From Zasmidium citrigriseum (taxonomy: Eukaryota > Ascomycota > Dothideomycetes > Mycosphaerellales > Mycosphaerellaceae), in assembly GCA_002786025.1 (NCBI GenBank), contig NHNW01000073.1, positions 248,001-312,000 on the forward strand: a stretch of DNA of 64,000 nt, read 5' to 3'. Both the position numbers and the translations under genes were made by a program. This document shows, piece after piece, positions 1-64,000 of this stretch; the stretch's first letter is position 1, and every line of letters starts with the position of its first letter. The notes beneath the pieces are model-generated. The model searched no databases and was not told the origin of the DNA. It saw only the letters and a list, made by a program, of their open reading frames with translations.

Positions 1-889
1 TCTGGACTGTTCTGCAAAAGTAGGATATGAGACTAGATTGGAAATGATTGAACGAAATCGTCTACATATACCCTGGCAGTTGCTGATCAAAAGTCCACTT
101 CGAGACTAACAGACGATGTGGATGGCCCTGAATGCATCATCGCAACTCTGCCGCTGACGGGCATATGGTCGGCCAACTGGGGCCAGTTCAGCTCGAATCG
201 AAGCCTACTTGGTGATGTCGATCTTCTTTGTCGACGACCTAAGCAAAACCCAAGCTTCAGCCGAGGAAGCTTGACGACGATCCCTGCCAGACGAGGCTGA
301 AAATCTGCGAAGGTCGAGATGACCTTATCTCGTTGTCGGATCAGGGTCCGGGATTGGGCAATCTTCGCATCTCTTGTACCTTGAGTGACGAGATGATACG
401 GCTCGACAAGTAGATCAGGTACAGAAAGTAGGTCGATGGCACATGAAGGATGAAGGAATTGCCGTCATGCCGTCGAAGAAAGCCCGGGCCGCGAAGGAGC
501 TGAAGGATTCCCGTAGCGTGGAGAGGAAACGTCGCTCCCTGCTGAGCTTGGCAAGCGCGATATACATCTCCTAGGAATGACCAACACGTGGAGGCCGATC
601 AGCTCAGCAGGCATGAGGCACAGCGTGCAGAGATCAACACGCGCTGGCATGCTTTTCAGCATCAAGCTTTATCGAAGTCCGGCGTGCAGTGTGCAGCCCA
701 ATGGGAGCAAGAATGTGATGGTTGCCGGGATGGAACTCTCCGCGTCCGCGGCATGGTACCATCCAGGACAATACCACCTTGAGTGTGACCAATACCTAGG
801 TCTGACTCCCCTTGTGGTTTGTTGGAACACTTCATACTCAGCCCTCATCCCGTTTCCTGGGATAGAGACCAACCACCACCAACAACATC
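1..889. other. No gene recognised
   Basis: I see no convincing coding region here. The open frames are short and overlap one another on both strands without domain-like content. The stretch is of normal base composition with ordinary CA and TG frequency, so it is not RIP-damaged. Its right end is presumably the promoter and 5' leader of the rhodopsin-domain gene that starts at 890. Confidence 0.5.
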
Positions 890-2340
890 ATGTCTTCGAC
901 TTCGAAGGATGGCCTGTTGGGCCTTACAGGCACCTTTCTTGGCCTCTCCATCATCTCGCTGGGCCTGAGGCTCTACGTTCGGGGCAAAGAACGTGTGAGA
1001 CCATTCGTTGACGACTGGTTCGCCGTAGTGGGCGTGGTGAGTTAAAAATGCTGCCAATCTCAGCACTTGGACTGACATGTCTAGGTTTGCTTTCTTGGAT
1101 CGTGCATTGTAACATTTCTATGTGAGCGAAACCGGCCATGCAGTACGAGGTAGAGAACGAACTGACGATTTGTCAGTTGTGCACTACAAGATCTTAGGAT
1201 ATGCCAGTAGCGACTTCACACCCGCAGAGGTCCAAGCCCAAAATGAACCCTCTGGCAAGGTGAGACCATCCTCCCAGAAATCTCATACAAAACCAAACGA
1301 CTTACATACTCACAGCTCGGCTACGCATTCGACTTCATCAACACGACCACCCTGGCAGCGATCAAACTTAGCGCCTTGTTCCTCTATCAACGACTCCTCG
1401 TATCCGGCGCCCGCAAACGAGACTACTTCAATGGCCTACTCATAGCCATGGCGGTCATCGTGGTCTGCTGGTACATTACGTTCATGTTTTTGGCTGCCTT
1501 CCAGTGCCGAACGCACTTCCAAGCTGTCTCACATGGCGAGGGAGACAAGTATTGTGATTTGAACTTCCCATGGGCTTTGGGCCTTGCCGTTTCGGACTTC
1601 TTGCTTGATCTGATCGTTTTGGTGTTGCCAATGCATCGGGTGAGTAGTATTGAGAACTCACGCGCGGCTGAGAGCCTTACTGACAGCATGCTCTCCCAGA
1701 TATGGCAGTTGCGTATTAGCACAGCGAAGAAGCTATCGATCATGGGCATCTTCGCTCTAGCTTTCGTGTAAGTTCTCCTGACTATCCATCTTGATCGGAA
1801 AATCCACTCACTCACACTTCTCACAGTGGTCTCGGCGCCTCCATCGCCCGCCTCTACTTCTACGTCCACGACCGCGGCGGCGTCTTCTGGCTCCACCACG
1901 ACTTCGAACGTCTCTACACCCAAATCATCTACATCCAAATGCTCGAATCTGGCATCTCCATCACCGCCATCAACATCCCGTGTCTCTGGGGTCTCTTCCA
2001 AACGAAATTTTCCGAGAAAGTCCTCAAAGGCATTCGGAGTATTGCTTCATCGATCAAGTCCGATTCGTCGAGGAGTACATCCTATGCCGGTCAGGAGGAA
2101 GGGGAGACGAAGCCGGGCTTCTCGACGCAGCATGCGAGCTTTTCAGAGGAGGGCTCGGTTAGGGAGGAGAAGAAGGAGGCTTGGGAGGTCGATCATTCCC
2201 GGCATCCGGCTTTTGATGGGGAGCTTGAGAGCCAGACTTTTGTTGCGCATGAGCCAGTCAGCGAGCTTCCGCGAGCGGTGCTGGCGAGGGCAAGTGGCTC
2301 GATTCAAGTCGATAAGAGCTTTGAAGTGAGGCATCAGTAG
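890..2340 (+). CDS. Fungal rhodopsin-domain integral membrane protein
   Basis: This is a predicted seven-helix membrane protein of the fungal rhodopsin-like (Fung_rhodopsin, SAT-type) family. Six exons give about 390 aa: 890-1036, 1085-1121, 1177-1259, 1316-1639, 1700-1767 and 1827-2340. All five introns are 48-60 nt with GTGAG or GTAAG donors and CAG or TAG acceptors, and the joins keep frame. Family hallmarks include the early FVDDWFAVVG segment, the LGYAFDFINTT/LSALFLYQRL helix region, the FQCRTHF loop, and a late helix beginning YTQIIYIQMLE followed by a charged cytoplasmic tail of about 110 residues. The start is the ATG at 890, which directly precedes the first helix. The family is expanded in plant-associated fungi, and most members, including this one, have no known substrate. 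The gene ends about 200 bp before the inverted repeat of the transposon island. Confidence 0.88.
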
Positions 2341-2537
2341 GGTTGAGATCTTGAAGAAGGTTCGGTGTAGCTTGCGACGAGATTAAAGGTGGAAATAGAT
2401 GCCATGTCCTATCATGATCTCCCACGCTTCGAATGCCCAACATCGAGGGATGCTTCGCCTTCGAGCTGTCATTTGCTTCGCTGGGCCGGATCTCGCTCCT
2501 TGGCTTCTCACTACGAACTTGACGATCGTGGCTGAAT

Positions 2538-2608
2538 ATTCTTAGATTCTAAAACCCCGGGCCCGCTGGCGGAGTGCCAAGCATGCGCCCGCCCACCAAT
2601 TTGCACTA
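2538..2608 (+). repeat. Left terminal inverted repeat of the 12.2 kb island
   Basis: The sequence starting TTCTTAGATTCTAAAACCC is matched in inverted orientation by 14651-14717. The outer 19 bases are identical, and about 70 bp can be aligned with a few transitions and small gaps. The matched part includes GGGCCCGC, GTGCCAAG and AATTTG.ACT. The base pair TA lies immediately outside both ends and could be a target duplication. This suggests a DNA transposon with long inverted repeats; the family was not identified. Confidence 0.65.
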
Positions 2609-4821
2609 GTAAACAACATCTCTTTAACTCTCTATCCGGGACTACCTGCATCGCAGTAGGTTTATTAATTAACACGATATACAGACGCCTTCTACATACT
2701 CTAGAAGTATTACCTAGCTACTTAAGGGGTACCTCGGCTAGCGTAAGAAGTAGTAAGCGGCCTTAGAAAGGTATATTAGGCTATAGGTTTCCTATTATCT
2801 ATATCTTAATACTAATACCTCTAGATATTTACTTACTAGAGCGCCTTATTACTCCTTTAGTAGAGCGTCGATTACTCGATCTAGACACCTTATTACCCTT
2901 TCTAATCCTTTATAACTTACTAGTATCTACTACTATACTAACTAAAGACTATACTACCCTTTTATACTCTAATAACGATAGTAGCTCCTTTCGGTTTAAC
3001 CTACTACCCTTGTCTTTATAGTCTAAGGTACTATTACTATTATATTATCTATAGATAGGTCGTTTAGACGACTTACTAAGCTTAGTACTCTCTAAAGTCT
3101 TCGAGACTAGACTCCGAGCTCTTAGTCTATTATATAAGGGGGTATCTATTACCTTCTTACGCTAGATCGATCGATAATACTAGCTACTAGATATACCTCT
3201 AATCGACGACGATAATAGGCCTACTAGGCGTAGTACTCGTACTTAAACTACTTTAGTATTAGTAGACGATAATCTATCGACTAAACGGACTATAATAGAG
3301 TAGTAATTACTACTAGTATTATTTATAAGGTCGTAGAGTAGCTAGCTAGTTACTCTAAGGGCGCCTATATTACTACTACCTCTACTATAGCTAGTAGCTA
3401 TTACTAATAGTACTACGTAGTCCTATAAATCTACTAAGAACCTACCTAAATCGTAGGCCTTAGCGGGAGCTAGCGGTATAAAGAAGAACGCTCGTAGTAA
3501 CTTAAAGAGGAAATAGTCGTTATCTATTAGCTAAACTCTAGGTAAGAAGCGCTCTAGAGGTAGTCTTAGCGAGTAAGCTAACTAATAGCTAGATCTAACT
3601 CTACCCTTAGCCGACTCTACTACTATAACTACTATACTAAATAATAAGCCCGAAGTTATCGCTATATCGCCTATATTAGGGGACTTTCTATAAATTAAAA
3701 TAGAGTCGATTAGTAGTAGTAGTATAGAGTAATAGCCCCCTAAGGGTAGTACTAAGTTAGTAGATTTAACTAATATCCCGAGTAGTAATTATCTAACCCT
3801 AAAGCTAGCCGCTACTACCGTTACGGCCGTTAAATCTACGGCTATTAAGTTATCGCTAGTACCTCTACTAAAGGTACCTACTCCGAAGTATAAGATTAAA
3901 TAGACTAGATAGTTTAATTATTATAAACTACTACGAGTTAATATCCTTCTCGATACTCCTTATAATCTACTTCTAATCCGCTTAAAGATCTTTAAATAAC
4001 GTAAGTATATAGAGTAATATTCGAATTAACTAGGCCTATAGAAGTATCTAATTTAAAGATACGCTAATATATACTATCGACGTACTAAGAGTAGTAAACT
4101 CGAGTACTATACTAGCTTCTTACTACTAAGTATCTATAACTAGCCTAAGATTAAGTAGTTTCTTCTATACTACTCTAAGAAGTCCTCTACTAACTTAGAG
4201 CTTAAGATTATCGAATATTAGTTATATAGAGCTAACGAGGATCTTAAACGACTTAGTCTAGTCGTTATAGATAGTAACGCTTCTATAACGACGGCTAGTA
4301 GAGGTAGCGGCGCTACTAATACTACTATAGCTATCGACCTTTCGTCTAATACTAACCTTCTATCTAGTCTACCTATACCTAACTATACGAAGCTAAAGAA
4401 GCCTAGCTAGAAGAACGCTAACAATCGTCTTAAAGATAAGTATATCGATAGGCTAGCTATCTTCGAGTAGATTAAGAACTAATACTAGTATATCGATAAG
4501 TAGTATACCTTATCGAAGGGAGTAGGTATACTAGGCTACTATATCCTTAGAGGTATCTATTATAAGTTAAACGGTACCGTACTCGCTTTCTAGCGTAATA
4601 AGTATATACTCGGTAACTACTCTATTACTAATCTAAGTAATATAGTAATTAATAAGATAATCGATATCTATAAGGCTAAGTACCTAGCTTATAGCTAGGG
4701 TAAGCGACGAAACGATATACCCTCTTAGCTAGCCGCTCTACTATCTTATCTATATACTAGTCTACCTCTACTATAGGTATACGCTCTACCGTACTAGCCT
4801 AGCTAATAATAAGTTCTATAA
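2609..4821. repeat. RIP-ruined left arm of outer transposon
   Basis: From about 2645 the sequence nearly lacks CA and TG and is dominated by TA, CTA and TAG, the expected product of RIP. Stops fill every frame and no protein family could be recovered. With 12451-14650 it would form one ~4.5 kb element bounded by the inverted repeats and split by the Gypsy insertion. Confidence 0.6.
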
Positions 4822-4826
4822 TAAGC

Positions 4827-5014
4827 TATAAAGGGCGATACTCTATAAGCTTAGTACTAGCCTAAGGTATTAAGCCTATACTCTTAGCTACGAGGAGGCT
4901 TAGTATACTACGCTTTTCTCCTTAGTCTCTAATAGATAGATTCCTCTTTCCTTCTTTATCGAACCTATTATATACTATATCGAGCTTTAGTATATACGCT
5001 ACTTACCTATAATA
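4827..5014 (+). repeat. 5' LTR of Gypsy element
   Basis: The 188 bp sequence starts TATAAAGGGCGATACTC and ends CTTACCTATAATA. It aligns end to end without gaps to 12258-12445. Differences are C/T or G/A only. The five bases before it (TAAGC) repeat after the 3' LTR. Confidence 0.92.
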
Positions 5015-5099
5015 TTAGGTTTAATTAATATTATAGACGCCTCGAGCTTCTTCGTAGAAGCTAACGTAAATACCCTAGGGAACGACTCCTCTAGGTAGG

Positions 5100-8000
5100 A
5101 GCTAACGCTAGCTACTATATAGTATATCCTCGAAGAGATATATAATCGCTAGTAGACGATAGAGACTAAATTATAGTTAACGAGAGCTACGCTCTAATAG
5201 TTAGAGGCTACTTAATAAACCGTAGTAGCTAGTCTAAGCTAGTACTAAGGAGCTACTACGAACGAGCTCCTATAGCGTTTAGTAGAGGCCCTCCGACCTT
5301 CTACTATAACGACTACTACTACGTCTATAGTCCCTATATAGGAAACTATAGGACCTAGGGAATAGAGACTACCTACTTAGGATAGCTAAGCTAATATATT
5401 CTACGACTATTTTAGTCGGATTTAGAGCTCTTACTACGTATATTCCGTATTAAGACCCTCGCTCCCTACTAAATATTACTAGAATATTATCTATAATACC
5501 CTACCTACTAATAAGCGAGCCTAGATAAGATACTTCTAGGAATATAGCTACCTAACTAGTAGTAAGAATCCCGCTACTTTCTTTACGTAACTCGAAGATA
5601 TTTTCGCGGATATTAATAAAGCCGCGAAGGTACTAGAGAAACTAACGGTACTTAAGTATACTAATAGGTAGCTATAGTATAAATACTAGCTAGATTTCGA
5701 CGGACTCCTACTATTAGCTAGCGGAAGCTACTAGACTAATATATCTAAGATTAGGTACCTTAAGAACTTATTCTCGAACTCTACTACTTCTAATACGGTT
5801 ACTATAGCTAAGTATATAGACTACTACCGCTTTACTAAGGAGGTAGAGAGAATTATAACTAACTACGAGAATCCCGACTAGTTTAAGGCGGCTAATAGAA
5901 GATAGTTAGAGAAGAAGGGTAAGGACTCTATAAGTTCTACCCTAGGTAGCGCGTAACTATACCTAGTTCTAATAGTAGTACCCTAAACTAACTCTAATAG
6001 GGACGTCGTTATAAATAACGCGCGAACTAGTAGTAACTATAGTAAAGGATATAGAGGGCGTTAAGGAGGCTTAGGAGGAGGACGACCTTCCTCTAGTAGG
6101 AAATAAAGAGCTAAGTAGGTCGATAATACGGAAAGGGAGAGACGCTATAAGAAGAAGCTCTACTTCCGCTATAGAGTAGGCGGATACTATATTCGTAACT
6201 ACCCCTACGTACCTATAGTATAGCCTACTATAATTAACGCTATCCTTACGTAGCTTTTACTAGAGGCTAACGAAGAACTCGTAGAGAGTAATAACGAAGG
6301 ATAGGGAAAAGAGTAACTCCTACTTAGAGTTAGGAGCTAGGAGTTACCCTAATATTAGTAGAAAAATAGGATAGAGTTAAGGAGGATATAAACGGAAACC
6401 TTATATATACTAACGTAGTCCTATAAAATAATATTAGAACCTCTACTCTTATTAATAAAGATTATTAATATTATACTATAATTAATACTAGCCTTATAAA
6501 AGGCCTTAGACTAAGCTATATTAGCCGCGAAGTCTATAAAGTAAAAGGAGCGTCCTCCGCTATAAAGGGCGTAAATATCGTTAGCGTAGTCGCCCTTTGT
6601 ATAGAAATTAATAGATACCTATAGATAGTATACGTATACGTAGTACTAGACCTAGCGTTCCTACTAATCCTAGGAAATCTCTAGAAAGTATATAATAAAG
6701 TTAGGACCGCGCCTAAAAAACGGCGGTTCTACTATAAGTAGGCGAAGCGATAGGTATAAGAAGGACGTAACTATTGTGGGAGGGCAACACCGACCACACA
6801 ACAGTGATCTTGTTCCCTTACTAGCCACGAGGCCCAAGATGCTTCCGGGTCCTCCTACGAAGGAGGATTGTCGATAGCCTCGTTGAAGGAAGGAATCAAA
6901 CAAGGAGTAACAAGAGAAGTTCAAGGCTCGCTGAGACCAAAGCAAGAGAACAAGGCAAGGCAATCAAGGTAGAAAACAAGGCTCAAGCAAGGGATAACAC
7001 AAGGCTCTCAATTTGATAGGGTCAAAATCACAATCTTCTTCTCGCAGAACGCTTCAATTCGAATTCAGTACATAGCATGTGTTATATAAGAGTCTGTTGC
7101 CTGCCCATGAGAGATCTCATCTCAAACCCCTCGCCACAAGATGATAGGCCACTTCCCCGGATCAGAATCAGGCTGGGAACCCCTGAGTTGAAGGAAGTGA
7201 TGTTGCTCGCCAACACTATTACAAATTCGAGGAACGCGGGAGTATTACTATACTATCCGCTAGTTTTACTACGCTCGCTATAGCTATAGCGGAAGATATT
7301 AAGAAGGTACTTAAGCTAAAGGAGTACCTAACTATCTAGGCCCTATAAAAACGACTACCTCTAGAGGTTCGGGATCTAGCTCTACTATTTTATTGCCGAG
7401 AAGCTAAGAAGTTAGCCCCCTATAGACTAGGTATCGATTACTATATCGAACTCTATAAGAAACTAGACGGATCCTAGCCTATACTCCCCTAGGGCCTTCT
7501 ATATAGTATATCGAAGTAGGAACTACTAGTATTAAGGAAGATACTAGATAAGCTCCTATAGAAGGGGTATATCTAGCCTTCTAACTTAGAAGCCGCGGCC
7601 CCTATACTTTTTATTTAAAAGCCTAGTAGAGGACTATACTTCTACTATAACTATAGGAGGTTAAATACCCTAACGAAGTAGGATAGGTACCTACTACCTC
7701 TAATACTAGAGACCTTACGAAATCTTATAGAAGCTAAATAGTTAACGAAGGTTAACGTCGTTTCTACGTTCTATTAGATAAGGATAGCGGAGGGCTATAA
7801 GTATAAGACCGCTTTCCGTACTAGATTTAGCTCTTTTAAATAGCTCGTATATCCGTTTAGGTTATTAGAGGCTCTAGCTACTTTTTAATAGTATATTAAT
7901 ACTTTATTATAGGAGTATCTAGACGACTTCGCTTCTACCTATATCGACGACGTAATTATCTACTCTAATAGGTCTAAAGAGGATTACTTCTATAAAGTTT

Positions 8001-10560
8001 ATACCGTTCTCTATAAACTTTAGAAAGGAGGCCTTTATATTAACCTAGATAAGAGTAAGTTCGCTTAGAAGTAAATTAAGTACCTTAGTTTTATCGTCTA
8101 CGCTAATAGAAAAGGAGTATCTACTAATCCTAAAAAGGTAGAAGCCGTAAAGAAATAGGCGGTACCTAAGACCTAGAAGAAAGTACGAAGATTCCTTAGG
8201 TTTACTAACTACTACTATATATTTATTCCTAACTATTCGAAGATTACTATACCTTTAACTACGCTTACTAGTAAGGGTACGCTATTCTCCTAGGGAAAAG
8301 ACTAGGAGTATACGTTCGAGTTACTAAAAGATAAGTTCTATTAGGCTCTAATACTTACTTAGTAGGATCTAACGCTACTAATATTCCTAGAGACGGATTA
8401 TAGTAGCTTTACGATAGGTAGCGCCCTCCTATAAGAAAAGGGTAGTATCTAAAGACTAGTAGGCTTTTTCTCGTAGAAACTAAATAAGTTAGAGATTAAC
8501 TATAATATCTACGATAAAGAGATACTCGTAGTAGTATCTAGTATTAAGTTCTAGGAACCCGAACTAAAAGCCTATAGTCCCTTTATAATTTAGACGGACT
8601 ATAAGAATCTAGAGTACTTTATAGTAAAAAGGTAACTATTAGAGTAATAGATCCGTTAGTAGGAAACCCTAGCTAAGTTCTAGTTCTCCTTAGTTTATAG
8701 GCTAGGTACTAAAGTAGTAATCCCTAACGCCCTATTAAGGAGGGAATAGGATACGTTAGGGGCTAACGATAAACTCTTATAGTTTCGCCGCTTTTTAGAT
8801 CTAGATCGCGTACTAAATTAGCTAGATAACGTATAGTCGACTATTACTTAAGTTACGCTAGCCCTCGAACGTTTAAACTCGGATACTACTATAATTAGCT
8901 ATATATTAACCCCTCGACGAATAGGAACTACTACTATAGCGCCTATAGAGATAGACGCCGAGCCCGAGGTAAATAACGCGGAGACTAGCGGCCCTTTCTA
9001 GGAAGCCGAACTTAATAGCCTCTAGGCTAAAGCCGTCGAGAAGGATAAAGTATACTAAGCGGTTCTCTAGGCTTTAAACGATAGAGCCCGTACTTTACTA
9101 GAGTAGATTAAGGTAAAGATCTAGCTAGGGGACTATAGCCTTAACTAAAGAGGATATCTACGATACTAAGAGAAACTATAGGTACTAGGCGCTACTATAA
9201 CTATAGAAGCCGAGTATTAAGCGCTAGAGGCTAATAAGAAAACCCTAGACACTTTAAGGACTAAGTTAATCTAGTCTATATATAATTCTCTAGTATATAG
9301 ATACCTAGAGTAGGACTCTACTACTATAATCGCGCGACGTAACTTCTATTAGCCCCTTTAGGCGAAATACGTTCGATAGTTCCTTTAGAATTATAAACTA
9401 TATAGGAGAAATAAGGTTTAGCGAGAATATAAGTATAGCCTCCTAAAACCTTTACTAGTCCTCGACTATTTCTTCTAGGAAATCGCTATAGACTTTATTA
9501 CTAAACTCCCTAACTCCTAAGGGAATAAATACCTTTAGGTAATTAAGGACTAGCTAAGTAAGTAGGTAACTCTAGTAGCGATACCTAATATAAAAGCGGA
9601 GGATTACATAGTAATTTTTATAGAAGCTTAGGTTAAGTACTATAGGCTTCCCTACGCTATTACTAGCGATAGGGGTACTAACTAGACGAGTACTTTTTAG
9701 TAAGTACTCTATTAACTATTAGGCGTAAAGTAGCGTTTAAGCTCTACTTACTACCCTTAAATAGACGGAGGCCTAGAACGAATTAATTAAGATATATAAG
9801 CGTACCTCCGAAACTATATTAACTAAGAGTAATCCGACTAGAGTAAGTAGCTCTCTAGGGCGTAAATAGCGCTAAACGGTAGGTATTACGTAGGATTAGG
9901 TATAAGCTCCTTCTTTATAACTTATAGGTACGAGACGACCTCCCTAGTCGTATTAGAACTAGATCTCGTAGTAGATAGTAGGCTTTTAGCTATAAAAAGG
10001 GCGGAGGTATTCGTTAATAAATTAAAATAGATTTTAGATCTCTACTAAGCTAGTATAGTAGAGGCCGCCTAGTTATAGGAGGAGAGCGCTAATAGAAATA
10101 GGACTCTAGCGCTAAAATACTAGGTTAGCGATAAAGTATAGCTAGATCTAAGGAACTACTATACCGATCGCCTAAAGAAGAGCCTAGATATACGTTACGC
10201 TAAGTATACTATCTCTAAGGTTTTATCGCTAGTCTCTATATAGCTCTCTAGGATCCCTAGTAATATTTACTTAGTATTCTATATAGATCTACTAAGGCTA
10301 GCGAGCTAAGACCCCTTACCTAGATAGGAAACTAACGATAATTAGCTAGACCTAGTACTATTCGAGACGTATAAAGAATAGAGCGTAGAAGAAGTACTCT
10401 ATACGAGAAATAAGAGGAGAGGACGAGGGAGAGAAGTCCTCGTAAAGTAGAATAGATACTATAAACTAACCTAGGAACCCGTAGAAAATTTAGTAGATAC
10501 TATCGCTCTAGACGAATTCGAGAGGAAATTTAGAAATATAATAGAAAATAATAGTCCTTT
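5100..10560 (+). pseudogene. Decayed gag-pol with chromodomain
   Basis: The frame is destroyed by stops, but diagnostic motifs read through on the plus strand. A zinc knuckle remnant lies at 6158-6205: Cys and His codons have become Tyr codons, but the GG..YIRNYP spacing is kept. The reverse transcriptase YIDD box is at 7940-7951, followed by VIIYS. The RNase H motif LETDYSSFTIGSALL is at about 8387-8430. The integrase catalytic triad is Asp at 9491, Asp at 9668 (within ITSDRGT) and Glu at 9776, giving exact D-x58-D-x35-E spacing in one frame. An HHCC-like region lies upstream, around 9345-9420. A C-terminal chromodomain reads at about 10370-10530 (SVEEVLYTR, EVLVK, EPVENLVD). The boundaries given are approximate. 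Confidence 0.85.
6775..7215. mobile_element. Solo LTR inserted after RIP
   Basis: This 441 bp block has normal CA and TG content, unlike the sequence on both sides. It starts TGTGGGAGGGCAACA and ends TGTTGCTCGCCAACA, so it has TG...CA ends with a short imperfect inverted repeat. The four bases CTAT flank it on both sides (6771-6774 and 7216-7219). It contains a TATA-like box (TTATATAAGAG, about 7081) and no coding potential. Its sequence is unrelated to the surrounding element's LTR. It most likely arose by LTR-LTR recombination of another retroelement that inserted into the already mutated Gypsy protease region. Confidence 0.8.
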
Positions 10561-12232
10561 AGACGCCTAGTAAAGAGGCGGAAGGCGAAGGAATTAGTAT
10601 AGAGTTTAGGCGTTTTTAGAAGGGGAAAAGGAATAGTAGAGAGAATTAATAGAGAGAGGACGAGTCTCTATTTAGCGTTTAAGGGCTACCGCCTAAGCTA
10701 TCCTAGTAAAAGGCCTATAGGCTATATAGAAAACTTTAGAGGGCGAGCTTAGACGCCTACTCTCTTATCCTTAACCTTCTTCTTACTAGTACTACTACTA
10801 GTACTACTAGAGCTACTAGTAGCTAGGGTATTACTACTAGAGGCTAGGGCGCGGGCGTAGCGAGACGTAGTATTAGCGCGACGATAGCCTAGGCGTAGGG
10901 TAGTAGAGATAGAGCCTAAGCTAGAAAGTATAGTTAGTAATATTTTTCCTTTAGAGTTTTAGGAGTACTTATATTTAGCCCTAGCGGGCGATAATATCCT
11001 CGATAGTAGTAGTTACCTTATCGCGAATAGTACTATAAAATTTATAGTTAGTAACGTTTCTAGTATAGAAGCTAGAATATACTTATAAGGAGATACTAGA
11101 GGTACTAAGACTACGTAGAGCTTTATAAGCCTAAAGGCCTTTCTTAAGCTAGCTATAGTTAGCGGCGCTATTACTAAATTAGCGGTATCTAATATAATCT
11201 ACCTAGAATCTAAGACTTATATAATTATAGCTATAGACTAAGTCTACGCTACGTAAATAACGTAAACGATTTAAGGGCTAGGAGTAGTTAGTAATACTAT
11301 TTCTATAGAGAGTAGAGAACTTATAGTAGGTAGTAGGACTTATAGCTAGTAGCGTAGGCGGCGTAGGCGGTAGTAGTACTATTAGTACCCTAAGACGTAT
11401 AAGCTAGATCTAATAAGAGAATAGCGGAAATCGATACTTATAGCCTAGTCGATATAGTCGACGCTAAGGGTAGTATAACTATAGTAGTATAGGCGAGGTA
11501 TCTATCTCTAATTAGCTTATACTACTTTCTAGCGATTTCTCGATAGGATATATACAATAGAGCTAGTAGAGGGGCGGAGATATATTAAGTCTAAGGCCTC
11601 TATTAGTCTTTAGTTAGAAGTCGCTAGATTCTTACTAGAGAAGTACGTATATTATAATAGATAGTAGTAGATATCGTAGTTAGTAGATACTACTACTACT
11701 TATATTAATACTAGATACTTACTAACGCTTTTCGAGCGGAATACGACTATTACTAAAGGGTTACTAGGTATTAGATATTATTAAACTTACTTTACTTTTA
11801 GAGGCTACTAAGGAAAGAAGAAGATTAAGGTATAAGAGAGTAGCTAGGTATTTATCCTTCTATAGGAAAAACGAGTAAAGGCGACGTTTAAGTAAAGGAG
11901 CGCTAGCTACCTATTAAGTAAAGAAAATAGGCTATTATTAGTAAAGGATAATAGTAACGAACGATAGCTAGGCGGTAACTAGATAATAAGAGACGGATTA
12001 CGAGACTATTTAGACGATTACGAGACTAATTTAACGCCTCTCTTTACTCTCGATAATAAGAGTAATAATAGGAAGTATTTAATAGACCTAATAGGAAAGG
12101 ACGGAAGCCTAAAATAGTAAAGCGGTTTGCTAGATAATAAAGGCTAGTATTAAATAAGTAGGTAGCGAGGTTAATAAACTTTACCTCTATTAGAGCGCGA
12201 CCTAATTTACTTAGAGGACGGGGTTTCCCCTA

Positions 12233-12254
12233 TAGAGGGAGGGGAGAGAGAGGG
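12233..12254 (+). other. Polypurine tract of Gypsy element
   Basis: A run of A and G ending AGAGAGAGGG lies immediately before the 3' LTR, the expected position of the plus-strand priming site of an LTR retrotransposon. Confidence 0.75.
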
Positions 12255-12257
12255 TAA

Positions 12258-12445
12258 TATAAAGAGCGATACCCTATAAGCTTAGTACTAGCCTAAGGTA
12301 TTAAGCCTATACTCTCGGCTACGAGAAGGCTTAGCGTACCGCGCTTTTCTTCTTAGTCCCTAATAGATAGATTCCTCTTTCCTTCTTTATCGAACCTATT
12401 ATATACTATATCGAGCTTTAGTATATACGCTACTTACCTATAATA
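12258..12445 (+). repeat. 3' LTR of Gypsy element
   Basis: This 188 bp copy matches 4827-5014 without gaps. It keeps more C and G at the differing sites (for example CTCGGC against CTTAGC), so it is the less mutated of the two. It is followed by TAAGC, the duplicated target site. Confidence 0.92.
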
Positions 12446-12450
12446 TAAGC

Positions 12451-14650
12451 TAACGTAGCTACCTCTTCTTATAATATAGCGGCCGATAGACGTAGTAGTC
12501 TATTACGGAAGCTATTACCGCTACTCGTTAAGATAGATCTAGATATAATACTAATCTACTACTAATAGCTAAGACGTAAATTTCTAACTATAGTATCTAT
12601 AATTAAGGTAGTATAGAGCTAGCTCGCTACTAACTATATCTACCTTTAATACTTAAAGTCTAGCTCTAATAGAGACTAAGGATTAATAGCGCTTATAAAG
12701 AACGTCGGTATAGTATACTAACTTCGTAATAGCGTTAACGACTTCCTTCGTAACTATACTAGAAATAATATCCTCGACTCGGACCTCTATAGTAAGATAG
12801 AGGAAGAGTTATAGCGTATACTATCTAAATTTAGTACGAATCTAACCGTCTAGTATTAAGTTATTTAAAGCTAATATCTAAAGCTTATAGTCTAGCTATA
12901 AAGTCTACTAGTTTAGCTTTACTATTCGTCTAAATTATATCGCCTTCTCTTACTCTTTTAATATATTTCTCCTTAGGTATACTACTAATTCCGCTAGTAT
13001 TTAGTTTAATAGGTTTAATAGGGTAGTAGTAGTATATAGGGGGTAGAAGGAAAGGGTAGTAAATAAAGCTATAAAATTAAGCTATTACTAGAACCTTAAA
13101 AATCCTAGTTTAGACCCTAATTTTAGCGTATTAATCTCGCGTTTTAGTATACTTAGTAGAAATCTACTATACTTTTATTAATATATAGATACGCTATATC
13201 GCTTCTCTATTATATTTTTAATTTTATTTTATATAGAGGTAAATTACGTATTATATAAAAAAAAAACGAGTTAATCCGTAGCGTAGTTATTAAGATACTA
13301 AATTTTAAAGATTCGTACTATAAAGCCTATATACGGCTTTAAAGCTAGAGTTAACTTAGGTAGGCGACGATAATACCCCCTCTCCTATACTACGTAGATA
13401 GTATATACTACTACGAGTTATATACGAGCTCGGAGTATATACTAAGAGCTTTTATTTTATCTATTAAACGTTAAAATTAATAGTATTTTAATCGAATACT
13501 AGGTCTAATCCGTCGACGTTAATACTAGCTCTCCTAAAAAGATTTTTATATATATCTTCCTTCCCCTTATACTATATATTATAGCCTAGTCGTAGATATC
13601 GCTCTATTACCTATTACTATCGTTTACTTCTTTTATACTTTAGTATAAGGTTCTAGTGTCTTCTAATCTATTATTTAAATAGGTAGAACGATAGTTCGAT
13701 AGGATTAAGATATAGCGAGTAGGTAGGTAAGAACTTAATAAGTACCTAATAAGGTAGATATAACTATCTTACCTTATTATAGCTATAGGTCGAGTAATTG
13801 TCTATTATAAGTACTAAACGCTAGCTAGGGTATAGTATCGTAAAAGGTAGTACTAATTTACTTAGCTAGGCGAGAAACTCGCTACTATCGATACTCTCTC
13901 GCTTAATCCTAGTATAAGGAAGCTATCTATTAATAGTATAGGCTAGAAGGATAGTATATATCTAAGGGGCGTACCTATATTTAGTAGTAATTACTAGTTC
14001 GCCTTTTAGTAACTATCTATACCTCTAGATAGTAGTCCTTTTACTATAATATAACTCGTCGATATAGACTAGTTAGTACCCTTTATAGTAAGATAGTCTA
14101 GTAAAGTAGGCTAATATTATAACGTTATCTCGCTACTTCGCCCTAACCTAAGTAATTTTTCGTATATAACTAGTATTAACCTATACCCTATTAATAGTTA
14201 TAACGCTTACGAAGACTTTAAACTCGTCTAATATTAAGTCCTATATCTCTTCTACCTATATAGTACTCTTATTTAACTAGTACTTAATTATAAAGTCTTA
14301 GATCTTAGGTATAATCTTCTTCGGCTAGCTAGACTCGCCTATAGGCCCGTATATTATACTAAACTACTTAAACTTTATAGATAGTCGCTTAACGGTAGTA
14401 AGTAAACCTTTTAGGCGTAGAAGGATCTATATCTTATCGTTAGATAGTCCTTCTTATAAGAGTAGTTTAATATATACCCTATTAGCGTTATTAAAGGGTA
14501 CTATTAGCTATAGAGAGTTAGTATAATATATAGATAGACGTAAGGATACTATATATTAATAATAATAATCCTATAGCCTTATATATTACGAATTAAGGCG
14601 ATAGGGTGGGTAGAAAGACCTCTAGAGGGAAATTAAACTACGCGTGCAGT
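12451..14650. repeat. RIP-ruined right arm of outer transposon
   Basis: This stretch is TA-rich, with CA and TG almost absent and no recoverable protein. It lies between the Gypsy 3' LTR and the right inverted repeat. Its length (about 2.2 kb) is close to that of the left arm, so the Gypsy element landed near the middle of the host transposon. Confidence 0.6.
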
Positions 14651-14717
14651 ACAAATTTAGGTGGTGAGTGTAGTCTTGGCACCCGCCCGCGGGCCCAGGG
14701 TTTTAGAATCTAAGAAT
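14651..14717 (-). repeat. Right terminal inverted repeat of the island
   Basis: This is the inverted counterpart of 2538-2608, ending GGGTTTTAGAATCTAAGAA followed by TA. The stop codon of the neighbouring HET gene (14703-14705) and its last few codons lie inside this repeat. Confidence 0.65.
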
Positions 14718-16610
14718 ACTTTGCAGCAAGACAACCGTTAGCAAGAGTGCGAATACGATCACTAACCCCCAAAGACGATGCCTATTAGCCCATTTACTTT
14801 CCAAAGACGAGAAAGAAGCGTTTCTTTGATTTTCTGATTGCAGAGGACTGGAGGACTCACCAGAGACCATTGTGATGATCTTCTGCCGGCGATTCTGTTT
14901 GAATGAGATCTCAACATCATCGATCCAATCCCAATCTATCCTGCGGCCAGAGGGTACTCGAGCAGTCGTCGTTGCATCTTTGCCATTTGTAGAGTCGCTG
15001 CTACCACTGCTACCCAAGAGCCCCAACTCAAGGAGCATTGCCAGAGTCAGGGAGATATTCCTCTCGGCAGGACGACTTGCAACATCATCCTCCGGCCTCC
15101 AGTGACCCAAGCGACGATTCTCATCAGGGGCAAACAGAAAAGCTCGACCGAGAATTGAGGCTCGCCGCTCACTGGCGTCTTCTCGCACGATGAAGACGAG
15201 ATGTGTTTTGGGAAAGTGCCAAATGGCATCGCCGGCTTCGAGACGACAGGTCGCCAGGCCGTAGAGCTCCGTGCGTGCGATGCGGAAGTATGTCATGTCG
15301 TCTCTGCCGACGGGGACTTCGCTTTGGGCCGGGAGCTGTCGATCGTTCAGAGCCCAGGGGTCACGGAGTGTTGAGAAGGAGTAGATGGGCATTGGATGGA
15401 GAAGGTTGGTGGTATTGCGTAGGGCGATGGAGGTGTTCGTTTCTGGCTCCTTTTGCGAGAGAACGTTTCCCAGGACGGTGGCGGGGACGATGGTTTTGAG
15501 CCTCTCGCTGAGTCCCTGCTCGTCTCGGAGCTGTTGCAGCGATATCTGGAAGAGTCTCACGAGCAGGAACGCAAATTCAAGGATCTTGGCCGGGGGAATG
15601 GGCTCGTGGGCGCAGACGAACTTGACAACGGCCACCATTCGCTGCATCGGGGTTTCGTTGTAGTCGATGCTCAGGTGGCTCTTGTGGTCTCCGACCAAAC
15701 TCCACAGCGCATAAACATGGTCCTCAGGTCGCTGGCATTGGTTGCCGGCATACCGCTCCACGAGCTCGTGCAGCCATCGTGTCGACGAGGAGCTCCCGTC
15801 TCCGGACCGCTGCAAGGCCAGAACTGCCGCCGGACTCTGTGTGATGACATGGGCGATACTTCCCCGAGAGCTGAGGGCCATGTAGGCGTCGTTATCTTTG
15901 TTCTGATCCAGCTCTTGACAGAAGTTCTCGAACTCCGTCATCGGACACTGTGCATTGCCGGAGCGCAGGACGACGGATGACGCCGTGACGAGCTCCTGAA
16001 TTATCCACTTCCTAGTCCAGTATCGCAAGCCGCAAAGACTTTCCAGCATGCGCCAGTTCCTATCGTTTTCCGCCGTGTGGCGACGGCAGTAATGCCAGAC
16101 CGAGTTTCGTGGATCCGAGCCTGATCTACCATTCCTGTACGTACTTGCGGCGTGCACGAACTTGAACGCCTTGGCCACATCTCTCGCCCTCTCTCCAGTG
16201 CTTTCCAGCCAGACCACGACGCTGTTTGCACTGCCATAAATCTGGCTCATCAACTGGACCTGGTGGCTGCGTTCCTCGTTTGAAGTTTGATTAATACAAA
16301 TGGCGTCGATCCATAGCAGACACTCCGAGTCTTTACGACGGAGGGATCGTAAAGCATTCCGTAGATTCCCACGCACGCGGATAACAGAGCCGGACGAAGG
16401 CACGTAGATGTCATGGCGTGGGGCGTCTTGGCCCCAGGTATAGGAAAGAGCGCGGAAAGAGACTGGAGAGGAAAGTTCGTGGTGTTGGATCGAGCACTCG
16501 AGGTTCTGGGAGCCGGAGCCGCGGTGGAGATTGAGGAGGCGGAAAGTTGTCTGCGTCTCGAGGGGTTGGTATTCGAACGGCTTTGCATTGGACTGGGTAG
16601 TCGGTGACAT
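14703..16610 (-). CDS. HET-domain protein with C-terminal membrane anchor
   Basis: This 635-aa protein has an N-terminal heterokaryon incompatibility (HET) domain. The sequence shows the FRALSYTWGQ motif near residue 52, the LLWIDAICINQ motif near residue 100, and QVQLMSQIYGSANSVVVWL following it. HET domains trigger cell death after fusion of incompatible hyphae when coupled to a sensor; the partner here is unknown. A hydrophobic helix (LWGLVIVFALLLTVVLL) lies at the extreme C-terminus and suggests a tail anchor. The start is the ATG at 16610. The last residues (about SILRF) and the stop are encoded by the transposon inverted repeat, so the native C-terminus may have been altered by the insertion. 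No intron is needed. Confidence 0.88.
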   Translation of the reverse strand: MSPTTQSNAKPFEYQPLETQTTFRLLNLHRGSGSQNLECSIQHHELSSPVSFRALSYTWGQDAPRHDIYVPSSGSVIRVRGNLRNALRSLRRKDSECLLWIDAICINQTSNEERSHQVQLMSQIYGSANSVVVWLESTGERARDVAKAFKFVHAASTYRNGRSGSDPRNSVWHYCRRHTAENDRNWRMLESLCGLRYWTRKWIIQELVTASSVVLRSGNAQCPMTEFENFCQELDQNKDNDAYMALSSRGSIAHVITQSPAAVLALQRSGDGSSSSTRWLHELVERYAGNQCQRPEDHVYALWSLVGDHKSHLSIDYNETPMQRMVAVVKFVCAHEPIPPAKILEFAFLLVRLFQISLQQLRDEQGLSERLKTIVPATVLGNVLSQKEPETNTSIALRNTTNLLHPMPIYSFSTLRDPWALNDRQLPAQSEVPVGRDDMTYFRIARTELYGLATCRLEAGDAIWHFPKTHLVFIVREDASERRASILGRAFLFAPDENRRLGHWRPEDDVASRPAERNISLTLAMLLELGLLGSSGSSDSTNGKDATTTARVPSGRRIDWDWIDDVEISFKQNRRQKIITMVSGESSSPLQSENQRNASFSSLESKWANRHRLWGLVIVFALLLTVVLLQSILRF

Positions 16611-17015
16611 GAGCGCTGCGGAATCGAGGTCTTATCGAGGGAGCTGCGAAGGGGAAAGAAAGTCAGCAGGCAAGATCGATGGAGAGGTCATCGCATCACT
16701 CCGGCGAGAGGCTGAGTTCGATGTTGAATCGTGCCTCAGTCGTAGAATTTGGCGCAACTGAGGCCGCCTCGCGGGCGACAATGGCGGTGCTCCGAACTCT
16801 CTGCCCCGGGCATCCAATAGCCATCGTTGTACAGTCGCAGCTGATATGCAAGAGTAAGGCTGACCAATGACACCACGGTTCGCAAATGTTGTCTGGCAGC
16901 CTTGTCCTTGGCGGCGACCTCAACCTTCGACAACCAAGTCCTCGGGCCAGCCTCATCGAGATGTCTCTTCAATACTCAAGAGGTTCGACCAATCCACACA
17001 TTATATTTCCTGAGA

Positions 17016-17565
17016 ATGAGCTCCGGAGCAACAGACGACCATGACGAGAAGAGATCCTCCGGCTGGGACTTCGCCCAAACCCTCATCATAACCGCCGTCC
17101 TCGGCCTAGTAATCGCCTCTCTCGTCTTCGCCATCAAAGATAGAGGACTCTCACACACAGCCCTCACACTCGCAAGAAACTCCAACGACACCGCAACAGC
17201 GGCCAACGACGCCGCTGACCAGGTCAGGCCTCCCCTAACACTTTCTCCTCTTCCCACTCACCTAATTTGATGCACAGGCCCTGGGCTTCACAGCCCAAAT
17301 CGGCAACGTGACCAGCGAAGTCACCAAACTTCAAGACAAAGTCACCGGTTTCCAAAATTTGCTAGCGGACTTGACGGATCAGGTGAAGGATTTGCAGAGC
17401 GCGAGTAGTTCTTTTGCGAGTGTGTTGGCTAGTGCGACGGAGGGTGGAAGTATGGAGACTTCGACGCCGAATTCGCATAGTTATGGGGCGGCGGGAAGGG
17501 GGAGGGGGGATGTAGGGTTGATAGTGGTGTTGCCTGGGTTGGTGATTGGATTGTTGGTGTGTTGA
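17016..17565 (+). CDS. Small two-helix membrane protein, hypothetical
   Basis: Two exons (17016-17222 and 17278-17565) join across a 55 nt intron whose acceptor is GCACAG, giving about 164 aa. An N-terminal membrane segment (LIITAVLGLVIASLVFAI) follows 22 polar residues. Next comes a heptad-like stretch (VTKLQDKVTGFQNLLADLTDQVKDLQ), a Ser/Gly-rich linker, and a hydrophobic C-terminus (GLIVVLPGLVIGLLVC). The start is the ATG at 17016 (MSSGATDDHDEK). The gene is transcribed away from the HET gene, with about 400 bp between the two start codons. I do not recognise a family. Confidence 0.6.
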
Positions 17566-17893
17566 TGTTGAGGTGGTTGTGGCATGTGAAGCGCCAAGCC
17601 TGATCTGTGCGATGTTGTCACGAGTACTCTTTGATCTTAGCGAAGCGAACAATAGTAGAATCTCGTGTCAGCACAAAGCACACAATGGATTTCCTCGCCT
17701 TTTCGCGAGGACAATGGTCCTTTGACCCGAAAGCTGAATGTACCTTTGTTATCCGTGCAACAAAGAGAGCACATTGCGAAGTATATATCTTTGCTCACAA
17801 TCACCACACTTCAAGTCTGTTTCAAGCTTCTGCAATAGTTGATTCCCGCACCATCAAAACAGTCAAGCAGGTTCTTGACCTCTCAGCAGCAGG

Positions 17894-18205
17894 ATGTCTT
17901 CTCCACCCACCCCCACCAGCACTCCCAATGCTCCCAAACCCCTCAACACAGCCCTCACCGCCCAGCTCGCCACCCTCTCCCCAACCCGTATCCACATCCC
18001 CCTCTGCGCACCCCCAGCCCCCAACGCCCGAAGTCTCGCAGATGAGCTCGACGATGTCCAGGAGCCGGATTACGATGAGCTGGAGTCCAAGTACAAAGCC
18101 GTGCAGTCCGAGCTTGAGGAGTTGAAACAGGCCTTCCACATGCTGAATGAGAAGTATGTGATTTTGCAGAATCGGTATGCGGAGTTGCAGGAGGAGAGGA
18201 GGTAA
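17894..18205 (+). CDS. Small coiled-coil protein, hypothetical
   Basis: This is a 103-aa reading frame. The N-terminal 45 residues are Pro/Ser/Thr-rich. The C-terminal half is strongly helical (YDELESKYKAVQSELEELKQ followed by LNEKYVILQNRYAELQEERR), with Leu spacing typical of a leucine-zipper-like coil. No basic DNA-binding region precedes it. The frame ends in TAA within a sequence that also reads as a splice donor (AGGTAAGT), so a further exon is possible. The family is unknown. Confidence 0.5.
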   Translation: MSSPPTPTSTPNAPKPLNTALTAQLATLSPTRIHIPLCAPPAPNARSLADELDDVQEPDYDELESKYKAVQSELEELKQAFHMLNEKYVILQNRYAELQEERR

Positions 18206-18499
18206 GTCGAATAGGGTGTTTGTAGGAAGGGTTTGGAAGATAGGTTTCGGTTGAGGAGAGGAGAGCGAGATACATAATGTGAGAATCGACTGCGTCGCTT
18301 CAAGTTTTTAAGCATACCTTTGATGTTTCTTGTCTCACGCAAAGGGTCTCGATGGATTCGTTGAGCCTAGGTGCCCGCACATGTACACCGACCTTGATGT
18401 CGACTTAGCCGACAAGGGTTGCGTCGTCGTTTCGGATGGGGCCTTGGTGAGGTCGACTCACAATCAAACGTTCTCGCATTTAGAAGACTACAGTCGATC

Positions 18500-21199
18500 C
18501 TACCAAATCCTCTTAGCAACCATACTATACCTCTCCACCCCCTCCAACTTCACCCCCTTCTCCTTCCCCCTTTCTTTCTCCCGTTCCTTCTCCCTCAACG
18601 CACTCAACCCCTCACTGTCATCCTCATAAATCCACCGCCTCTTCTCCTCGCCCACCTCCACAGTTCCCCACCCACCAACCCTCTTACTCCCAGGCATCTG
18701 CCACCCCTGACTCTCCGCCTCCCGCTTCTTCATCCCGTGATATCGACTCCGCGCCCAAGATAACAAGCCCATCCCGAGGATGAGTTTGAACGCTAGCAGG
18801 AGGAGGTAGAGCGCGAGGAAGAACGAGAGCATGGTCCCGAACGCGATGAAGTCGTCGAGCGTCCACCAGAGAGTTGTGGGGTTGGGTTCTGTGCCTGCGC
18901 CGAAGGTCGAGCGGCCGAGGGCACGGCGGAAGACAGAGTCGATGTGTGCCAATGCGGCGGTTGTGGCGGGTGAGGAGGCGGTTTCGGAGTCCAAAGAGAC
19001 GGAAGTCGCGGCGGAGGGGATGGGGAGGGGCATGTGTGTTGCGAGGAACATGTGGTATGTCTGCATGCAGGCTCTGATGAAGAGGCAGCTGAGCGGGATG
19101 ACTGGCAGACCAAGTCGTTTCGTGAGGTTTTGGTCTGCGAATGCGTGGGAGTAGTAGTCTTTGGCCAAGACGTCGAGGAAGCGGCCGTAGATGTCGGGTT
19201 TGACGTTGTTGAATTTGGTGATGTAGGCGTGCTTGCACCAGTCGACCAGGGCTTCGCTGCCGAGCACGATCATGAACGGGCCGAGGACTTCGCCGGTCCA
19301 TTTGGGGAGGAGAGTGAAGGCTTTTGGGATTACGTAGCCGGAGACGAGGGGCATGCCGGTGCTGTTGGCGGAGAACGAGTCGGTTGTGCCGCTGCCTTCG
19401 CCCATGGCGCTGGCAAGACTGATGCTCAAGCCGCCGACTTCGACGATGTTGCGGAGGGCGATAATAGACAGCATCAGCCAGAGTTGGAAGCGTTCGACGA
19501 CGTCGGCGCAGGTAAGCTGGAAAAGGTTCTCTTTTTCGAACTTCTTGAAGACTGTGCCCTTGATCTCGACGAATTGGTTGGACATGAGCAAGGTGAGCAG
19601 TGCGTTTGAGTAAGAGTTGACTGCGACGTTCAAGGTGACAACCTGGTAGAAAAGGGCTGTTGCATGAACGACATTGTAGATGAGAGCGAGGGCGAACATC
19701 CAGAGGGGACGGAAGACCTTACTCCTGCCGTCGGCGTCCCGCTCCAGAGTCTCCTTGGAAAAAAGGCATTCTAGCACATCTTGTCCAATGGCAGAGAATA
19801 GTCGGTCGAAGACTTCGAGAACGTTGTAAATGACGTACAGCTTGATGGCGGCCTGACCTCTGATGGAGTGGTACATTCGGCTAGCATCGAACCACATCAG
19901 GACGGTGCAGCTGGCAATGATGAGCAGGCCCTGGAGCAGGTCGGCTTTGTGATTTGGGAGGAGAGCTGAAGGGGTGGAGCGTGTTCTGCGATGGCGGAAG
20001 GCAGACGAGTGCTTCCGTCGTGATCTGACGGTAGGTGATGGTGGCACTGCATGACTGATGGATCTGCTGGCGGATTCCACTGTCGTTCTTCGGGGTTGCT
20101 CACTCTCGGATAAGGAGGTCCTGCGACTGCTTGGCATAGATGGAGGGACTGACGGAGGTTCAACAATGGAACCGTGTCTTTGTCTGAGCCAGACTCGTCC
20201 AAGACCATTGTACACAAAGGTTCCCAAGTCCATGGCTTCTTGTGTCGCATTCCTGCCAATCCATTGGGCAAGGATGGCGACTGCCTTCAAAAAGCGTAGT
20301 GGTAGGATGGTGAAAGTGTAGAGCCAGGCGTCAAGACAAGCGATCGCGCCGAATATCAGTACGTGTTCCAGCTGAGGGGGTAGTCTGATGAAGTTCAGCA
20401 GTCGCTCGAATTTGACCTTCGAAGACTCATAAGGAAAGTCGTTAGCTGCTGATCGATGGATGTAGAGAGCCGATGGTCGGTCCGACGACAGCTCCAGTCG
20501 CAAATGGGTAGGTAGTGATAGTGGTGGTACAGGCAAGATCGCTGGCATCGGAGACGGATCCCTGCCATGACTCGGCGAGGGCTTCATCATGCTATTAGAT
20601 CGACTGGTGTTCGCCTCGTCTGTCTTCAGTGGCGGTAGCTGAGGCTTGGCTTTCGAGGTCTTTGATGAAGACTGCCGTCTCTGTATGAGCGGAGTCGACA
20701 TGGACCGTGAAGAGTTGCCTGGCCTAGACGCTCCTGCCGGAGTGGATGCAACACTTGGGAGACCATTCACGGGCGAGGCAGAAGATGGCTCCCGTCCAGG
20801 TTGCGGAGTGAGAAACTGCAGGTCCGGTGCAGCAGCCTCGTGCCATTCTTCGAACACATCGTCTTCTTCGTGCAAAGGCGACAAGTCCTCCAAAGCGCGC
20901 ACAGGCAAAGAATCCGGCGAAGTAGTTAGATCGTGAATCTGCTGGGGCGAAAGCTTCAGAGTCCTCGCCTCGCTGCTGCGTCTCCGGGCCCGCGCATCTT
21001 CATCGGTTGACGACGTCTTACTGTCATCTTTCTCGTCGACTTCTAGTACAGCACTGTCGACATCCTGCTTCAGATCCGGGAAAGATTGGAAGCCATTTCC
21101 ATGTTCGCTGATGGGCGAGAGCGAGGGAGTCGCCAGCTGTCCATTGATGACTGGCGGATTGAGGGCGCCATCACCGGCGGGTTTCTGCGAGTGGGTCAT
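18500..21199 (-). CDS. TAPT1/EMP65 family endoplasmic reticulum membrane protein
   Basis: This 899-aa protein belongs to the eukaryotic TAPT1 family (DUF747). Residues 1-230 are low-complexity and Ser/Pro-rich. The conserved region follows, with the family signature KLYVIYNVLEVFDRLFSAIG near residues 450-470 and several hydrophobic helices up to about residue 850. Yeast EMP65, a member, works with SLP1 in the endoplasmic reticulum to protect soluble proteins from degradation. Animal TAPT1 is linked to Golgi and ciliary function. The start is the ATG at 21199. The gene is divergent from the coiled-coil gene at 21730, with which it shares a 530 bp promoter region. No intron is needed. Confidence 0.88.
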   Translation of the reverse strand: MTHSQKPAGDGALNPPVINGQLATPSLSPISEHGNGFQSFPDLKQDVDSAVLEVDEKDDSKTSSTDEDARARRRSSEARTLKLSPQQIHDLTTSPDSLPVRALEDLSPLHEEDDVFEEWHEAAAPDLQFLTPQPGREPSSASPVNGLPSVASTPAGASRPGNSSRSMSTPLIQRRQSSSKTSKAKPQLPPLKTDEANTSRSNSMMKPSPSHGRDPSPMPAILPVPPLSLPTHLRLELSSDRPSALYIHRSAANDFPYESSKVKFERLLNFIRLPPQLEHVLIFGAIACLDAWLYTFTILPLRFLKAVAILAQWIGRNATQEAMDLGTFVYNGLGRVWLRQRHGSIVEPPSVPPSMPSSRRTSLSESEQPRRTTVESASRSISHAVPPSPTVRSRRKHSSAFRHRRTRSTPSALLPNHKADLLQGLLIIASCTVLMWFDASRMYHSIRGQAAIKLYVIYNVLEVFDRLFSAIGQDVLECLFSKETLERDADGRSKVFRPLWMFALALIYNVVHATALFYQVVTLNVAVNSYSNALLTLLMSNQFVEIKGTVFKKFEKENLFQLTCADVVERFQLWLMLSIIALRNIVEVGGLSISLASAMGEGSGTTDSFSANSTGMPLVSGYVIPKAFTLLPKWTGEVLGPFMIVLGSEALVDWCKHAYITKFNNVKPDIYGRFLDVLAKDYYSHAFADQNLTKRLGLPVIPLSCLFIRACMQTYHMFLATHMPLPIPSAATSVSLDSETASSPATTAALAHIDSVFRRALGRSTFGAGTEPNPTTLWWTLDDFIAFGTMLSFFLALYLLLLAFKLILGMGLLSWARSRYHGMKKREAESQGWQMPGSKRVGGWGTVEVGEEKRRWIYEDDSEGLSALREKEREKERGKEKGVKLEGVERYSMVAKRIW

Positions 21200-21729
21200 G
21201 CTGCATGGCGAGTGAGCTGATCATCGTCTTCGCAAAGAATGGAACAGTCGTTGTTGTAATGAGAAGAAGCACGTGCGGTTTGAAGACGTTGGTGGCTCGT
21301 GAGCGGACCCTGTTCCGGGGATTTGGACGCGGCAAGGGGAGTCTGGGATGTTGACTGCCCGCGACATTCATTGTTACACACGAATTCCTTGTACAAAGTC
21401 TATAGCATCACGGTCGCGTAACAATTCACATCAAGTTTGCTTATACAAAATACCTGCGAAAATGTGGTACAGACACGGTATGGCCGTGCCAAGCTGTCGC
21501 CGTCGATTCGCCTGGGATGTGCCGTCACCGTGCATTGCAGGCGTTCGCGTCTCCCATCCTGCTTTCACCCGTCCAACTTTCACTTCCAACCAACTACCCG
21601 TTTCCTTACTGTTTAATCTGGCATTCTGTACAGAAAGAGCATTGAACTGGGGAATTGTAATGATAAGGGCATGAGAAGATAATCAGAACGCTTAGTTTGG
21701 CGGCCTGCAAATGTCAGGAGAAGTAGGCC
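21200..21729. promoter_or_regulatory. Divergent promoter region
   Basis: A 530 bp gap separates the start codons of the TAPT1-family gene (minus) and the coiled-coil gene (plus). It must hold both promoters. No specific element could be assigned by eye. Confidence 0.4.
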
Positions 21730-24700
21730 ATGGACAAGAAACCGAGCACCACAGGCGCCAGGACGCCCGCCAGCAGTACAGCGGCAAAGGCCACCGATGA
21801 CAAGAAGAAGCCGACTACGACTTCGTCGCGACTGAGTTCATCGACTGCTAAACCAGCAGTGTCATCACCATCCACCGCCAGATCGAGCACGCTTTCGTCC
21901 CGAACGTCGACCACCGCTGCGAAGGCCCCGTCTGCGGCCACCCGTCCCACTGCCTCATCTGTGCGGAGAACCACTGAAGATGGCAAAGCTACAGACAGCA
22001 CTGAGAGTCGACGTCTGTCACGGACATCGACTTCTGCTACGCCGTCTACCACTCGAACAACCAGACCAGATACGACAGCAGACAAGAGCAGACGAACAAC
22101 GATAGGAGGCACGGTCTCTACATCTGCCACTTCAGCCAAACGTCCCTCAACTGTGGCTACCAGACCGGGTGCAACAAGCACGACTAGATCTCGAACGACG
22201 CCCATTACCCCCAAGCCTGCCTCCTCAAGAGCTACCTCGGTTGCAGGCGACAATGATTCTGGGATCAAGTCTCCTGCGAGCGAGTCTGTCCGGAGTGCAG
22301 GAAGTTCTGCGAGGCCACTGTCTCGAGATACAATTCCTGAAGAGCCAGATACTTTGACGGGAGCGCCGAGCATAGACGAGACTGCTGCTCGGAGCTTGGA
22401 TCCTCCATTCTCGCCTGCTAAGTCTCCCAGGAAACTGGAAATCCGCAATATGGCTTCTTCCACGCCCACGCTGAAGCCGCAAGCTGTCTCAGACAACGAA
22501 TCCGAGAAGAGATCGAAACCTGTTGCAAAACATTCCAGAGCACAGTCTGTCCAGGCCATGAAGCCTTTGACAGCCCCCGCGAACACGGCATTTGAAAGAG
22601 AACAGAATGCGAGGGAGATGGAAGTCATGCAGAATCTATTGCGGGAGAGCATCAAGCGAGACACAATGGCGGCCGAGATCAGAGATTTGAATGCCGAGAT
22701 CGCGAGGCTCGAACGACAGAATCAGCAGACCAGCAAATCTCAATCCAACGAGAGCGCCAACGGCAAGCGACTTGAGGCAGTGGAAGGAGAGATGAAAGAG
22801 CTGCGAGAGAAGCTACAACAAGAAATTGATGAAGCAAAGGGCTCTGCTGAGGCAGCGATCAAGGCGAGAAATCGTCTGCAGGAAGATCTCGATCGCACGC
22901 AGAAGGATGTAGCAGACTTGAACGAGACTCGTGAGAAGTTGCTGGAGGAGATCGAGCAGGCCAGGCAGTCTTCTACGGCCGCCGAACCGCCGCAGGTGTC
23001 GCAAGAGGAAATCGTGGAGCTCAAACAGGCTCGTGACAAGGCATTGAAAGAGCTCGATCAGCTTAGAGCGACTGCGGCAGAAGACATTGCTGTGACGGCG
23101 AAGCTGCAGGAAGAGCGAGATGCGGCTCAGCTGAGAGCTGCAGAGTTGGAGGAGGCCAAGGGGCAGCTGGAAGAGCAAGTTGAAGAGCTCAAGGCCTCTG
23201 CAGGAGAACAACAGACAGCATCAGCGGAGATCGAACGAGTGCAGAAAGAAGCAGACGAGGCCAAGGCAGCAGAAGCGGCAGCCATTGATACGAGCAAGCG
23301 TTTGCAGGAAGAACTTGAAGCTTCGCAAAAGGAGACAGGCAATCTCAAAGAGCAACAAGAAGCCCTCAATCAACAGATCGAAGAACTGAAATCCGCCGCC
23401 ACTACCGCGACGATGGAGTTGACGACCCGTTCGCAAGCTGACATCGATCGTTCCAGAAGGGAGACCGAAGATGCCAATGCAGCCGCAGCGGCAGCTCTGG
23501 ACAACAACAAGCGCCTGGAGGACGAACTTCAACAACCCCAGCAAGAACTCGCTGAGCTCAAGGCATCTGCTGCAGCTGCAGAACAGTCCACCAAAGCGCT
23601 CAAAGATGAAGTGCAGCTCTCGCGTATGGAGACAGAGAAGCTCGAATCTTCGGCAGCGGCTGCTACTGAGAGCAATGAGCAGCTGCAGTCAGAGATCGAA
23701 CGCATTCGACTAGAGCTCGAGAACGCAAAGACAACGGAAGCTGCCGGCGACGATGCAAGAGAGCAGGCACGTCGATTTGAACAGGAAATTGAAGATCTCA
23801 AAGCCTCTGCTCAGGCCGCAACACAGACCAGTCAACAGCTTGAGCAAGAAGTCAACCAGCTCAAGCAGGATCTTGACGATGCCAGAACTGCGGAAGCCGA
23901 TGCCTCCAAGTCCAACAAAGACTTGCAAGACCAGATCGAACGCTCTCAGGACACGATCGAGGAACTCAAGGCGTCTGCCGATGCCGCCGAGGAATCGAGA
24001 CGGGCGATGCAAGAAGAGCTCGAGCGTGCGTTCCAGGAGATTGACCAGGTTAGAGCATCGGCGGCTTCCGCATCTGATGCCGAGAAGCAAGAACTTCAGG
24101 AGCAGCTGGAGGCCACTCGGCAGGAGCTCGAACAATCCAAGACGTCCGCAGAGGATGCGATCGACAAGTTGGAAGCACTGCAAGAGAGCGTAGGCACCCA
24201 AGATTCGGAGAAGGCGGAGCTCAGCACGACCCTGGAATCTCTACGCAGCGAACTGGCACAAGTCAAACGGTCTTTGGAAGAGGAACGTAGCGCTTCTGCC
24301 AGAGCCGCGTCCCAGTCGGATGAAAAGTACCAGAACGAGCGCGACCTGTCTTCGAAGGAGCTGGAAGAGACCAAGGCACTCGCTACTCGGCATGGCGAGA
24401 CGGTGCAGAGTTTGCAGGACGAGAAGGAGAAGCTCACGACCAGTCTGGAATCTCTGCAGACTGAGCTCGCCCAACTCAAGCAGACCTTGGAGGAAGAGCG
24501 TACCGCTGCTGCGTCTGCTACATCGCAATCCGACCAGAAATATCAGGATGAGCGTGATGCAGCTTCGAAGGAGCTTGACGAGGCTAAGGCACTTGCAGCC
24601 CAACATGGTGAGACGGTTCAGGGCTTGACCGATGAGAAGGAGAAGCTCGCAAACACCTTGGAATCTTTGCGAGGGGAGCTTGCCCAACTGAAGCAGACTC

Positions 24701-26943
24701 TACAGGAGGAGCGCACTGCCTCTTCATCTGCCACTTCGCAGTCAGACCAGAAGTATCAAAACGAGCGTGAGGCAGCATCGAAGGAGCTGAACGAAGCCAA
24801 GGCGCTTGCAGCACAACACGGCGAAATAGTGGAGAGCCTGCAGGACGAGAAGGACAACCTTCAGGCCGAAGTCGAAGGATATCGAAAGACGTTGGAAGAG
24901 ACGCAAGCGACTGCTGCCACGGCTGCGGAAACGAACGGACGCCTGGAGGAAGAATTAACCGCCATGAAAATTCAGATGGAGCAGTCGCAGAAGGAAATTG
25001 ACTACTTCAAGACTGGGTCTGCACAAGCTGGTGAATCTACCAAGACTCTTCAGGACGAGCTCGAGGGGTATCGAAAGGCACTGGAAGAGACGCAAACGAC
25101 TGCTGCCACGGCTACAGAATCCAACAAAGCCTTACAAGAAGAGATCGATAGGCTGAAAGCTCAAGCGGAGCAGTCTCAGAAAGAGCATGAGGAATTCAAG
25201 ACTTCTTCTGCCCAGGCTGGGGAATCGACGAAGAGTCTTCAGGACGAGCTCGAAACCCTCAAACGTGAACTTCAGACCTCGAAGGAAGCCACCGAACGCC
25301 ACGCCGAGGAAAAGACTGCAAAGGACCAGCAGATCAGTGATCTCGGCAAAGTCGCAGAGGAATTGCAGACGAAACTTCAAGAGCACCAGCGAGCTCTCGA
25401 TGATGCGAAGCGTAGTGCCGATGAGCAGACTTCGGGACACGGCAGCCTTGTGCAGACTCTTAACGAGCAGCTTGCCGACAAGGAAGCCACCGTCGCTGAG
25501 TTGACGTCTTCACTGACGTCTGCTCAAGAGGAGCTCAATGCGTTGCGCGTATCGAAGGATACATTTGAGCGAATCGCCAAGCAGAGTGAGACGTTGCAGA
25601 CTGCACACGATGACCTTCAGAAGCAACATCTTGAGCTACAAGCTACCTATGAGCAAGAGCAGAGGTCTCGGGACCAGCTCGTCGACGAGTTGCGGACGTT
25701 GCAACAAGATCACGAAGCTCTGAAGGGTCAGCACGAAAGCCATCAGACAATCATCGCTGCGAGAGACGAGAAAGTGGCGGAGAAAGAGCATCGCATCGAG
25801 GAGCTGCTCTCCACGCTTGCATCCGTCAAGGGCGAGAAGGCTACAGCTGAAGAGGCTCTCAGCAATGTCCACGAAGAACTCAAGCGTCTGCAGACTGCTC
25901 TGGACTCCTCCAATCAAGACATCGAGGGGAAAGAAAAGGGCCTCGCACGCCAACTCAGCGACCTCAACATCCAGCACAATCGCGAACTTGAAGAAGAGGC
26001 CCAGAAGCACGAAGCCACCCTCCGTGAACTTCGGACGGTGTCCTCACAACTCAAAGACCACGAACAACGCCGCCACGCCGCCGAAAGCTCCCTCGCCGCC
26101 GTTCAAGAAGAACTCGCCCAAATCCGCCGCGACGCCGACGGCACCGCCCAAGTCGAACAAGTCAAAAAAGAACACCTCGAAGACCTCGTCTCCTCCCTCG
26201 CGGCCGCGAAAGGCGAGAAAGCCCTCGCCGAAGACTCCCTCGCCCGGATGCAAAATGAAATGCAACGTCTGCAGGGCATGTTCGACACCGCGGCGCAAGA
26301 GATCAAAACCAAAGATCAGCAGATGGAGGAGCTCGTGAGTAGTCTTGCGGCTGCGAAGAATGAGGCTTTCTCTGCGAAGGAGGCGCTTGCGGGCATGCAT
26401 GATTTGAGGGAGATGCCACCGCAGATGCCGAGACAGTTGAGTGAGGGGAAGGATACGTTCCAGGTGCAGCAGGAATTGGAGTTTGGGACGCCGGGGAGGG
26501 CGGGGTTGGAGCATGTTTTTATTAATCGGGCTGAGACGCCGCTTGCGTACGTCGAGGACGGGCATCACCATCACCCGTCGCAGGCGAACGGCAACGGAAC
26601 CGTGAGGGAAGACCCCTTCGCCTACCAAGACCCCACCACCGACGAAATCATCGTCGAACGAGAAGAAAGCAGCGAAGGGGATGGCGACCCCTTCGTCGCT
26701 GCCACCGCACCCACACACCCTCCTCCGACCACAAACGGGATTACACTCGAAGGCACATTAGAGAGCCTCCGCGTGCAAACCGAACAACTCCTCGAAATCA
26801 ACAACGATTTCATCGAAGAGCAGAAACGTTGGGGACGAAGAGTGAAGGATGCGAGTTTGAGGAGGAGGGAGGTTGCTGCTGCGCCGGGGGCGAGTCCCGG
26901 GGTGTTGGCGAGTTTTAGGGGTGGGATGTTTGATGGGTCGTGA
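21730..26943 (+). CDS. Large coiled-coil protein with internal tandem repeats
   Basis: This is an uninterrupted 1737-aa frame. Residues 1-200 are Ser/Thr/Ala/Lys-rich and disordered, resembling microtubule-associated or cytoskeletal linker tails. Residues about 280-1560 are an almost continuous coiled coil rich in Glu, Gln, Leu and Ala. Within the coil are three units of exactly 71 residues (from residues 827, 898 and 969) and two units of exactly 63 residues (from about residue 1049). The C-terminal 150 residues contain acidic patches and a final short helix (LESLRVQTEQLLEINNDFIEEQKRWGRR). The general look is that of myosin-tail or golgin-like scaffolds, but no catalytic or motor domain is present and I assign no orthologue. 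The start is the ATG at 21730. Confidence 0.8.
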   Translation: MDKKPSTTGARTPASSTAAKATDDKKKPTTTSSRLSSSTAKPAVSSPSTARSSTLSSRTSTTAAKAPSAATRPTASSVRRTTEDGKATDSTESRRLSRTSTSATPSTTRTTRPDTTADKSRRTTIGGTVSTSATSAKRPSTVATRPGATSTTRSRTTPITPKPASSRATSVAGDNDSGIKSPASESVRSAGSSARPLSRDTIPEEPDTLTGAPSIDETAARSLDPPFSPAKSPRKLEIRNMASSTPTLKPQAVSDNESEKRSKPVAKHSRAQSVQAMKPLTAPANTAFEREQNAREMEVMQNLLRESIKRDTMAAEIRDLNAEIARLERQNQQTSKSQSNESANGKRLEAVEGEMKELREKLQQEIDEAKGSAEAAIKARNRLQEDLDRTQKDVADLNETREKLLEEIEQARQSSTAAEPPQVSQEEIVELKQARDKALKELDQLRATAAEDIAVTAKLQEERDAAQLRAAELEEAKGQLEEQVEELKASAGEQQTASAEIERVQKEADEAKAAEAAAIDTSKRLQEELEASQKETGNLKEQQEALNQQIEELKSAATTATMELTTRSQADIDRSRRETEDANAAAAAALDNNKRLEDELQQPQQELAELKASAAAAEQSTKALKDEVQLSRMETEKLESSAAAATESNEQLQSEIERIRLELENAKTTEAAGDDAREQARRFEQEIEDLKASAQAATQTSQQLEQEVNQLKQDLDDARTAEADASKSNKDLQDQIERSQDTIEELKASADAAEESRRAMQEELERAFQEIDQVRASAASASDAEKQELQEQLEATRQELEQSKTSAEDAIDKLEALQESVGTQDSEKAELSTTLESLRSELAQVKRSLEEERSASARAASQSDEKYQNERDLSSKELEETKALATRHGETVQSLQDEKEKLTTSLESLQTELAQLKQTLEEERTAAASATSQSDQKYQDERDAASKELDEAKALAAQHGETVQGLTDEKEKLANTLESLRGELAQLKQTLQEERTASSSATSQSDQKYQNEREAASKELNEAKALAAQHGEIVESLQDEKDNLQAEVEGYRKTLEETQATAATAAETNGRLEEELTAMKIQMEQSQKEIDYFKTGSAQAGESTKTLQDELEGYRKALEETQTTAATATESNKALQEEIDRLKAQAEQSQKEHEEFKTSSAQAGESTKSLQDELETLKRELQTSKEATERHAEEKTAKDQQISDLGKVAEELQTKLQEHQRALDDAKRSADEQTSGHGSLVQTLNEQLADKEATVAELTSSLTSAQEELNALRVSKDTFERIAKQSETLQTAHDDLQKQHLELQATYEQEQRSRDQLVDELRTLQQDHEALKGQHESHQTIIAARDEKVAEKEHRIEELLSTLASVKGEKATAEEALSNVHEELKRLQTALDSSNQDIEGKEKGLARQLSDLNIQHNRELEEEAQKHEATLRELRTVSSQLKDHEQRRHAAESSLAAVQEELAQIRRDADGTAQVEQVKKEHLEDLVSSLAAAKGEKALAEDSLARMQNEMQRLQGMFDTAAQEIKTKDQQMEELVSSLAAAKNEAFSAKEALAGMHDLREMPPQMPRQLSEGKDTFQVQQELEFGTPGRAGLEHVFINRAETPLAYVEDGHHHHPSQANGNGTVREDPFAYQDPTTDEIIVEREESSEGDGDPFVAATAPTHPPPTTNGITLEGTLESLRVQTEQLLEINNDFIEEQKRWGRRVKDASLRRREVAAAPGASPGVLASFRGGMFDGS
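24208..24846 (+). repeat. Three 213 bp in-frame tandem repeats
   Basis: Units start at 24208, 24421 and 24634. Each encodes a variant of EK..L..(T/S)LESL followed by ELAQ.K.(S/T)L.EER and SQSD.KYQ.ER. The period is exact at 71 codons, not a multiple of the seven-residue heptad (71 = 70 + 1). Confidence 0.85.
24874..25251 (+). repeat. Two 189 bp in-frame tandem repeats
   Basis: Units begin at 24874 and 25063 and carry GYRK.LEETQ, then SQKE, then SAQAGESTK.LQDELE. The period is 63 codons, nine complete heptads. Confidence 0.8.
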
Positions 26944-27403
26944 GAAGACGTAAAAGGGGGAGGTGGAGGGGAAGGGGACTTGGGCGACTTGGAACAGAGG
27001 TGGAGGGGCTGTGTGAAAAAGCGAAGTGTGATGGATTTCTTTTGGGCTTAGGACGTGTGTTAGATACCCCCTTGATGGATCTCGCCTGGATGATGGCTGA
27101 GTTGGGTTTGCTTTGGGCGTGGATGGAGAGAGAATATTAGTTGTTAATGGTAATGTTACATACCTCACCTCACTCCTCACGACCGTGGGACACTCGTATG
27201 GCCTTGACTGTCCAATGTGATTTCATGTTGAACCTGGCGAAAATGAAAGAGACATGTGTTGAAGCTCATAATCATTCCCACTCCTTTTCTTGTGGTCTTG
27301 TCTGTCATCTACGTACCACACAGCAAGCAAGCGTCTATGCAACCAGCGAGCTCGTCCATCTCCGAGACACTCTTGGTCTCCTTTCTCTTTTTTTGGTCTC
27401 CAT
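26944..27403. other. Intergenic region between convergent genes
   Basis: These 460 bp lie between the 3' end of the coiled-coil gene and the 3' end of the lysyl-tRNA synthetase gene. They should hold both 3' untranslated regions. No further gene was seen. Confidence 0.5.
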
Positions 27404-29341
27404 CTATTTATGCGGAATCCCCTCCTCCGGCACAGGCTCCACACCCGCAACCTCCGCCGCCTTAGGCTGCTCACTCGCATGACCCTCAGGCTTCATGAAC
27501 GGGAAAGCCAGCACCTCCTTAATACTATAATTATTCGTCAAAAACATCACCATCCGATCAATCCCCATTCCCCAACCTCCCGTCGGTGGCAGACCATACT
27601 CCATCGCCTTGAGGAACCCCTCATCGAGCGGCTGGGCTTCGTCGTCACCCTGCGCCTTCTGACGGGCTTGCTCTTCGAAACGGAGACGTTGGTCGAAGGG
27701 ATCGTTCAACTCGGTGTAGGCGTTGATGATCTCTTTCTTGCAGACGAAAGCTTCGAAACGCTCGCAGAGACCTTTTTCGGAGCGGTGGTATTTGGCCAAG
27801 GGGGACATCATTTGTGGGTGGCCGGTAATGAAGGTCGGGTTGATGCATTTCTCTTCGATGAATTCGCCGACCATCTTGTCGATCATGCGGGCGTTGGTGA
27901 GGGGTGGGGCGCAGTCGACGCCCGTCTTCTTGAGCATGCGCCTGAGGAAGTCGTTGGTTTCTTGCGTGTGGAGTTGGTCGCCGGGTGGGAATTTCTCGCC
28001 GCAGGCTTCTTCCAGGGCGGGGATCATCTCGACCTTCTTCCAGGGGCGGGCCCAGTTCACCTTGTACTCTTCGCCGTGCTGGGTCGTGAAGGTTGTCTCG
28101 AGACCGCCGGTGACGTACTTGACGATGCCTTCGACGAGCTCTTCGGTGCGGTCCATGACATCGTTGACATCGGCGAACGCCTCGTAGTACTCGCAGGTGG
28201 TGAACTCGGGGTTGTGGGTGAGATCGATGCCTTCGTTACGGAACTGACGACCAAGCTCGTAGACCTTGCTGATACCGCCAATGACAAGCTGCTTGAGAGG
28301 CAACTCAGTGGCAATACGGAGAGCAAGAGTCATGTCGAGCTCATTGTGGTGGGTGAAGAACGGCTTGGCCGTAGCACCACCAGCAGAACCCATCAGAATC
28401 GGCGTCTCAATCTCGAAGAAGTCGTTGTCGTCGAAGTAGCGTCGGATGTATCTCGTGATGAGCGAGCGAGTCTTGAAGGTATCGATGGTGCTCTTGTTCA
28501 TGATCATGTCCAGATGTCGGTTACGGTACCGCTGCTCCTGGTCCGTGAAGCCATAGTGCTCAGATGGGATCTGGTGCAGACAAGGCGCAAGCAACTGGAC
28601 CTCCTGAGCAAAGATCGAGAGCTCACCAGGGTTGTCCTCTCTCTTCGGGTTCGTACGTCCCGGGTACCCAGTGACACCAATGATATCTCCACGCCTCAAG
28701 ATATCATGCTGCTTAGCGAAAGGCACCTCACTCGTGTTCTCAAAGTTCTGGGCCATGATCTGGATATCCGCGCCATTGACGCTGACCTCATAGAAGCGAA
28801 GGTTCTCGCCCGAGGTACGAATGTTGTAGATACGCGCTCCCACGCTGATGACCTTGTCCTTGATGAACTCGCCCTTCTTCAAGTGTCCGAATTCCTTCTG
28901 GAAGTTGCGCATGTCGTAGGTGACATGGAACTTGTGCGGGTACGGGTTCGGGTCGTTGGTCTCCTTCATACGCTTGACGGCGCGGGATCGGATCTCGAAG
29001 TATTGCTGTCATATCCCCATCAGTCTTGACTTTCTCTATTGTCAATGGCTGTCCTGACTCACATGGGGATTGAGCTGGGCCTCATTCTCAGCGTCCGCAC
29101 CGGCCTTACGCTTCGGTGCTGGAGGAGCCTGTCGAGAAGCAGCGGCCTCTGCCTTCTTGGCCTCCTTCTCGCGGGCCTTCTGGCGCTTCTTCAATTCCGT
29201 CTTGGACACCATCTCGCCCGTGACCTCATCCTTGAGCAGGTTGGGCTGCGTGGTGTTGTCCGAGGTGGTCAATTCGCTGACCTTGTCCGCCACGGCCTGG
29301 ACGCCGTCCTTCACAGCGTCTGCTGCCTGTTGTGCCGACAT
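27404..29341 (-). CDS. KRS1: Lysyl-tRNA synthetase, cytosolic (class II)
   Basis: The enzyme charges tRNA-Lys with lysine. Two exons (29341-29063 and 29005-27404) are separated by a 57 nt intron (GTGAGT...GACAG) and give about 626 aa. The N-terminal extension is Lys/Ala-rich (TELKKRQKAREKEAKKAEAA), as in eukaryotic cytosolic enzymes. An OB-fold anticodon-binding domain follows. Class II motif 2 is visible (RNEGIDLTHNPEFTTCEYYE), and so is motif 3 (GGWGMGIDRMVMFLTN followed by IKEVLAFPFMKP). The start is the ATG at 29341 (MSAQQAAD). Length and motifs match fungal KRS1. Confidence 0.95.
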
Positions 29342-29753
29342 GGTGGTGTTTGTTGTGGTAAACAGAAAGCAAAATGCGGTGGGCTGGCGGGCTTTGTATG
29401 CAATTTTGGAGGGGCAGCTCGAAAAATGAGTCTGTGCTTGACTCACCCACTGTGGAGGCCGAGCCGCCGATGACACCGATTGATGAGAGCGTCAATACTT
29501 GATTAATATCTTAATGAAATGAGAACTCTGTGCCGACTTCACGTCGTTGCTCACAATTGCAGTCACTCGGTTCGATTCAAAGCAAAGCTACAGAAACTAT
29601 CATCTGATCCAGCCCTATCCAGTCCAAGCAACCTCCCACAGAAGCCGCATTGCAAGACCGAAGTCTCAGGGTATCGACGTATCCATAATGAAAAGCAGCC
29701 CGCATAACTCCCTTGCTCCTTGGTTCGATGTTCCCTCTTCTTTCTTTTTACTT
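29342..29753. other. Intergenic region, no gene seen
   Basis: These 412 bp lie between the start of the lysyl-tRNA synthetase gene and the stop of the BYE1-like gene, both on the minus strand. They should hold the KRS1 promoter and the BYE1 3' end. No other signal was assigned. Confidence 0.45.
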
Positions 29754-32255
29754 TCATGCAGAATACAACTTCTTCACCAATGCATCAAAGTCCGTCTGCG
29801 TGTTCGGATCCTCGTCCAGAATCTTCTTAAGATTCTGCAGTCGGTCGCGATCGATGTTCGGCGCCTGCGAGAGGATGAGCTGTGCCGTTGGGCAGTGTTG
29901 CAGAGGGCCCAATATCTCGCTGATCATGGGGTTCGGTCCTGGTTGAGCAGGATTCGGCGGTGGTTGATGATGTTGTGGGGGTGGTTGGACGGGTTGCGCC
30001 GTGTACGGGTTTGGTGGCAGTCCGCCTGGGTTGGGCGCCCCATAGCCAGCTTGTGGCGGAGCGGGTGAGAAAGAAGGATTTTGGGTATTGATGGGGGAGC
30101 CAGCTGGTCCTCCAATACTCTGGCGCACGTGAGGTGGCAAGTGGCCGTTTGCTGGGTGCTGGCTGGGTGTTGAATCTGCTGCGACTGGCGGCTCCTCTGG
30201 CGAACGAGTCGCAACAATCGTCGCCAAGAGCAATCGCTCCTCCACTGGTGTCTTGATATTGCACTCCTCCAGCATCTTGACATGTGCTGGCAGCTCTGAG
30301 CCGACCTCCACTGGAATGATGTAGAAGTCCTTGGCAATCTTCGGCTTCGACTTCTCCACCACGGCGTACCTCTCACGGCTGTGGAAGTATTCGAAGATGT
30401 GATTGAAGGGCTCGATGGTGTCGTATGGTGTGAGAGCCAGAACCGACACGTCGCTGCTGCTGCTCCATGGCAGGCCGCAAAGGTAGTCTTCAGCTTTAGG
30501 GATGGCCAGTCGGCCGTCAATTGAGAGCTTCTCAGGCAGCAGCATTTGCCATTGAAGAGTTGCAGCGAGATCGCGCCCTGCCACGAATCGTGCATTGACA
30601 GTCACTTCATCCTCGTTCGGCTGCATGAGCTTGCCGCGCCAGACAATGGCATCAGAGCCGGTCGCATCAGCAGGAGAGTACGACTCGTCGTTATCGTCAA
30701 GCATCCTATCGATATCCGGATCATCGCGAGCGCCATTCTGCTGGACTGGTGCTGGTGCGCTGGGTTTGCGGGCGTGCGTCGCCATCGGTCGAGGTGCGGT
30801 ACCAGTGGGTGAGCCGGCAGTCTTTGCCCAGATATTCTTCATGTCGAACTGCTGCTGGCTTGATGAGCGGCGCTCCATTCCAGCGTCGGCTTGCTGTGTC
30901 GTGTCGATGGCCAAAGGTGGTTGGTTGTTGACTGGCGACCCGGCTTGGGCTGATGTCTCGCGAGGTGGTTCTGGCATAGGCTGCGGCTGCGGCTCACTTG
31001 GCTGTTGGCCCTCCATTTCGATCTCGTGGAAGCCCTTGTGGTCTTGCTTGTATCTGGGGCCTTCTTCCTCAACGGCTATGGCCTGCCTGTCAAGCGCTTC
31101 TTTCATCGCGGCACGCTCCTTCTGCAGCTCCTCACTCGCCATATCGCTGCTGCTCATGGTCGATAGCTCATCTGCAGTCAGCGACCCGTTGAGCAGGCGC
31201 TCGATAAGAATGGTGTTCTTCTTCAGGTTCGCGTTGAGCGCCATAAACTGCTGCTTGTAGGCAGGCTGCTTCACTTCATGGTTCATGTGAAGTGCGTATT
31301 CGATTCTAGCTCCGTAGTGTTCAGCGAGTGAGGTAGGAGTCTGGTTTGCAGGTAGCTTGAAGCCAGACTTGACACGCTGCTGAATGTCTCCGGCCAAGAT
31401 CTTGCTCAAGGCCTGAGCCACGCTTTGACGCTCCTTGGGCAACTCTTTGATCGGAACCAGGGCAGTGTCCGTATCCATGACCACTTTGCTCTCAGCAGGA
31501 GACGACTTGCGACGCTTGTCCTTTCTTCCGGCGGGCTTCTCCTCAGTCGCCGGCTTAGCCTCTGGCTCTGGAGCAGCCTCCTCTTCCCTCTTCCGCTTGT
31601 TGCTCGTTTCCTGCTTGCCATTGGTTGCCGGGGTCGATTCTGCGGTTGGAGCAGGATCAGCAGGCGGCTGTGGCGCGATATCCTTCTTCAACCACGCCGG
31701 TCGGTATTCCTCGCCCTGCTTGCCCTTGCTCTTCCGGCTCTTGCTCATCTTCTTCTCATTCTGGTAGAGTTTGTTACGCGTCTCCCAGATCTTCTCGCCG
31801 CGCTGCAAAGCCTGGATAGTCTCCTCATGCTCTTCTGGCCGGCACTCTTCGCAGAAATAGTGGTCTGGCACATCATCCTCATCGTCCGGGATTCCCATAC
31901 AGACATTGTGTTGCCAAACTGTGCACGCGTCGCATCCGATGAAAGCGCGCTTATCCTTGGGATTGGAGTTGCCGCATATACAGCGAATGACCTCCTCGTC
32001 GTCCTCATCTTGTGGTTCAGGTTCGGTGGACTTCTTGGGAGGCTTGCTCTTGGGAGCTGCTTTGGCAGGCTTTGGGTTGGGCGCTGGGGAGGAAGAGGCG
32101 TTCTTGTGCTGGCCTTTGGTGGCCCGGCCTGAGCGGCGAGGTTCCTCTGCGATCGCGTTAGCAAATGTATCTCTGGTGGGGATGTTGACGATCGTGCTCC
32201 ACGTATTGTGACGCGGCACATCGTCTACGGGCGTGTTCCGTGGCTTACCTGACAT
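29754..32255 (-). CDS. BYE1-like transcription elongation regulator (PHD, TFIIS-central, SPOC)
   Basis: This protein of about 833 aa has the domain order of yeast BYE1 and animal PHF3/DIDO. A PHD finger lies at about residues 89-140 (CICGN, GCDACTVWQHNVCMG, FCEECRP). A TFIIS central domain lies at about 270-390 (LSKILAGDIQQRVKSGFKLP and onward). A SPOC domain lies at about 530-670 (WRGKLMQPNEDEVTVNARF to DFYIIPVEVG). A Pro/Gln-rich tail completes it. BYE1 binds H3K4-trimethylated nucleosomes through PHD and RNA polymerase II through the TFIIS-like domain. The ATG at 32255 (MSGKPRN) is preferred; the open frame continues upstream without another ATG. The gene is divergent from the ZNF830-like gene. 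Confidence 0.9.
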   Translation of the reverse strand: MSGKPRNTPVDDVPRHNTWSTIVNIPTRDTFANAIAEEPRRSGRATKGQHKNASSSPAPNPKPAKAAPKSKPPKKSTEPEPQDEDDEEVIRCICGNSNPKDKRAFIGCDACTVWQHNVCMGIPDDEDDVPDHYFCEECRPEEHEETIQALQRGEKIWETRNKLYQNEKKMSKSRKSKGKQGEEYRPAWLKKDIAPQPPADPAPTAESTPATNGKQETSNKRKREEEAAPEPEAKPATEEKPAGRKDKRRKSSPAESKVVMDTDTALVPIKELPKERQSVAQALSKILAGDIQQRVKSGFKLPANQTPTSLAEHYGARIEYALHMNHEVKQPAYKQQFMALNANLKKNTILIERLLNGSLTADELSTMSSSDMASEELQKERAAMKEALDRQAIAVEEEGPRYKQDHKGFHEIEMEGQQPSEPQPQPMPEPPRETSAQAGSPVNNQPPLAIDTTQQADAGMERRSSSQQQFDMKNIWAKTAGSPTGTAPRPMATHARKPSAPAPVQQNGARDDPDIDRMLDDNDESYSPADATGSDAIVWRGKLMQPNEDEVTVNARFVAGRDLAATLQWQMLLPEKLSIDGRLAIPKAEDYLCGLPWSSSSDVSVLALTPYDTIEPFNHIFEYFHSRERYAVVEKSKPKIAKDFYIIPVEVGSELPAHVKMLEECNIKTPVEERLLLATIVATRSPEEPPVAADSTPSQHPANGHLPPHVRQSIGGPAGSPINTQNPSFSPAPPQAGYGAPNPGGLPPNPYTAQPVQPPPQHHQPPPNPAQPGPNPMISEILGPLQHCPTAQLILSQAPNIDRDRLQNLKKILDEDPNTQTDFDALVKKLYSA

Positions 32256-33038
32256 GTTTGCTCGTCGGTATGCACTCTCGGGGGTGCTGACAGTGGACGC
32301 GGCAGACAGAAGGACACGATATGGCAACTTCACACGCTCTCAAAACTTCACTTGGTATCTAGATAAGATGCGGGCTTCCGCTCGCTATGTCCACCGCGTT
32401 TGCGCGTACGCTCTGCCAAACAGACTGCCGCCAGACGTTCAAATCGCCGCTGAGTCGCGCGAAGGACCTCAAAAACAGATCGTATCGCCGTGAAATGGAC
32501 TGACAGGCGCTCTCGCCGTGTTTCGCGTAGCTTTCAGTCTCCGTGCCCTGGACCTCCGTTCGTGCGTGGAAGTAGACAGGAGCGCATAGAGCCCGGCGCA
32601 GCGCTGTGAGAGAGTCTGACAGTACACGCGACTGTGGTGGATGTCAAGAAGACACGCGACGACAGGCGTAGAAGGTTGTGGTGGCAAGGAAGATGTTGCT
32701 CGTCTGCTCGTCCGCTCCGCTGCTCCGATCACGCGACCAGTTTCTTACCGAAAAGATGATGAGGATGGCGTCGCGTAGATGCTGCGATGCCAGGAGTGGT
32801 CGAGTTGGCGATGGAAAGAATTGTGTTGATGTCGAACTCCAGGGAGTCGGTGGTGTTGGTCGGGAGAGGAAGTGGTCAGTCAAGGGACGAAGCTTTCCTT
32901 CTCCCGCCTGGAATATGCCGAGCTTGCCACCCTCGGCTCCAATACTCTCGATACACTAGACCAGCGCCCAAAAGTCTTCTACACGATCTTCAACTTCACA
33001 TGCAAACATCGACTGCCTAACAAATCAAATCCACCAAA
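32256..33038. promoter_or_regulatory. Divergent promoter region of BYE1-like and ZNF830-like genes
   Basis: These 783 bp lie between two start codons facing away from each other. The two genes act in transcription and splicing, so co-expression would be sensible. No specific site was assigned, and an unrecognised small gene cannot be excluded. Confidence 0.35.
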
Positions 33039-33869
33039 ATGGCCGACGTACGCTCCATGCTGAAGGCCTCCCGCGAGGCCCGTCGCATCAACCACCCCTA
33101 CGCCTCCTACACCAGCGACGGAAAGCTGCTCTGCAATCTGTGTGAAACGCTAATCAAGAGCGAAGCGGCATGGCAGGGTCACCTTCACTCAACCCAGCAC
33201 ACCGTGAGACAGACCAGGGCCAAGGAAGCTGCTGAAGCTCGCGGCGCGAATGGAGCTGCTGCGAACAAGAAGCGCAAGGCGGATGCGTCGCCTGAGGACT
33301 CGAAGAAGAAAATGAAGGCGACGATGGTTGAGAATGGTGAAGAGGATGAGAAGGAGGAGGTGGTGGCTGTGAGGACGAATGGAAAGAATGCGACCGCGCA
33401 GCGACAGGAGGTCGATGAGAGGCCTGCAGATGCTGCGGAGCTCGCGGACTTTGAACAACAATTGCTGCAAATGGAGGCTAGCATGCCGAAACAACAAGTT
33501 GCGCCCACGATCTCAGCACCAGCCATGTCGGCGGAGGAACTGGCAGCACAGGCAAGAGAGGAGCAGAGTACGCAGCGTGAGAAGCGTGCCGCAGAGCAGG
33601 AAGCCGAGAAAGAGGATGCGGCGAGAGTATTGGAAGACGAATTTGAGGAAATGGAGGGTCTCGAGGCGAGGGCGAGGAAGTTGAGGGAGAGAAGAGAGAT
33701 GTTAAGGAAAGGAAAAGTAGATGATGTCAACGACGCGGGCGTGGATGCTGCTCCAGTCCAGGCAGATCTTGATGCGAATGGCACGGCGAAGGAAGGTGCT
33801 ATCGAGGATGAGGACGATGACGAAGACGACGATGAAGACTTCGACGAGTGGAACTTTGGTGCGCGATGA
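33039..33869 (+). CDS. ZNF830/CCDC16-like zinc-finger protein
   Basis: This 276-aa single-exon protein has a conserved N-terminus (MADVRSMLKASREARRI, then HPYASY) and one C2H2-type finger (LLCNLCETLIKSEAAWQGH followed by LHSTQH) at residues about 28-53. The rest is a charged coiled coil with a helix (DFEEMEGLEARARKLRERRE) and a very acidic C-terminus (EDEDDDEDDDEDFDEW). This layout matches ZNF830 homologues, which are associated with pre-mRNA splicing and genome stability in animals. The start is the ATG at 33039. Confidence 0.85.
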   Translation: MADVRSMLKASREARRINHPYASYTSDGKLLCNLCETLIKSEAAWQGHLHSTQHTVRQTRAKEAAEARGANGAAANKKRKADASPEDSKKKMKATMVENGEEDEKEEVVAVRTNGKNATAQRQEVDERPADAAELADFEQQLLQMEASMPKQQVAPTISAPAMSAEELAAQAREEQSTQREKRAAEQEAEKEDAARVLEDEFEEMEGLEARARKLRERREMLRKGKVDDVNDAGVDAAPVQADLDANGTAKEGAIEDEDDDEDDDEDFDEWNFGAR

Positions 33870-35281
33870 AGGAGTGCTACCCCTGCTTGACGATATCGAT
33901 TTGCGATTGGAGAGAAATGGAGCCGCGAGGCAAGAAGTTGCACACAATCCTATCGAATGTCCATGTCCATGACCAGCTCCGCTCCATATCCATTATGGCA
34001 CCACCTTAATTGTAAGTCCCGGTCCTTACCTGATCACTGAAGTGCTCCAACCTTCTCGGCCGAGACAGCGATTCTGCAAATGTGGAGAAATGCGATGTGC
34101 AGCCGCGACGGGGAACGATCGAGAGGTGGATGAGTAGCCACGCCCTGCATTCCACGAGGCGAGAGGAGACCGCTGAATGTCGCGCGAGGACTCTGCTCAT
34201 AACATCAAAAACAAAGATAAATCAAACAAGAAACCGACGGATATGACAGAACGATTGCACAGCTTCCCCTTCCCCAAGAGCAAAGATCCGCGCAGCCAAC
34301 ACCCGAATTCGAACAAAAAGCAAAAAGAGAAACCACACCTCTCATTCGAAGTGGGCAAGAGAAACTTCCGAAGCACAAGACTCATGTCAACCGTATTTTG
34401 CAGCCTTAGCGACGTGCTCGGCGGGGGCCGGGTAGAACTGTAACAGCGTTCTCATCAACGAGCTCGTTAAGGCGCTGTCGATGTAGCGAATACTTCCGCT
34501 ACACCAAGGAAGCGCCCACCCTTTTGCTCTTATTGGAGGACGGGGGAAAGTTTGGAAATATAAGGGTTGTCTGGAAGTTGGGCCGGGGATTTGCCGGGTT
34601 GGACTTAAGGAAGGAGCGTGAACATGGGCGTGGCAGGGAGACTGCTGGATGTGAACAGTTTCGCATGCGATCGATGCCCAAATGGTGATATTATCACGCG
34701 CTGTCTGAGCACCCGCAAAGATTTATGGCGATGGAAGGAGGGACGTGAGTGGAGGCGTGTGCTCATGTCCATTAAACGCAATCTGTGATGAGTCGGTTGG
34801 ACAAGAGCCTGGATCGATGCGATACATGCGAGCACGTTCTACTCTGCGAAGGCACGTCGACGTCGAAGTTGTACTGTGAATGCACGAACATGAGGCCCTG
34901 GAGAACATCACCGCATGTCGAAACATCGGGACCAGCTTCACGGACGAAGAGCCTCTGGATCCCTTGGCGGACCAAGATATCTGTGGTGAGTCGAGTGTGG
35001 GACCCGGTCGTACACTCGTTGCGTTCTGGGGAGGTGATTACACGGGGAGGACGTGGCAAGGAGCGGACGCAAGGAAACCGGGTATGGGAGTGCATTTGCA
35101 ATTGCACAGCATCTATCAGCTCCCTGCATCGCAAACGATCGTCGCTAGACATCTACGTATGAACGAACGACAATCGAGGCGGCGAGCGACGTAACGTGAA
35201 AGCAGAGACCCGTGGAGGTGGGCTGAAATAAAATATGAGCCATAGCGCCGCGAATGTCGATCTGGAGATATCCTACATTGG
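33870..35281. other. Intergenic region, no gene recognised
   Basis: This 1.4 kb stretch of normal composition has only short overlapping open frames and no domain-like content. The left end should carry the 3' end of the ZNF830-like gene. Non-coding RNA genes cannot be excluded by eye. Confidence 0.4.
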
Positions 35282-35878
35282 CTACATCCTCCGGGACAAG
35301 ATCATCCAAAATCTATTGCAAACGCCGGCAACGAGGCCGGCCATGAAGAACATCCACCGCAGAGAGATAGAGGAATATCGGGTCAATGGATGAGGCGACT
35401 CCAAGCGTGCACCGACGAAAGCAACAAAAAAGCAAAAACGTCCAAGCCAAGCCGACACCAAGGATCGAACCCTCGCTCCAACAGCACTGCCTTCCTCAGC
35501 CATCACCCAAGTCCACAGTATGGTGAAGGCCAAAAATTTGGCAAAACAGAAAAACCTCGCTCGCCGGCAAGGGAAAGACAAACTCGAATTTAATCGGTTA
35601 TGAATCTTATCTTTTGATGGGAAGGCCAATCCAGCTCCAGCTCCAGCTCCAGATCCAGGTCCAATCCTGCGTCTTCGGGGGGCACGCAATCGTAAGGCGG
35701 CGTTGGGACTTCGGTCGACTCCCATTCGATCGTTCGGTCGGTTCGGTCGCAAGGTGTTGAACCACTGCGACATCCTGCCTCGAGGAAGGATGGAAGGCAG
35801 GCGCTGTTTTTTGTTTATGTAGCTGCTTTTTGGCGCGGCCGAGGATTTGCCGGTTGGTGCGGCTTTGGGCGTTTGCAT
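35282..35878 (-). CDS. Possible hypothetical protein
   Basis: This 198-aa frame begins with ATG (MQTPKAAPTGKSSAAPKSSY). The N-terminal 100 residues are basic, with Arg/Pro and a GSGAGAGAG run encoded by a hexanucleotide repeat (35634-35662). The remainder is hydrophobic and Arg-rich and could be antisense noise. No family is recognised, and the frame may be chance. Confidence 0.25.
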   Translation of the reverse strand: MQTPKAAPTGKSSAAPKSSYINKKQRLPSILPRGRMSQWFNTLRPNRPNDRMGVDRSPNAALRLRAPRRRRIGPGSGAGAGAGLAFPSKDKIHNRLNSSLSFPCRRARFFCFAKFLAFTILWTWVMAEEGSAVGARVRSLVSAWLGRFCFFVAFVGARLESPHPLTRYSSISLRWMFFMAGLVAGVCNRFWMILSRRM

Positions 35879-36156
35879 GTGAAAGTTGGGTGGGGAAGGT
35901 GCGTGAGGACTTTTAATGTTGTTTTGAAGATTGCTTACACACAGGTGGTTGGAAATCTACCTAGGTAAGTTGGAGTAGTGGGTCTGAGTGGTAAGGACGG
36001 TGCAGGATGTTTGCTTCGACAAAGGCAGGTGCGTTCAGGGGCACAAAGCGGGATTTGGGACTGAGGGACTGACCTTCTCTCTCTTATCAACTCCCAGGCT
36101 TCATTTACCAAAAGCATATAGCGCTCTCGAATCTCTTCAGTATATCCTCATCCCGA

Positions 36157-36865
36157 CTATATGACGACTCGTCCTCGAAGTCCCACCGCCACACTCCTCG
36201 CCGTCCTCTTCCGCCACCCCTTCGACGACATCCTCGGCGGCACAGCGAACGGCGGCGGCCCCTCGACTCTCGCCCCAGTGGCTTCAGCGCGAGATCTCCA
36301 AGTATCTATCCTCCGCTTCTGGCGACAAGGTGCGATCAGACTGGCACTCTCCCACATCTCTGGATCTCGAAACGGCCAACCATCTGTATCTTCCGGAGCG
36401 GGCGCTGGCTCCTCCGCCGACAGGAGCTCCTCATCTTGCATGTGCTCTAGCCAGTACAATATCCCTGGACAGTCTTCAGGAGCATACGCCTCATCGCTGC
36501 TGAGAAGGTATCCATCATCGGGATCATCGAGGAAGCCTGAGGAGACGTTGCTTCCTGGTGGCTGAATCCCCGCCTGGAGGAGCATTTTCTTTGCGGACTC
36601 TAGGCCTTCTTCGGCGTTGATGACGTCTTGGGTCATTTCACGGGTTTCCTGGAAGTGGCGCTGCTCCATGCGCTCCATATCGAGCTCGGTCATGTAGCCG
36701 AGGGCGAGGGCATCGTGCATGTTCTTCAGCTGTTCGTCAAAGCGCTCGTGTCGAGTTTCGAGGCGCCATTCTGCTGATGCGAGGACGTTGCGAAAGAATT
36801 CGTATGACCGGATGAGGGCGTCTGGGTCGACTTGAGATTCGAGCGGTTGCTCTTGCTCCCGCTCC

Positions 36866-36899
<34 letters not shown>

Positions 36900-37578
36900 T
36901 GGCCACGCACTCTGGCCCTACTTTCTCGATCCCGGCGGTGGCGACTTCCTCGTCTTGATGGATGCTGGATGCTTCTTCGCTATCAGGCTCATCGAGATCG
37001 AGCTCCTCGTCCGCCTTCTTCATGATCTCCCGCCAGAGCTCAAACAGCCCAGCGCTGCGATTCGTAAATCCCGAGGTCTGCTTCTTCATCTCCCATTCGA
37101 CGTCGTCCTTCTCCCGGAAGATGCGTGCCCTCGTATCAAGCAACTTGCGAAGCTTCTTCTGCATACGCAAGACCTCCCGGCTGTTTGGATCCTCTGCTTC
37201 AGCCTCCCGCATGCTGGTCGTGACATTCTGGATCTCGACTTCCACCTCCTGGAATTTGATGTGGAGTGCGGCGACCTGGTCGTTGGTCTCATTTTCCAAG
37301 GCCTCGAGATGCGTGTAGTCATCTGTTGCTCGCTGGAGCTCGGAGAAGAGTTGCATTGGAATGGTGATATCCTCAATGCCATGGCATTCGTCGTACCACG
37401 GTATAGGTTTCGTTGCCTTCGGACTACTGGAGCTGGATTTCGAGTCGAATTTCTCAGCTTCATTCGCCTCAGCATGGGTGTTGCGTCCAGAGTTCGTGGT
37501 TCCGCGGCCGACATGCTCTTTGGCATAGCGACGAAGCGCTTTGGCGCCTTCCTTGAAGAGATGCTTGCAGGTTTGCAT
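36157..37578 (-). CDS. Coiled-coil protein, module copy 1 (unknown family)
   Basis: This 473-aa protein is paralogous to 41464-42867. Shared features in the same order are a basic N-terminus, a central coiled coil, the block LETRHERFD, the block HFQETREMT, the motif AGIQPPGS followed by SGF.DD.DDGYL, and a C-terminal block WESAS, then RRRID.WR.RAEA.G. The protein also has a poly-Gln run of ten. The start is the ATG at 37578. The gene is divergent from its partner at 37995, with a 416 bp shared promoter. No known domain was recognised, and I do not assign a function. Confidence 0.75.
36868..36896 (-). repeat. CTG/CAG microsatellite encoding poly-Gln
   Basis: About ten perfect CTG units on the plus strand are read as glutamine codons in the minus-strand coiled-coil gene. 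The paralogue at 41464-42867 lacks the tract. Confidence 0.85.
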
Positions 37579-37994
37579 GATAACTGGATTCTGGATGTCT
37601 GAGTTCTGGATAACTGGCCCCTGAGTGTCTGACTCTTGAATGTCTGGTCCCGATTTTTAGTTTCTGATCTTCGGATTTTAAGGAGACTTAGGAAACAACA
37701 AGTCGGATTCTTGAGTGTAAGGATCATATACGACGGCTTGCTTGACCTTGAAAGGAGGTTGATCAAGGATGGAGTGCAGCCTTTGTGACGCACAACACCT
37801 TTGTTTACCTCGCGCGCGACATAGAGTTACGGGACATGGGCAATTCACCTCCTCGAGTGACTCGCCGCCGCGAGCGTCCAGTGAAGGGTCGCGAAGGGCA
37901 ACGCGTGATTGCGCTCCTGCAGCTATGCTTTAAATACTCGTTCATCCAGCCTTGCACACCAATCCTAGTCCAGACGTTCGGCCACTAGCTCAAA
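37579..37994. promoter_or_regulatory. Divergent promoter of module copy 1
   Basis: This interval contains TGTTTAC (37802-37808; reverse GTAAACA, forkhead-like), the palindrome CGAGTGACTCG (37854-37864) and TTTAAATAC (37929-37937). The first two recur in the same order relative to the gene pair in the other module copy. Confidence 0.55.
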
Positions 37995-39005
37995 ATGCCG
38001 CACTTTGGAAAGGCTGGAAAGCAGTGGAACAAGGATGGCGCCTCCAAGGAGAAGCAAGACCGGATGAAGATGGACTGGCGGGGCCAACCGGAGAACGAGG
38101 ACCAAGAGAACCAGGTGCCGGCTGCTTCTGGTGTTGCGGATTCTGTCCGTCGGGACAGTTTCTTCAATGTGAGACGGCCTTTGGCAGACATCTCCCATCA
38201 GGCTGGCACTAACTTCTCTGCTCAGTCCGGCGCACGAATCTCTTCCACCAACCGCTCCAACCAGAGTGCCACACAGGCGCCTATCCCACAGCCTGAGTCG
38301 CAGCTCGATGAGGATGGATTTCAGAAAGTCAGTCACAAGCGTACCTCCATGGCGCCCAAGCCCGCACCTCAGCCGTCCCGACTCTCACGAGCTCCGCCTG
38401 TGCTCAATCCTTCCATCATCAGTGGTCGCCGAAATGGTTTGCATGCAATCGCCTCAATGCTGCAAGTACTCCACTCCAACGGCAAGCCATTCCGCAGACA
38501 AGTAGTGGGTGCTATTGTCTATCGATTCGAGACCCGCCGATGCACCGACCCGAGGCTCAAGGTTGGCGAAAACGGCGTCTACATGGATCCTACCGGCCGT
38601 ATGATGCAGGTGAAGAAGCGGTACTTCATCATCGTACGACTCTACGGGCAGACGGTTGCCGAGATCCCCATCTTTACGTACGGCGATCGCGGTCTTGAGG
38701 GCAGACCACCGGAGATCTGCAAGGAGTACATGTCGGTCAAGCCATACGGTGTCACCATGGGCGCTTTTCAGAGCCAAGTCGAGAAGAATCCTACCCTGTG
38801 CATCGAGGACGCCATTTCGAAGGATGTGCTCAACCGCCGCACAATGGTTGCTTGCTACACTGAGCTCACGCATCGCGAGTACGAGTGTGGCGAGATCGCT
38901 GTTGTTGGTCATTTGGATAAGCAGTCGGTTGCGATCTTGCAGGAGTGGGCGTATGAGAAGAGCAAGCTTCGGGCCAAGGCTGAAGGATCTGAGGTGAGGA
39001 ATTAG
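37995..39005 (+). CDS. DEDGF-motif protein, module copy 1 (unknown family)
   Basis: This 336-aa protein is paralogous to 39939-41114. The N-terminal half is polar and disordered, with DENQ/KEN-like acidic patches and a QLDEDGFQKV motif at about residue 100 that matches QIDEDGFQPQ in the paralogue. The C-terminal half is a folded-looking domain: RRQVVGAIVYRFETRRCTDP, a YFIIV strand, GLEGRPPEICKEYMSVKP, KNPTLCIEDAISKDVLNR and a final helix. The paralogue aligns through VPGTIV, CLDPNAQIG, FLIVASH, GLTGKPDWKLEEYFSLKP and KNPVLNIGTMFEKN. No known family was recognised. The start is the ATG at 37995. Confidence 0.75.
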   Translation: MPHFGKAGKQWNKDGASKEKQDRMKMDWRGQPENEDQENQVPAASGVADSVRRDSFFNVRRPLADISHQAGTNFSAQSGARISSTNRSNQSATQAPIPQPESQLDEDGFQKVSHKRTSMAPKPAPQPSRLSRAPPVLNPSIISGRRNGLHAIASMLQVLHSNGKPFRRQVVGAIVYRFETRRCTDPRLKVGENGVYMDPTGRMMQVKKRYFIIVRLYGQTVAEIPIFTYGDRGLEGRPPEICKEYMSVKPYGVTMGAFQSQVEKNPTLCIEDAISKDVLNRRTMVACYTELTHREYECGEIAVVGHLDKQSVAILQEWAYEKSKLRAKAEGSEVRN

Positions 39006-39938
39006 GGGGATTGCGATGGATTGATGAATTGACGAACTCACGATTTTGCATGGCGCTTGGGGCATTGCTTACGATTGACGGGTCTGTCATTGCTTGGATA
39101 TGAGAGATGCGGAAACCGATGCAGCGCTTTGAGAGGCTTGGATGAACAGCAGGTCTGGATGTTAGACGAGGCGACGCATGGCAATGAGATTGATGATTTT
39201 ATGACTTCGAAACTATTTTCATGACGTCCAATCCTTCCAAACTTCCTTCAGCCAATCTGTTTTGTTGCTCCCTTTGCTTTCTTCTCTAGTATCGTTGGCA
39301 GAATGGAAGCCTTTGCGGAGGTAAATCTCAGTAGTAGTACATATATCACTCGAGGAACTTGAATGCGCTTGAAATTGCGGCACTTATCAAGACTGCGGAT
39401 TTTGGTCACTTCAATTCCACAGGGGAGGTCGTAGCGCGGTGGTCCGAGCGTTCCGTATTTCCAGGCTTTGATGCAGCCTCGGGCCGGCGGTTGTGAAGAC
39501 ATACACACGATCGTTGGCAGCGCGGAAAGGCTGCCAGCCTCCCGATTCCGAAAGTAAAAGTGAGTTCCAATGGCGCATCTTGTCTTTACTTCAATACGAG
39601 TATATGAGACGTAGCAAAGGACCGATTATCACAAAGGGGGTATGCCCACTGTCATTGAACCTTTGCTATGTAGGCCATACTATACGATCTGTGGTCACCA
39701 AGGCTACTAAGCGAACCGATAAGACATATGGATCAAAAGGAGAGGCATTGGGAATGCGAGAGACTAACGGAAGCGCCTAATTCATGCATCGTCTATCCAA
39801 ATGCGCGCTGTATCTTAAAGCTGTAGCCAGCAGCCTCGGTATCGAAAAGCCAATGTTCAACCTTGTTGTCCCAATTACAAAACGCCTGTGGTATCCAAAC
39901 CCACTTGAAGAATCATGAATCAATCCTACCCCACACGC
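39006..39938. other. Intergenic centre of the inverted duplication
   Basis: These 933 bp lie between the two convergent DEDGF genes, close to the symmetry point of the mirrored modules. A partial copy of the conserved non-coding block seen upstream of the tandem paralogues (GGTGGTCCGAGCG) is at 39437-39452. No gene was seen. Confidence 0.45.
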
Positions 39939-41114
39939 CTACTCATCCTCCTCGTCGTCGTCCTTCCGTCTCAGCTGATTGGCAATCGCCTTCACCGCAT
40001 ACTCCACCGCAATCTGTGTACTCTCCGGCGTCAACTCCCCCAAACGCTCCAAATCATTGCGCTTGTACGGCCGAGTGTTGATATCCGTAATGTGCACCGT
40101 AGACGTCAGTCGGTCCATGCAATTCTTCTCAAACATGGTACCGATGTTGAGCACTGGATTCTTCTCGCTCAAGTTCTCGAAGTCTTGAGCTGGAACATGC
40201 TTGGGTTTGAGGCTGAAGTACTCTTCTAGCTTCCAGTCCGGCTTGCCCGTGAGGCCGGTGTCATGGTGCGAGTAGATGGTTGCTTCAGTTACGGACTCGC
40301 GGTGGCTGGCGACGATGAGGAAAGGGTGCTTGCCCCAGGTCCAAGGTCGGCCGTCGGGACCTTCGACGACGCCTTGGTGGCCGATTTGTGCGTTGGGGTC
40401 CAAGCAGGGCCGGAAGTCGCCGTGGCGGACTATGGTGCCGGGGACTTGTTGTGTGTAGAGGACGCCCTTGTCGCGGGTTCGAAGGCCTTCGATTGTGTAT
40501 TTCGACTTGCGCGTGTTGCGGGTGGTGCGATTTGCGGCTTGCTTTTGCTGCTGCTGCTCTCTGTTGGCGAGCCAGTTGCCGTTGGGGCCGGAAGTGTCTG
40601 TAGTAGATGGTGGAGCCGCTGGGGCTTTCGGACGACAATTATTCTTCTTTCGCTGGGGCTGGAAGCCGTCCTCGTCGATTTGAGGCTCCGGAGTAGGCTC
40701 CGCGATGGGGTCCCGAGCGGGTTGTGGAGCGGGTTCTTGAGCGGGCGCCTTGACAGGCTCTGAAGTTGATTCTTGAGTGACTTTCGGAAGAGGCTCTGGA
40801 GCGTCGTTTGATTCTTGCTTTGAAGCGTCTGTTTGATCTGCATTTTCTACATTGCGAAGTCGCGATTGGCCTTGAGTCTGGCTGAAGCCTGCGCGAGTGT
40901 TGACGCTGAGGGTCGACAGAGGAGACCGGGAGGTAGTGCTGCTGCGAAGTGCCGGTATGGTGTATCTCGGCGGCGGCGCATTCTCCTTGTCGTCTTCATC
41001 TGGCGTCTCAACCTCATTGCCTCTCCATGACTGCGTTCGAATTGCCGCCCTCTCCTTCTCATTCCGATTCTTGCCAAACCCGCCGAACTTTCGCATCTTG
41101 GGCTTGAAGTCCAT
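39939..41114 (-). CDS. DEDGF-motif protein, module copy 2 (unknown family)
   Basis: This 391-aa paralogue of 37995-39005 starts at the ATG at 41114 (MDFKPKMRKFGGFGKNRNEK). The N-terminal half contains DEDDKENAPPP, a Pro/Glu-rich repeat (EPVKAPAQEPAPQPARDPIA) and QIDEDGF. The C-terminal half carries the domain shared with copy 1. It ends with a Lys/Asp/Glu-rich tail. The gene is divergent from the coiled-coil copy at 41464. Function is unknown; the basic N-terminus and acidic tail give no clear location. Confidence 0.75.
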   Translation of the reverse strand: MDFKPKMRKFGGFGKNRNEKERAAIRTQSWRGNEVETPDEDDKENAPPPRYTIPALRSSTTSRSPLSTLSVNTRAGFSQTQGQSRLRNVENADQTDASKQESNDAPEPLPKVTQESTSEPVKAPAQEPAPQPARDPIAEPTPEPQIDEDGFQPQRKKNNCRPKAPAAPPSTTDTSGPNGNWLANREQQQQKQAANRTTRNTRKSKYTIEGLRTRDKGVLYTQQVPGTIVRHGDFRPCLDPNAQIGHQGVVEGPDGRPWTWGKHPFLIVASHRESVTEATIYSHHDTGLTGKPDWKLEEYFSLKPKHVPAQDFENLSEKNPVLNIGTMFEKNCMDRLTSTVHITDINTRPYKRNDLERLGELTPESTQIAVEYAVKAIANQLRRKDDDEEDE

Positions 41115-41463
41115 CTTGACGTCTTGGGTGGAGGCCTTCTCTGATGGAAACTTTGCTGCTCGAGACGGACGAAATATTTATGTCCCGCAAAGAAGCGTGT
41201 GCATCACGCATCGCGCCGTCACTGGGAGCGAGTCACTCGCGCGAGTGAATCGTCTTTCTTCGCTGTCGATCAAGTGAATGGGCGGTAAACAAAGGCGTCA
41301 TACGTCGCAATGGCAACGTAGCAACCATTCTGAATTCTTTTAAATACGCAGGCTAAAGTCTGGCAACTCATCTTCTGCAGAGATCCGGTGTCGAAGACCT
41401 GTCCACTCTCACATCAGCCATTTACTTGATCGTCACCAGTCCAAACTAAACAACTTACCTACC
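41115..41463. promoter_or_regulatory. Divergent promoter of module copy 2
   Basis: This interval contains CGAGTCACTCG (41229-41239), GTAAACA in GGTAAACAAAGG (41285-41291) and TTTAAATAC (41338-41346). Relative to the gene pair, the forkhead-like and palindromic sites have the same order and similar spacing (about 50 bp) as in copy 1. Confidence 0.55.
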
Positions 41464-42867
41464 ATGTCGACGCTCAACATACTCATCAAGAAGAGCAAGA
41501 GGTCGCTGCGCCGCTTTAAGCCGACTCCAGCATGGCGCAAGGACATTCTGAATAGGTTTCGTCCAAGCAAGCCTGCTCCAGAAGCTCCAGGCGCCATCGT
41601 GACAGAGGAGCATACAAACATCCAGCAACAAGAGACCTGGGGTCATCTCAATGCTGAAAACACTCTCAGGGGGATGACCTTGCCCCAGGATTTCTTCGAC
41701 GAGCTCGAGGGTACGAGAAAAGCCCAGGTCGAGATGGACCTGCGGCTTGATGTAGGGCAAGAGAGACTCGACAGCCTTCGTTTGAGAAATAGAGAAGTAA
41801 ATGCAGAGATCCAGCGACTCGAGAGCGACCTTCGACTTCTGGAGCCGTTCCAGCATCATCATGGAACTGATATCCTGTCCATGCACCAAAAGCACAAGAC
41901 TTTGCTCGACGAGCGAGCGGCAATCCTGAAGGAGAGAGACACAATCCAAGATGAGGCCAAACAACGACTCCGGGATTTTGGGCAACGGGCTTGCGACTTG
42001 ATGGACGTATGGCAGGACATTTACGACGAACATGGGAGCCGATTCGGGATTCCAGAGCCAGCACCCGAGACAGCAGGTGTCGATGCCGCCGGAGTCAAAT
42101 GCCAAAAGGATGCAGTTGTACCACAACTCTCGAGCCATGCCCCGAGAACGCCACCTCCAAGCCCGCCCCCTCCCGAGCAAGTCCCTAAAGAGACCCGATA
42201 TCTCAAGGCCGACTACGAGATGCTCCGCCGACAACTGGACTTCGCCGAGATGAATCTTGAAACTCGCCATGAGCGTTTCGATCGAGAGATAATCGAAGGA
42301 TATGAGCGATATCAGCGCAAAGACCCAGGCTGGGAGACCGAGCGTCAAATCGAGCATCGGCATTTCCGCGAGACGCAAGAGATGACGAGGTTTGTCATCG
42401 AAGCCGAGGCTGAGCTGGCCGAGAAGAAGCAGGAGCTGCTTAGGGCTGGTATTCAACCTCCTGGAAGTGATGTTGAGTCCGGGTTCGTAGACGATGTCGA
42501 CGATGGGTATCTCTCAAGCGGGGAGGACGATGGCAATTGCCATAACAACCCTCATGTCCTGCATTGGCTGGACGGTGTGCCTGATCCTGCTGGAAATGAG
42601 TGCGATCAACTCATAGCGGCGAATAAAGCTGCCTCTCGCCCGAAAGACATCGATTCTTGGTCCGCGCGGGAGGTGGAGATCTGGGAGAGCGCTAGCATGG
42701 TCGCTGACGGTCCATGGCGACGCAGAATTGACAATTGGAGGGCACGAGCTGAAGCAGCTGGCATACAAGTGACAAAGCCGCCGCGGACGTCGTTGAAGAG
42801 GTGGAAGGGGAAACTCGCTGTGCAAGATGATTGGTTTTACCTGCGGGATTTCTGGGTTGGACTATAG
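41464..42867 (+). CDS. Coiled-coil protein, module copy 2 (unknown family)
   Basis: This 467-aa paralogue of 36157-37578 starts at the ATG at 41464. Its basic N-terminus (KKSKRSLRRFKPTPAWRKDI) is followed by a coiled coil from about residue 75 to 190, a Pro-rich linker, and the shared blocks LETRHERFD, HFRETQEMT, AGIQPPGSDVESGF, DDVDDGYLSSGEDDG and VEIWESASM...RRRIDNWRARAEAAG. No catalytic motif is seen. Function is unknown. Confidence 0.75.
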   Translation: MSTLNILIKKSKRSLRRFKPTPAWRKDILNRFRPSKPAPEAPGAIVTEEHTNIQQQETWGHLNAENTLRGMTLPQDFFDELEGTRKAQVEMDLRLDVGQERLDSLRLRNREVNAEIQRLESDLRLLEPFQHHHGTDILSMHQKHKTLLDERAAILKERDTIQDEAKQRLRDFGQRACDLMDVWQDIYDEHGSRFGIPEPAPETAGVDAAGVKCQKDAVVPQLSSHAPRTPPPSPPPPEQVPKETRYLKADYEMLRRQLDFAEMNLETRHERFDREIIEGYERYQRKDPGWETERQIEHRHFRETQEMTRFVIEAEAELAEKKQELLRAGIQPPGSDVESGFVDDVDDGYLSSGEDDGNCHNNPHVLHWLDGVPDPAGNECDQLIAANKAASRPKDIDSWSAREVEIWESASMVADGPWRRRIDNWRARAEAAGIQVTKPPRTSLKRWKGKLAVQDDWFYLRDFWVGL

Positions 42868-43010
42868 GTGTTAGCTGGGCGTATATGTGCTTATTGACTT
42901 GATGGTATCTCAAGGATGTATCCCGTTTTCGAAGATGGCGATTTCATAAAGTTATGTGTCGATTATTCTTTCTCTGGCTCCTTATGTTGCACGAAGAGGT
43001 GAGGTCCTCG

Positions 43011-43080
43011 TATGGCCCGAGCGCTCGCTAAAGTTTTGGTGGCGTGTTTTTGAGTTCCGGCGTCTGGACCTCACGTCTTC
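43011..43080 (+). promoter_or_regulatory. Conserved non-coding block, copy A
   Basis: The block contains CCGAGCGCTCGCT, TTGGTGGCGTG, TTTTTGAGTT, and GGACCTCACGTCTTC in this order. The same string of elements occurs at 45331-45402 and 53616-53696, each time 250-350 bp before the start codon of a paralogous gene. It may be a promoter element or an untranslated exon retained since duplication. Confidence 0.55.
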
Positions 43081-43403
43081 CTTCCCAGTCTCCTTCCTCC
43101 GTCAACTTGCGAGGGCGTCGCAGCGGCCTTTCATCTACATCTGCTACAGGCTCACAGCTTTGACGCTCTTTCAACCCTGACGCGCATCCCCGAGACGACG
43201 AAGCGGGTTTGGCGTTCAGGGGCCGTTCACGTCGCATCGAGATTTCATTCACGATCCAATAGCCAGAGAAGCGGCGGGCTGCTTGGATCTGCGGAAGATC
43301 TGAATGCATTTGTCACGCGACCAGCTAGAGGCCATTGCTGCAACAGCGAATCGTGCAATTCGACCCCGGGAAGCTGCCACCGACGGCACCACACCATCCG
43401 CCA

Positions 43404-44663
43404 ATGGATCGCGCCACAAGATACTGTCTCGTATCACCCCTGTGTCTGGCGGGGAATGTGATGAGGCTCACTACACCAAAAAGACTTGTCAGTGTCGACC
43501 TGTTTCTCGCACCTCGAAGGCAGTTTCGTGCGTCCAAATCATCGGAAAATTCAAGAAGACCTTACCGTGGAGATAACCCCCCAGTGGAAGGTACGACCAC
43601 AGATGCTCGTGTACGCGTGGCTCAACGGCATCGTCAAGCTTTTGGCAAGATGTCAATAGAGTCTGAACAGCTTTGGCAAGATATCTTGACGGGAACCATC
43701 ACTCCAGTGCAATATCTACAAGGCGAGATTGAGCAGAACACAATCACACCAGAAAAAATCCGCATATGCCTGGTCTCCAATCTTGCACGGATACAGAAGA
43801 CTCCCCGTAGTGCTCGCTCTGCTCTCTTCAAACGCGAAGACTCTCAGCTTGCGCGCTTGGTGCTAGCATTGCTATGGAAAGATGACAGCCTCTGGTTGCC
43901 CTTGTTGGTCCACGACCACAGTGCACGGCTCGCCTTGTGCTACTTTGCGGTTACAGAACAGCTCGAATCTCATATAACCCGATGGCTTGAAGTCAAGCTC
44001 GAGACTGAACTCGATGAGTCTGTAAAAGGCTGGCAAGGTTGTCTATTCTGTGCGATCATACGCGCTTTTCTTATGCATTCTACCGACAACCGAGCAGATG
44101 AAGCTCTGAGATATTTCTTCAGCGTCTTGGACCGCAAGCACAGGGCAATCTCTAAGCAATCAGTCACGCTTCAGGAGCACGAGCGGCACCCACTGACGAC
44201 GCTGTCGATATTTCGTGCACTAAGAGTCCTTGTTCAGGAACTTTCAACGGAGAAATACTGCAACACTGATGGTCATCTCTACGATAGATTCGTTGGAATC
44301 TATACAGCGTGCTCATCGGAACGACTCAATGGGCGACTTCAAAGCGAATACAATAACGCCGCTCTTGCTTTACGCCATCCACTTAAGCCTGACCCGGAGC
44401 CAATGTTTGCGGTATTCAGGAAGCGCTTGGGGGATGATAAGACAGTGGCAGAGCTTGAGCGATTCCTTAGCGACCTTTCGTTTCTCGAACATCGAGTCAA
44501 AGCGATTGCAATGGCACTGCAAGGCCTTCTTCGGCGCCGAGGTCGAGAAGAGGACGCCGTGTGGGTCCAGCGACGACTTAGTGTTCTTCCCTTCAAGAGA
44601 TTCAAGGATATCGGCACAGTATACCCGGGTATGCCTTTACCGAGCTCGCCACGAACGCCATAA
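43404..44663 (+). CDS. Tandem family member 1 (unknown, possibly mitochondrial)
   Basis: This protein of about 419 aa is paralogous to the products of 45756-47003 and 53942-55249. The N-terminal ~90 residues are rich in Arg and Ser and poor in acidic residues, like a mitochondrial presequence. The conserved body starts near QDILTGTITPVQYLQGEIE and includes EKIRICLVSNLARI, LARLVLALLWKDDSLWLPLL, LALCYFAVTEQLE, GWQGCLFCAIIRAFLM, ADEALRYFF, HLYDRF.G.Y and a C-terminal LRRRGREEDAVWVQRRL. It is predicted to be all-helical, superficially like helical-repeat proteins, but I recognise no domain. The open frame has no ATG before 43404, which was chosen as start. Confidence 0.7.
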   Translation: MDRATRYCLVSPLCLAGNVMRLTTPKRLVSVDLFLAPRRQFRASKSSENSRRPYRGDNPPVEGTTTDARVRVAQRHRQAFGKMSIESEQLWQDILTGTITPVQYLQGEIEQNTITPEKIRICLVSNLARIQKTPRSARSALFKREDSQLARLVLALLWKDDSLWLPLLVHDHSARLALCYFAVTEQLESHITRWLEVKLETELDESVKGWQGCLFCAIIRAFLMHSTDNRADEALRYFFSVLDRKHRAISKQSVTLQEHERHPLTTLSIFRALRVLVQELSTEKYCNTDGHLYDRFVGIYTACSSERLNGRLQSEYNNAALALRHPLKPDPEPMFAVFRKRLGDDKTVAELERFLSDLSFLEHRVKAIAMALQGLLRRRGREEDAVWVQRRLSVLPFKRFKDIGTVYPGMPLPSSPRTP

Positions 44664-45755
44664 GTCCAGCGGCGTACCTGTGTACCATGGAATACCCAGC
44701 AGCCAGCACAGGTTCAAGATAAGCACTGGTTGTCATGTCACCGAGACCGATACGCAAATGAAGTGCACTGATATGACTACCGTCACAACAGTGATCGCAG
44801 CGGAGTGGCTTGCACGCACTCAAATCGGCTCCGAGCTCACCGCCGAGCGCCGGCCGGCCAGAGACGACGGTCTCCGTGTCCGAGGGGGCGCCACAAAAGT
44901 CCCAGACATTCTCGAACAGGATTAAAGGGAAGATTAGCATGGTCAATGACTCGGTGCTGCGGGTTGACTTTGTCACTGCTCTTCATTTCTCGTCTCGATA
45001 TCTTAGCCACAGCGTTTATGTGTGCATGGAAACAGTCCCTCGCGCGAGATCGCTAATGTTAAAGCGCCAATCCCGAACATTTCTTGTTGTGTATATACTC
45101 TCAATAGCCATCACGCAGCCGTGACATATAAGCTTATACGTGATCGTATTCCTCAAATTTTCTATCTTCAGCTTGTTTTGGCAGAGGGATGTCCGCGAGC
45201 TGCTTTCGTCAAGATCGAGATTCATGGCGGGAGCTCGTCTCAGCCTTGAGACTACTGGTGACTATGCAAAAGTTTGGCTAAGATAGAACACGGCGATCTG
45301 TCCTTTCGTCTGCTAGTTGATGTTGGCGTGTGGTGGTCCGAGCGCTCGCTTAGGTTCGGTGGCGTGTCTTTTTGAGTTGCGGCTTCTCGACCTCACTTCT
45401 TCAGTTCAATACACTACACCTCACGATCGCCTTCTCCATTATTCTGTCCTTACTGGCGTCTCCTACATAGGACGCACGTTTCCCGCTTGTCTTGTCCTGG
45501 ACCCAATCCTTACTACGCGCCGAAGCTTCACCCCATCACAACTACCGCCGAACAGGCGGTTTGACTTGGGACTTCCACTCACTGCTTGAAGTGGAAGATT
45601 GCACTTGCTCTGAGTCCATTGTCTTACGGCATACTCATTGACGACTACCTTGCACGACACCGCATCATGCTCATACAAATATTTGAGCACTTCCGCTGAA
45701 CACCCGAATCACTCCGAGCAAGTGGAGTAGCACAAAGGCATATGAGCGACTAGCA
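44664..45755. other. Intergenic region with conserved block
   Basis: These 1.1 kb lie between tandem family members 1 and 2. The conserved non-coding block B is at 45331-45402. Nothing else was recognised. Confidence 0.45.
45331..45402 (+). promoter_or_regulatory. Conserved non-coding block, copy B
   Basis: The block reads GGTCCGAGCGCTCGCTTAGG, then TTCGGTGGCGTG, TTTTTGAGTTGCGGCTTC and GACCTCACTTCTTC. It matches copies A and C. It lies about 350 bp upstream of the start of family member 2. Confidence 0.55.
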
Positions 45756-47003
45756 ATGTTTGGAACAATTCGTGGCATCACACAGCGCGGAAGCATGGAT
45801 GGTCGCATCTTACTGTTTCGAAGTTCCTGGCTACCTCGTCCTGTAAAGGCCGCACTCGGCATCATACGACAAGACCGAGTACCCCGACACACGTATATCT
45901 CTCCAACATATAGGGGTAATAAGCTGCCCATCGCCACCACGAACACTATCGATACCCATAGACTGTTGGCTGTGCGAAGAAGGGACGTACTCGGAGAGCT
46001 TTCTGCTGCGGCCAATGAGCTCGGTCAGAAGATCCAGTCCGGCGAGGTAGATCCAGCGAAGTACTTGCAAGACGAGAATGCTGCAGACCGCATCACTTCG
46101 GAAAAAGTGCGAGTGTGTCTGTCCTCGAGCTTGAAGCGTATCTCGAAGTTCCCACGGCAAGAAAGAGCGGATATACTGAAGCGTGAGAATCGTCAGCTTG
46201 GACGCACAGTACTAGACATCCTGTGGCGCAATCAGCAGCTCTGGCTCCCCATTTTGATTTATGATCAAGATTCAGCACTGGCGCTGTGCTACTATGCAAT
46301 ATTGGAACATCTCGATGACTTCTTGATTCGCTGGCTCAATGCTGACATCGGCAGTGATGCGAACATCGAGAGCAGGTTTCGGGGGTGGCGTGGTTGGTTG
46401 TTTGCCAGCATGATCCGTGCTATTTTGATGCAGGACACCACGTCTTCTGCGAATCGAGCGCTGGAGGTATTTTCCAAAGTCGACAACCTAAAACTGCGTT
46501 TGCGGGACAGTTCTGATCATCTACCGCATGACGCACCCAATCGTCCTCCACTGGCAAGCTTGTCGATTTTTCCCGCTGTCAGGGTGCTTGCAATTAATCT
46601 ATCACGCTGGACGTACGAGAAGACAGACCCAAAGCTCTACAACTACTTTGTTGCCCTTTATAAACGACTACCACACAAACGATTCGTGACAGATCCTGTC
46701 AACGAATGGAATGTCGCAGGAATGTCCATGAGACATCCCACAAATCCAGGCGTCGATCGCATGCTACAACTGCTGCGCCGGTATATGGGCCCTGGTAAAA
46801 CTCCTGCGGACCTGGAGGCTTTCGTGACCGAGATTGGGTTCACCGAACCAGTGTGGAGAAATACGGTGTCACGTCTCCGGCGTCTTTTACTCGAACAAGG
46901 CCGGAGCAACGATGCAGACTGGGTCCAGGAGCAGCTTGGACGACTTCGTTTTGAGACTCCGTACGTACCAGGTTTGGCCGATCGCCGCATTTGGCGAGAA
47001 TAA
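45756..47003 (+). CDS. Tandem family member 2 (unknown, possibly mitochondrial)
   Basis: This 415-aa member starts at the ATG at 45756. The N-terminus has an Arg-rich amphipathic look (FRSSWLPRPVKAALG). Conserved blocks shared with members 1 and 3 are GEVDPAKYLQDE, EKVRVCLSSSLKRI, LGRTVLDILWRNQQLWLPIL, LALCYYAILEHLD, GWRGWLFASMIRAILM, KLYNYFVALYKR, MSMRHPTNPG and GRSNDADWVQEQLGRL. The family shows no cysteine pattern or catalytic triad. Function is unknown. Confidence 0.72.
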   Translation: MFGTIRGITQRGSMDGRILLFRSSWLPRPVKAALGIIRQDRVPRHTYISPTYRGNKLPIATTNTIDTHRLLAVRRRDVLGELSAAANELGQKIQSGEVDPAKYLQDENAADRITSEKVRVCLSSSLKRISKFPRQERADILKRENRQLGRTVLDILWRNQQLWLPILIYDQDSALALCYYAILEHLDDFLIRWLNADIGSDANIESRFRGWRGWLFASMIRAILMQDTTSSANRALEVFSKVDNLKLRLRDSSDHLPHDAPNRPPLASLSIFPAVRVLAINLSRWTYEKTDPKLYNYFVALYKRLPHKRFVTDPVNEWNVAGMSMRHPTNPGVDRMLQLLRRYMGPGKTPADLEAFVTEIGFTEPVWRNTVSRLRRLLLEQGRSNDADWVQEQLGRLRFETPYVPGLADRRIWRE

Positions 47004-47383
47004 ATCCATTGCTGCAACTTTATTATTTGGATAAACGCCAGCGGCACGACGTTGTTTCGGCTTTTTGTAGACCTACCATGGGTGCCTCAATAATGGTCCG
47101 GCACAGCCCGCCTCTCTGCGCAGGAACATCTCCATGGATTCATCATGCAGTCGCTGGAGACGACATCTTGTACTACAACGACAGGACTGTCGGGTCGCAA
47201 GTGCAAGAAATTTGCATTTGTATCGCTGATGTCCCCGCTCCGGCCAGTCGAGAAAGGTCAACATCAAGCACGAGTGGAGGAAGCACGGGCACACGTTATT
47301 GAATTGCGGCTTCGGGACATCACTTCTTCCTCTCTACAGTCCATCTGGATTTCAGGAACAAGTAGCTGTTTGTACTCGTTATT
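47004..47383. other. Intergenic region with partial conserved block
   Basis: The string GAATTGCGGCTTCGGGACAT followed by CACTTCTTCC (47300-47330) matches the right half of the conserved block. No family member follows, since the next gene is the convergent HET gene. This may be a leftover of a lost fourth copy. Confidence 0.4.
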
Positions 47384-50300
47384 TCATACTAGGGTCATCT
47401 GCATAAGTCGGCTCGACTTTGCCCATCTTCCGCCTGGCATGAAATCTCCATCCATTATCGGTTCAAAGTAGCACTCTCCTAGCAGGATGTGCTCACCCGT
47501 GGAGGGGTTGCACCGTACAAGCAGTGGCACCCGACAGCCGGGGATAACAACAACCTCGTCGCCACGCTTTGCAACGAACGGCACGAGACCAACAAACCCA
47601 GGAGTCTTTCGCATCGGCGGGTGCGTTCCGTCCTCGACGAAGTACGTGGCCTGACGATCCGCAGGATCAGGCTCGATCATGGCCAGCTTGCGACCGACCC
47701 TGACGGAATCGATGTGTTCAAACCATACTTCAAACATGATCGGGTTCTTGACCTTCAACTCTTCGAAAACTTCGATATACGGGCGGGATCCATAAACTGC
47801 CTCCAGATTCCACATCCGACGATGTTCGCGGAAGTGCCGTCCAAGTATCATTGCATCCAAGTGCTGTGCGCAGCATAGCCCGCAAGCTAGAAAATCGCGC
47901 GGATCTTGGAAATCGAGGCCTATCTGCTCCCGTAAAAACTCCATGAACACCACCTGCAGGTATTTGAAGCCGTGATCAGGGGGACGTCTTCCGCCATGCG
48001 ACTGCATCCATCCGTACTCACTATTCGACTCCAATGCTAGTTTTGATACCACACCGCATTTGATTGCGAATGTGAGCAGCTTTGTGCCATCCGCGCTGAA
48101 GCAGTACATTGCATGCAGTCCCTTGTCCGCCTCGTACAGACTGTGGTCTTCGATGTTGGTTATCGGGATTGGGGCCTTTGATTCTGCGCTAGAGCTGTAG
48201 TACCACTCAGAAGCGGACATGCGCTCATCTTTTTCGGCCAGGAAGGCAAACAGGCCGCTGTCGTCATTGCTACCCGGGAATCTGCTCTCTAGTTCATTGA
48301 TAAAGCTAACAGAGCCCTCCATTCCTGTATTGAAAACATGAGTTCCAAGAATAGGCCGTATTACCAATCGTTTGGTAGAACGAATTTCCTCAGTTTCTTT
48401 TGCCCAGTTCGGAAATTCGTTAAACTTCGGTTGAGGGTGCTTCAGCCAGTCACACGCCCAGCTAGGTGTAGATAAGCCCGTATGTCTCGATATTCCGGCA
48501 AATGTGAGCACGTCCATGCAACCATAAGTTTCAATCCAGGAGCGAGTGAACCCCACAAACAAGCTTTCCACGCTCATGGAGTAGTCGGGATGTTGCAGCA
48601 GTACCTTAGAGTCAGAACCCAGTGACCACAGACTGTATATCTTGTCCGAAGGCACCGTCACCTCGCAAGAGCCGGTCAAGTCCAGCAAGGTCAGTAGGGA
48701 AAGCTTTCGGCCAGCCTTTAGTGTGCGCCTGATCCATTCCACAGTCATCAACCTCATTTGGCCTTCAGCCTGGTCAATCAAAGTCTTTGTATCCATATCA
48801 TCTACCGATCGCAACTTCGAAGGCTTCGAATTCCTCTCGAGGCCGTGTCCATCGTGAAGACGTGTTAAGAGCTCCCACGGCACCATCTCAAGGTCACCGC
48901 GGCCGATGAAAGTTAGAATGCCCCTCGCCAATATCATCTCCTGTGTACACCACGCCCGACGGTAGTAGGGGTTTGCAAGCGTCTTGAATGCCAGCCCGAC
49001 GTGACCAAGCCTTACTTGGCTATCATACCAGAAGTTGGCAGGCATGATGAGCTCTTCGACTTCTTTACCCAACCACGTAATAGCACATCCTGCTTCTGAA
49101 TAGATCTCGTTCATTCGAGCCACTTCTCTGCTTTTTTCTGTATTGCTCGACTGGTCAATGCACAAAACATCAATCCAAAGCGGGGGCGTGCGCTGTGGAA
49201 AGTACTTCTTGCAGTTGCGACGCCAGAAAAGTAGAAAGTCATACAAATTTTCTCTAATGGTTAACGGACGGCCATTGACTTCGATGGTCTTTTCTGGGAA
49301 GCTTGGTCCCCAGGAATACGAGAGCGCCGCGAACAGGAGGACTGGTTCCTGTGACACCATTTCCAGCTGTAGGGGCGCATCGGGATCATCTGTGTCCAAG
49401 TTCACTGTGATCACACGCACATCCCTTGCAAAAGGATCCAGAGGAGGATGTATCTTATCTATTGATTCCTCGAATTCATAGACCCGATTTGACGCTGGTA
49501 TTTCGAGCTTTTGCACGCGGCATTTTCGAGTTTGCTTCATTGCAATCAGTTCCCGTAGTCCCAATGCGTCAATTAACATTCGAGCATCAATGACGCCGAG
49601 GGCTTCCTGAAGTACTCTTCGGCCAATCTGGAGTTCCAAGTGTTTGCCGCGGTGTGGTGGGACGCATATCGGCCAGATGAAGAAAAATCGGTGATAAAAA
49701 TCTTGTCCTTCGAGCTCGTTTCGCCATTGCCTAAGGACAGCTTCGAGAGCACAAGAGATCCAAAACTGTCGGCCATTTATATGGATCTGAGCTCGGTGCA
49801 GATCTGAGAAAGCCCTACTGTTCCGCACACACAAGAATCCGGGCGTGTCATTCCAAGCGTAGCGGGCCAAGCCACAGCTAACCACTGCGCCGTCGTCATC
49901 ACCAGGCTTCTTTGGACACAGGATGATGAGGTTGACGAAGTGCTCATGCTCGATCTCAGCATGCTTGAAGTCGGGCACGGAAGACAGCTTCGCAAGGTCC
50001 TGGGCCCACAGGAATAGTGGTGGAGGAAGCCGCGATTGGGGCTGGTGACGGCCGCGCGTCGAAGGTGTTCTTTCTGCCTCAGAGTAACGGCGAAATGATT
50101 CTGCGTATCGTATTTCACTAGTCGATCGGTCGTCAATCAACGTAGATGCCGTTCTTCGTCCTCTATCTGCTGAGTGGCTCCTCAATCCATGTAGCGCTTG
50201 CCTGTCTATTGCGTCCCTCACTCGAAAGCCTTCGTTTGAAGCCTGCGAGAAATCCTTCCATCGAGCTTCTAGGAATTCTGAAATATCATTGCTGCTGGTG

Positions 50301-50416
50301 TCGGGGGTCTCCTTTTGTTTTGAGGACGGTGCTGCCGGAGCCTTGTGATGATTTGCGCCATCGTCGTCATCATGGACATCGTCATTGTGGTCTCTGACTT
50401 GATTGCCAGCCATCAT
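47384..50416 (-). CDS. Large HET-domain protein
   Basis: This 1010-aa single-exon frame starts at ATG 50416. The N-terminal ~320 residues are of unknown type, with acidic and His-rich low complexity at the very start. The HET domain starts at about residue 360 (LLFAALSYSWGPSFPEKTI, then PPLWIDVLCIDQSSNTEKS, EVARMNEIYSEAGCAITWLG and YYRRAWCTQEMILARG) and is complete. A long C-terminal region contains GIS.HTGLSTPSWACDW, typical of HET proteins, and a closing block near PFVAKRGDEVVVIPGCRVP that is also common in this family. The protein is a candidate for incompatibility or cell-death signalling; the partner is unknown. The gene lies between two members of the tandem family. Confidence 0.88.
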   Translation of the reverse strand: MMAGNQVRDHNDDVHDDDDGANHHKAPAAPSSKQKETPDTSSNDISEFLEARWKDFSQASNEGFRVRDAIDRQALHGLRSHSADRGRRTASTLIDDRSTSEIRYAESFRRYSEAERTPSTRGRHQPQSRLPPPLFLWAQDLAKLSSVPDFKHAEIEHEHFVNLIILCPKKPGDDDGAVVSCGLARYAWNDTPGFLCVRNSRAFSDLHRAQIHINGRQFWISCALEAVLRQWRNELEGQDFYHRFFFIWPICVPPHRGKHLELQIGRRVLQEALGVIDARMLIDALGLRELIAMKQTRKCRVQKLEIPASNRVYEFEESIDKIHPPLDPFARDVRVITVNLDTDDPDAPLQLEMVSQEPVLLFAALSYSWGPSFPEKTIEVNGRPLTIRENLYDFLLFWRRNCKKYFPQRTPPLWIDVLCIDQSSNTEKSREVARMNEIYSEAGCAITWLGKEVEELIMPANFWYDSQVRLGHVGLAFKTLANPYYRRAWCTQEMILARGILTFIGRGDLEMVPWELLTRLHDGHGLERNSKPSKLRSVDDMDTKTLIDQAEGQMRLMTVEWIRRTLKAGRKLSLLTLLDLTGSCEVTVPSDKIYSLWSLGSDSKVLLQHPDYSMSVESLFVGFTRSWIETYGCMDVLTFAGISRHTGLSTPSWACDWLKHPQPKFNEFPNWAKETEEIRSTKRLVIRPILGTHVFNTGMEGSVSFINELESRFPGSNDDSGLFAFLAEKDERMSASEWYYSSSAESKAPIPITNIEDHSLYEADKGLHAMYCFSADGTKLLTFAIKCGVVSKLALESNSEYGWMQSHGGRRPPDHGFKYLQVVFMEFLREQIGLDFQDPRDFLACGLCCAQHLDAMILGRHFREHRRMWNLEAVYGSRPYIEVFEELKVKNPIMFEVWFEHIDSVRVGRKLAMIEPDPADRQATYFVEDGTHPPMRKTPGFVGLVPFVAKRGDEVVVIPGCRVPLLVRCNPSTGEHILLGECYFEPIMDGDFMPGGRWAKSSRLMQMTLV

Positions 50417-50895
50417 CTTGTGCGGCAGAAACCGCCTGGTAGAGGATGAGGTTCGAAAATGTCTATGTCTAGAAGTGGGAAGGATACGGAGAGGTCTAGC
50501 ACAATAGGTTAGCCTTGATTGGCATCAGGAGGACACAAACCGGTGAGCCAGATGCGACAGTGAGGCTTCGGGAGGCCGCAAAAATAGCACACAGCTTCCA
50601 AGATGCGGCAGAGCACATCACTCATTGGACACCCAATGCAAACGAGGCGTTTCAAACAAGGTTCAGCAATGCAGAAGAGGTGGCTGTGAGCTGCGGAACC
50701 ATTTCTTGTTAGGCAGCTTTGCATTCGTCGTGAAACCGTAAAGACGCCTTGGAGTTCAGCGCCGTATCAGATGTGTACCCGTATACCGATATTCAGTTAA
50801 CTTCTACTTCACCTTCGTAGCGCAGTTAAACCGCACTATCAGCATGCATGTATTTGTAAATCAACGACCTGGGCTCACAGGTGCAGAAAGCCATT
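50417..50895. other. Intergenic region, no gene seen
   Basis: These 479 bp lie between the start of the HET gene and the stop of the AAA+ ATPase gene, both on the minus strand. They presumably carry the HET promoter. Confidence 0.45.
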
Positions 50896-53270
50896 TCAAG
50901 CCCCCCATTTTCGTGGCGCACGACAGACGGTAGGCTGAGTCCGTTGGAATGCCGCAGAGAAGTGTTCCATCGTGAGCAGCACTCGGGTCGATGGATCGGG
51001 CATGTCAACCTGCTCGGTCGCCCAAGCTAATGCTGCCTGTCCACAGAGACTCTTCAAATCAGAACCAGAAAATCCGGCGGTCTTCTGCGCCAGCTTCTGT
51101 ACGATCACGGATCCGTCAACGTCCTCTTCGTGCAGGAAAGTGTTGAGGATTCTTGCTCGTTCAACCTCAAGTGGCAGCTTGAACTCGATCTTCTGCGGGA
51201 GGCGGCGTATAAACGCCTCGTCCAAATCGTCAACACGATTGGTGGCCCCAATCACCAGAGGGCTGTCCGCTACAAGCCCGTCCATCTCTTGCAAGAACTG
51301 AGTAGTCAAGGACCTTTGCCAACTCTTGTCTTCCGAAGAGCGGCGGTAGAAGAGCGCATCAATCTCGTCGATGAAAATCACGCAGGGCTGCAGCTTTTTG
51401 GCCAAGGAGAATACCGCGCTGATCAACTCTTCCGATTCTCCGACATACTTCTTGTTGATATTGGCAGGGCTGATCGCCAACATCATCGCAGTCGCTTGCT
51501 TGGCAATGGCCCTGGAGAGGTGAGTCTTTCCCGTCCCAGGAGGTCCGTAGAACAAGAGACCTTTCAACCGCAAAGACTCAAGCAAGGCCGGGGACTTAGC
51601 GTCCACCTTCAGTGTGGATATGGATACCATTCGTTGGACCATCTTTTTGACCTGCTCATCCATAATGATGTCGTCGTAAGATAGTGAAATATTGTCCGGG
51701 TCAATGACACACTCCAAAAGCTCTTCCTCCCTTCTATTACACTGAGGTTGAATCCGTTCTATCTTTGACCTCGGGGATTCAGTCTTGTCAGCTTCTTCAG
51801 CGTCTTTGGAGTCTTCATCATCCTTCGATCCTTGGCGTGGTCGTGTTCTTGCGATCCGTAGTATAACAGTATCAATCGCTTCAAGAGTCAGTGAGGAAGT
51901 CGCCAGAGTGTGTCCGGTTATTTGCTCCGCGGCACTCCAGGTGTCATGTTTAGACCACTTCCACGTACGCGTATCCTTATGCTCATCAAGCATCTGCCCA
52001 ATGGTCCAGGACGTGTAGGGTTCTGTTAGCTCCGCTCCCGGTATCTGGGACAAGCGAAACCGCAGAATTCGCTTAAGCTGGCGTGACCATTTGTTGCTTT
52101 CTCCAGACGTCGCTGTTTGATCGCCTCGGCCAGATTTGTTCTGTGTTCCTGGGGTCTCAATCGGTACAACCATCAAACCAGAAGCAGGGTCTGGCTCACT
52201 CCATGAATCCCGAGGCTTGCAATCGGAACAGGAACAGCCTGCAACCTTTTCCGAACGAGGTTCGCCTGGCGCAGAAACGGACACGAAAAGTATCGGCTGG
52301 CTCCCGTCTGTGCAAGAGGCATGGAGAGATTGGCGTAAGGCTTGCAAACACTTTGAGTCTGACTTATCCGCGGAGCTGCGACGAAGATGGTAGAGGAGCA
52401 ACGTCGGAGGAGCTGGTGAGGGCTTGACTATGCTTTGAAATTCGCTCGTGTCACGGCGTGTTTGCTTCGCCTTGACACATACTGCTTCGGTGATGCTAAA
52501 GGAAGCTGATGCGGCGCCGTCTTCGGTTTCTCGCGAATTCTCGTCGACGTCGAAATATGATTCAGCAAGACAATCGGTCGTACTAGGATCGATTTCTTCA
52601 CTGGAAACATCGTCTTGACCACTTTCGTCTGATTCACTTGCGTAGTAATAGTCAGAAGGCCGTTTGCGACGTTGGACCTTTGGAGCTTGGAGACCGTCCT
52701 GGCGGTAGAAGTCCCAAGACAAATCTTCAAGATCTTCAAGGTCCAGTATCGTAAGGCTTGCTTGCAGTCTGTTGGCGAGATGGCGAAGAAGCCGATCCAC
52801 GTATTCCCTGGTTGTTCCTTGACGCAATTGCAGAACTATAGCCTTTTTCGTTTTGCTCCGAGGTGATGGCATCCAGCTTGGTGGCCATAGCGATATTCTC
52901 TTTACCAAGTCATGGAGTTCTGCCAAAGTTTCCGCTCTGAGCTCGGCTTCGCCTTCACAACTAGAGTTGCGGCCGGCGGTGTCGTCATGGGATTCTTGTT
53001 CAGTGCCGTTTGTCAGATTTCCAACTTTCGTAGCAGTACCTGCTAGATCTGCGTGTGTGAAGACGTTGTGATCTAAGAACCAGGTCGGCAGCCTATACTG
53101 AGACTTGAATGCTGCCGGTTTCGTCAGCTCAATACAGTCAAATCGGCACCAACAGACTCACGTGGCTTTTGCTGCAATACAGACAACTCAGCAAACAGAT
53201 CGCCTGTCAGGTCCTCTACCAAAGAAATCCATTCTCCAGTGTCTTGGACCATGCCCCGTGTAAACAACAT
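50896..53270 (-). CDS. AAA+ ATPase of the fidgetin/spastin/Msp1 type
   Basis: A C-terminal AAA+ domain contains Walker A (GLLFYGPPGTGKTH), the pore loop INKKYVGESE, Walker B (PCVIFIDEIDALF), sensor 1 (VIGATNR) and the RRLPQKIEF arginine finger with sensor 2 region (FSGSDLKSLC). This is the layout of the meiotic AAA clade and Msp1/ATAD1, which unfold or extract proteins or sever microtubules. The long N-terminal part is acidic and Ser-rich and fits no domain I know. The frame has no ATG at its 5' end near 52926. Joining a 50 nt intron (53112-53161, GTGAGT...GGCAG) extends it to ATG 53270 (MLFTRGMVQDTGEW), giving about 774 aa. Further upstream exons are possible, because the frame stays open to a CTCACCTCAG acceptor near 53329. 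Confidence 0.78.
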
Positions 53271-53941
53271 GCTTGCGATGACCAAGCCAAAGTCTGCTGG
53301 CGTTTTTCTTCCTATGCTTTCGACTGAGGTGAGTTCCCTCCAAGATCTGTGAACACGAGCAAGCGGATTGAGGACCTGAGCCGGGGACTGGGCGAGGTGA
53401 GTCTTCGAGGCTCAGCCTACACTTTGTTCAGGCGACTCGCAGGACGTGAGGCCGCACCAGGCAAATGATGCAGCTCTCGCCCGCGGCCTTCGCAGCGCCA
53501 ACGCACTGCGCCCCGACCCATGTCTGTTAGGCTTGCTCTCGTGCATCGGATTCAGGCAACGAAAGCGTTAACGTTTGTGCGCCTGGTCGAGTGGGCGTAT
53601 TGGCCGCCTTTGTGGATTGGTCCGAGCGCTCGCTTAGGTTTGGTGGCGTGCAGGGGTGTGGTTTTGAGTTGCGGCTTCAGGACCTCACGTCTTTCTTCCT
53701 TTCCATACTCATCAACATCAAAAATCTGCTGATTATCACCCGTCTATCCGCCACTGCTGACATATCAGATGCCATGATGATGTTGAAGACATCGGCTTGC
53801 GGATGACGCATAATACATTCCGGACTTTCCTCCTCGCTCCCGGTCTACCGACACCCGAACGATTTGCCTCGACAGGACAACTGAGCTCACAACCTCGACG
53901 ACGAGTTCCATAGCACCGTACCTCAGGGTCTCCAGTCAGCA
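53271..53941. other. Intergenic region with conserved block
   Basis: The region lies between the divergent AAA+ ATPase gene and tandem family member 3. It contains conserved block C. Its left part may hold an unassigned first exon of the ATPase gene. Confidence 0.4.
53616..53696 (+). promoter_or_regulatory. Conserved non-coding block, copy C
   Basis: The block reads TTGGTCCGAGCGCTCGCTTA, then GGTTTGGTGGCGTG, a ten-base insertion, TTTTGAGTTGCGGCTTC and GGACCTCACGTCTTTC. It lies about 245 bp upstream of family member 3. Confidence 0.55.
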
Positions 53942-55249
53942 ATGAGCCTTTCCTTGATGGCGTGTCAACAACAACACACGTCACCAGCCATGAGAAGCTG
54001 TCTCGCAAATTTCACACGTGCAATTGCGCCACCAGGAAATGTGCACAGGGCGTTTCAAGCGCCAAGTCGACTTTTCCAACGTCGCTCAAAAGCATCTCTT
54101 CACAATCTGGAATCATCGAGTCATCCCCAGAAATTAAAATTCAAATACACCGGTCGCAACACGCCTCTCAACGAGACAACGCCATTGTTGATGAATCGCA
54201 TGAGAGCCGCGCGACGACAGCAGATGTTTGGTGACTATTCAGCTGAGGCTAGCACTCTGGGTCAGCGGATTCTCTCGGGGCAGTTCAATGCAGCGCAGTA
54301 CCTGCAAGAAGAGATTGCAGGGAATCGGGCCACCGTGGAGAAAGTCCGCATGTGTCTTCTTGCCAGCTTCAAGCGCATAATGACTGCACCTAGGCCAGGT
54401 CGGCTTGCGGCTCTAAGAAAAGAGAAGATATCACTCGCGCGTACAGTTCTGGATTTTCTGTGGCGGGATGAAAACCACTGGTTGCCCATTCTTGTCTACG
54501 ACGACAGGGCACGTTTAGCGCTTTGCTATTTTGCTGTCATGGACCAGCTCGAGCAATATCTAGCGCGCTGGTTGCATGTTACCCTTCGTACGGACATTGA
54601 CAGAGAGCTTCTCGGCTGGCGCGGCTCGCTGTTCAGCGCCATCCTCCGCTCTTTCCTTATGCGAGATGTCGAACACCGGGCTGATAAAGCTCTGCAGTTC
54701 TTTATGGACATCACGAGCGAAAAGGCCAGGCTTGGCCAGGAGCACGCTGCCGCCATCGCAGCCGATTCGCGGGAATTTCCTCAGCTGGCCACAATGTCAC
54801 TGGCCCCTGCGATCAGGATGCTTGGGAACGAACTCGGGACTGGCAAGTATTCACAGACAGACGTTCATCTTTACAACAGGTTCTCAGCATTCTACAGACG
54901 CTTTGGATATCCGCACGCCATTGCACCACCGATGACATTTGAGCTCACTATAGCGTGCATGAGCATGAGACATCCTTCAGACGCACGTGCTGATCGGATG
55001 ATGGCTTTTTTGCGCAAGCACCTGGAAGGCGGCAAAACTGCTGAGGACCTCGAGCGATTCGTCGAGGCCCTGGCAATCCCCGAGGAACGGTTCCAGAGGA
55101 CGATGAAATGCCTCCGACAGCTGCTCTCGCGACAGGGACGACATGACGATCTCAAGTGGGTCGAGGAAAATACCAGAAACTTGCACTTCAAGCCTCGAGG
55201 GGATCTTCACGGTGACATGGAAGTCTTTCCGGGGTATCCGCGCGCTTGA
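53942..55249 (+). CDS. Tandem family member 3 (unknown, possibly mitochondrial)
   Basis: The frame encodes 435 aa from ATG 53942. An in-frame second Met (MRSCLANFTRAIAPPG) begins a segment rich in Arg and Ser without acidic residues, a likely mitochondrial presequence, so that may be the true start. Conserved blocks are GQFNAAQYLQEEIAG, EKVRMCLLASFKRIM, LARTVLDFLWRDENHWLPIL, LALCYFAVMDQLEQYLARWL, GWRGSLFSAILRSFLM, ADKALQFF, HLYNRFSAFYRRFG, MSMRHPSDARADRMMAFLRK and RQGRHDDLKWVEENTRNL. It has no recognised domain. It is separated from members 1 and 2 by the HET and AAA+ genes. Confidence 0.72.
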   Translation: MSLSLMACQQQHTSPAMRSCLANFTRAIAPPGNVHRAFQAPSRLFQRRSKASLHNLESSSHPQKLKFKYTGRNTPLNETTPLLMNRMRAARRQQMFGDYSAEASTLGQRILSGQFNAAQYLQEEIAGNRATVEKVRMCLLASFKRIMTAPRPGRLAALRKEKISLARTVLDFLWRDENHWLPILVYDDRARLALCYFAVMDQLEQYLARWLHVTLRTDIDRELLGWRGSLFSAILRSFLMRDVEHRADKALQFFMDITSEKARLGQEHAAAIAADSREFPQLATMSLAPAIRMLGNELGTGKYSQTDVHLYNRFSAFYRRFGYPHAIAPPMTFELTIACMSMRHPSDARADRMMAFLRKHLEGGKTAEDLERFVEALAIPEERFQRTMKCLRQLLSRQGRHDDLKWVEENTRNLHFKPRGDLHGDMEVFPGYPRA

Positions 55250-55560
55250 GTGTCCAACGGGCTGCCCAATACGCTCCTGTGTCGTCGCACCGGACGACTT
55301 ACGAGGGCTTCGTAGAAGGCACATCCCTAATGCAAGATCAAGAAAGTCGCATTCTCTGGCTGACTTTCCTGAGCCGGCCGCTTGAGAGATCACCAGATCT
55401 ACAAAGAGATGACGAAGGATGAATCAAGCGGTGAGCGTCTTAGACAGACCCAGAAAAGGTGCGACAGTGCCTGATTTCGGCTCATACAGATAGAGTTACA
55501 CATCATCATATACCCATTTTCGGTTTGCTCAAACGCCGGCTGTGATACACACGCATCACC
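55250..55560. other. Intergenic region between convergent genes
   Basis: This 311 bp stretch lies between the 3' ends of tandem family member 3 and RIC8. No further feature was seen. Confidence 0.45.
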
Positions 55561-57153
55561 TCAATCTAACTCCTCAAACCGCCCATCATCAATCGCCTGC
55601 TCCACAGGATTCTTCACATCCACCACGCCCGTCGCCTTCAACCTCTCAAACAACACAAATAACCTCTCGGCCTCCTGTTCTTTCTCCTCCTCCGTCATCT
55701 CCTCCACCTTCGGAACTTCTCGATCCTCGGCGCTATACCTCTGTCCCGTGACGGGATTGACTTCATTCGCACCGCCCTCGGCGTCATCGCTGCTCATGCT
55801 GCTGGCTTCCATCGCATTGGTCGGGATCTCGATGTTATGGCTCATCAGGAACCCTGAAGCGAAACCGTAGCCGATGTTCTTGACGAATTTGGATGCGTCT
55901 TTGTCGCTGAGTTCGAACAGGAGGCTGGATATGTTTTCTCGTAATGTTGGGAGGTTCGGGGAGCATGATAAGCGGAGAAGCCGAGCGGAGAGTGTCTCGC
56001 CTTGCCCAAGGGGTTTGTCGCGGTCTTTTGGATTTGGAAGCAGGAGCCAGCGCATCCAGGATTTCATCTGAGGCGTTGCGAGCTCGTACATTCTGCGGAT
56101 GAGAGTGCAGAGGGGCGCGGCGGCTTGGTCGAGGTCCCGCTCGGATTGTTTGCGGATTGCTTCGTCGAAGATGCAGACGAGGCGGTCAACGACGGATTCT
56201 GGGTTGGAGTAAGGAAAGAGAGGACTTGCGCGGGATTCTGGGCCCATGCGGGTTTTGCGTTCAGAGGCTTTGATGTCGAGGTTGAGGAGGGCGTTGAGGA
56301 GGTAGGTTATTGGTGGTTGGAGAGGTGGGTTTGGGAGTGGGTGGTGGAGGATTATGTTGATGAGGGGCTCGACTGAGGGCGTGAAGCGGGGAATTAGGTC
56401 GGGGTAGTAGTATGTTATGTTGAAGAGGAGTTTCAGAGTCTCGACCATGGCCATGTCTTGCAGGGAGGATGTGCTGGATTTTCGCCGGCCGCTTTTGGAA
56501 AAGTTCTTGGCATGGCGCAGGATGTGGTTGTTGATGCTGTCGGCCAGCTTATTATCGTCCACGAGAACTTCGAAGTCGATTTTGGTGTTGTAGGTTAGGA
56601 GGAAGAGGATTCGGGATATTAAAAATTCGTCGTCTCGGTTGTCGACTTTCAGTCGTTCGGCTGCCTTTGGTCCGTAGCCAAAGTCGACGAAGATTTGTCG
56701 TGAGGGCTCATTGAGGAGGAAGGCGTTTGCCAGACATCGTAGTGCTTCTCGTGAGGCATTGTTTGCTTCTCTGTCGAGGCCGTATTTTGACAGTACGGAA
56801 ATGCCCTTCCATCGTCAGCAAAGCGAGATAGGATAGTTGGAATGAGTTCACACACTCGCTTCGTAAAGATGGGACCTGCAGTCTCGGTTCTCCGGCCAAG
56901 GACTTTCACCTGACCCAATATATCTTCTTGCTCTAATACCAGTAAGCTTCTGGGTGGTAAAGCTGATTGGACCATTCACTCACGTTTCAGCGAAAGTTTA
57001 GCACCTTCCAGATTCTGCTCAAGCTGGAGAAGGAGCCGGTCGACCTCAGCGGTGCCTGGATAATGCGGCTAAAGTTAGCGTTGCACGTGTGCGAGGCGTA
57101 TAGATTGGGGAGGCTTCTACCTGCGCTGGCGTCGGCGGCGACTGGGGTGGCAT
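55561..57153 (-). CDS. RIC8: RIC8 (synembryn), guanine nucleotide exchange factor and chaperone for G-alpha
   Basis: RIC8 folds and activates G-protein alpha subunits. Four exons (57153-57121, 57068-56984, 56932-56856 and 56805-55561) separated by introns of 50-52 nt give 479 aa, the usual size. Conserved stretches are ASREALRCLANAFLLNEPSR, then QIFVDFGYGPKAAERLK, DDEFLISRILFLLTY, and the C-terminal block NPVTGQR...MTEEEKEQEAERLFVLFERL...NPVEQAIDDGRFEELD. All joins keep frame, and branch-like CTAAC and CTGAC sites precede the acceptors. The start at ATG 57153 (MPPQSPPTPAQ) is the first in-frame Met of the joined reading. The RIP-damaged repeat region begins about 280 bp upstream. Confidence 0.92.
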
Positions 57154-57430
57154 CTTGCGGTCGCATCGCCAGCATATTGACTTTCCGATGGAGCGCAGGA
57201 CGGAGGAGGATGGTGAATTCTTATGCACAGGTCCGGTGAAGGATTCGGGTGAGGAATGGTGGCCCAGCCGTAGGAGCGCGCGTTCTTGTGCCACGCGAGC
57301 GTCTCGAGCTGCTTCGTCGTCCTTCGATGATGTTGCACTGTTATCGATATCCTTCGGCCCGGCGGAACCGAAGCCAAGCTGTCAGACGAGCACGGGTCTC
57401 ACCGAGAGGCTAGCTTCTTCTGTGCTTCTT

Positions 57431-58197
57431 TTTAGGTCGATATGCGGCCAGTATACGGCTTCTACGGTAGGATATCGGGTGTCTTAGCAGCTACTAGTCG
57501 ATATCCGAGGCCGGTATTCGGCTACTAAGTTATATTAACCTTATTTATATATATTAGATTAGTCGATAGCTAAAGAATCGACCTTATAGTTTATTTTATA
57601 TATTATATCGCCCCCTATATATATACTCGCTTATTAGTTATAAGCCTAGTTCGCCTATAATTAGGCTGTTTAGGGTATCGATTAGCCTAAACCTAGTACT
57701 ACCCCTTATTTATTAAAGTTAATCGACCTAAAACCTATCTAATTAGATACTTCCTACTCTCCTAATACCTTACGAGCGTAATAGCTACCTCGATGTTTAA
57801 TCTTAGCGACCTACGACTTGAATCGCGGTTAAAAGAGTTACTTTATAATAGTTCGCGGAAGTTTAACGACTACTAGATAATCTCCAAGAGTAAGGTAAAG
57901 TTAATAGGTATTTTATAATATATATAACCCGTACGAATTATCTAGGATCTAGCAAACCCGAACAATACAATTTAGGTTGGTCCTAAACCTAAACCTTAAA
58001 ATCCGAGGTACCTATTACTACTAGTATTAGACTTTCTAGTCGGAAATACTAATAGTTTTTAAACTAAAGACTAATCGACCTTTAAGCTCTAATAGCGTAT
58101 CTCGATAGCCTATTATAACGCCTAGCAATATAGGTTTAGCGTTAAGCGAGACGACTATCTTCGTTTTTAGGTAAAGAAGTTATAGTAGAAGTAGATA
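57431..58197. repeat. RIP-damaged AT-rich repeat
   Basis: Beyond about 57480 the sequence is TA-rich with few CA and TG, and no protein could be read. The boundary contains a degenerate direct duplication: TCGATATGCGGCCAGTATAC near 57437 against TCGATATCCGAGGCCGGTAT near 57498, each followed by CGGCT. The element type was not identified. Confidence 0.55.
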
Positions 58198-58310
58198 CCG
58201 AGGTGGGCTAGGTTAGGTTGGGCTAGGCCGACGGCCTAGAACTAGGCCTATTAAAGTTAGGCTTCTGGGCCCGGGAAAAATCCAGCGGGCCTTAGTAGGC
58301 CTACTAGGCT
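58198..58310. other. Candidate hAT terminus and subterminal repeats
   Basis: The stretch starts CCGAGGTGGGCTAGG, resembling the C.GAGGTGGGC ends common in hAT elements. It is followed by GGGCTAGGCC, GGCCTAGAACTAGGCC and GGGCCCGGGAAAAATCC, GGGCC-type repeats often found just inside such ends. The partner terminus is not in the window, so no inverted repeat can be verified. Confidence 0.4.
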
Positions 58311-58580
58311 AAAGTAGGCTATAGATAGAGAAAAGATGTGTTTAATCTTTATATAGACAAAGTGTTAATCGGCTACATAACATTAGGTAGAGGAGGTAGT
58401 ATAGCAAAGAGGTAAGCTACATAACTTTTAAGGAGGGGGAGGGGAGTAGGGGTATCGTCGCTCTTAACATCGCTTGAAAAACAAATTATCTCTCGAGCCT
58501 CCACTTTAGGAGGCATTCTCTCTAGTGCCATTCTTAGTCTGCTGTTCCTTAGGCTGCTGCTGCGCTAGCAGGTCCTAAGT

Positions 58581-58675
58581 CTCCTTCGTGCTAGCCTCTA
58601 CTAGCTGCTCGGTCGGCATATCCTTAGGCTCCTTCGTGCTAGCCTCTGCTAGCTGCTTGGTCGGCGATACCTAAG
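58581..58675 (-). repeat. Two-fold in-frame repeat in H3-like extension
   Basis: Two units carry the peptide pattern PT(K/E)QL.EASTKE, repeated near the C-terminus of the extended H3-like protein. Confidence 0.7.
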
Positions 58676-59401
58676 TATTAGTTGTAACAGCCTCGGTTGG
58701 CTACCGGCTACTACTGCCGGCTACGGGCTCCTTAGGTAGCTAATAGACATTAATACTATCTTGTTTACCGATAGTAGGCTGCTCTTTAGCCCACTCTTCG
58801 AGAGGATAACCTACAGGAGGTTCAGGGCGCTAGGCGCGAGACTCCGTCTACTACTACTTAAGTAGCGCGTTAGCCGCGTCCGCCTCATCCTTTCGGATCT
58901 TAAGGACCTGGATGTCCTTCTAGTTCCAGAAGTGTTCGGCGACTAGCTACGCCTTCTTCATAACCTATTCTTGCCTTCGTTCTTCGTCTTCCTGCTAGCT
59001 ACGGTCGCCGGCTACGCTAGACTTAGGCGCCTATACTGCTCTAGTCGTTTGCTGTGGTGGAGCCTTCTTAGAGGTCGCCTTCTTGCTAGGCTAGGCTTTT
59101 ATAGTCGGACAGACGTTAGGATCGACTATATTGCCTATCTAAGATAGTGGAGGCTTGCGACTAGCCTTCGTCTTAGGGTGGTTCCAAAAGTCCCTTAGTA
59201 GGCCGTTAATGTACTTGGCCTCCTCCGTAGTAATCTTGAAGTCCTTAATGTCGACCCAGCCCTAGACTCGTTAGAGGACTTAGTGGCATTTGCGGTTGTT
59301 ATTGGTCTGCTTCTTAGCAGCCTTCTCCGCTTTCTTCTAGTCGGCTAGCTTCTTCTTCACCTTAGCCTTCCTAGCCATCTTCTTCTCTCGTTCACGTTTC
59401 A

Positions 59402-59451
59402 CTAGATATCGTTAGTAAATGCTAGCTACGTGTGCCGGCTACGCAACTTAC
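59402..59451 (-). other. Intron 3 of extended H3-like gene, shared core
   Basis: This 50 nt intron has donor GTAAGT, branch site TACTAAC and acceptor TCTAG. Between them is the core CGTAGCCGGCACACGTAGCT followed by AGCA. Removal keeps the reading frame. Confidence 0.8.
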
Positions 59452-59628
59452 ACTATGCAATGCGGTCCGCATAACTAGTACTCTTATTACTTAAGCCTTC
59501 TTCGTCATTGGCCTCCATTCTCTCGAGGCGCGACGACAATCGTTTCAGCTCTCTATCCGTTTTGTCGACACGACGCTAAAGAGCCTCTTTATCGCTGCCG
59601 TCTTGTTCTTCTTCTTCTTCTTCTTCGA

Positions 59629-59790
59629 CGGGCTCAGGTAAGGCAACTCGAGCTCTCTTGCGTGGATTACGCTAGCTGCTAACGGGCTTAGGTAAGGCAA
59701 CTCGAGGTCCTCTCTTGCGTAGCGTACGCTAGCTGCCGACGGGCTTAGGTGAGGCAACTCGAGTTCTCTTGCGTAGCGTACGCTAGCTGC
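59629..59790 (-). repeat. Three-fold in-frame tandem repeat, 54-57 bp
   Basis: Units start at 59629, 59683 and 59740. In the minus-strand frame each encodes a variant of (stop or Gln)RTLRKR followed by RVA.PKPV, a basic, proline-containing motif reminiscent of DNA-binding tails. Confidence 0.8.
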
Positions 59791-60084
59791 CCTAGACGAG
59801 GCGCTTCCGGCCTCTATTGCCCTTATATTGCTCCTCTTAGGCCTAGAACGCCGCTTCGTTATTATCGTTCGCAATAATACGAGAGTCAACTTTGCCTTGT
59901 CTCTTATTGTTTAGGTGGGTGATTTGCTTCTTGAGACTAACACTAATAGTAGCTCTTAGGTAGGGAGCGTCTATTGTACCGCGTAGCTTGAAGTTGTTAT
60001 AGATCTTAAGGATCTAACTAAGAGTATAAAGATCCTTCTACATGAGCGTAACACACTTTCCGTTAAGCGTGATAAGGTTAGCAG

Positions 60085-60136
60085 CTAAAAATCATTAGTA
60101 TACGCTAGCTACGCTTGCTAGCTACGCAGAACATAC
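60085..60136 (-). other. Intron 2 of extended H3-like gene, shared core
   Basis: This 52 nt intron has donor GTATGT, branch-like ACTAATG and acceptor TTTAG, with core CGTAGCTAGCAAGCGTAGCT followed by AGC. Removal joins the helix-2 codons (CDMFK) to ANLITL in frame. Confidence 0.8.
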
Positions 60137-60379
60137 CTTTAAACATGTCGCATAGCACGTATGCCATAGCATATCGGAGGGCTTAGATTGCATCTTTCTT
60201 CTAGCGTGGCTCGAAATGAATGTATTTGCCCTTGTCTTCGACATAACGCCTAACTCTCTTGGCCTAGTCTGTGTACTCTTTCTACACCATTTCCCGTATA
60301 AGGCGCGAGAATGGCGCGAAGGGGATTTCCTAGTCGGGCGGAATTTCCTAGAGACGTCGCGTCTCTCGAAAGTGTCTCT

Positions 60380-60430
60380 CTGTTAAAGCGTTAGCGACCT
60401 GCTAGCTACGAGTGCCAGCTACGGGCTTAC
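60380..60430 (-). other. Intron 1 of extended H3-like gene, shared core
   Basis: This 51 nt intron has donor GTAAGC, branch-like GCTAACG and acceptor AACAG, with core CGTAGCTGGCACTCGTAGCT followed by AGCA. Removal keeps frame. Confidence 0.8.
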
Positions 60431-60599
60431 GAAGTTGCTACTAAGGCGTCAAAGTGCGGCCTTCCTAACCATTTGCGCCTAGTATCTTAACATTACGTAC
60501 ACGAGCGACACCTAGTAGCGCCTTAGTAGAGAGCTACCTGCGAGGCGCTTTCGCTGCTAACGCCTTAGCTTGCGCGGTAGGTCTCTTTATACGCGCCAT

Positions 60600-60991
60600 A
60601 ATAAGGTGAGGTGAAGTATGTGTGAATTTTTCCAGGCGTCGTAGGCGGTTAGAGCGCTCGAAACGGGCTAAGGCGGCGGTAGGGGTAGGTGTTGTAGTGT
60701 TAGAGGGTTTGAGATTGCGACTAGTGTTTTATGCTAGCGTTTCGTGTAACGTCATGGGTACATATAACGGCAGGTGTGCCGAAGAATATAGGGAAGGAGC
60801 TATAGCTAGCCTGCGTAGCCGGCAGAAGCTAGGGAAAAAACGTATAGTAAGCCGCGGGGATTACACTTCACCTCACACTTTACTACGGGTGAAAACCCTT
60901 TACATACCGCTTGAAAACGCGGGAAAATGCACGGAAAGACTTAGGGAAGAATAGATATTCATTAGTACTGTTCTCACTAATCTCGGCTAGT
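60600..60991. other. Spacer between the two histone-like genes
   Basis: These 392 bp should contain the promoter of the extended H3-like gene. One copy of the core-like sequence (CTGCGTAGCCGGCA, near 60800) occurs here in the plus orientation. The plus-strand open frame in this stretch has no recognisable content. Confidence 0.45.
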
Positions 60992-61728
60992 CTAGCGCTG
61001 CCGTAGCTTTTTACATAGAGCTATATCCTTCGACATAAGGGTAACGCGTTTCGCGTAGATAGCTAGTAGGTTGGAGCACTCGAATTCTGAGACAAGGAAC
61101 GCTTTGGCGGCTTCTTGCAATGCCTTAATCGCGGACGCCTACCATCTTGTAATTTCCCTACCTACGGCCTACTCGCTAGAAATCTCTCGAACTAGTCGTT
61201 GGAAGGGCACCTTTTGTATAAGGAGGGAATACCCGGATTTCGTAGAGCCCTAATATTTCCGGATCTCACGTAGAGTAGCTCGACTAGTATTAAATTTTCG
61301 TCGTTTGCGAGGTGTGTTATAATCCGTTTTCTTCGCGATAACTTTCTTGCGCCTAGTTCGGGCTGCGCTTTTTTGTGCCTTTCCAATCGCTGTCTTGGCT
61401 CTCTTCTTTTGTTAAGGTGCTTTCGTAGTTTTGCGCGGCGCCTTCGCTAGTACCGTTTTACGAGGGGCTTTCGAGGACGTTTATAGTCGAGACGGACTAG
61501 CTTTGGGGTTCTAAGACCGTCGTTAGATTAGGTACTTAGCCAACGATAGGTACTTCATACCGTAGTCTTCCACGATGTAGGTCTGTCCGTATCCGAAGCT
61601 AAGGGTTAACTAGCGGGTAGCACTTCTATACGTTTTCGTAGTAGCGGGGAGGATGGCATATCGTCATTAACCTTATCGTTGTTATCGAGTTCGTCGTTAT
61701 ATTCATCGTTATCTATTGGACTAGGCAT
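60992..61728 (-). pseudogene. CENP-A-like histone H3 variant, RIP-damaged
   Basis: Two exons (61728-61561 and 61510-60992) joined across a 50 nt intron (GTATGA...CTAATCTAAC...TTAG) give 229 codons including six premature TAA or TAG codons. The N-terminal tail is long (about 125 residues), acidic at first, then basic with two KAPRK motifs. The fold reads ATLREIRKY-stop-GST (H3: ALREIRRYQKST), VPFQRLVREI, then [17 protein letters not shown] (H3: RFQSSAIGALQEA), [16 protein letters not shown] (H3: LCAIHAKRVTIMPKDI). Loop 1 between REI and WQ has 12 residues against 9 in H3, the same length as in yeast Cse4, and Trp replaces Phe, both features of centromeric H3. The stops sit at two Gln codons conserved in H3. 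The stop at 60992 may itself be mutated Gln, with the original end slightly downstream. It is not the genome's functional CENP-A in this state. Confidence 0.83.
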
Positions 61729-62336
61729 ATCGAGAAGGGCTTAATTACTTAGGAATTAATTAGAGTAGATAGCGGGCATGTTTTGGAGGTTGAAGAAAGG
61801 AAGATAGTAAGAGCGGGGAAAAGGGAAGCTTTTGAATTGCCGCCAAGACGCTAAGAAGTACGTGAACGCCGGCTACGCCTACCGACTACGCCTTAAGAGT
61901 AGTGTCCAATGCAGTAGGCTTCTTTCTACTCTAGGCACGCGTTTTTCTTCTCTTTAGTACGCCGCCTTCCCCTTTGTTACTAATATAGCAGAGATCCTCC
62001 TTAGTAGCGATCTCATGCTCTAGTACGTCGTCCTCTATCTGCTGCTCGAACGAATCCTTGTTAGACCGTTCTATCTACCTTGACTCTTAACGAAGACGGT
62101 GGCGACACATTATAATAGCGCGAAAGACATCCGGATGGTATGACTGATTGTAACGAGCTTGGTAGCGAGCAATACTAAAGGCCCTCTCGCATCCGATTCC
62201 CGCTCCAGGTATACAGAGTACGTCTCTAGCAATCTTCGCAATCGTAGGGAACTATTGCTCAATATGTGCCTACTAAGCAAGGATATCGTCACTAACCACA
62301 TTATGGAGGTTCGAAAAGTCTAGATACGTTAGACTA

Positions 62337-62391
62337 CTGCAAGCAACTAGCGGCGGCTGCTAGCGACAGGTGCTAGCTACGGTTAACGTAC
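62337..62391 (-). other. Intron of hAT transposase, shared core
   Basis: This 55 nt segment has donor GTACGT and acceptor TTGCAG, with core CGTAGCTAGCACCTGTCGCT followed by AGCAG. The joined frame is off by one base by my reading, so either the copy has a small indel or a border differs. Confidence 0.6.
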
Positions 62392-63226
62392 CTTTTCGTT
62401 TGTAACGAAAGAACTCTTCCATAGGGTCGTCGTCCACGTGTTAAGAAGAGCTCGTCTAACTTGAATTTCCTCTAAAGAGTCGTGACTGTTTCGTAAGCTT
62501 CTGTCTCTTACGCTATCCACCTTGCGAGTTCTGCTGCGAGCTGCTTTCAGCTTTAGAATACTTTCGAAAGAGCTTCTTAAGACAGTTCCAATAATGTTCT
62601 TCCTACTCTAGTTCTAAAGCCTACTTAGGTAGCTGCCATAACTCGCCCTTCTGCGATGGATAGAGTAGGACAGCAACACTATACAGATCGCCGAATAATT
62701 CAAACGTCTGCGAGTAGTATTTGTTAAGCTTTTCCTACGCTGCCTCCAGAGCTACGAGCATTCTCTTTTTCCATAGCTTCCGTTTCTTCTCAAGTCGCTG
62801 TCGAGTAGTATCTATACTATTGAAAATGTAGTTATACAACCTAAAGATAAGGTGTAGTGTTAGCCCATATAACCGACTTATAAGCGCTATCGCTTTAGCG
62901 AAAGGTCTCGCTAACTTAACAAGGTATTTAACTTAATTCCACTTAGTGTTAGAGAGCTCTAGCTAGTCGAGCTCATACTCCTTGTAGTATTTGTTAATAG
63001 AGTCTCGGAGAAGACATAGTCAAATAAGCATGTAGTATGTCGAGTCGAATCGTGTCTTAACATCTTGGATAAGTCGAAGCTTCTAAAATGCATCCCGTGT
63101 CTATCTTTCGTTCCAGGCTATCGCGGCTTTAGTCATGATGGGTTTCTTGTTTACTTCGACCTAAATACGTTCGAAAGCCTCTGTCCGCGGTAAGTTCTAA
63201 TTGACGTGGATCGCTGTTTGTCGAAT

Positions 63227-63296
63227 CTGTAGATTATTGATTAGAGATGTCTATTGCTAGCTACGCGTGCTAGCTACGGCCAAGTCCAAAACTCAC
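63227..63296 (-). other. Intron of hAT transposase, shared core
   Basis: This 70 nt intron has donor GTGAGT, branch-like CTCTAATC and acceptor CTACAG, with core CGTAGCTAGCACGCGTAGCT followed by AGCA. Removal joins PLVLFK to IRQTAI in frame. Confidence 0.75.
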
Positions 63297-64000
63297 TTTA
63301 AAAAGGACTAGGGGAATGTTATCCACGTTGTTCCTAGCTTTAATCTTTTCAAGTTCCTTGCGAGAGGTGGTATTGTTAATCGTCTTCTCTAGGTCGTCAT
63401 TCTCTAGCTCCAGCTTTAGCTCCGAGAACAGAGCCCGAATCGCTAACTATACAACATACGCAAAGCATAGAAAGTAATATATCTTCGGACTGTCCGCGTC
63501 TGGATCGTAAATCTACTCGTTAGACTCTATTTCGTTCTCTGCACTTACGGCCTTGACCTATATTTCTAGTCTCGTAAGCTAGGTGAGGTTAGTAGAACGA
63601 GACAGCTTCTAAACTGCCTTTAGACTACAATTCGTTAGAACGTTTAGCGCTTTGCATCTTCATAGTACGTATACGGCGCGATGCAGGGTCCTATTGTTAC
63701 TAGCGTTGTTAGTCGTTAAGGCGGTTAGTTTCATATTACATCCATAGGTAGTTATCGCCTTCTCGACTAGTTTCGCCATGTTCTCTCTAGTATGTTGGCC
63801 ATGAATAGCAGGGAAGTCGAGCAGCTCCTCATAGTATGTCCAAGTAGGATCAATCCAATAGCCCTTAATACTAAGGAACGACGCCCGCATTAACCTAGCA
63901 GACCACGCATTAACAGCGAAAGCGACTGCGTTGCACTTGTTAATTTGTCCTTGTAGTTGCTATATTACCTACTTCTCGCGTTCTCGAATCCGTGCTCGTT

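Follow-up and report, generated by a model that had tools for sequence, protein, structure and literature searches.

The window analyzed here, a stretch of 64,000 nt from Zasmidium citrigriseum, ends in a region where a RIP-damaged hAT transposase lies near two genes resembling histone H3, a short one (S) and an extended one (L). This raises the question whether both genes belong to the transposon and, if so, whether they are dead cargo or parts that serve it.

A single hAT element with matching ends

The left terminus was present near 58198, where an earlier note made from the sequence alone had placed it, with its exact position shifted to 58192 (Table 1). The second terminus and the 8-bp duplication, which that note had proposed to look for, were both found: the last 3,247 bp of the element lie outside the window, and the right end located there is followed by AGTAGAAG. 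The terminal inverted repeats measure about 21 bp, with 17 of the 21 outer bases paired between the 5′ and 3′ ends, and 8-bp duplications occur in all three copies of this family (family I) for which both ends were read. The window element contains the transposase, S, L, and a further gene (gene A), with transposase, S, and L all on the minus strand, as had been stated. Pfam searches of gene A and the other element pieces yielded nothing above cut-off except histone and hAT domains. The 8-bp duplication, the short terminal inverted repeats and a transposase with a hAT dimerization domain are features of the hAT superfamily, and transposition by ordinary hAT cut-and-paste is the best explanation. 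The element is an autonomous-type hAT transposon, RIP-inactivated in every copy read.

Table 1. Positions of features of the H3-carrying hAT element in the window.
Feature	Position	Strand	Remark
8-bp target site duplication AGTAGAAG	58184..58191	.	Partner at C120:315248-315255, outside the window
hAT element, family I	58192 to beyond 64000 (C120:306192-315247)	-	9,056 bp
3′ terminal inverted repeat of the hAT element	58192..58212	-	Compared with the 5′ end of the element
L, extended H3-like gene	58923..60599	-	Several RIP stops; 3′ end approximate
Predicted intron of L, 52 nt, phase 1	60085..60136	-	Falls between helix 2 and helix 3, at the codon equivalent to H3 D106
S, short H3-like gene	60980..61480	-	Basic tail and full histone fold
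Acidic open stretch MPSPIDNDEYNDELDNN...	61621..61728	-	Candidate first exon of S
C-terminal part of the hAT transposase, interrupted by RIP stops	61934..64000	-	BED-like region past the window edge
hAT dimerization region of the transposase	62090-62326	-	Dimer_Tnp_hAT 29.4 bits, cut-off 21.4
RNase-H-like region of the transposase	63663-63947	-	Below its Pfam cut-off in the broken window copy

In all three fully bounded family-I copies, S and L lie between the matching ends, which bears out the claim that one hAT element holds both genes and rules out a nested or neighboring H3 repeat; an ordinary hAT inserted by chance beside a separate H3 repeat is thus extremely improbable. Eight of ten other family-I copies keep S contiguous with all or part of L, and the remaining two are broken after S (C3) or start at a contig end within S (C4). 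At 14 family-I transposase loci, no complete transposase ending before the H3-like genes was seen: ten loci have S, and four stop before it, either at the contig end (C95) or within the transposase (C111, C145, and C122). At locus C64, the 3′ end alone is present.

The RIP-type damage described earlier was confirmed by comparison of the window copy with ten other copies, from which it differs mainly by transitions. Against the copy on C125, 531 transitions and 3 transversions were counted over 6,141 bp, with 404 RIP-type differences in one direction and 3 in the opposite one. The window element has a (CA+TG)/(AC+GT) ratio of 0.65 and its 13.3-kb region one of 0.51, in comparison to 0.02-0.34 across the ten other copy regions, and the window copy is therefore the least damaged. 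Since family-I copies show only 0.0005-0.0126 transversions per site (10 copies), the present copies appear to be young and to have been broken quickly.

Two H3-like genes in diverged families

Of the two H3 folds that had been called clear, that of S is so (Pfam Histone 79.4 bits, cut-off 26.4), whereas L in the window copy gives a weak match under the same cut-off (23.1 bits, E 9e-5). The fold of S (61001-61279) has four predicted CenH3-like/H3-like helices and no intron, and S keeps the H3 core without the ARTKQTARKS tail. The acidic stretch MPSPIDNDEYNDELDNN... is possibly a first exon of S, a similar stretch being found before S in family VI. Structure prediction by AlphaFold gave a poor model of S (pLDDT 60.8), with which Foldseek returned 24 weak matches and no histones.

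L comprises an H3-like tail (MARIKRPTAQAK...KAPRR), a divergent histone fold and a long basic/acidic extension. A search of L against 5.8 billion proteins gave 3,562 candidates, none of them at E <= 0.001. In family V, L reaches 62.4 bits in Pfam Histone; as it has no Pfam match in family III and stays under the cut-off in families I and IV, its identity in these three families rests on its place, its N-terminal tail and its intron. This intron occupies the identical column and phase in all five families with L (48-52 nt), with an altered donor in family VI. It is missing from three host genes (H3, CenH3, and the C69 variant), whose coding sequence continues across the site. The intron core that the earlier note had reported as common to the transposase and L was recovered as well: its exact duplicated form occurs five times in the genome, only in the window copy (four times in L and once in the transposase), and single cores are also found inside gene A.

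Across the Z. citrigriseum genome, S is present in at least six diverged families (I-VI) and L in five of them (I, III, IV, V, and VI); in family II, L was not seen within 1.5 kb downstream of S. Ends and duplications were read in family I (3 copies), family III (one copy, 10.1 kb, duplication GTTATTAG) and family VI (one copy, 8.96 kb, duplication ACTAGTAC), while the hAT placement of family V is putative. Families I and VI are homologous along their length, so that separate captures are unnecessary to explain their H3-like genes. We infer that L, and probably the S-L pair, entered the hAT lineage once and long ago, and the H3-like genes may accordingly be seen as long-resident transposon histones.

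Codon constraint on S

RIP cannot produce transversions, and transversions at codon positions 1/2/3 were taken as a RIP-proof measure of constraint. For S, families I and VI differ by 11/10/26 transversions in 94 codons (p 0.001, positions 1+2 versus 3), and the counts were 23/11/35 in 101 codons for I-II, 19/10/33 in 97 for III-IV, 28/11/38 in 95 for III-V and 26/16/34 in 98 for I-V. Non-coding stretches of I-VI, counted by phase as a control (9/5/6, 34/22/28, and 5/8/4), show no codon-like constraint. Between families I and III, the constraint on S (30/22/40 in 98 codons) resembles that on the transposase (70/69/105 in 271 codons in total); one transposase piece shows no significant constraint (22/27/28 in 83 codons). 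For L, no significant constraint was found, neither between I and VI (24/18/28 in 79 codons, p 0.11 and 0.18) nor for I-V (31/24/29 in 94) and III-IV (27/17/24 in 75). Alignable non-coding sequence of I-VI has transversion rates of 0.06-0.13, about those of S positions 1 and 2 and under position 3; as only its conserved parts align, it was dropped as a neutral yardstick.

These counts bear on the published reading of such elements, namely passive transduplication, in which a host H3 transcript is caught by accident, multiplied as dead cargo and soon inactivated by RIP. The intronless fold of S would fit this, as would the young and quickly broken family-I copies and the likeness to the published elements, which share its fungal family, size class, pair of H3-like copies, 8-bp duplications and RIP damage, as far as the available part of that report goes (PMC6710886). 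It is opposed by the codon-position constraint on S between families I and VI, by the L intron, which is common to the families and absent from the host genes, and by the identity of S to host H3 (52/94) and host CenH3 (53/95), which at about 55% is too distant for a recent copy of a near-invariant gene. Passive transduplication is therefore considered rather unlikely. In pairs other than I-VI, a similar pattern could also arise if a conserved host gene had been captured several times. Overall, the codon pattern suggests that natural selection maintained at least one of the two histones in working form, instead of its being carried along as dead cargo; we infer that S has been selected as a protein and has probably served the element.

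Origin of S

Whether S derives from H3 or CenH3 was approached by trees and searches. In the amino-acid tree all S sequences form a single clade (93/96) apart from both H3 and CenH3, a grouping into which RIP could have drawn them. An AU test did not reject placing S of families I, II, and VI with CenH3 (p 0.169), and an RY-coded tree joins these three to host CenH3 (76.8/46); the RIP-proof RY trees are flat, with lnL of -761.2 to -761.4, i.e., within 0.2. According to the alignment, loop 1 of S in the window copy is longer than that of H3 and carries R-W. Searching the PDB with S, the top two of 60 listed matches were Schizosaccharomyces pombe Cnp1 (89.5 and 89.3 bits), with H3 at 86.3 bits and lower among the same 60, and the best named fungal proteins among the matches listed were CenH3 (98 bits). 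The search of S against 5.8 billion proteins found 2,952, the best 120 being headed by plant proteins, mostly of 183-293 residues; these were left out of the question of origin, as their scores may be inflated by tandem or long sequences.

Separate captures, with S of I, II, and VI coming from host CenH3 and S of III-V together with L from canonical H3, would account for the longer loop 1 followed by R-W in I, II, and VI, as in fungal CenH3 (in the copies of II and VI, damaged by RIP, a stop stands in place of the W), for the lead of Cnp1 and fungal CenH3 in the searches, and for the RY tree and AU result. Such an origin is nevertheless improbable: S has the H3-type motif PFQRLV instead of PFS/ARLV of CenH3 and lacks the C-terminal WGG, it is on average 54.9% identical to CenH3 and 56.3% identical to H3, and the amino-acid tree unites all S. 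Loop 1 is a hint in the sequence toward the "centromere-like" role proposed earlier.

Relation to described transposons

The assertion that no transposon of this kind had been described does not hold, since H3-carrying hATs have been published (PMC3538342; PMC6710886). According to the available parts of these reports, Dhillon et al. (2019) described them in Pseudocercospora fijiensis and five other Mycosphaerellaceae. Each holds one or two H3-like sequences within a full length of 9.5-9.9 kb, has 20-bp inverted repeats and is flanked by 8-bp duplications, and RIP has broken all copies; the second H3-like copy differs by a 16-residue (48 nt) insertion, and the copies were interpreted as dead cargo going back to a captured transcript that lacked introns (PMC6710886). 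Judged by description, the window element is alike in its hAT transposase, internal H3-like genes, length of 9,056 bp and 8-bp duplications, and the 48-nt insertion has the same length as the family V L intron. Its host lies outside the published clade, and Zasmidium cellare, the nearest named hit, was scanned and is absent from the positives given there. Relative to that part of the account, gene A, the L extension, the common introns, the strand arrangements and the codon constraint are added (PMC6710886).

Manning et al. (2013) reported, in the part available, a 5.6-kb H3L hAT of Pyrenophora tritici-repentis with near-identical copies, little RIP and ESTs, whose single H3L fits neither H3 nor CenH3 (PMC3538342). 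It shares with the window element the hAT dimerization domain, an H3-like gene and an extra ORF between inverted repeats, whereas the window element is larger (9,056 bp) and has two H3-like genes. This hAT was reported as without similarity to those of Mycosphaerellaceae (PMC6710886). Fungal DNA transposons encoding TET/JBP dioxygenases, as described in the available part of the source, also carry chromatin-related cargo, but a DNA-modification enzyme instead of a histone (PMC12730594). The present findings extend the known range of H3-carrying hATs past the published clade and document several such families within a single genome.

Possible role of the transposon histones

The reading we moderately favor is a hAT family with transposase, gene A and an S-L pair, in which S serves the element by altering its nucleosomes. 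S would pair with host H4 and take the place of H3 in nucleosomes on the element or close to it, and the resulting chromatin would be a poor substrate for silencing by H3K9 methylation for as long as the element needs to be expressed and excised; L may be a divergent partner or a chaperone-like accessory. Silencing-resistant chromatin, as surmised in the earlier note, is perhaps the function of the H3-like genes. A stronger form, in which the hAT lineage owns a two-histone system (S and L) selected through family divergence and building distinct chromatin, is held more tentatively, at slightly under an even chance. In such a system the distinct chromatin would form on the transposon itself or around its excision complex; what was published as a "captured housekeeping gene" would be a lasting functional component, and the 16 residues inserted in Pseudocercospora would correspond to the L intron.

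Until now, histones on fungal transposons have been taken for cargo acquired by accident. Should S be a part of the element maintained by selection, a mobile element would alter the nucleosome itself and not its marks, and, if true, whether a transposon escapes heterochromatin through its own supply of H3 would become a testable question.

Structure and copies of the family-I element

Elements of the hAT superfamily move by cut-and-paste through their transposase. Aligned copies of the family-I element, the hAT transposon of the window, share ends at window position 58192 and C120:315247 (C numbers are contigs of the source genome, and the window spans C120:248001-312000); the element is 9,056 bp long, and 17 of 21 outer bases agree between its ends. 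The proposal of the earlier note that a single hAT transposon carries both H3-like genes, S (short) and L (extended), is borne out by this second terminus and by an 8-bp target duplication, identical 8-mers flanking all three copies with both ends (C120, C60, and C61). Gene order and neighboring features are listed in the table; a Pfam profile search gave no family above cut-off for gene A.

Features of the window, the elements, and related loci
Feature	Location	Strand/direction	Remarks
AT-rich block	window ~2900-14700		30–40% GC; no frame ≥110 residues wholly inside; probably old RIP-damaged repeats
HET-domain (heterokaryon incompatibility) gene	window 14703-16631	minus	Pfam HET 105 bits; borders AT-rich block
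Ric8 gene	window 55564-56814		best named match Zasmidium cellare (88%); next Lecanosticta, Fulvia, Pseudocercospora musae, and Dothistroma (80–83%); a metagenome protein 89%; this one gene very probably puts the host in Mycosphaerellaceae
Family-I element	C120:306192-315247	all genes same direction	gene A (outside window), hAT transposase, S, L
Family-I short introns	window 58715-63278	minus	duplicated 10-mer CGTAGCYRGC, 13 bases apart
Gene A	element ~604-2178 (window coordinates 65070-66644, past its edge)		upstream of transposase; encodes a charged protein whose repeats include NEASFNF
Family III element	C60:146302-156444	transposase opposite S	10,143 bp; duplications GTTATTAG
Family VI element	C76:578149-587103		duplications ACTAGTAC; collinear with family I
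Region of a family IV copy	C76:177501-187500		two more repeats adjoining or inside, at 1-1651 and 7407-10000
Family V region	C1:305837-310870		additional H3-like match, on the upstream side of S at 3.7 kb
Host H3 variant	C69:453395-456658		odd N-tail; fold stretch of 97 residues

Within the genome (44.4 Mb, 148 contigs), a 951-bp query around S yielded 11 matches, 10 of them full-length or almost so (82–100%). Family-I transposase DNA was found at 14 loci at ≥87%, with S also present at 10. The other four end before S, one (C95) at a contig end and three (C111, C145, and C122) within the transposase; the C64 locus consists of the 3′ end only, and fragments of the 5′ part are present in additional contigs. 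A complete hAT copy without H3 genes, which would contradict a histone-bearing transposon, was not seen among the 14 transposase loci, the broken ones having been examined in part.

Among the copies, that in the window has changed least. The ten others differ from it by 0.0005–0.0126 transversions per site and by 7–15% transitions, almost all of which are of the RIP type, a pattern indicating that the family spread fairly recently and was subjected to RIP afterwards. The 8-mer AATAGCGA borders the C3 copy on its 5′ side and the C7 copy on its 3′ side, the two copies being 96.5% identical; inter-copy recombination, misassembly, or chance might account for this.

Further families and host H3 genes

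Scanning the genome with the Pfam Histone profile gave at least 55 matches, host histones included. Host H3-type genes are canonical H3 (C71), CenH3 (C54), and an intact single H3 variant (C69); the latter is undamaged, apparently single-copy, and with 57/97 residues identical to host H3 neither canonical H3 nor CenH3. Host genes aside, the H3-like matches read form six families, I to VI. Family II has family-I-like transposase sequence upstream of S, and family IV loci have DNA in common with the transposase region of family III. The family V region perhaps contains three H3-like stretches within 5 kb. The repeats at the family IV copy have many matches each (1.65 kb at 82–84%; >2.6 kb at 90–95%). 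Family III introns have a duplicated core of their own (CCGTAGTAGTACCGTAGTAGT); one core per family seems to be used in several genes, which by analogy recalls introners.

Constraint on S, L, and the transposase

Since RIP makes only transitions, constraint was measured as transversions at codon positions 1/2/3. S has been under protein-level constraint: between families I and VI its fold shows 11/10/26 in 94 codons (p 0.0011, positions 1+2 vs. 3). Fold and tail together give 15/14/34 in 130 codons, and the tail alone (4/4/8 of 36) shows no significant asymmetry. This comparison carries most weight because the two elements are homologous end to end and separate captures need not be assumed. 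Aligned non-coding I–VI stretches, counted by phase as a control, showed no phase effect (9/5/6, 34/22/28, and 5/8/4); being slow themselves (0.06–0.13), they are unusable as a neutral rate. Further S counts were 23/11/35 of 101 (I–II), 19/10/33 of 97 (III–IV), 26/16/34 of 98 (I–V), and 28/11/38 of 95 (III–V).

Between I and III, S (30/22/40 of 98 codons) and the transposase (pieces 18/20/33, 22/27/28, and 30/22/44; total 70/69/105 of 271) are about equally constrained. For L, no significant asymmetry was found for I–VI (24/18/28 of 79), I–V (31/24/29 of 94), or III–IV (27/17/24 of 75); bare counts for I–III were 30/28/46 of 88.

Origin of S and L

S is about as close to host H3 (52/94 identical) as to host CenH3 (53/95). 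Families I, II, and VI resemble CenH3 in having an extended loop 1 with R-W at its end, the W of II and VI being deduced from stops in damaged copies; in III, IV, and V the loop is H3-like. The amino-acid tree united S of I–V (93/96, below the tool's star) and grouped I with II (95/91) and III with IV (95/87). Forcing I+II together with CenH3 was not rejected (p 0.169), and with RIP-proof RY characters a single origin and a link to CenH3 have likelihoods <0.2 apart.

L lies downstream of S in families I, III, IV, V, and VI; none was found within the 1.5 kb read downstream of S in family II. Its histone-profile score is strong in V (62.4 bits) and below cut-off in I (23.1) and IV (20.5), with no profile match in III. 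The N-tail is ARTKQTA-like in III and IV, where the start codon reads ATA, and MARIKRPTAQAK...KAPRR in I. In all five families L is interrupted by an intron-like stretch of 48–52 nt, which falls in phase 1 at the codon corresponding to D106 of H3, after helix 2 and before helix 3, with donor GTAT and TACTAA...TAG in I, III, IV, and V and an altered donor in VI. The three host H3-type genes named above all read through this site without an intron. As coincidence at one site in five families is very unlikely, the sequences indicate a single origin of L within these elements.

Relation to described elements and possible function

Elements of the hAT type carrying H3 have already been described in the accessible text of two papers (PMC6710886; PMC3538342), in which neither selection on these histones nor an intron common to them is mentioned. 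A literature phrase search for transposon-encoded histones gave no match, which is a weak guide to subscription journals. A second H3-like copy in P. fijiensis elements has a 16-residue insertion, and such insertions were removed before tree construction (PMC6710886, accessible text). Since 16 codons equal 48 nt, the length of the family V L intron, this insertion may well be the L intron; its place is absent from the accessible text.

Because S retains the core of H3, has no ARTKQTARKS tail in the part that was read, and was constrained as a protein, it may take the place of H3 in nucleosomes, and S-bearing nucleosomes would then weaken silencing by H3K9 methylation.
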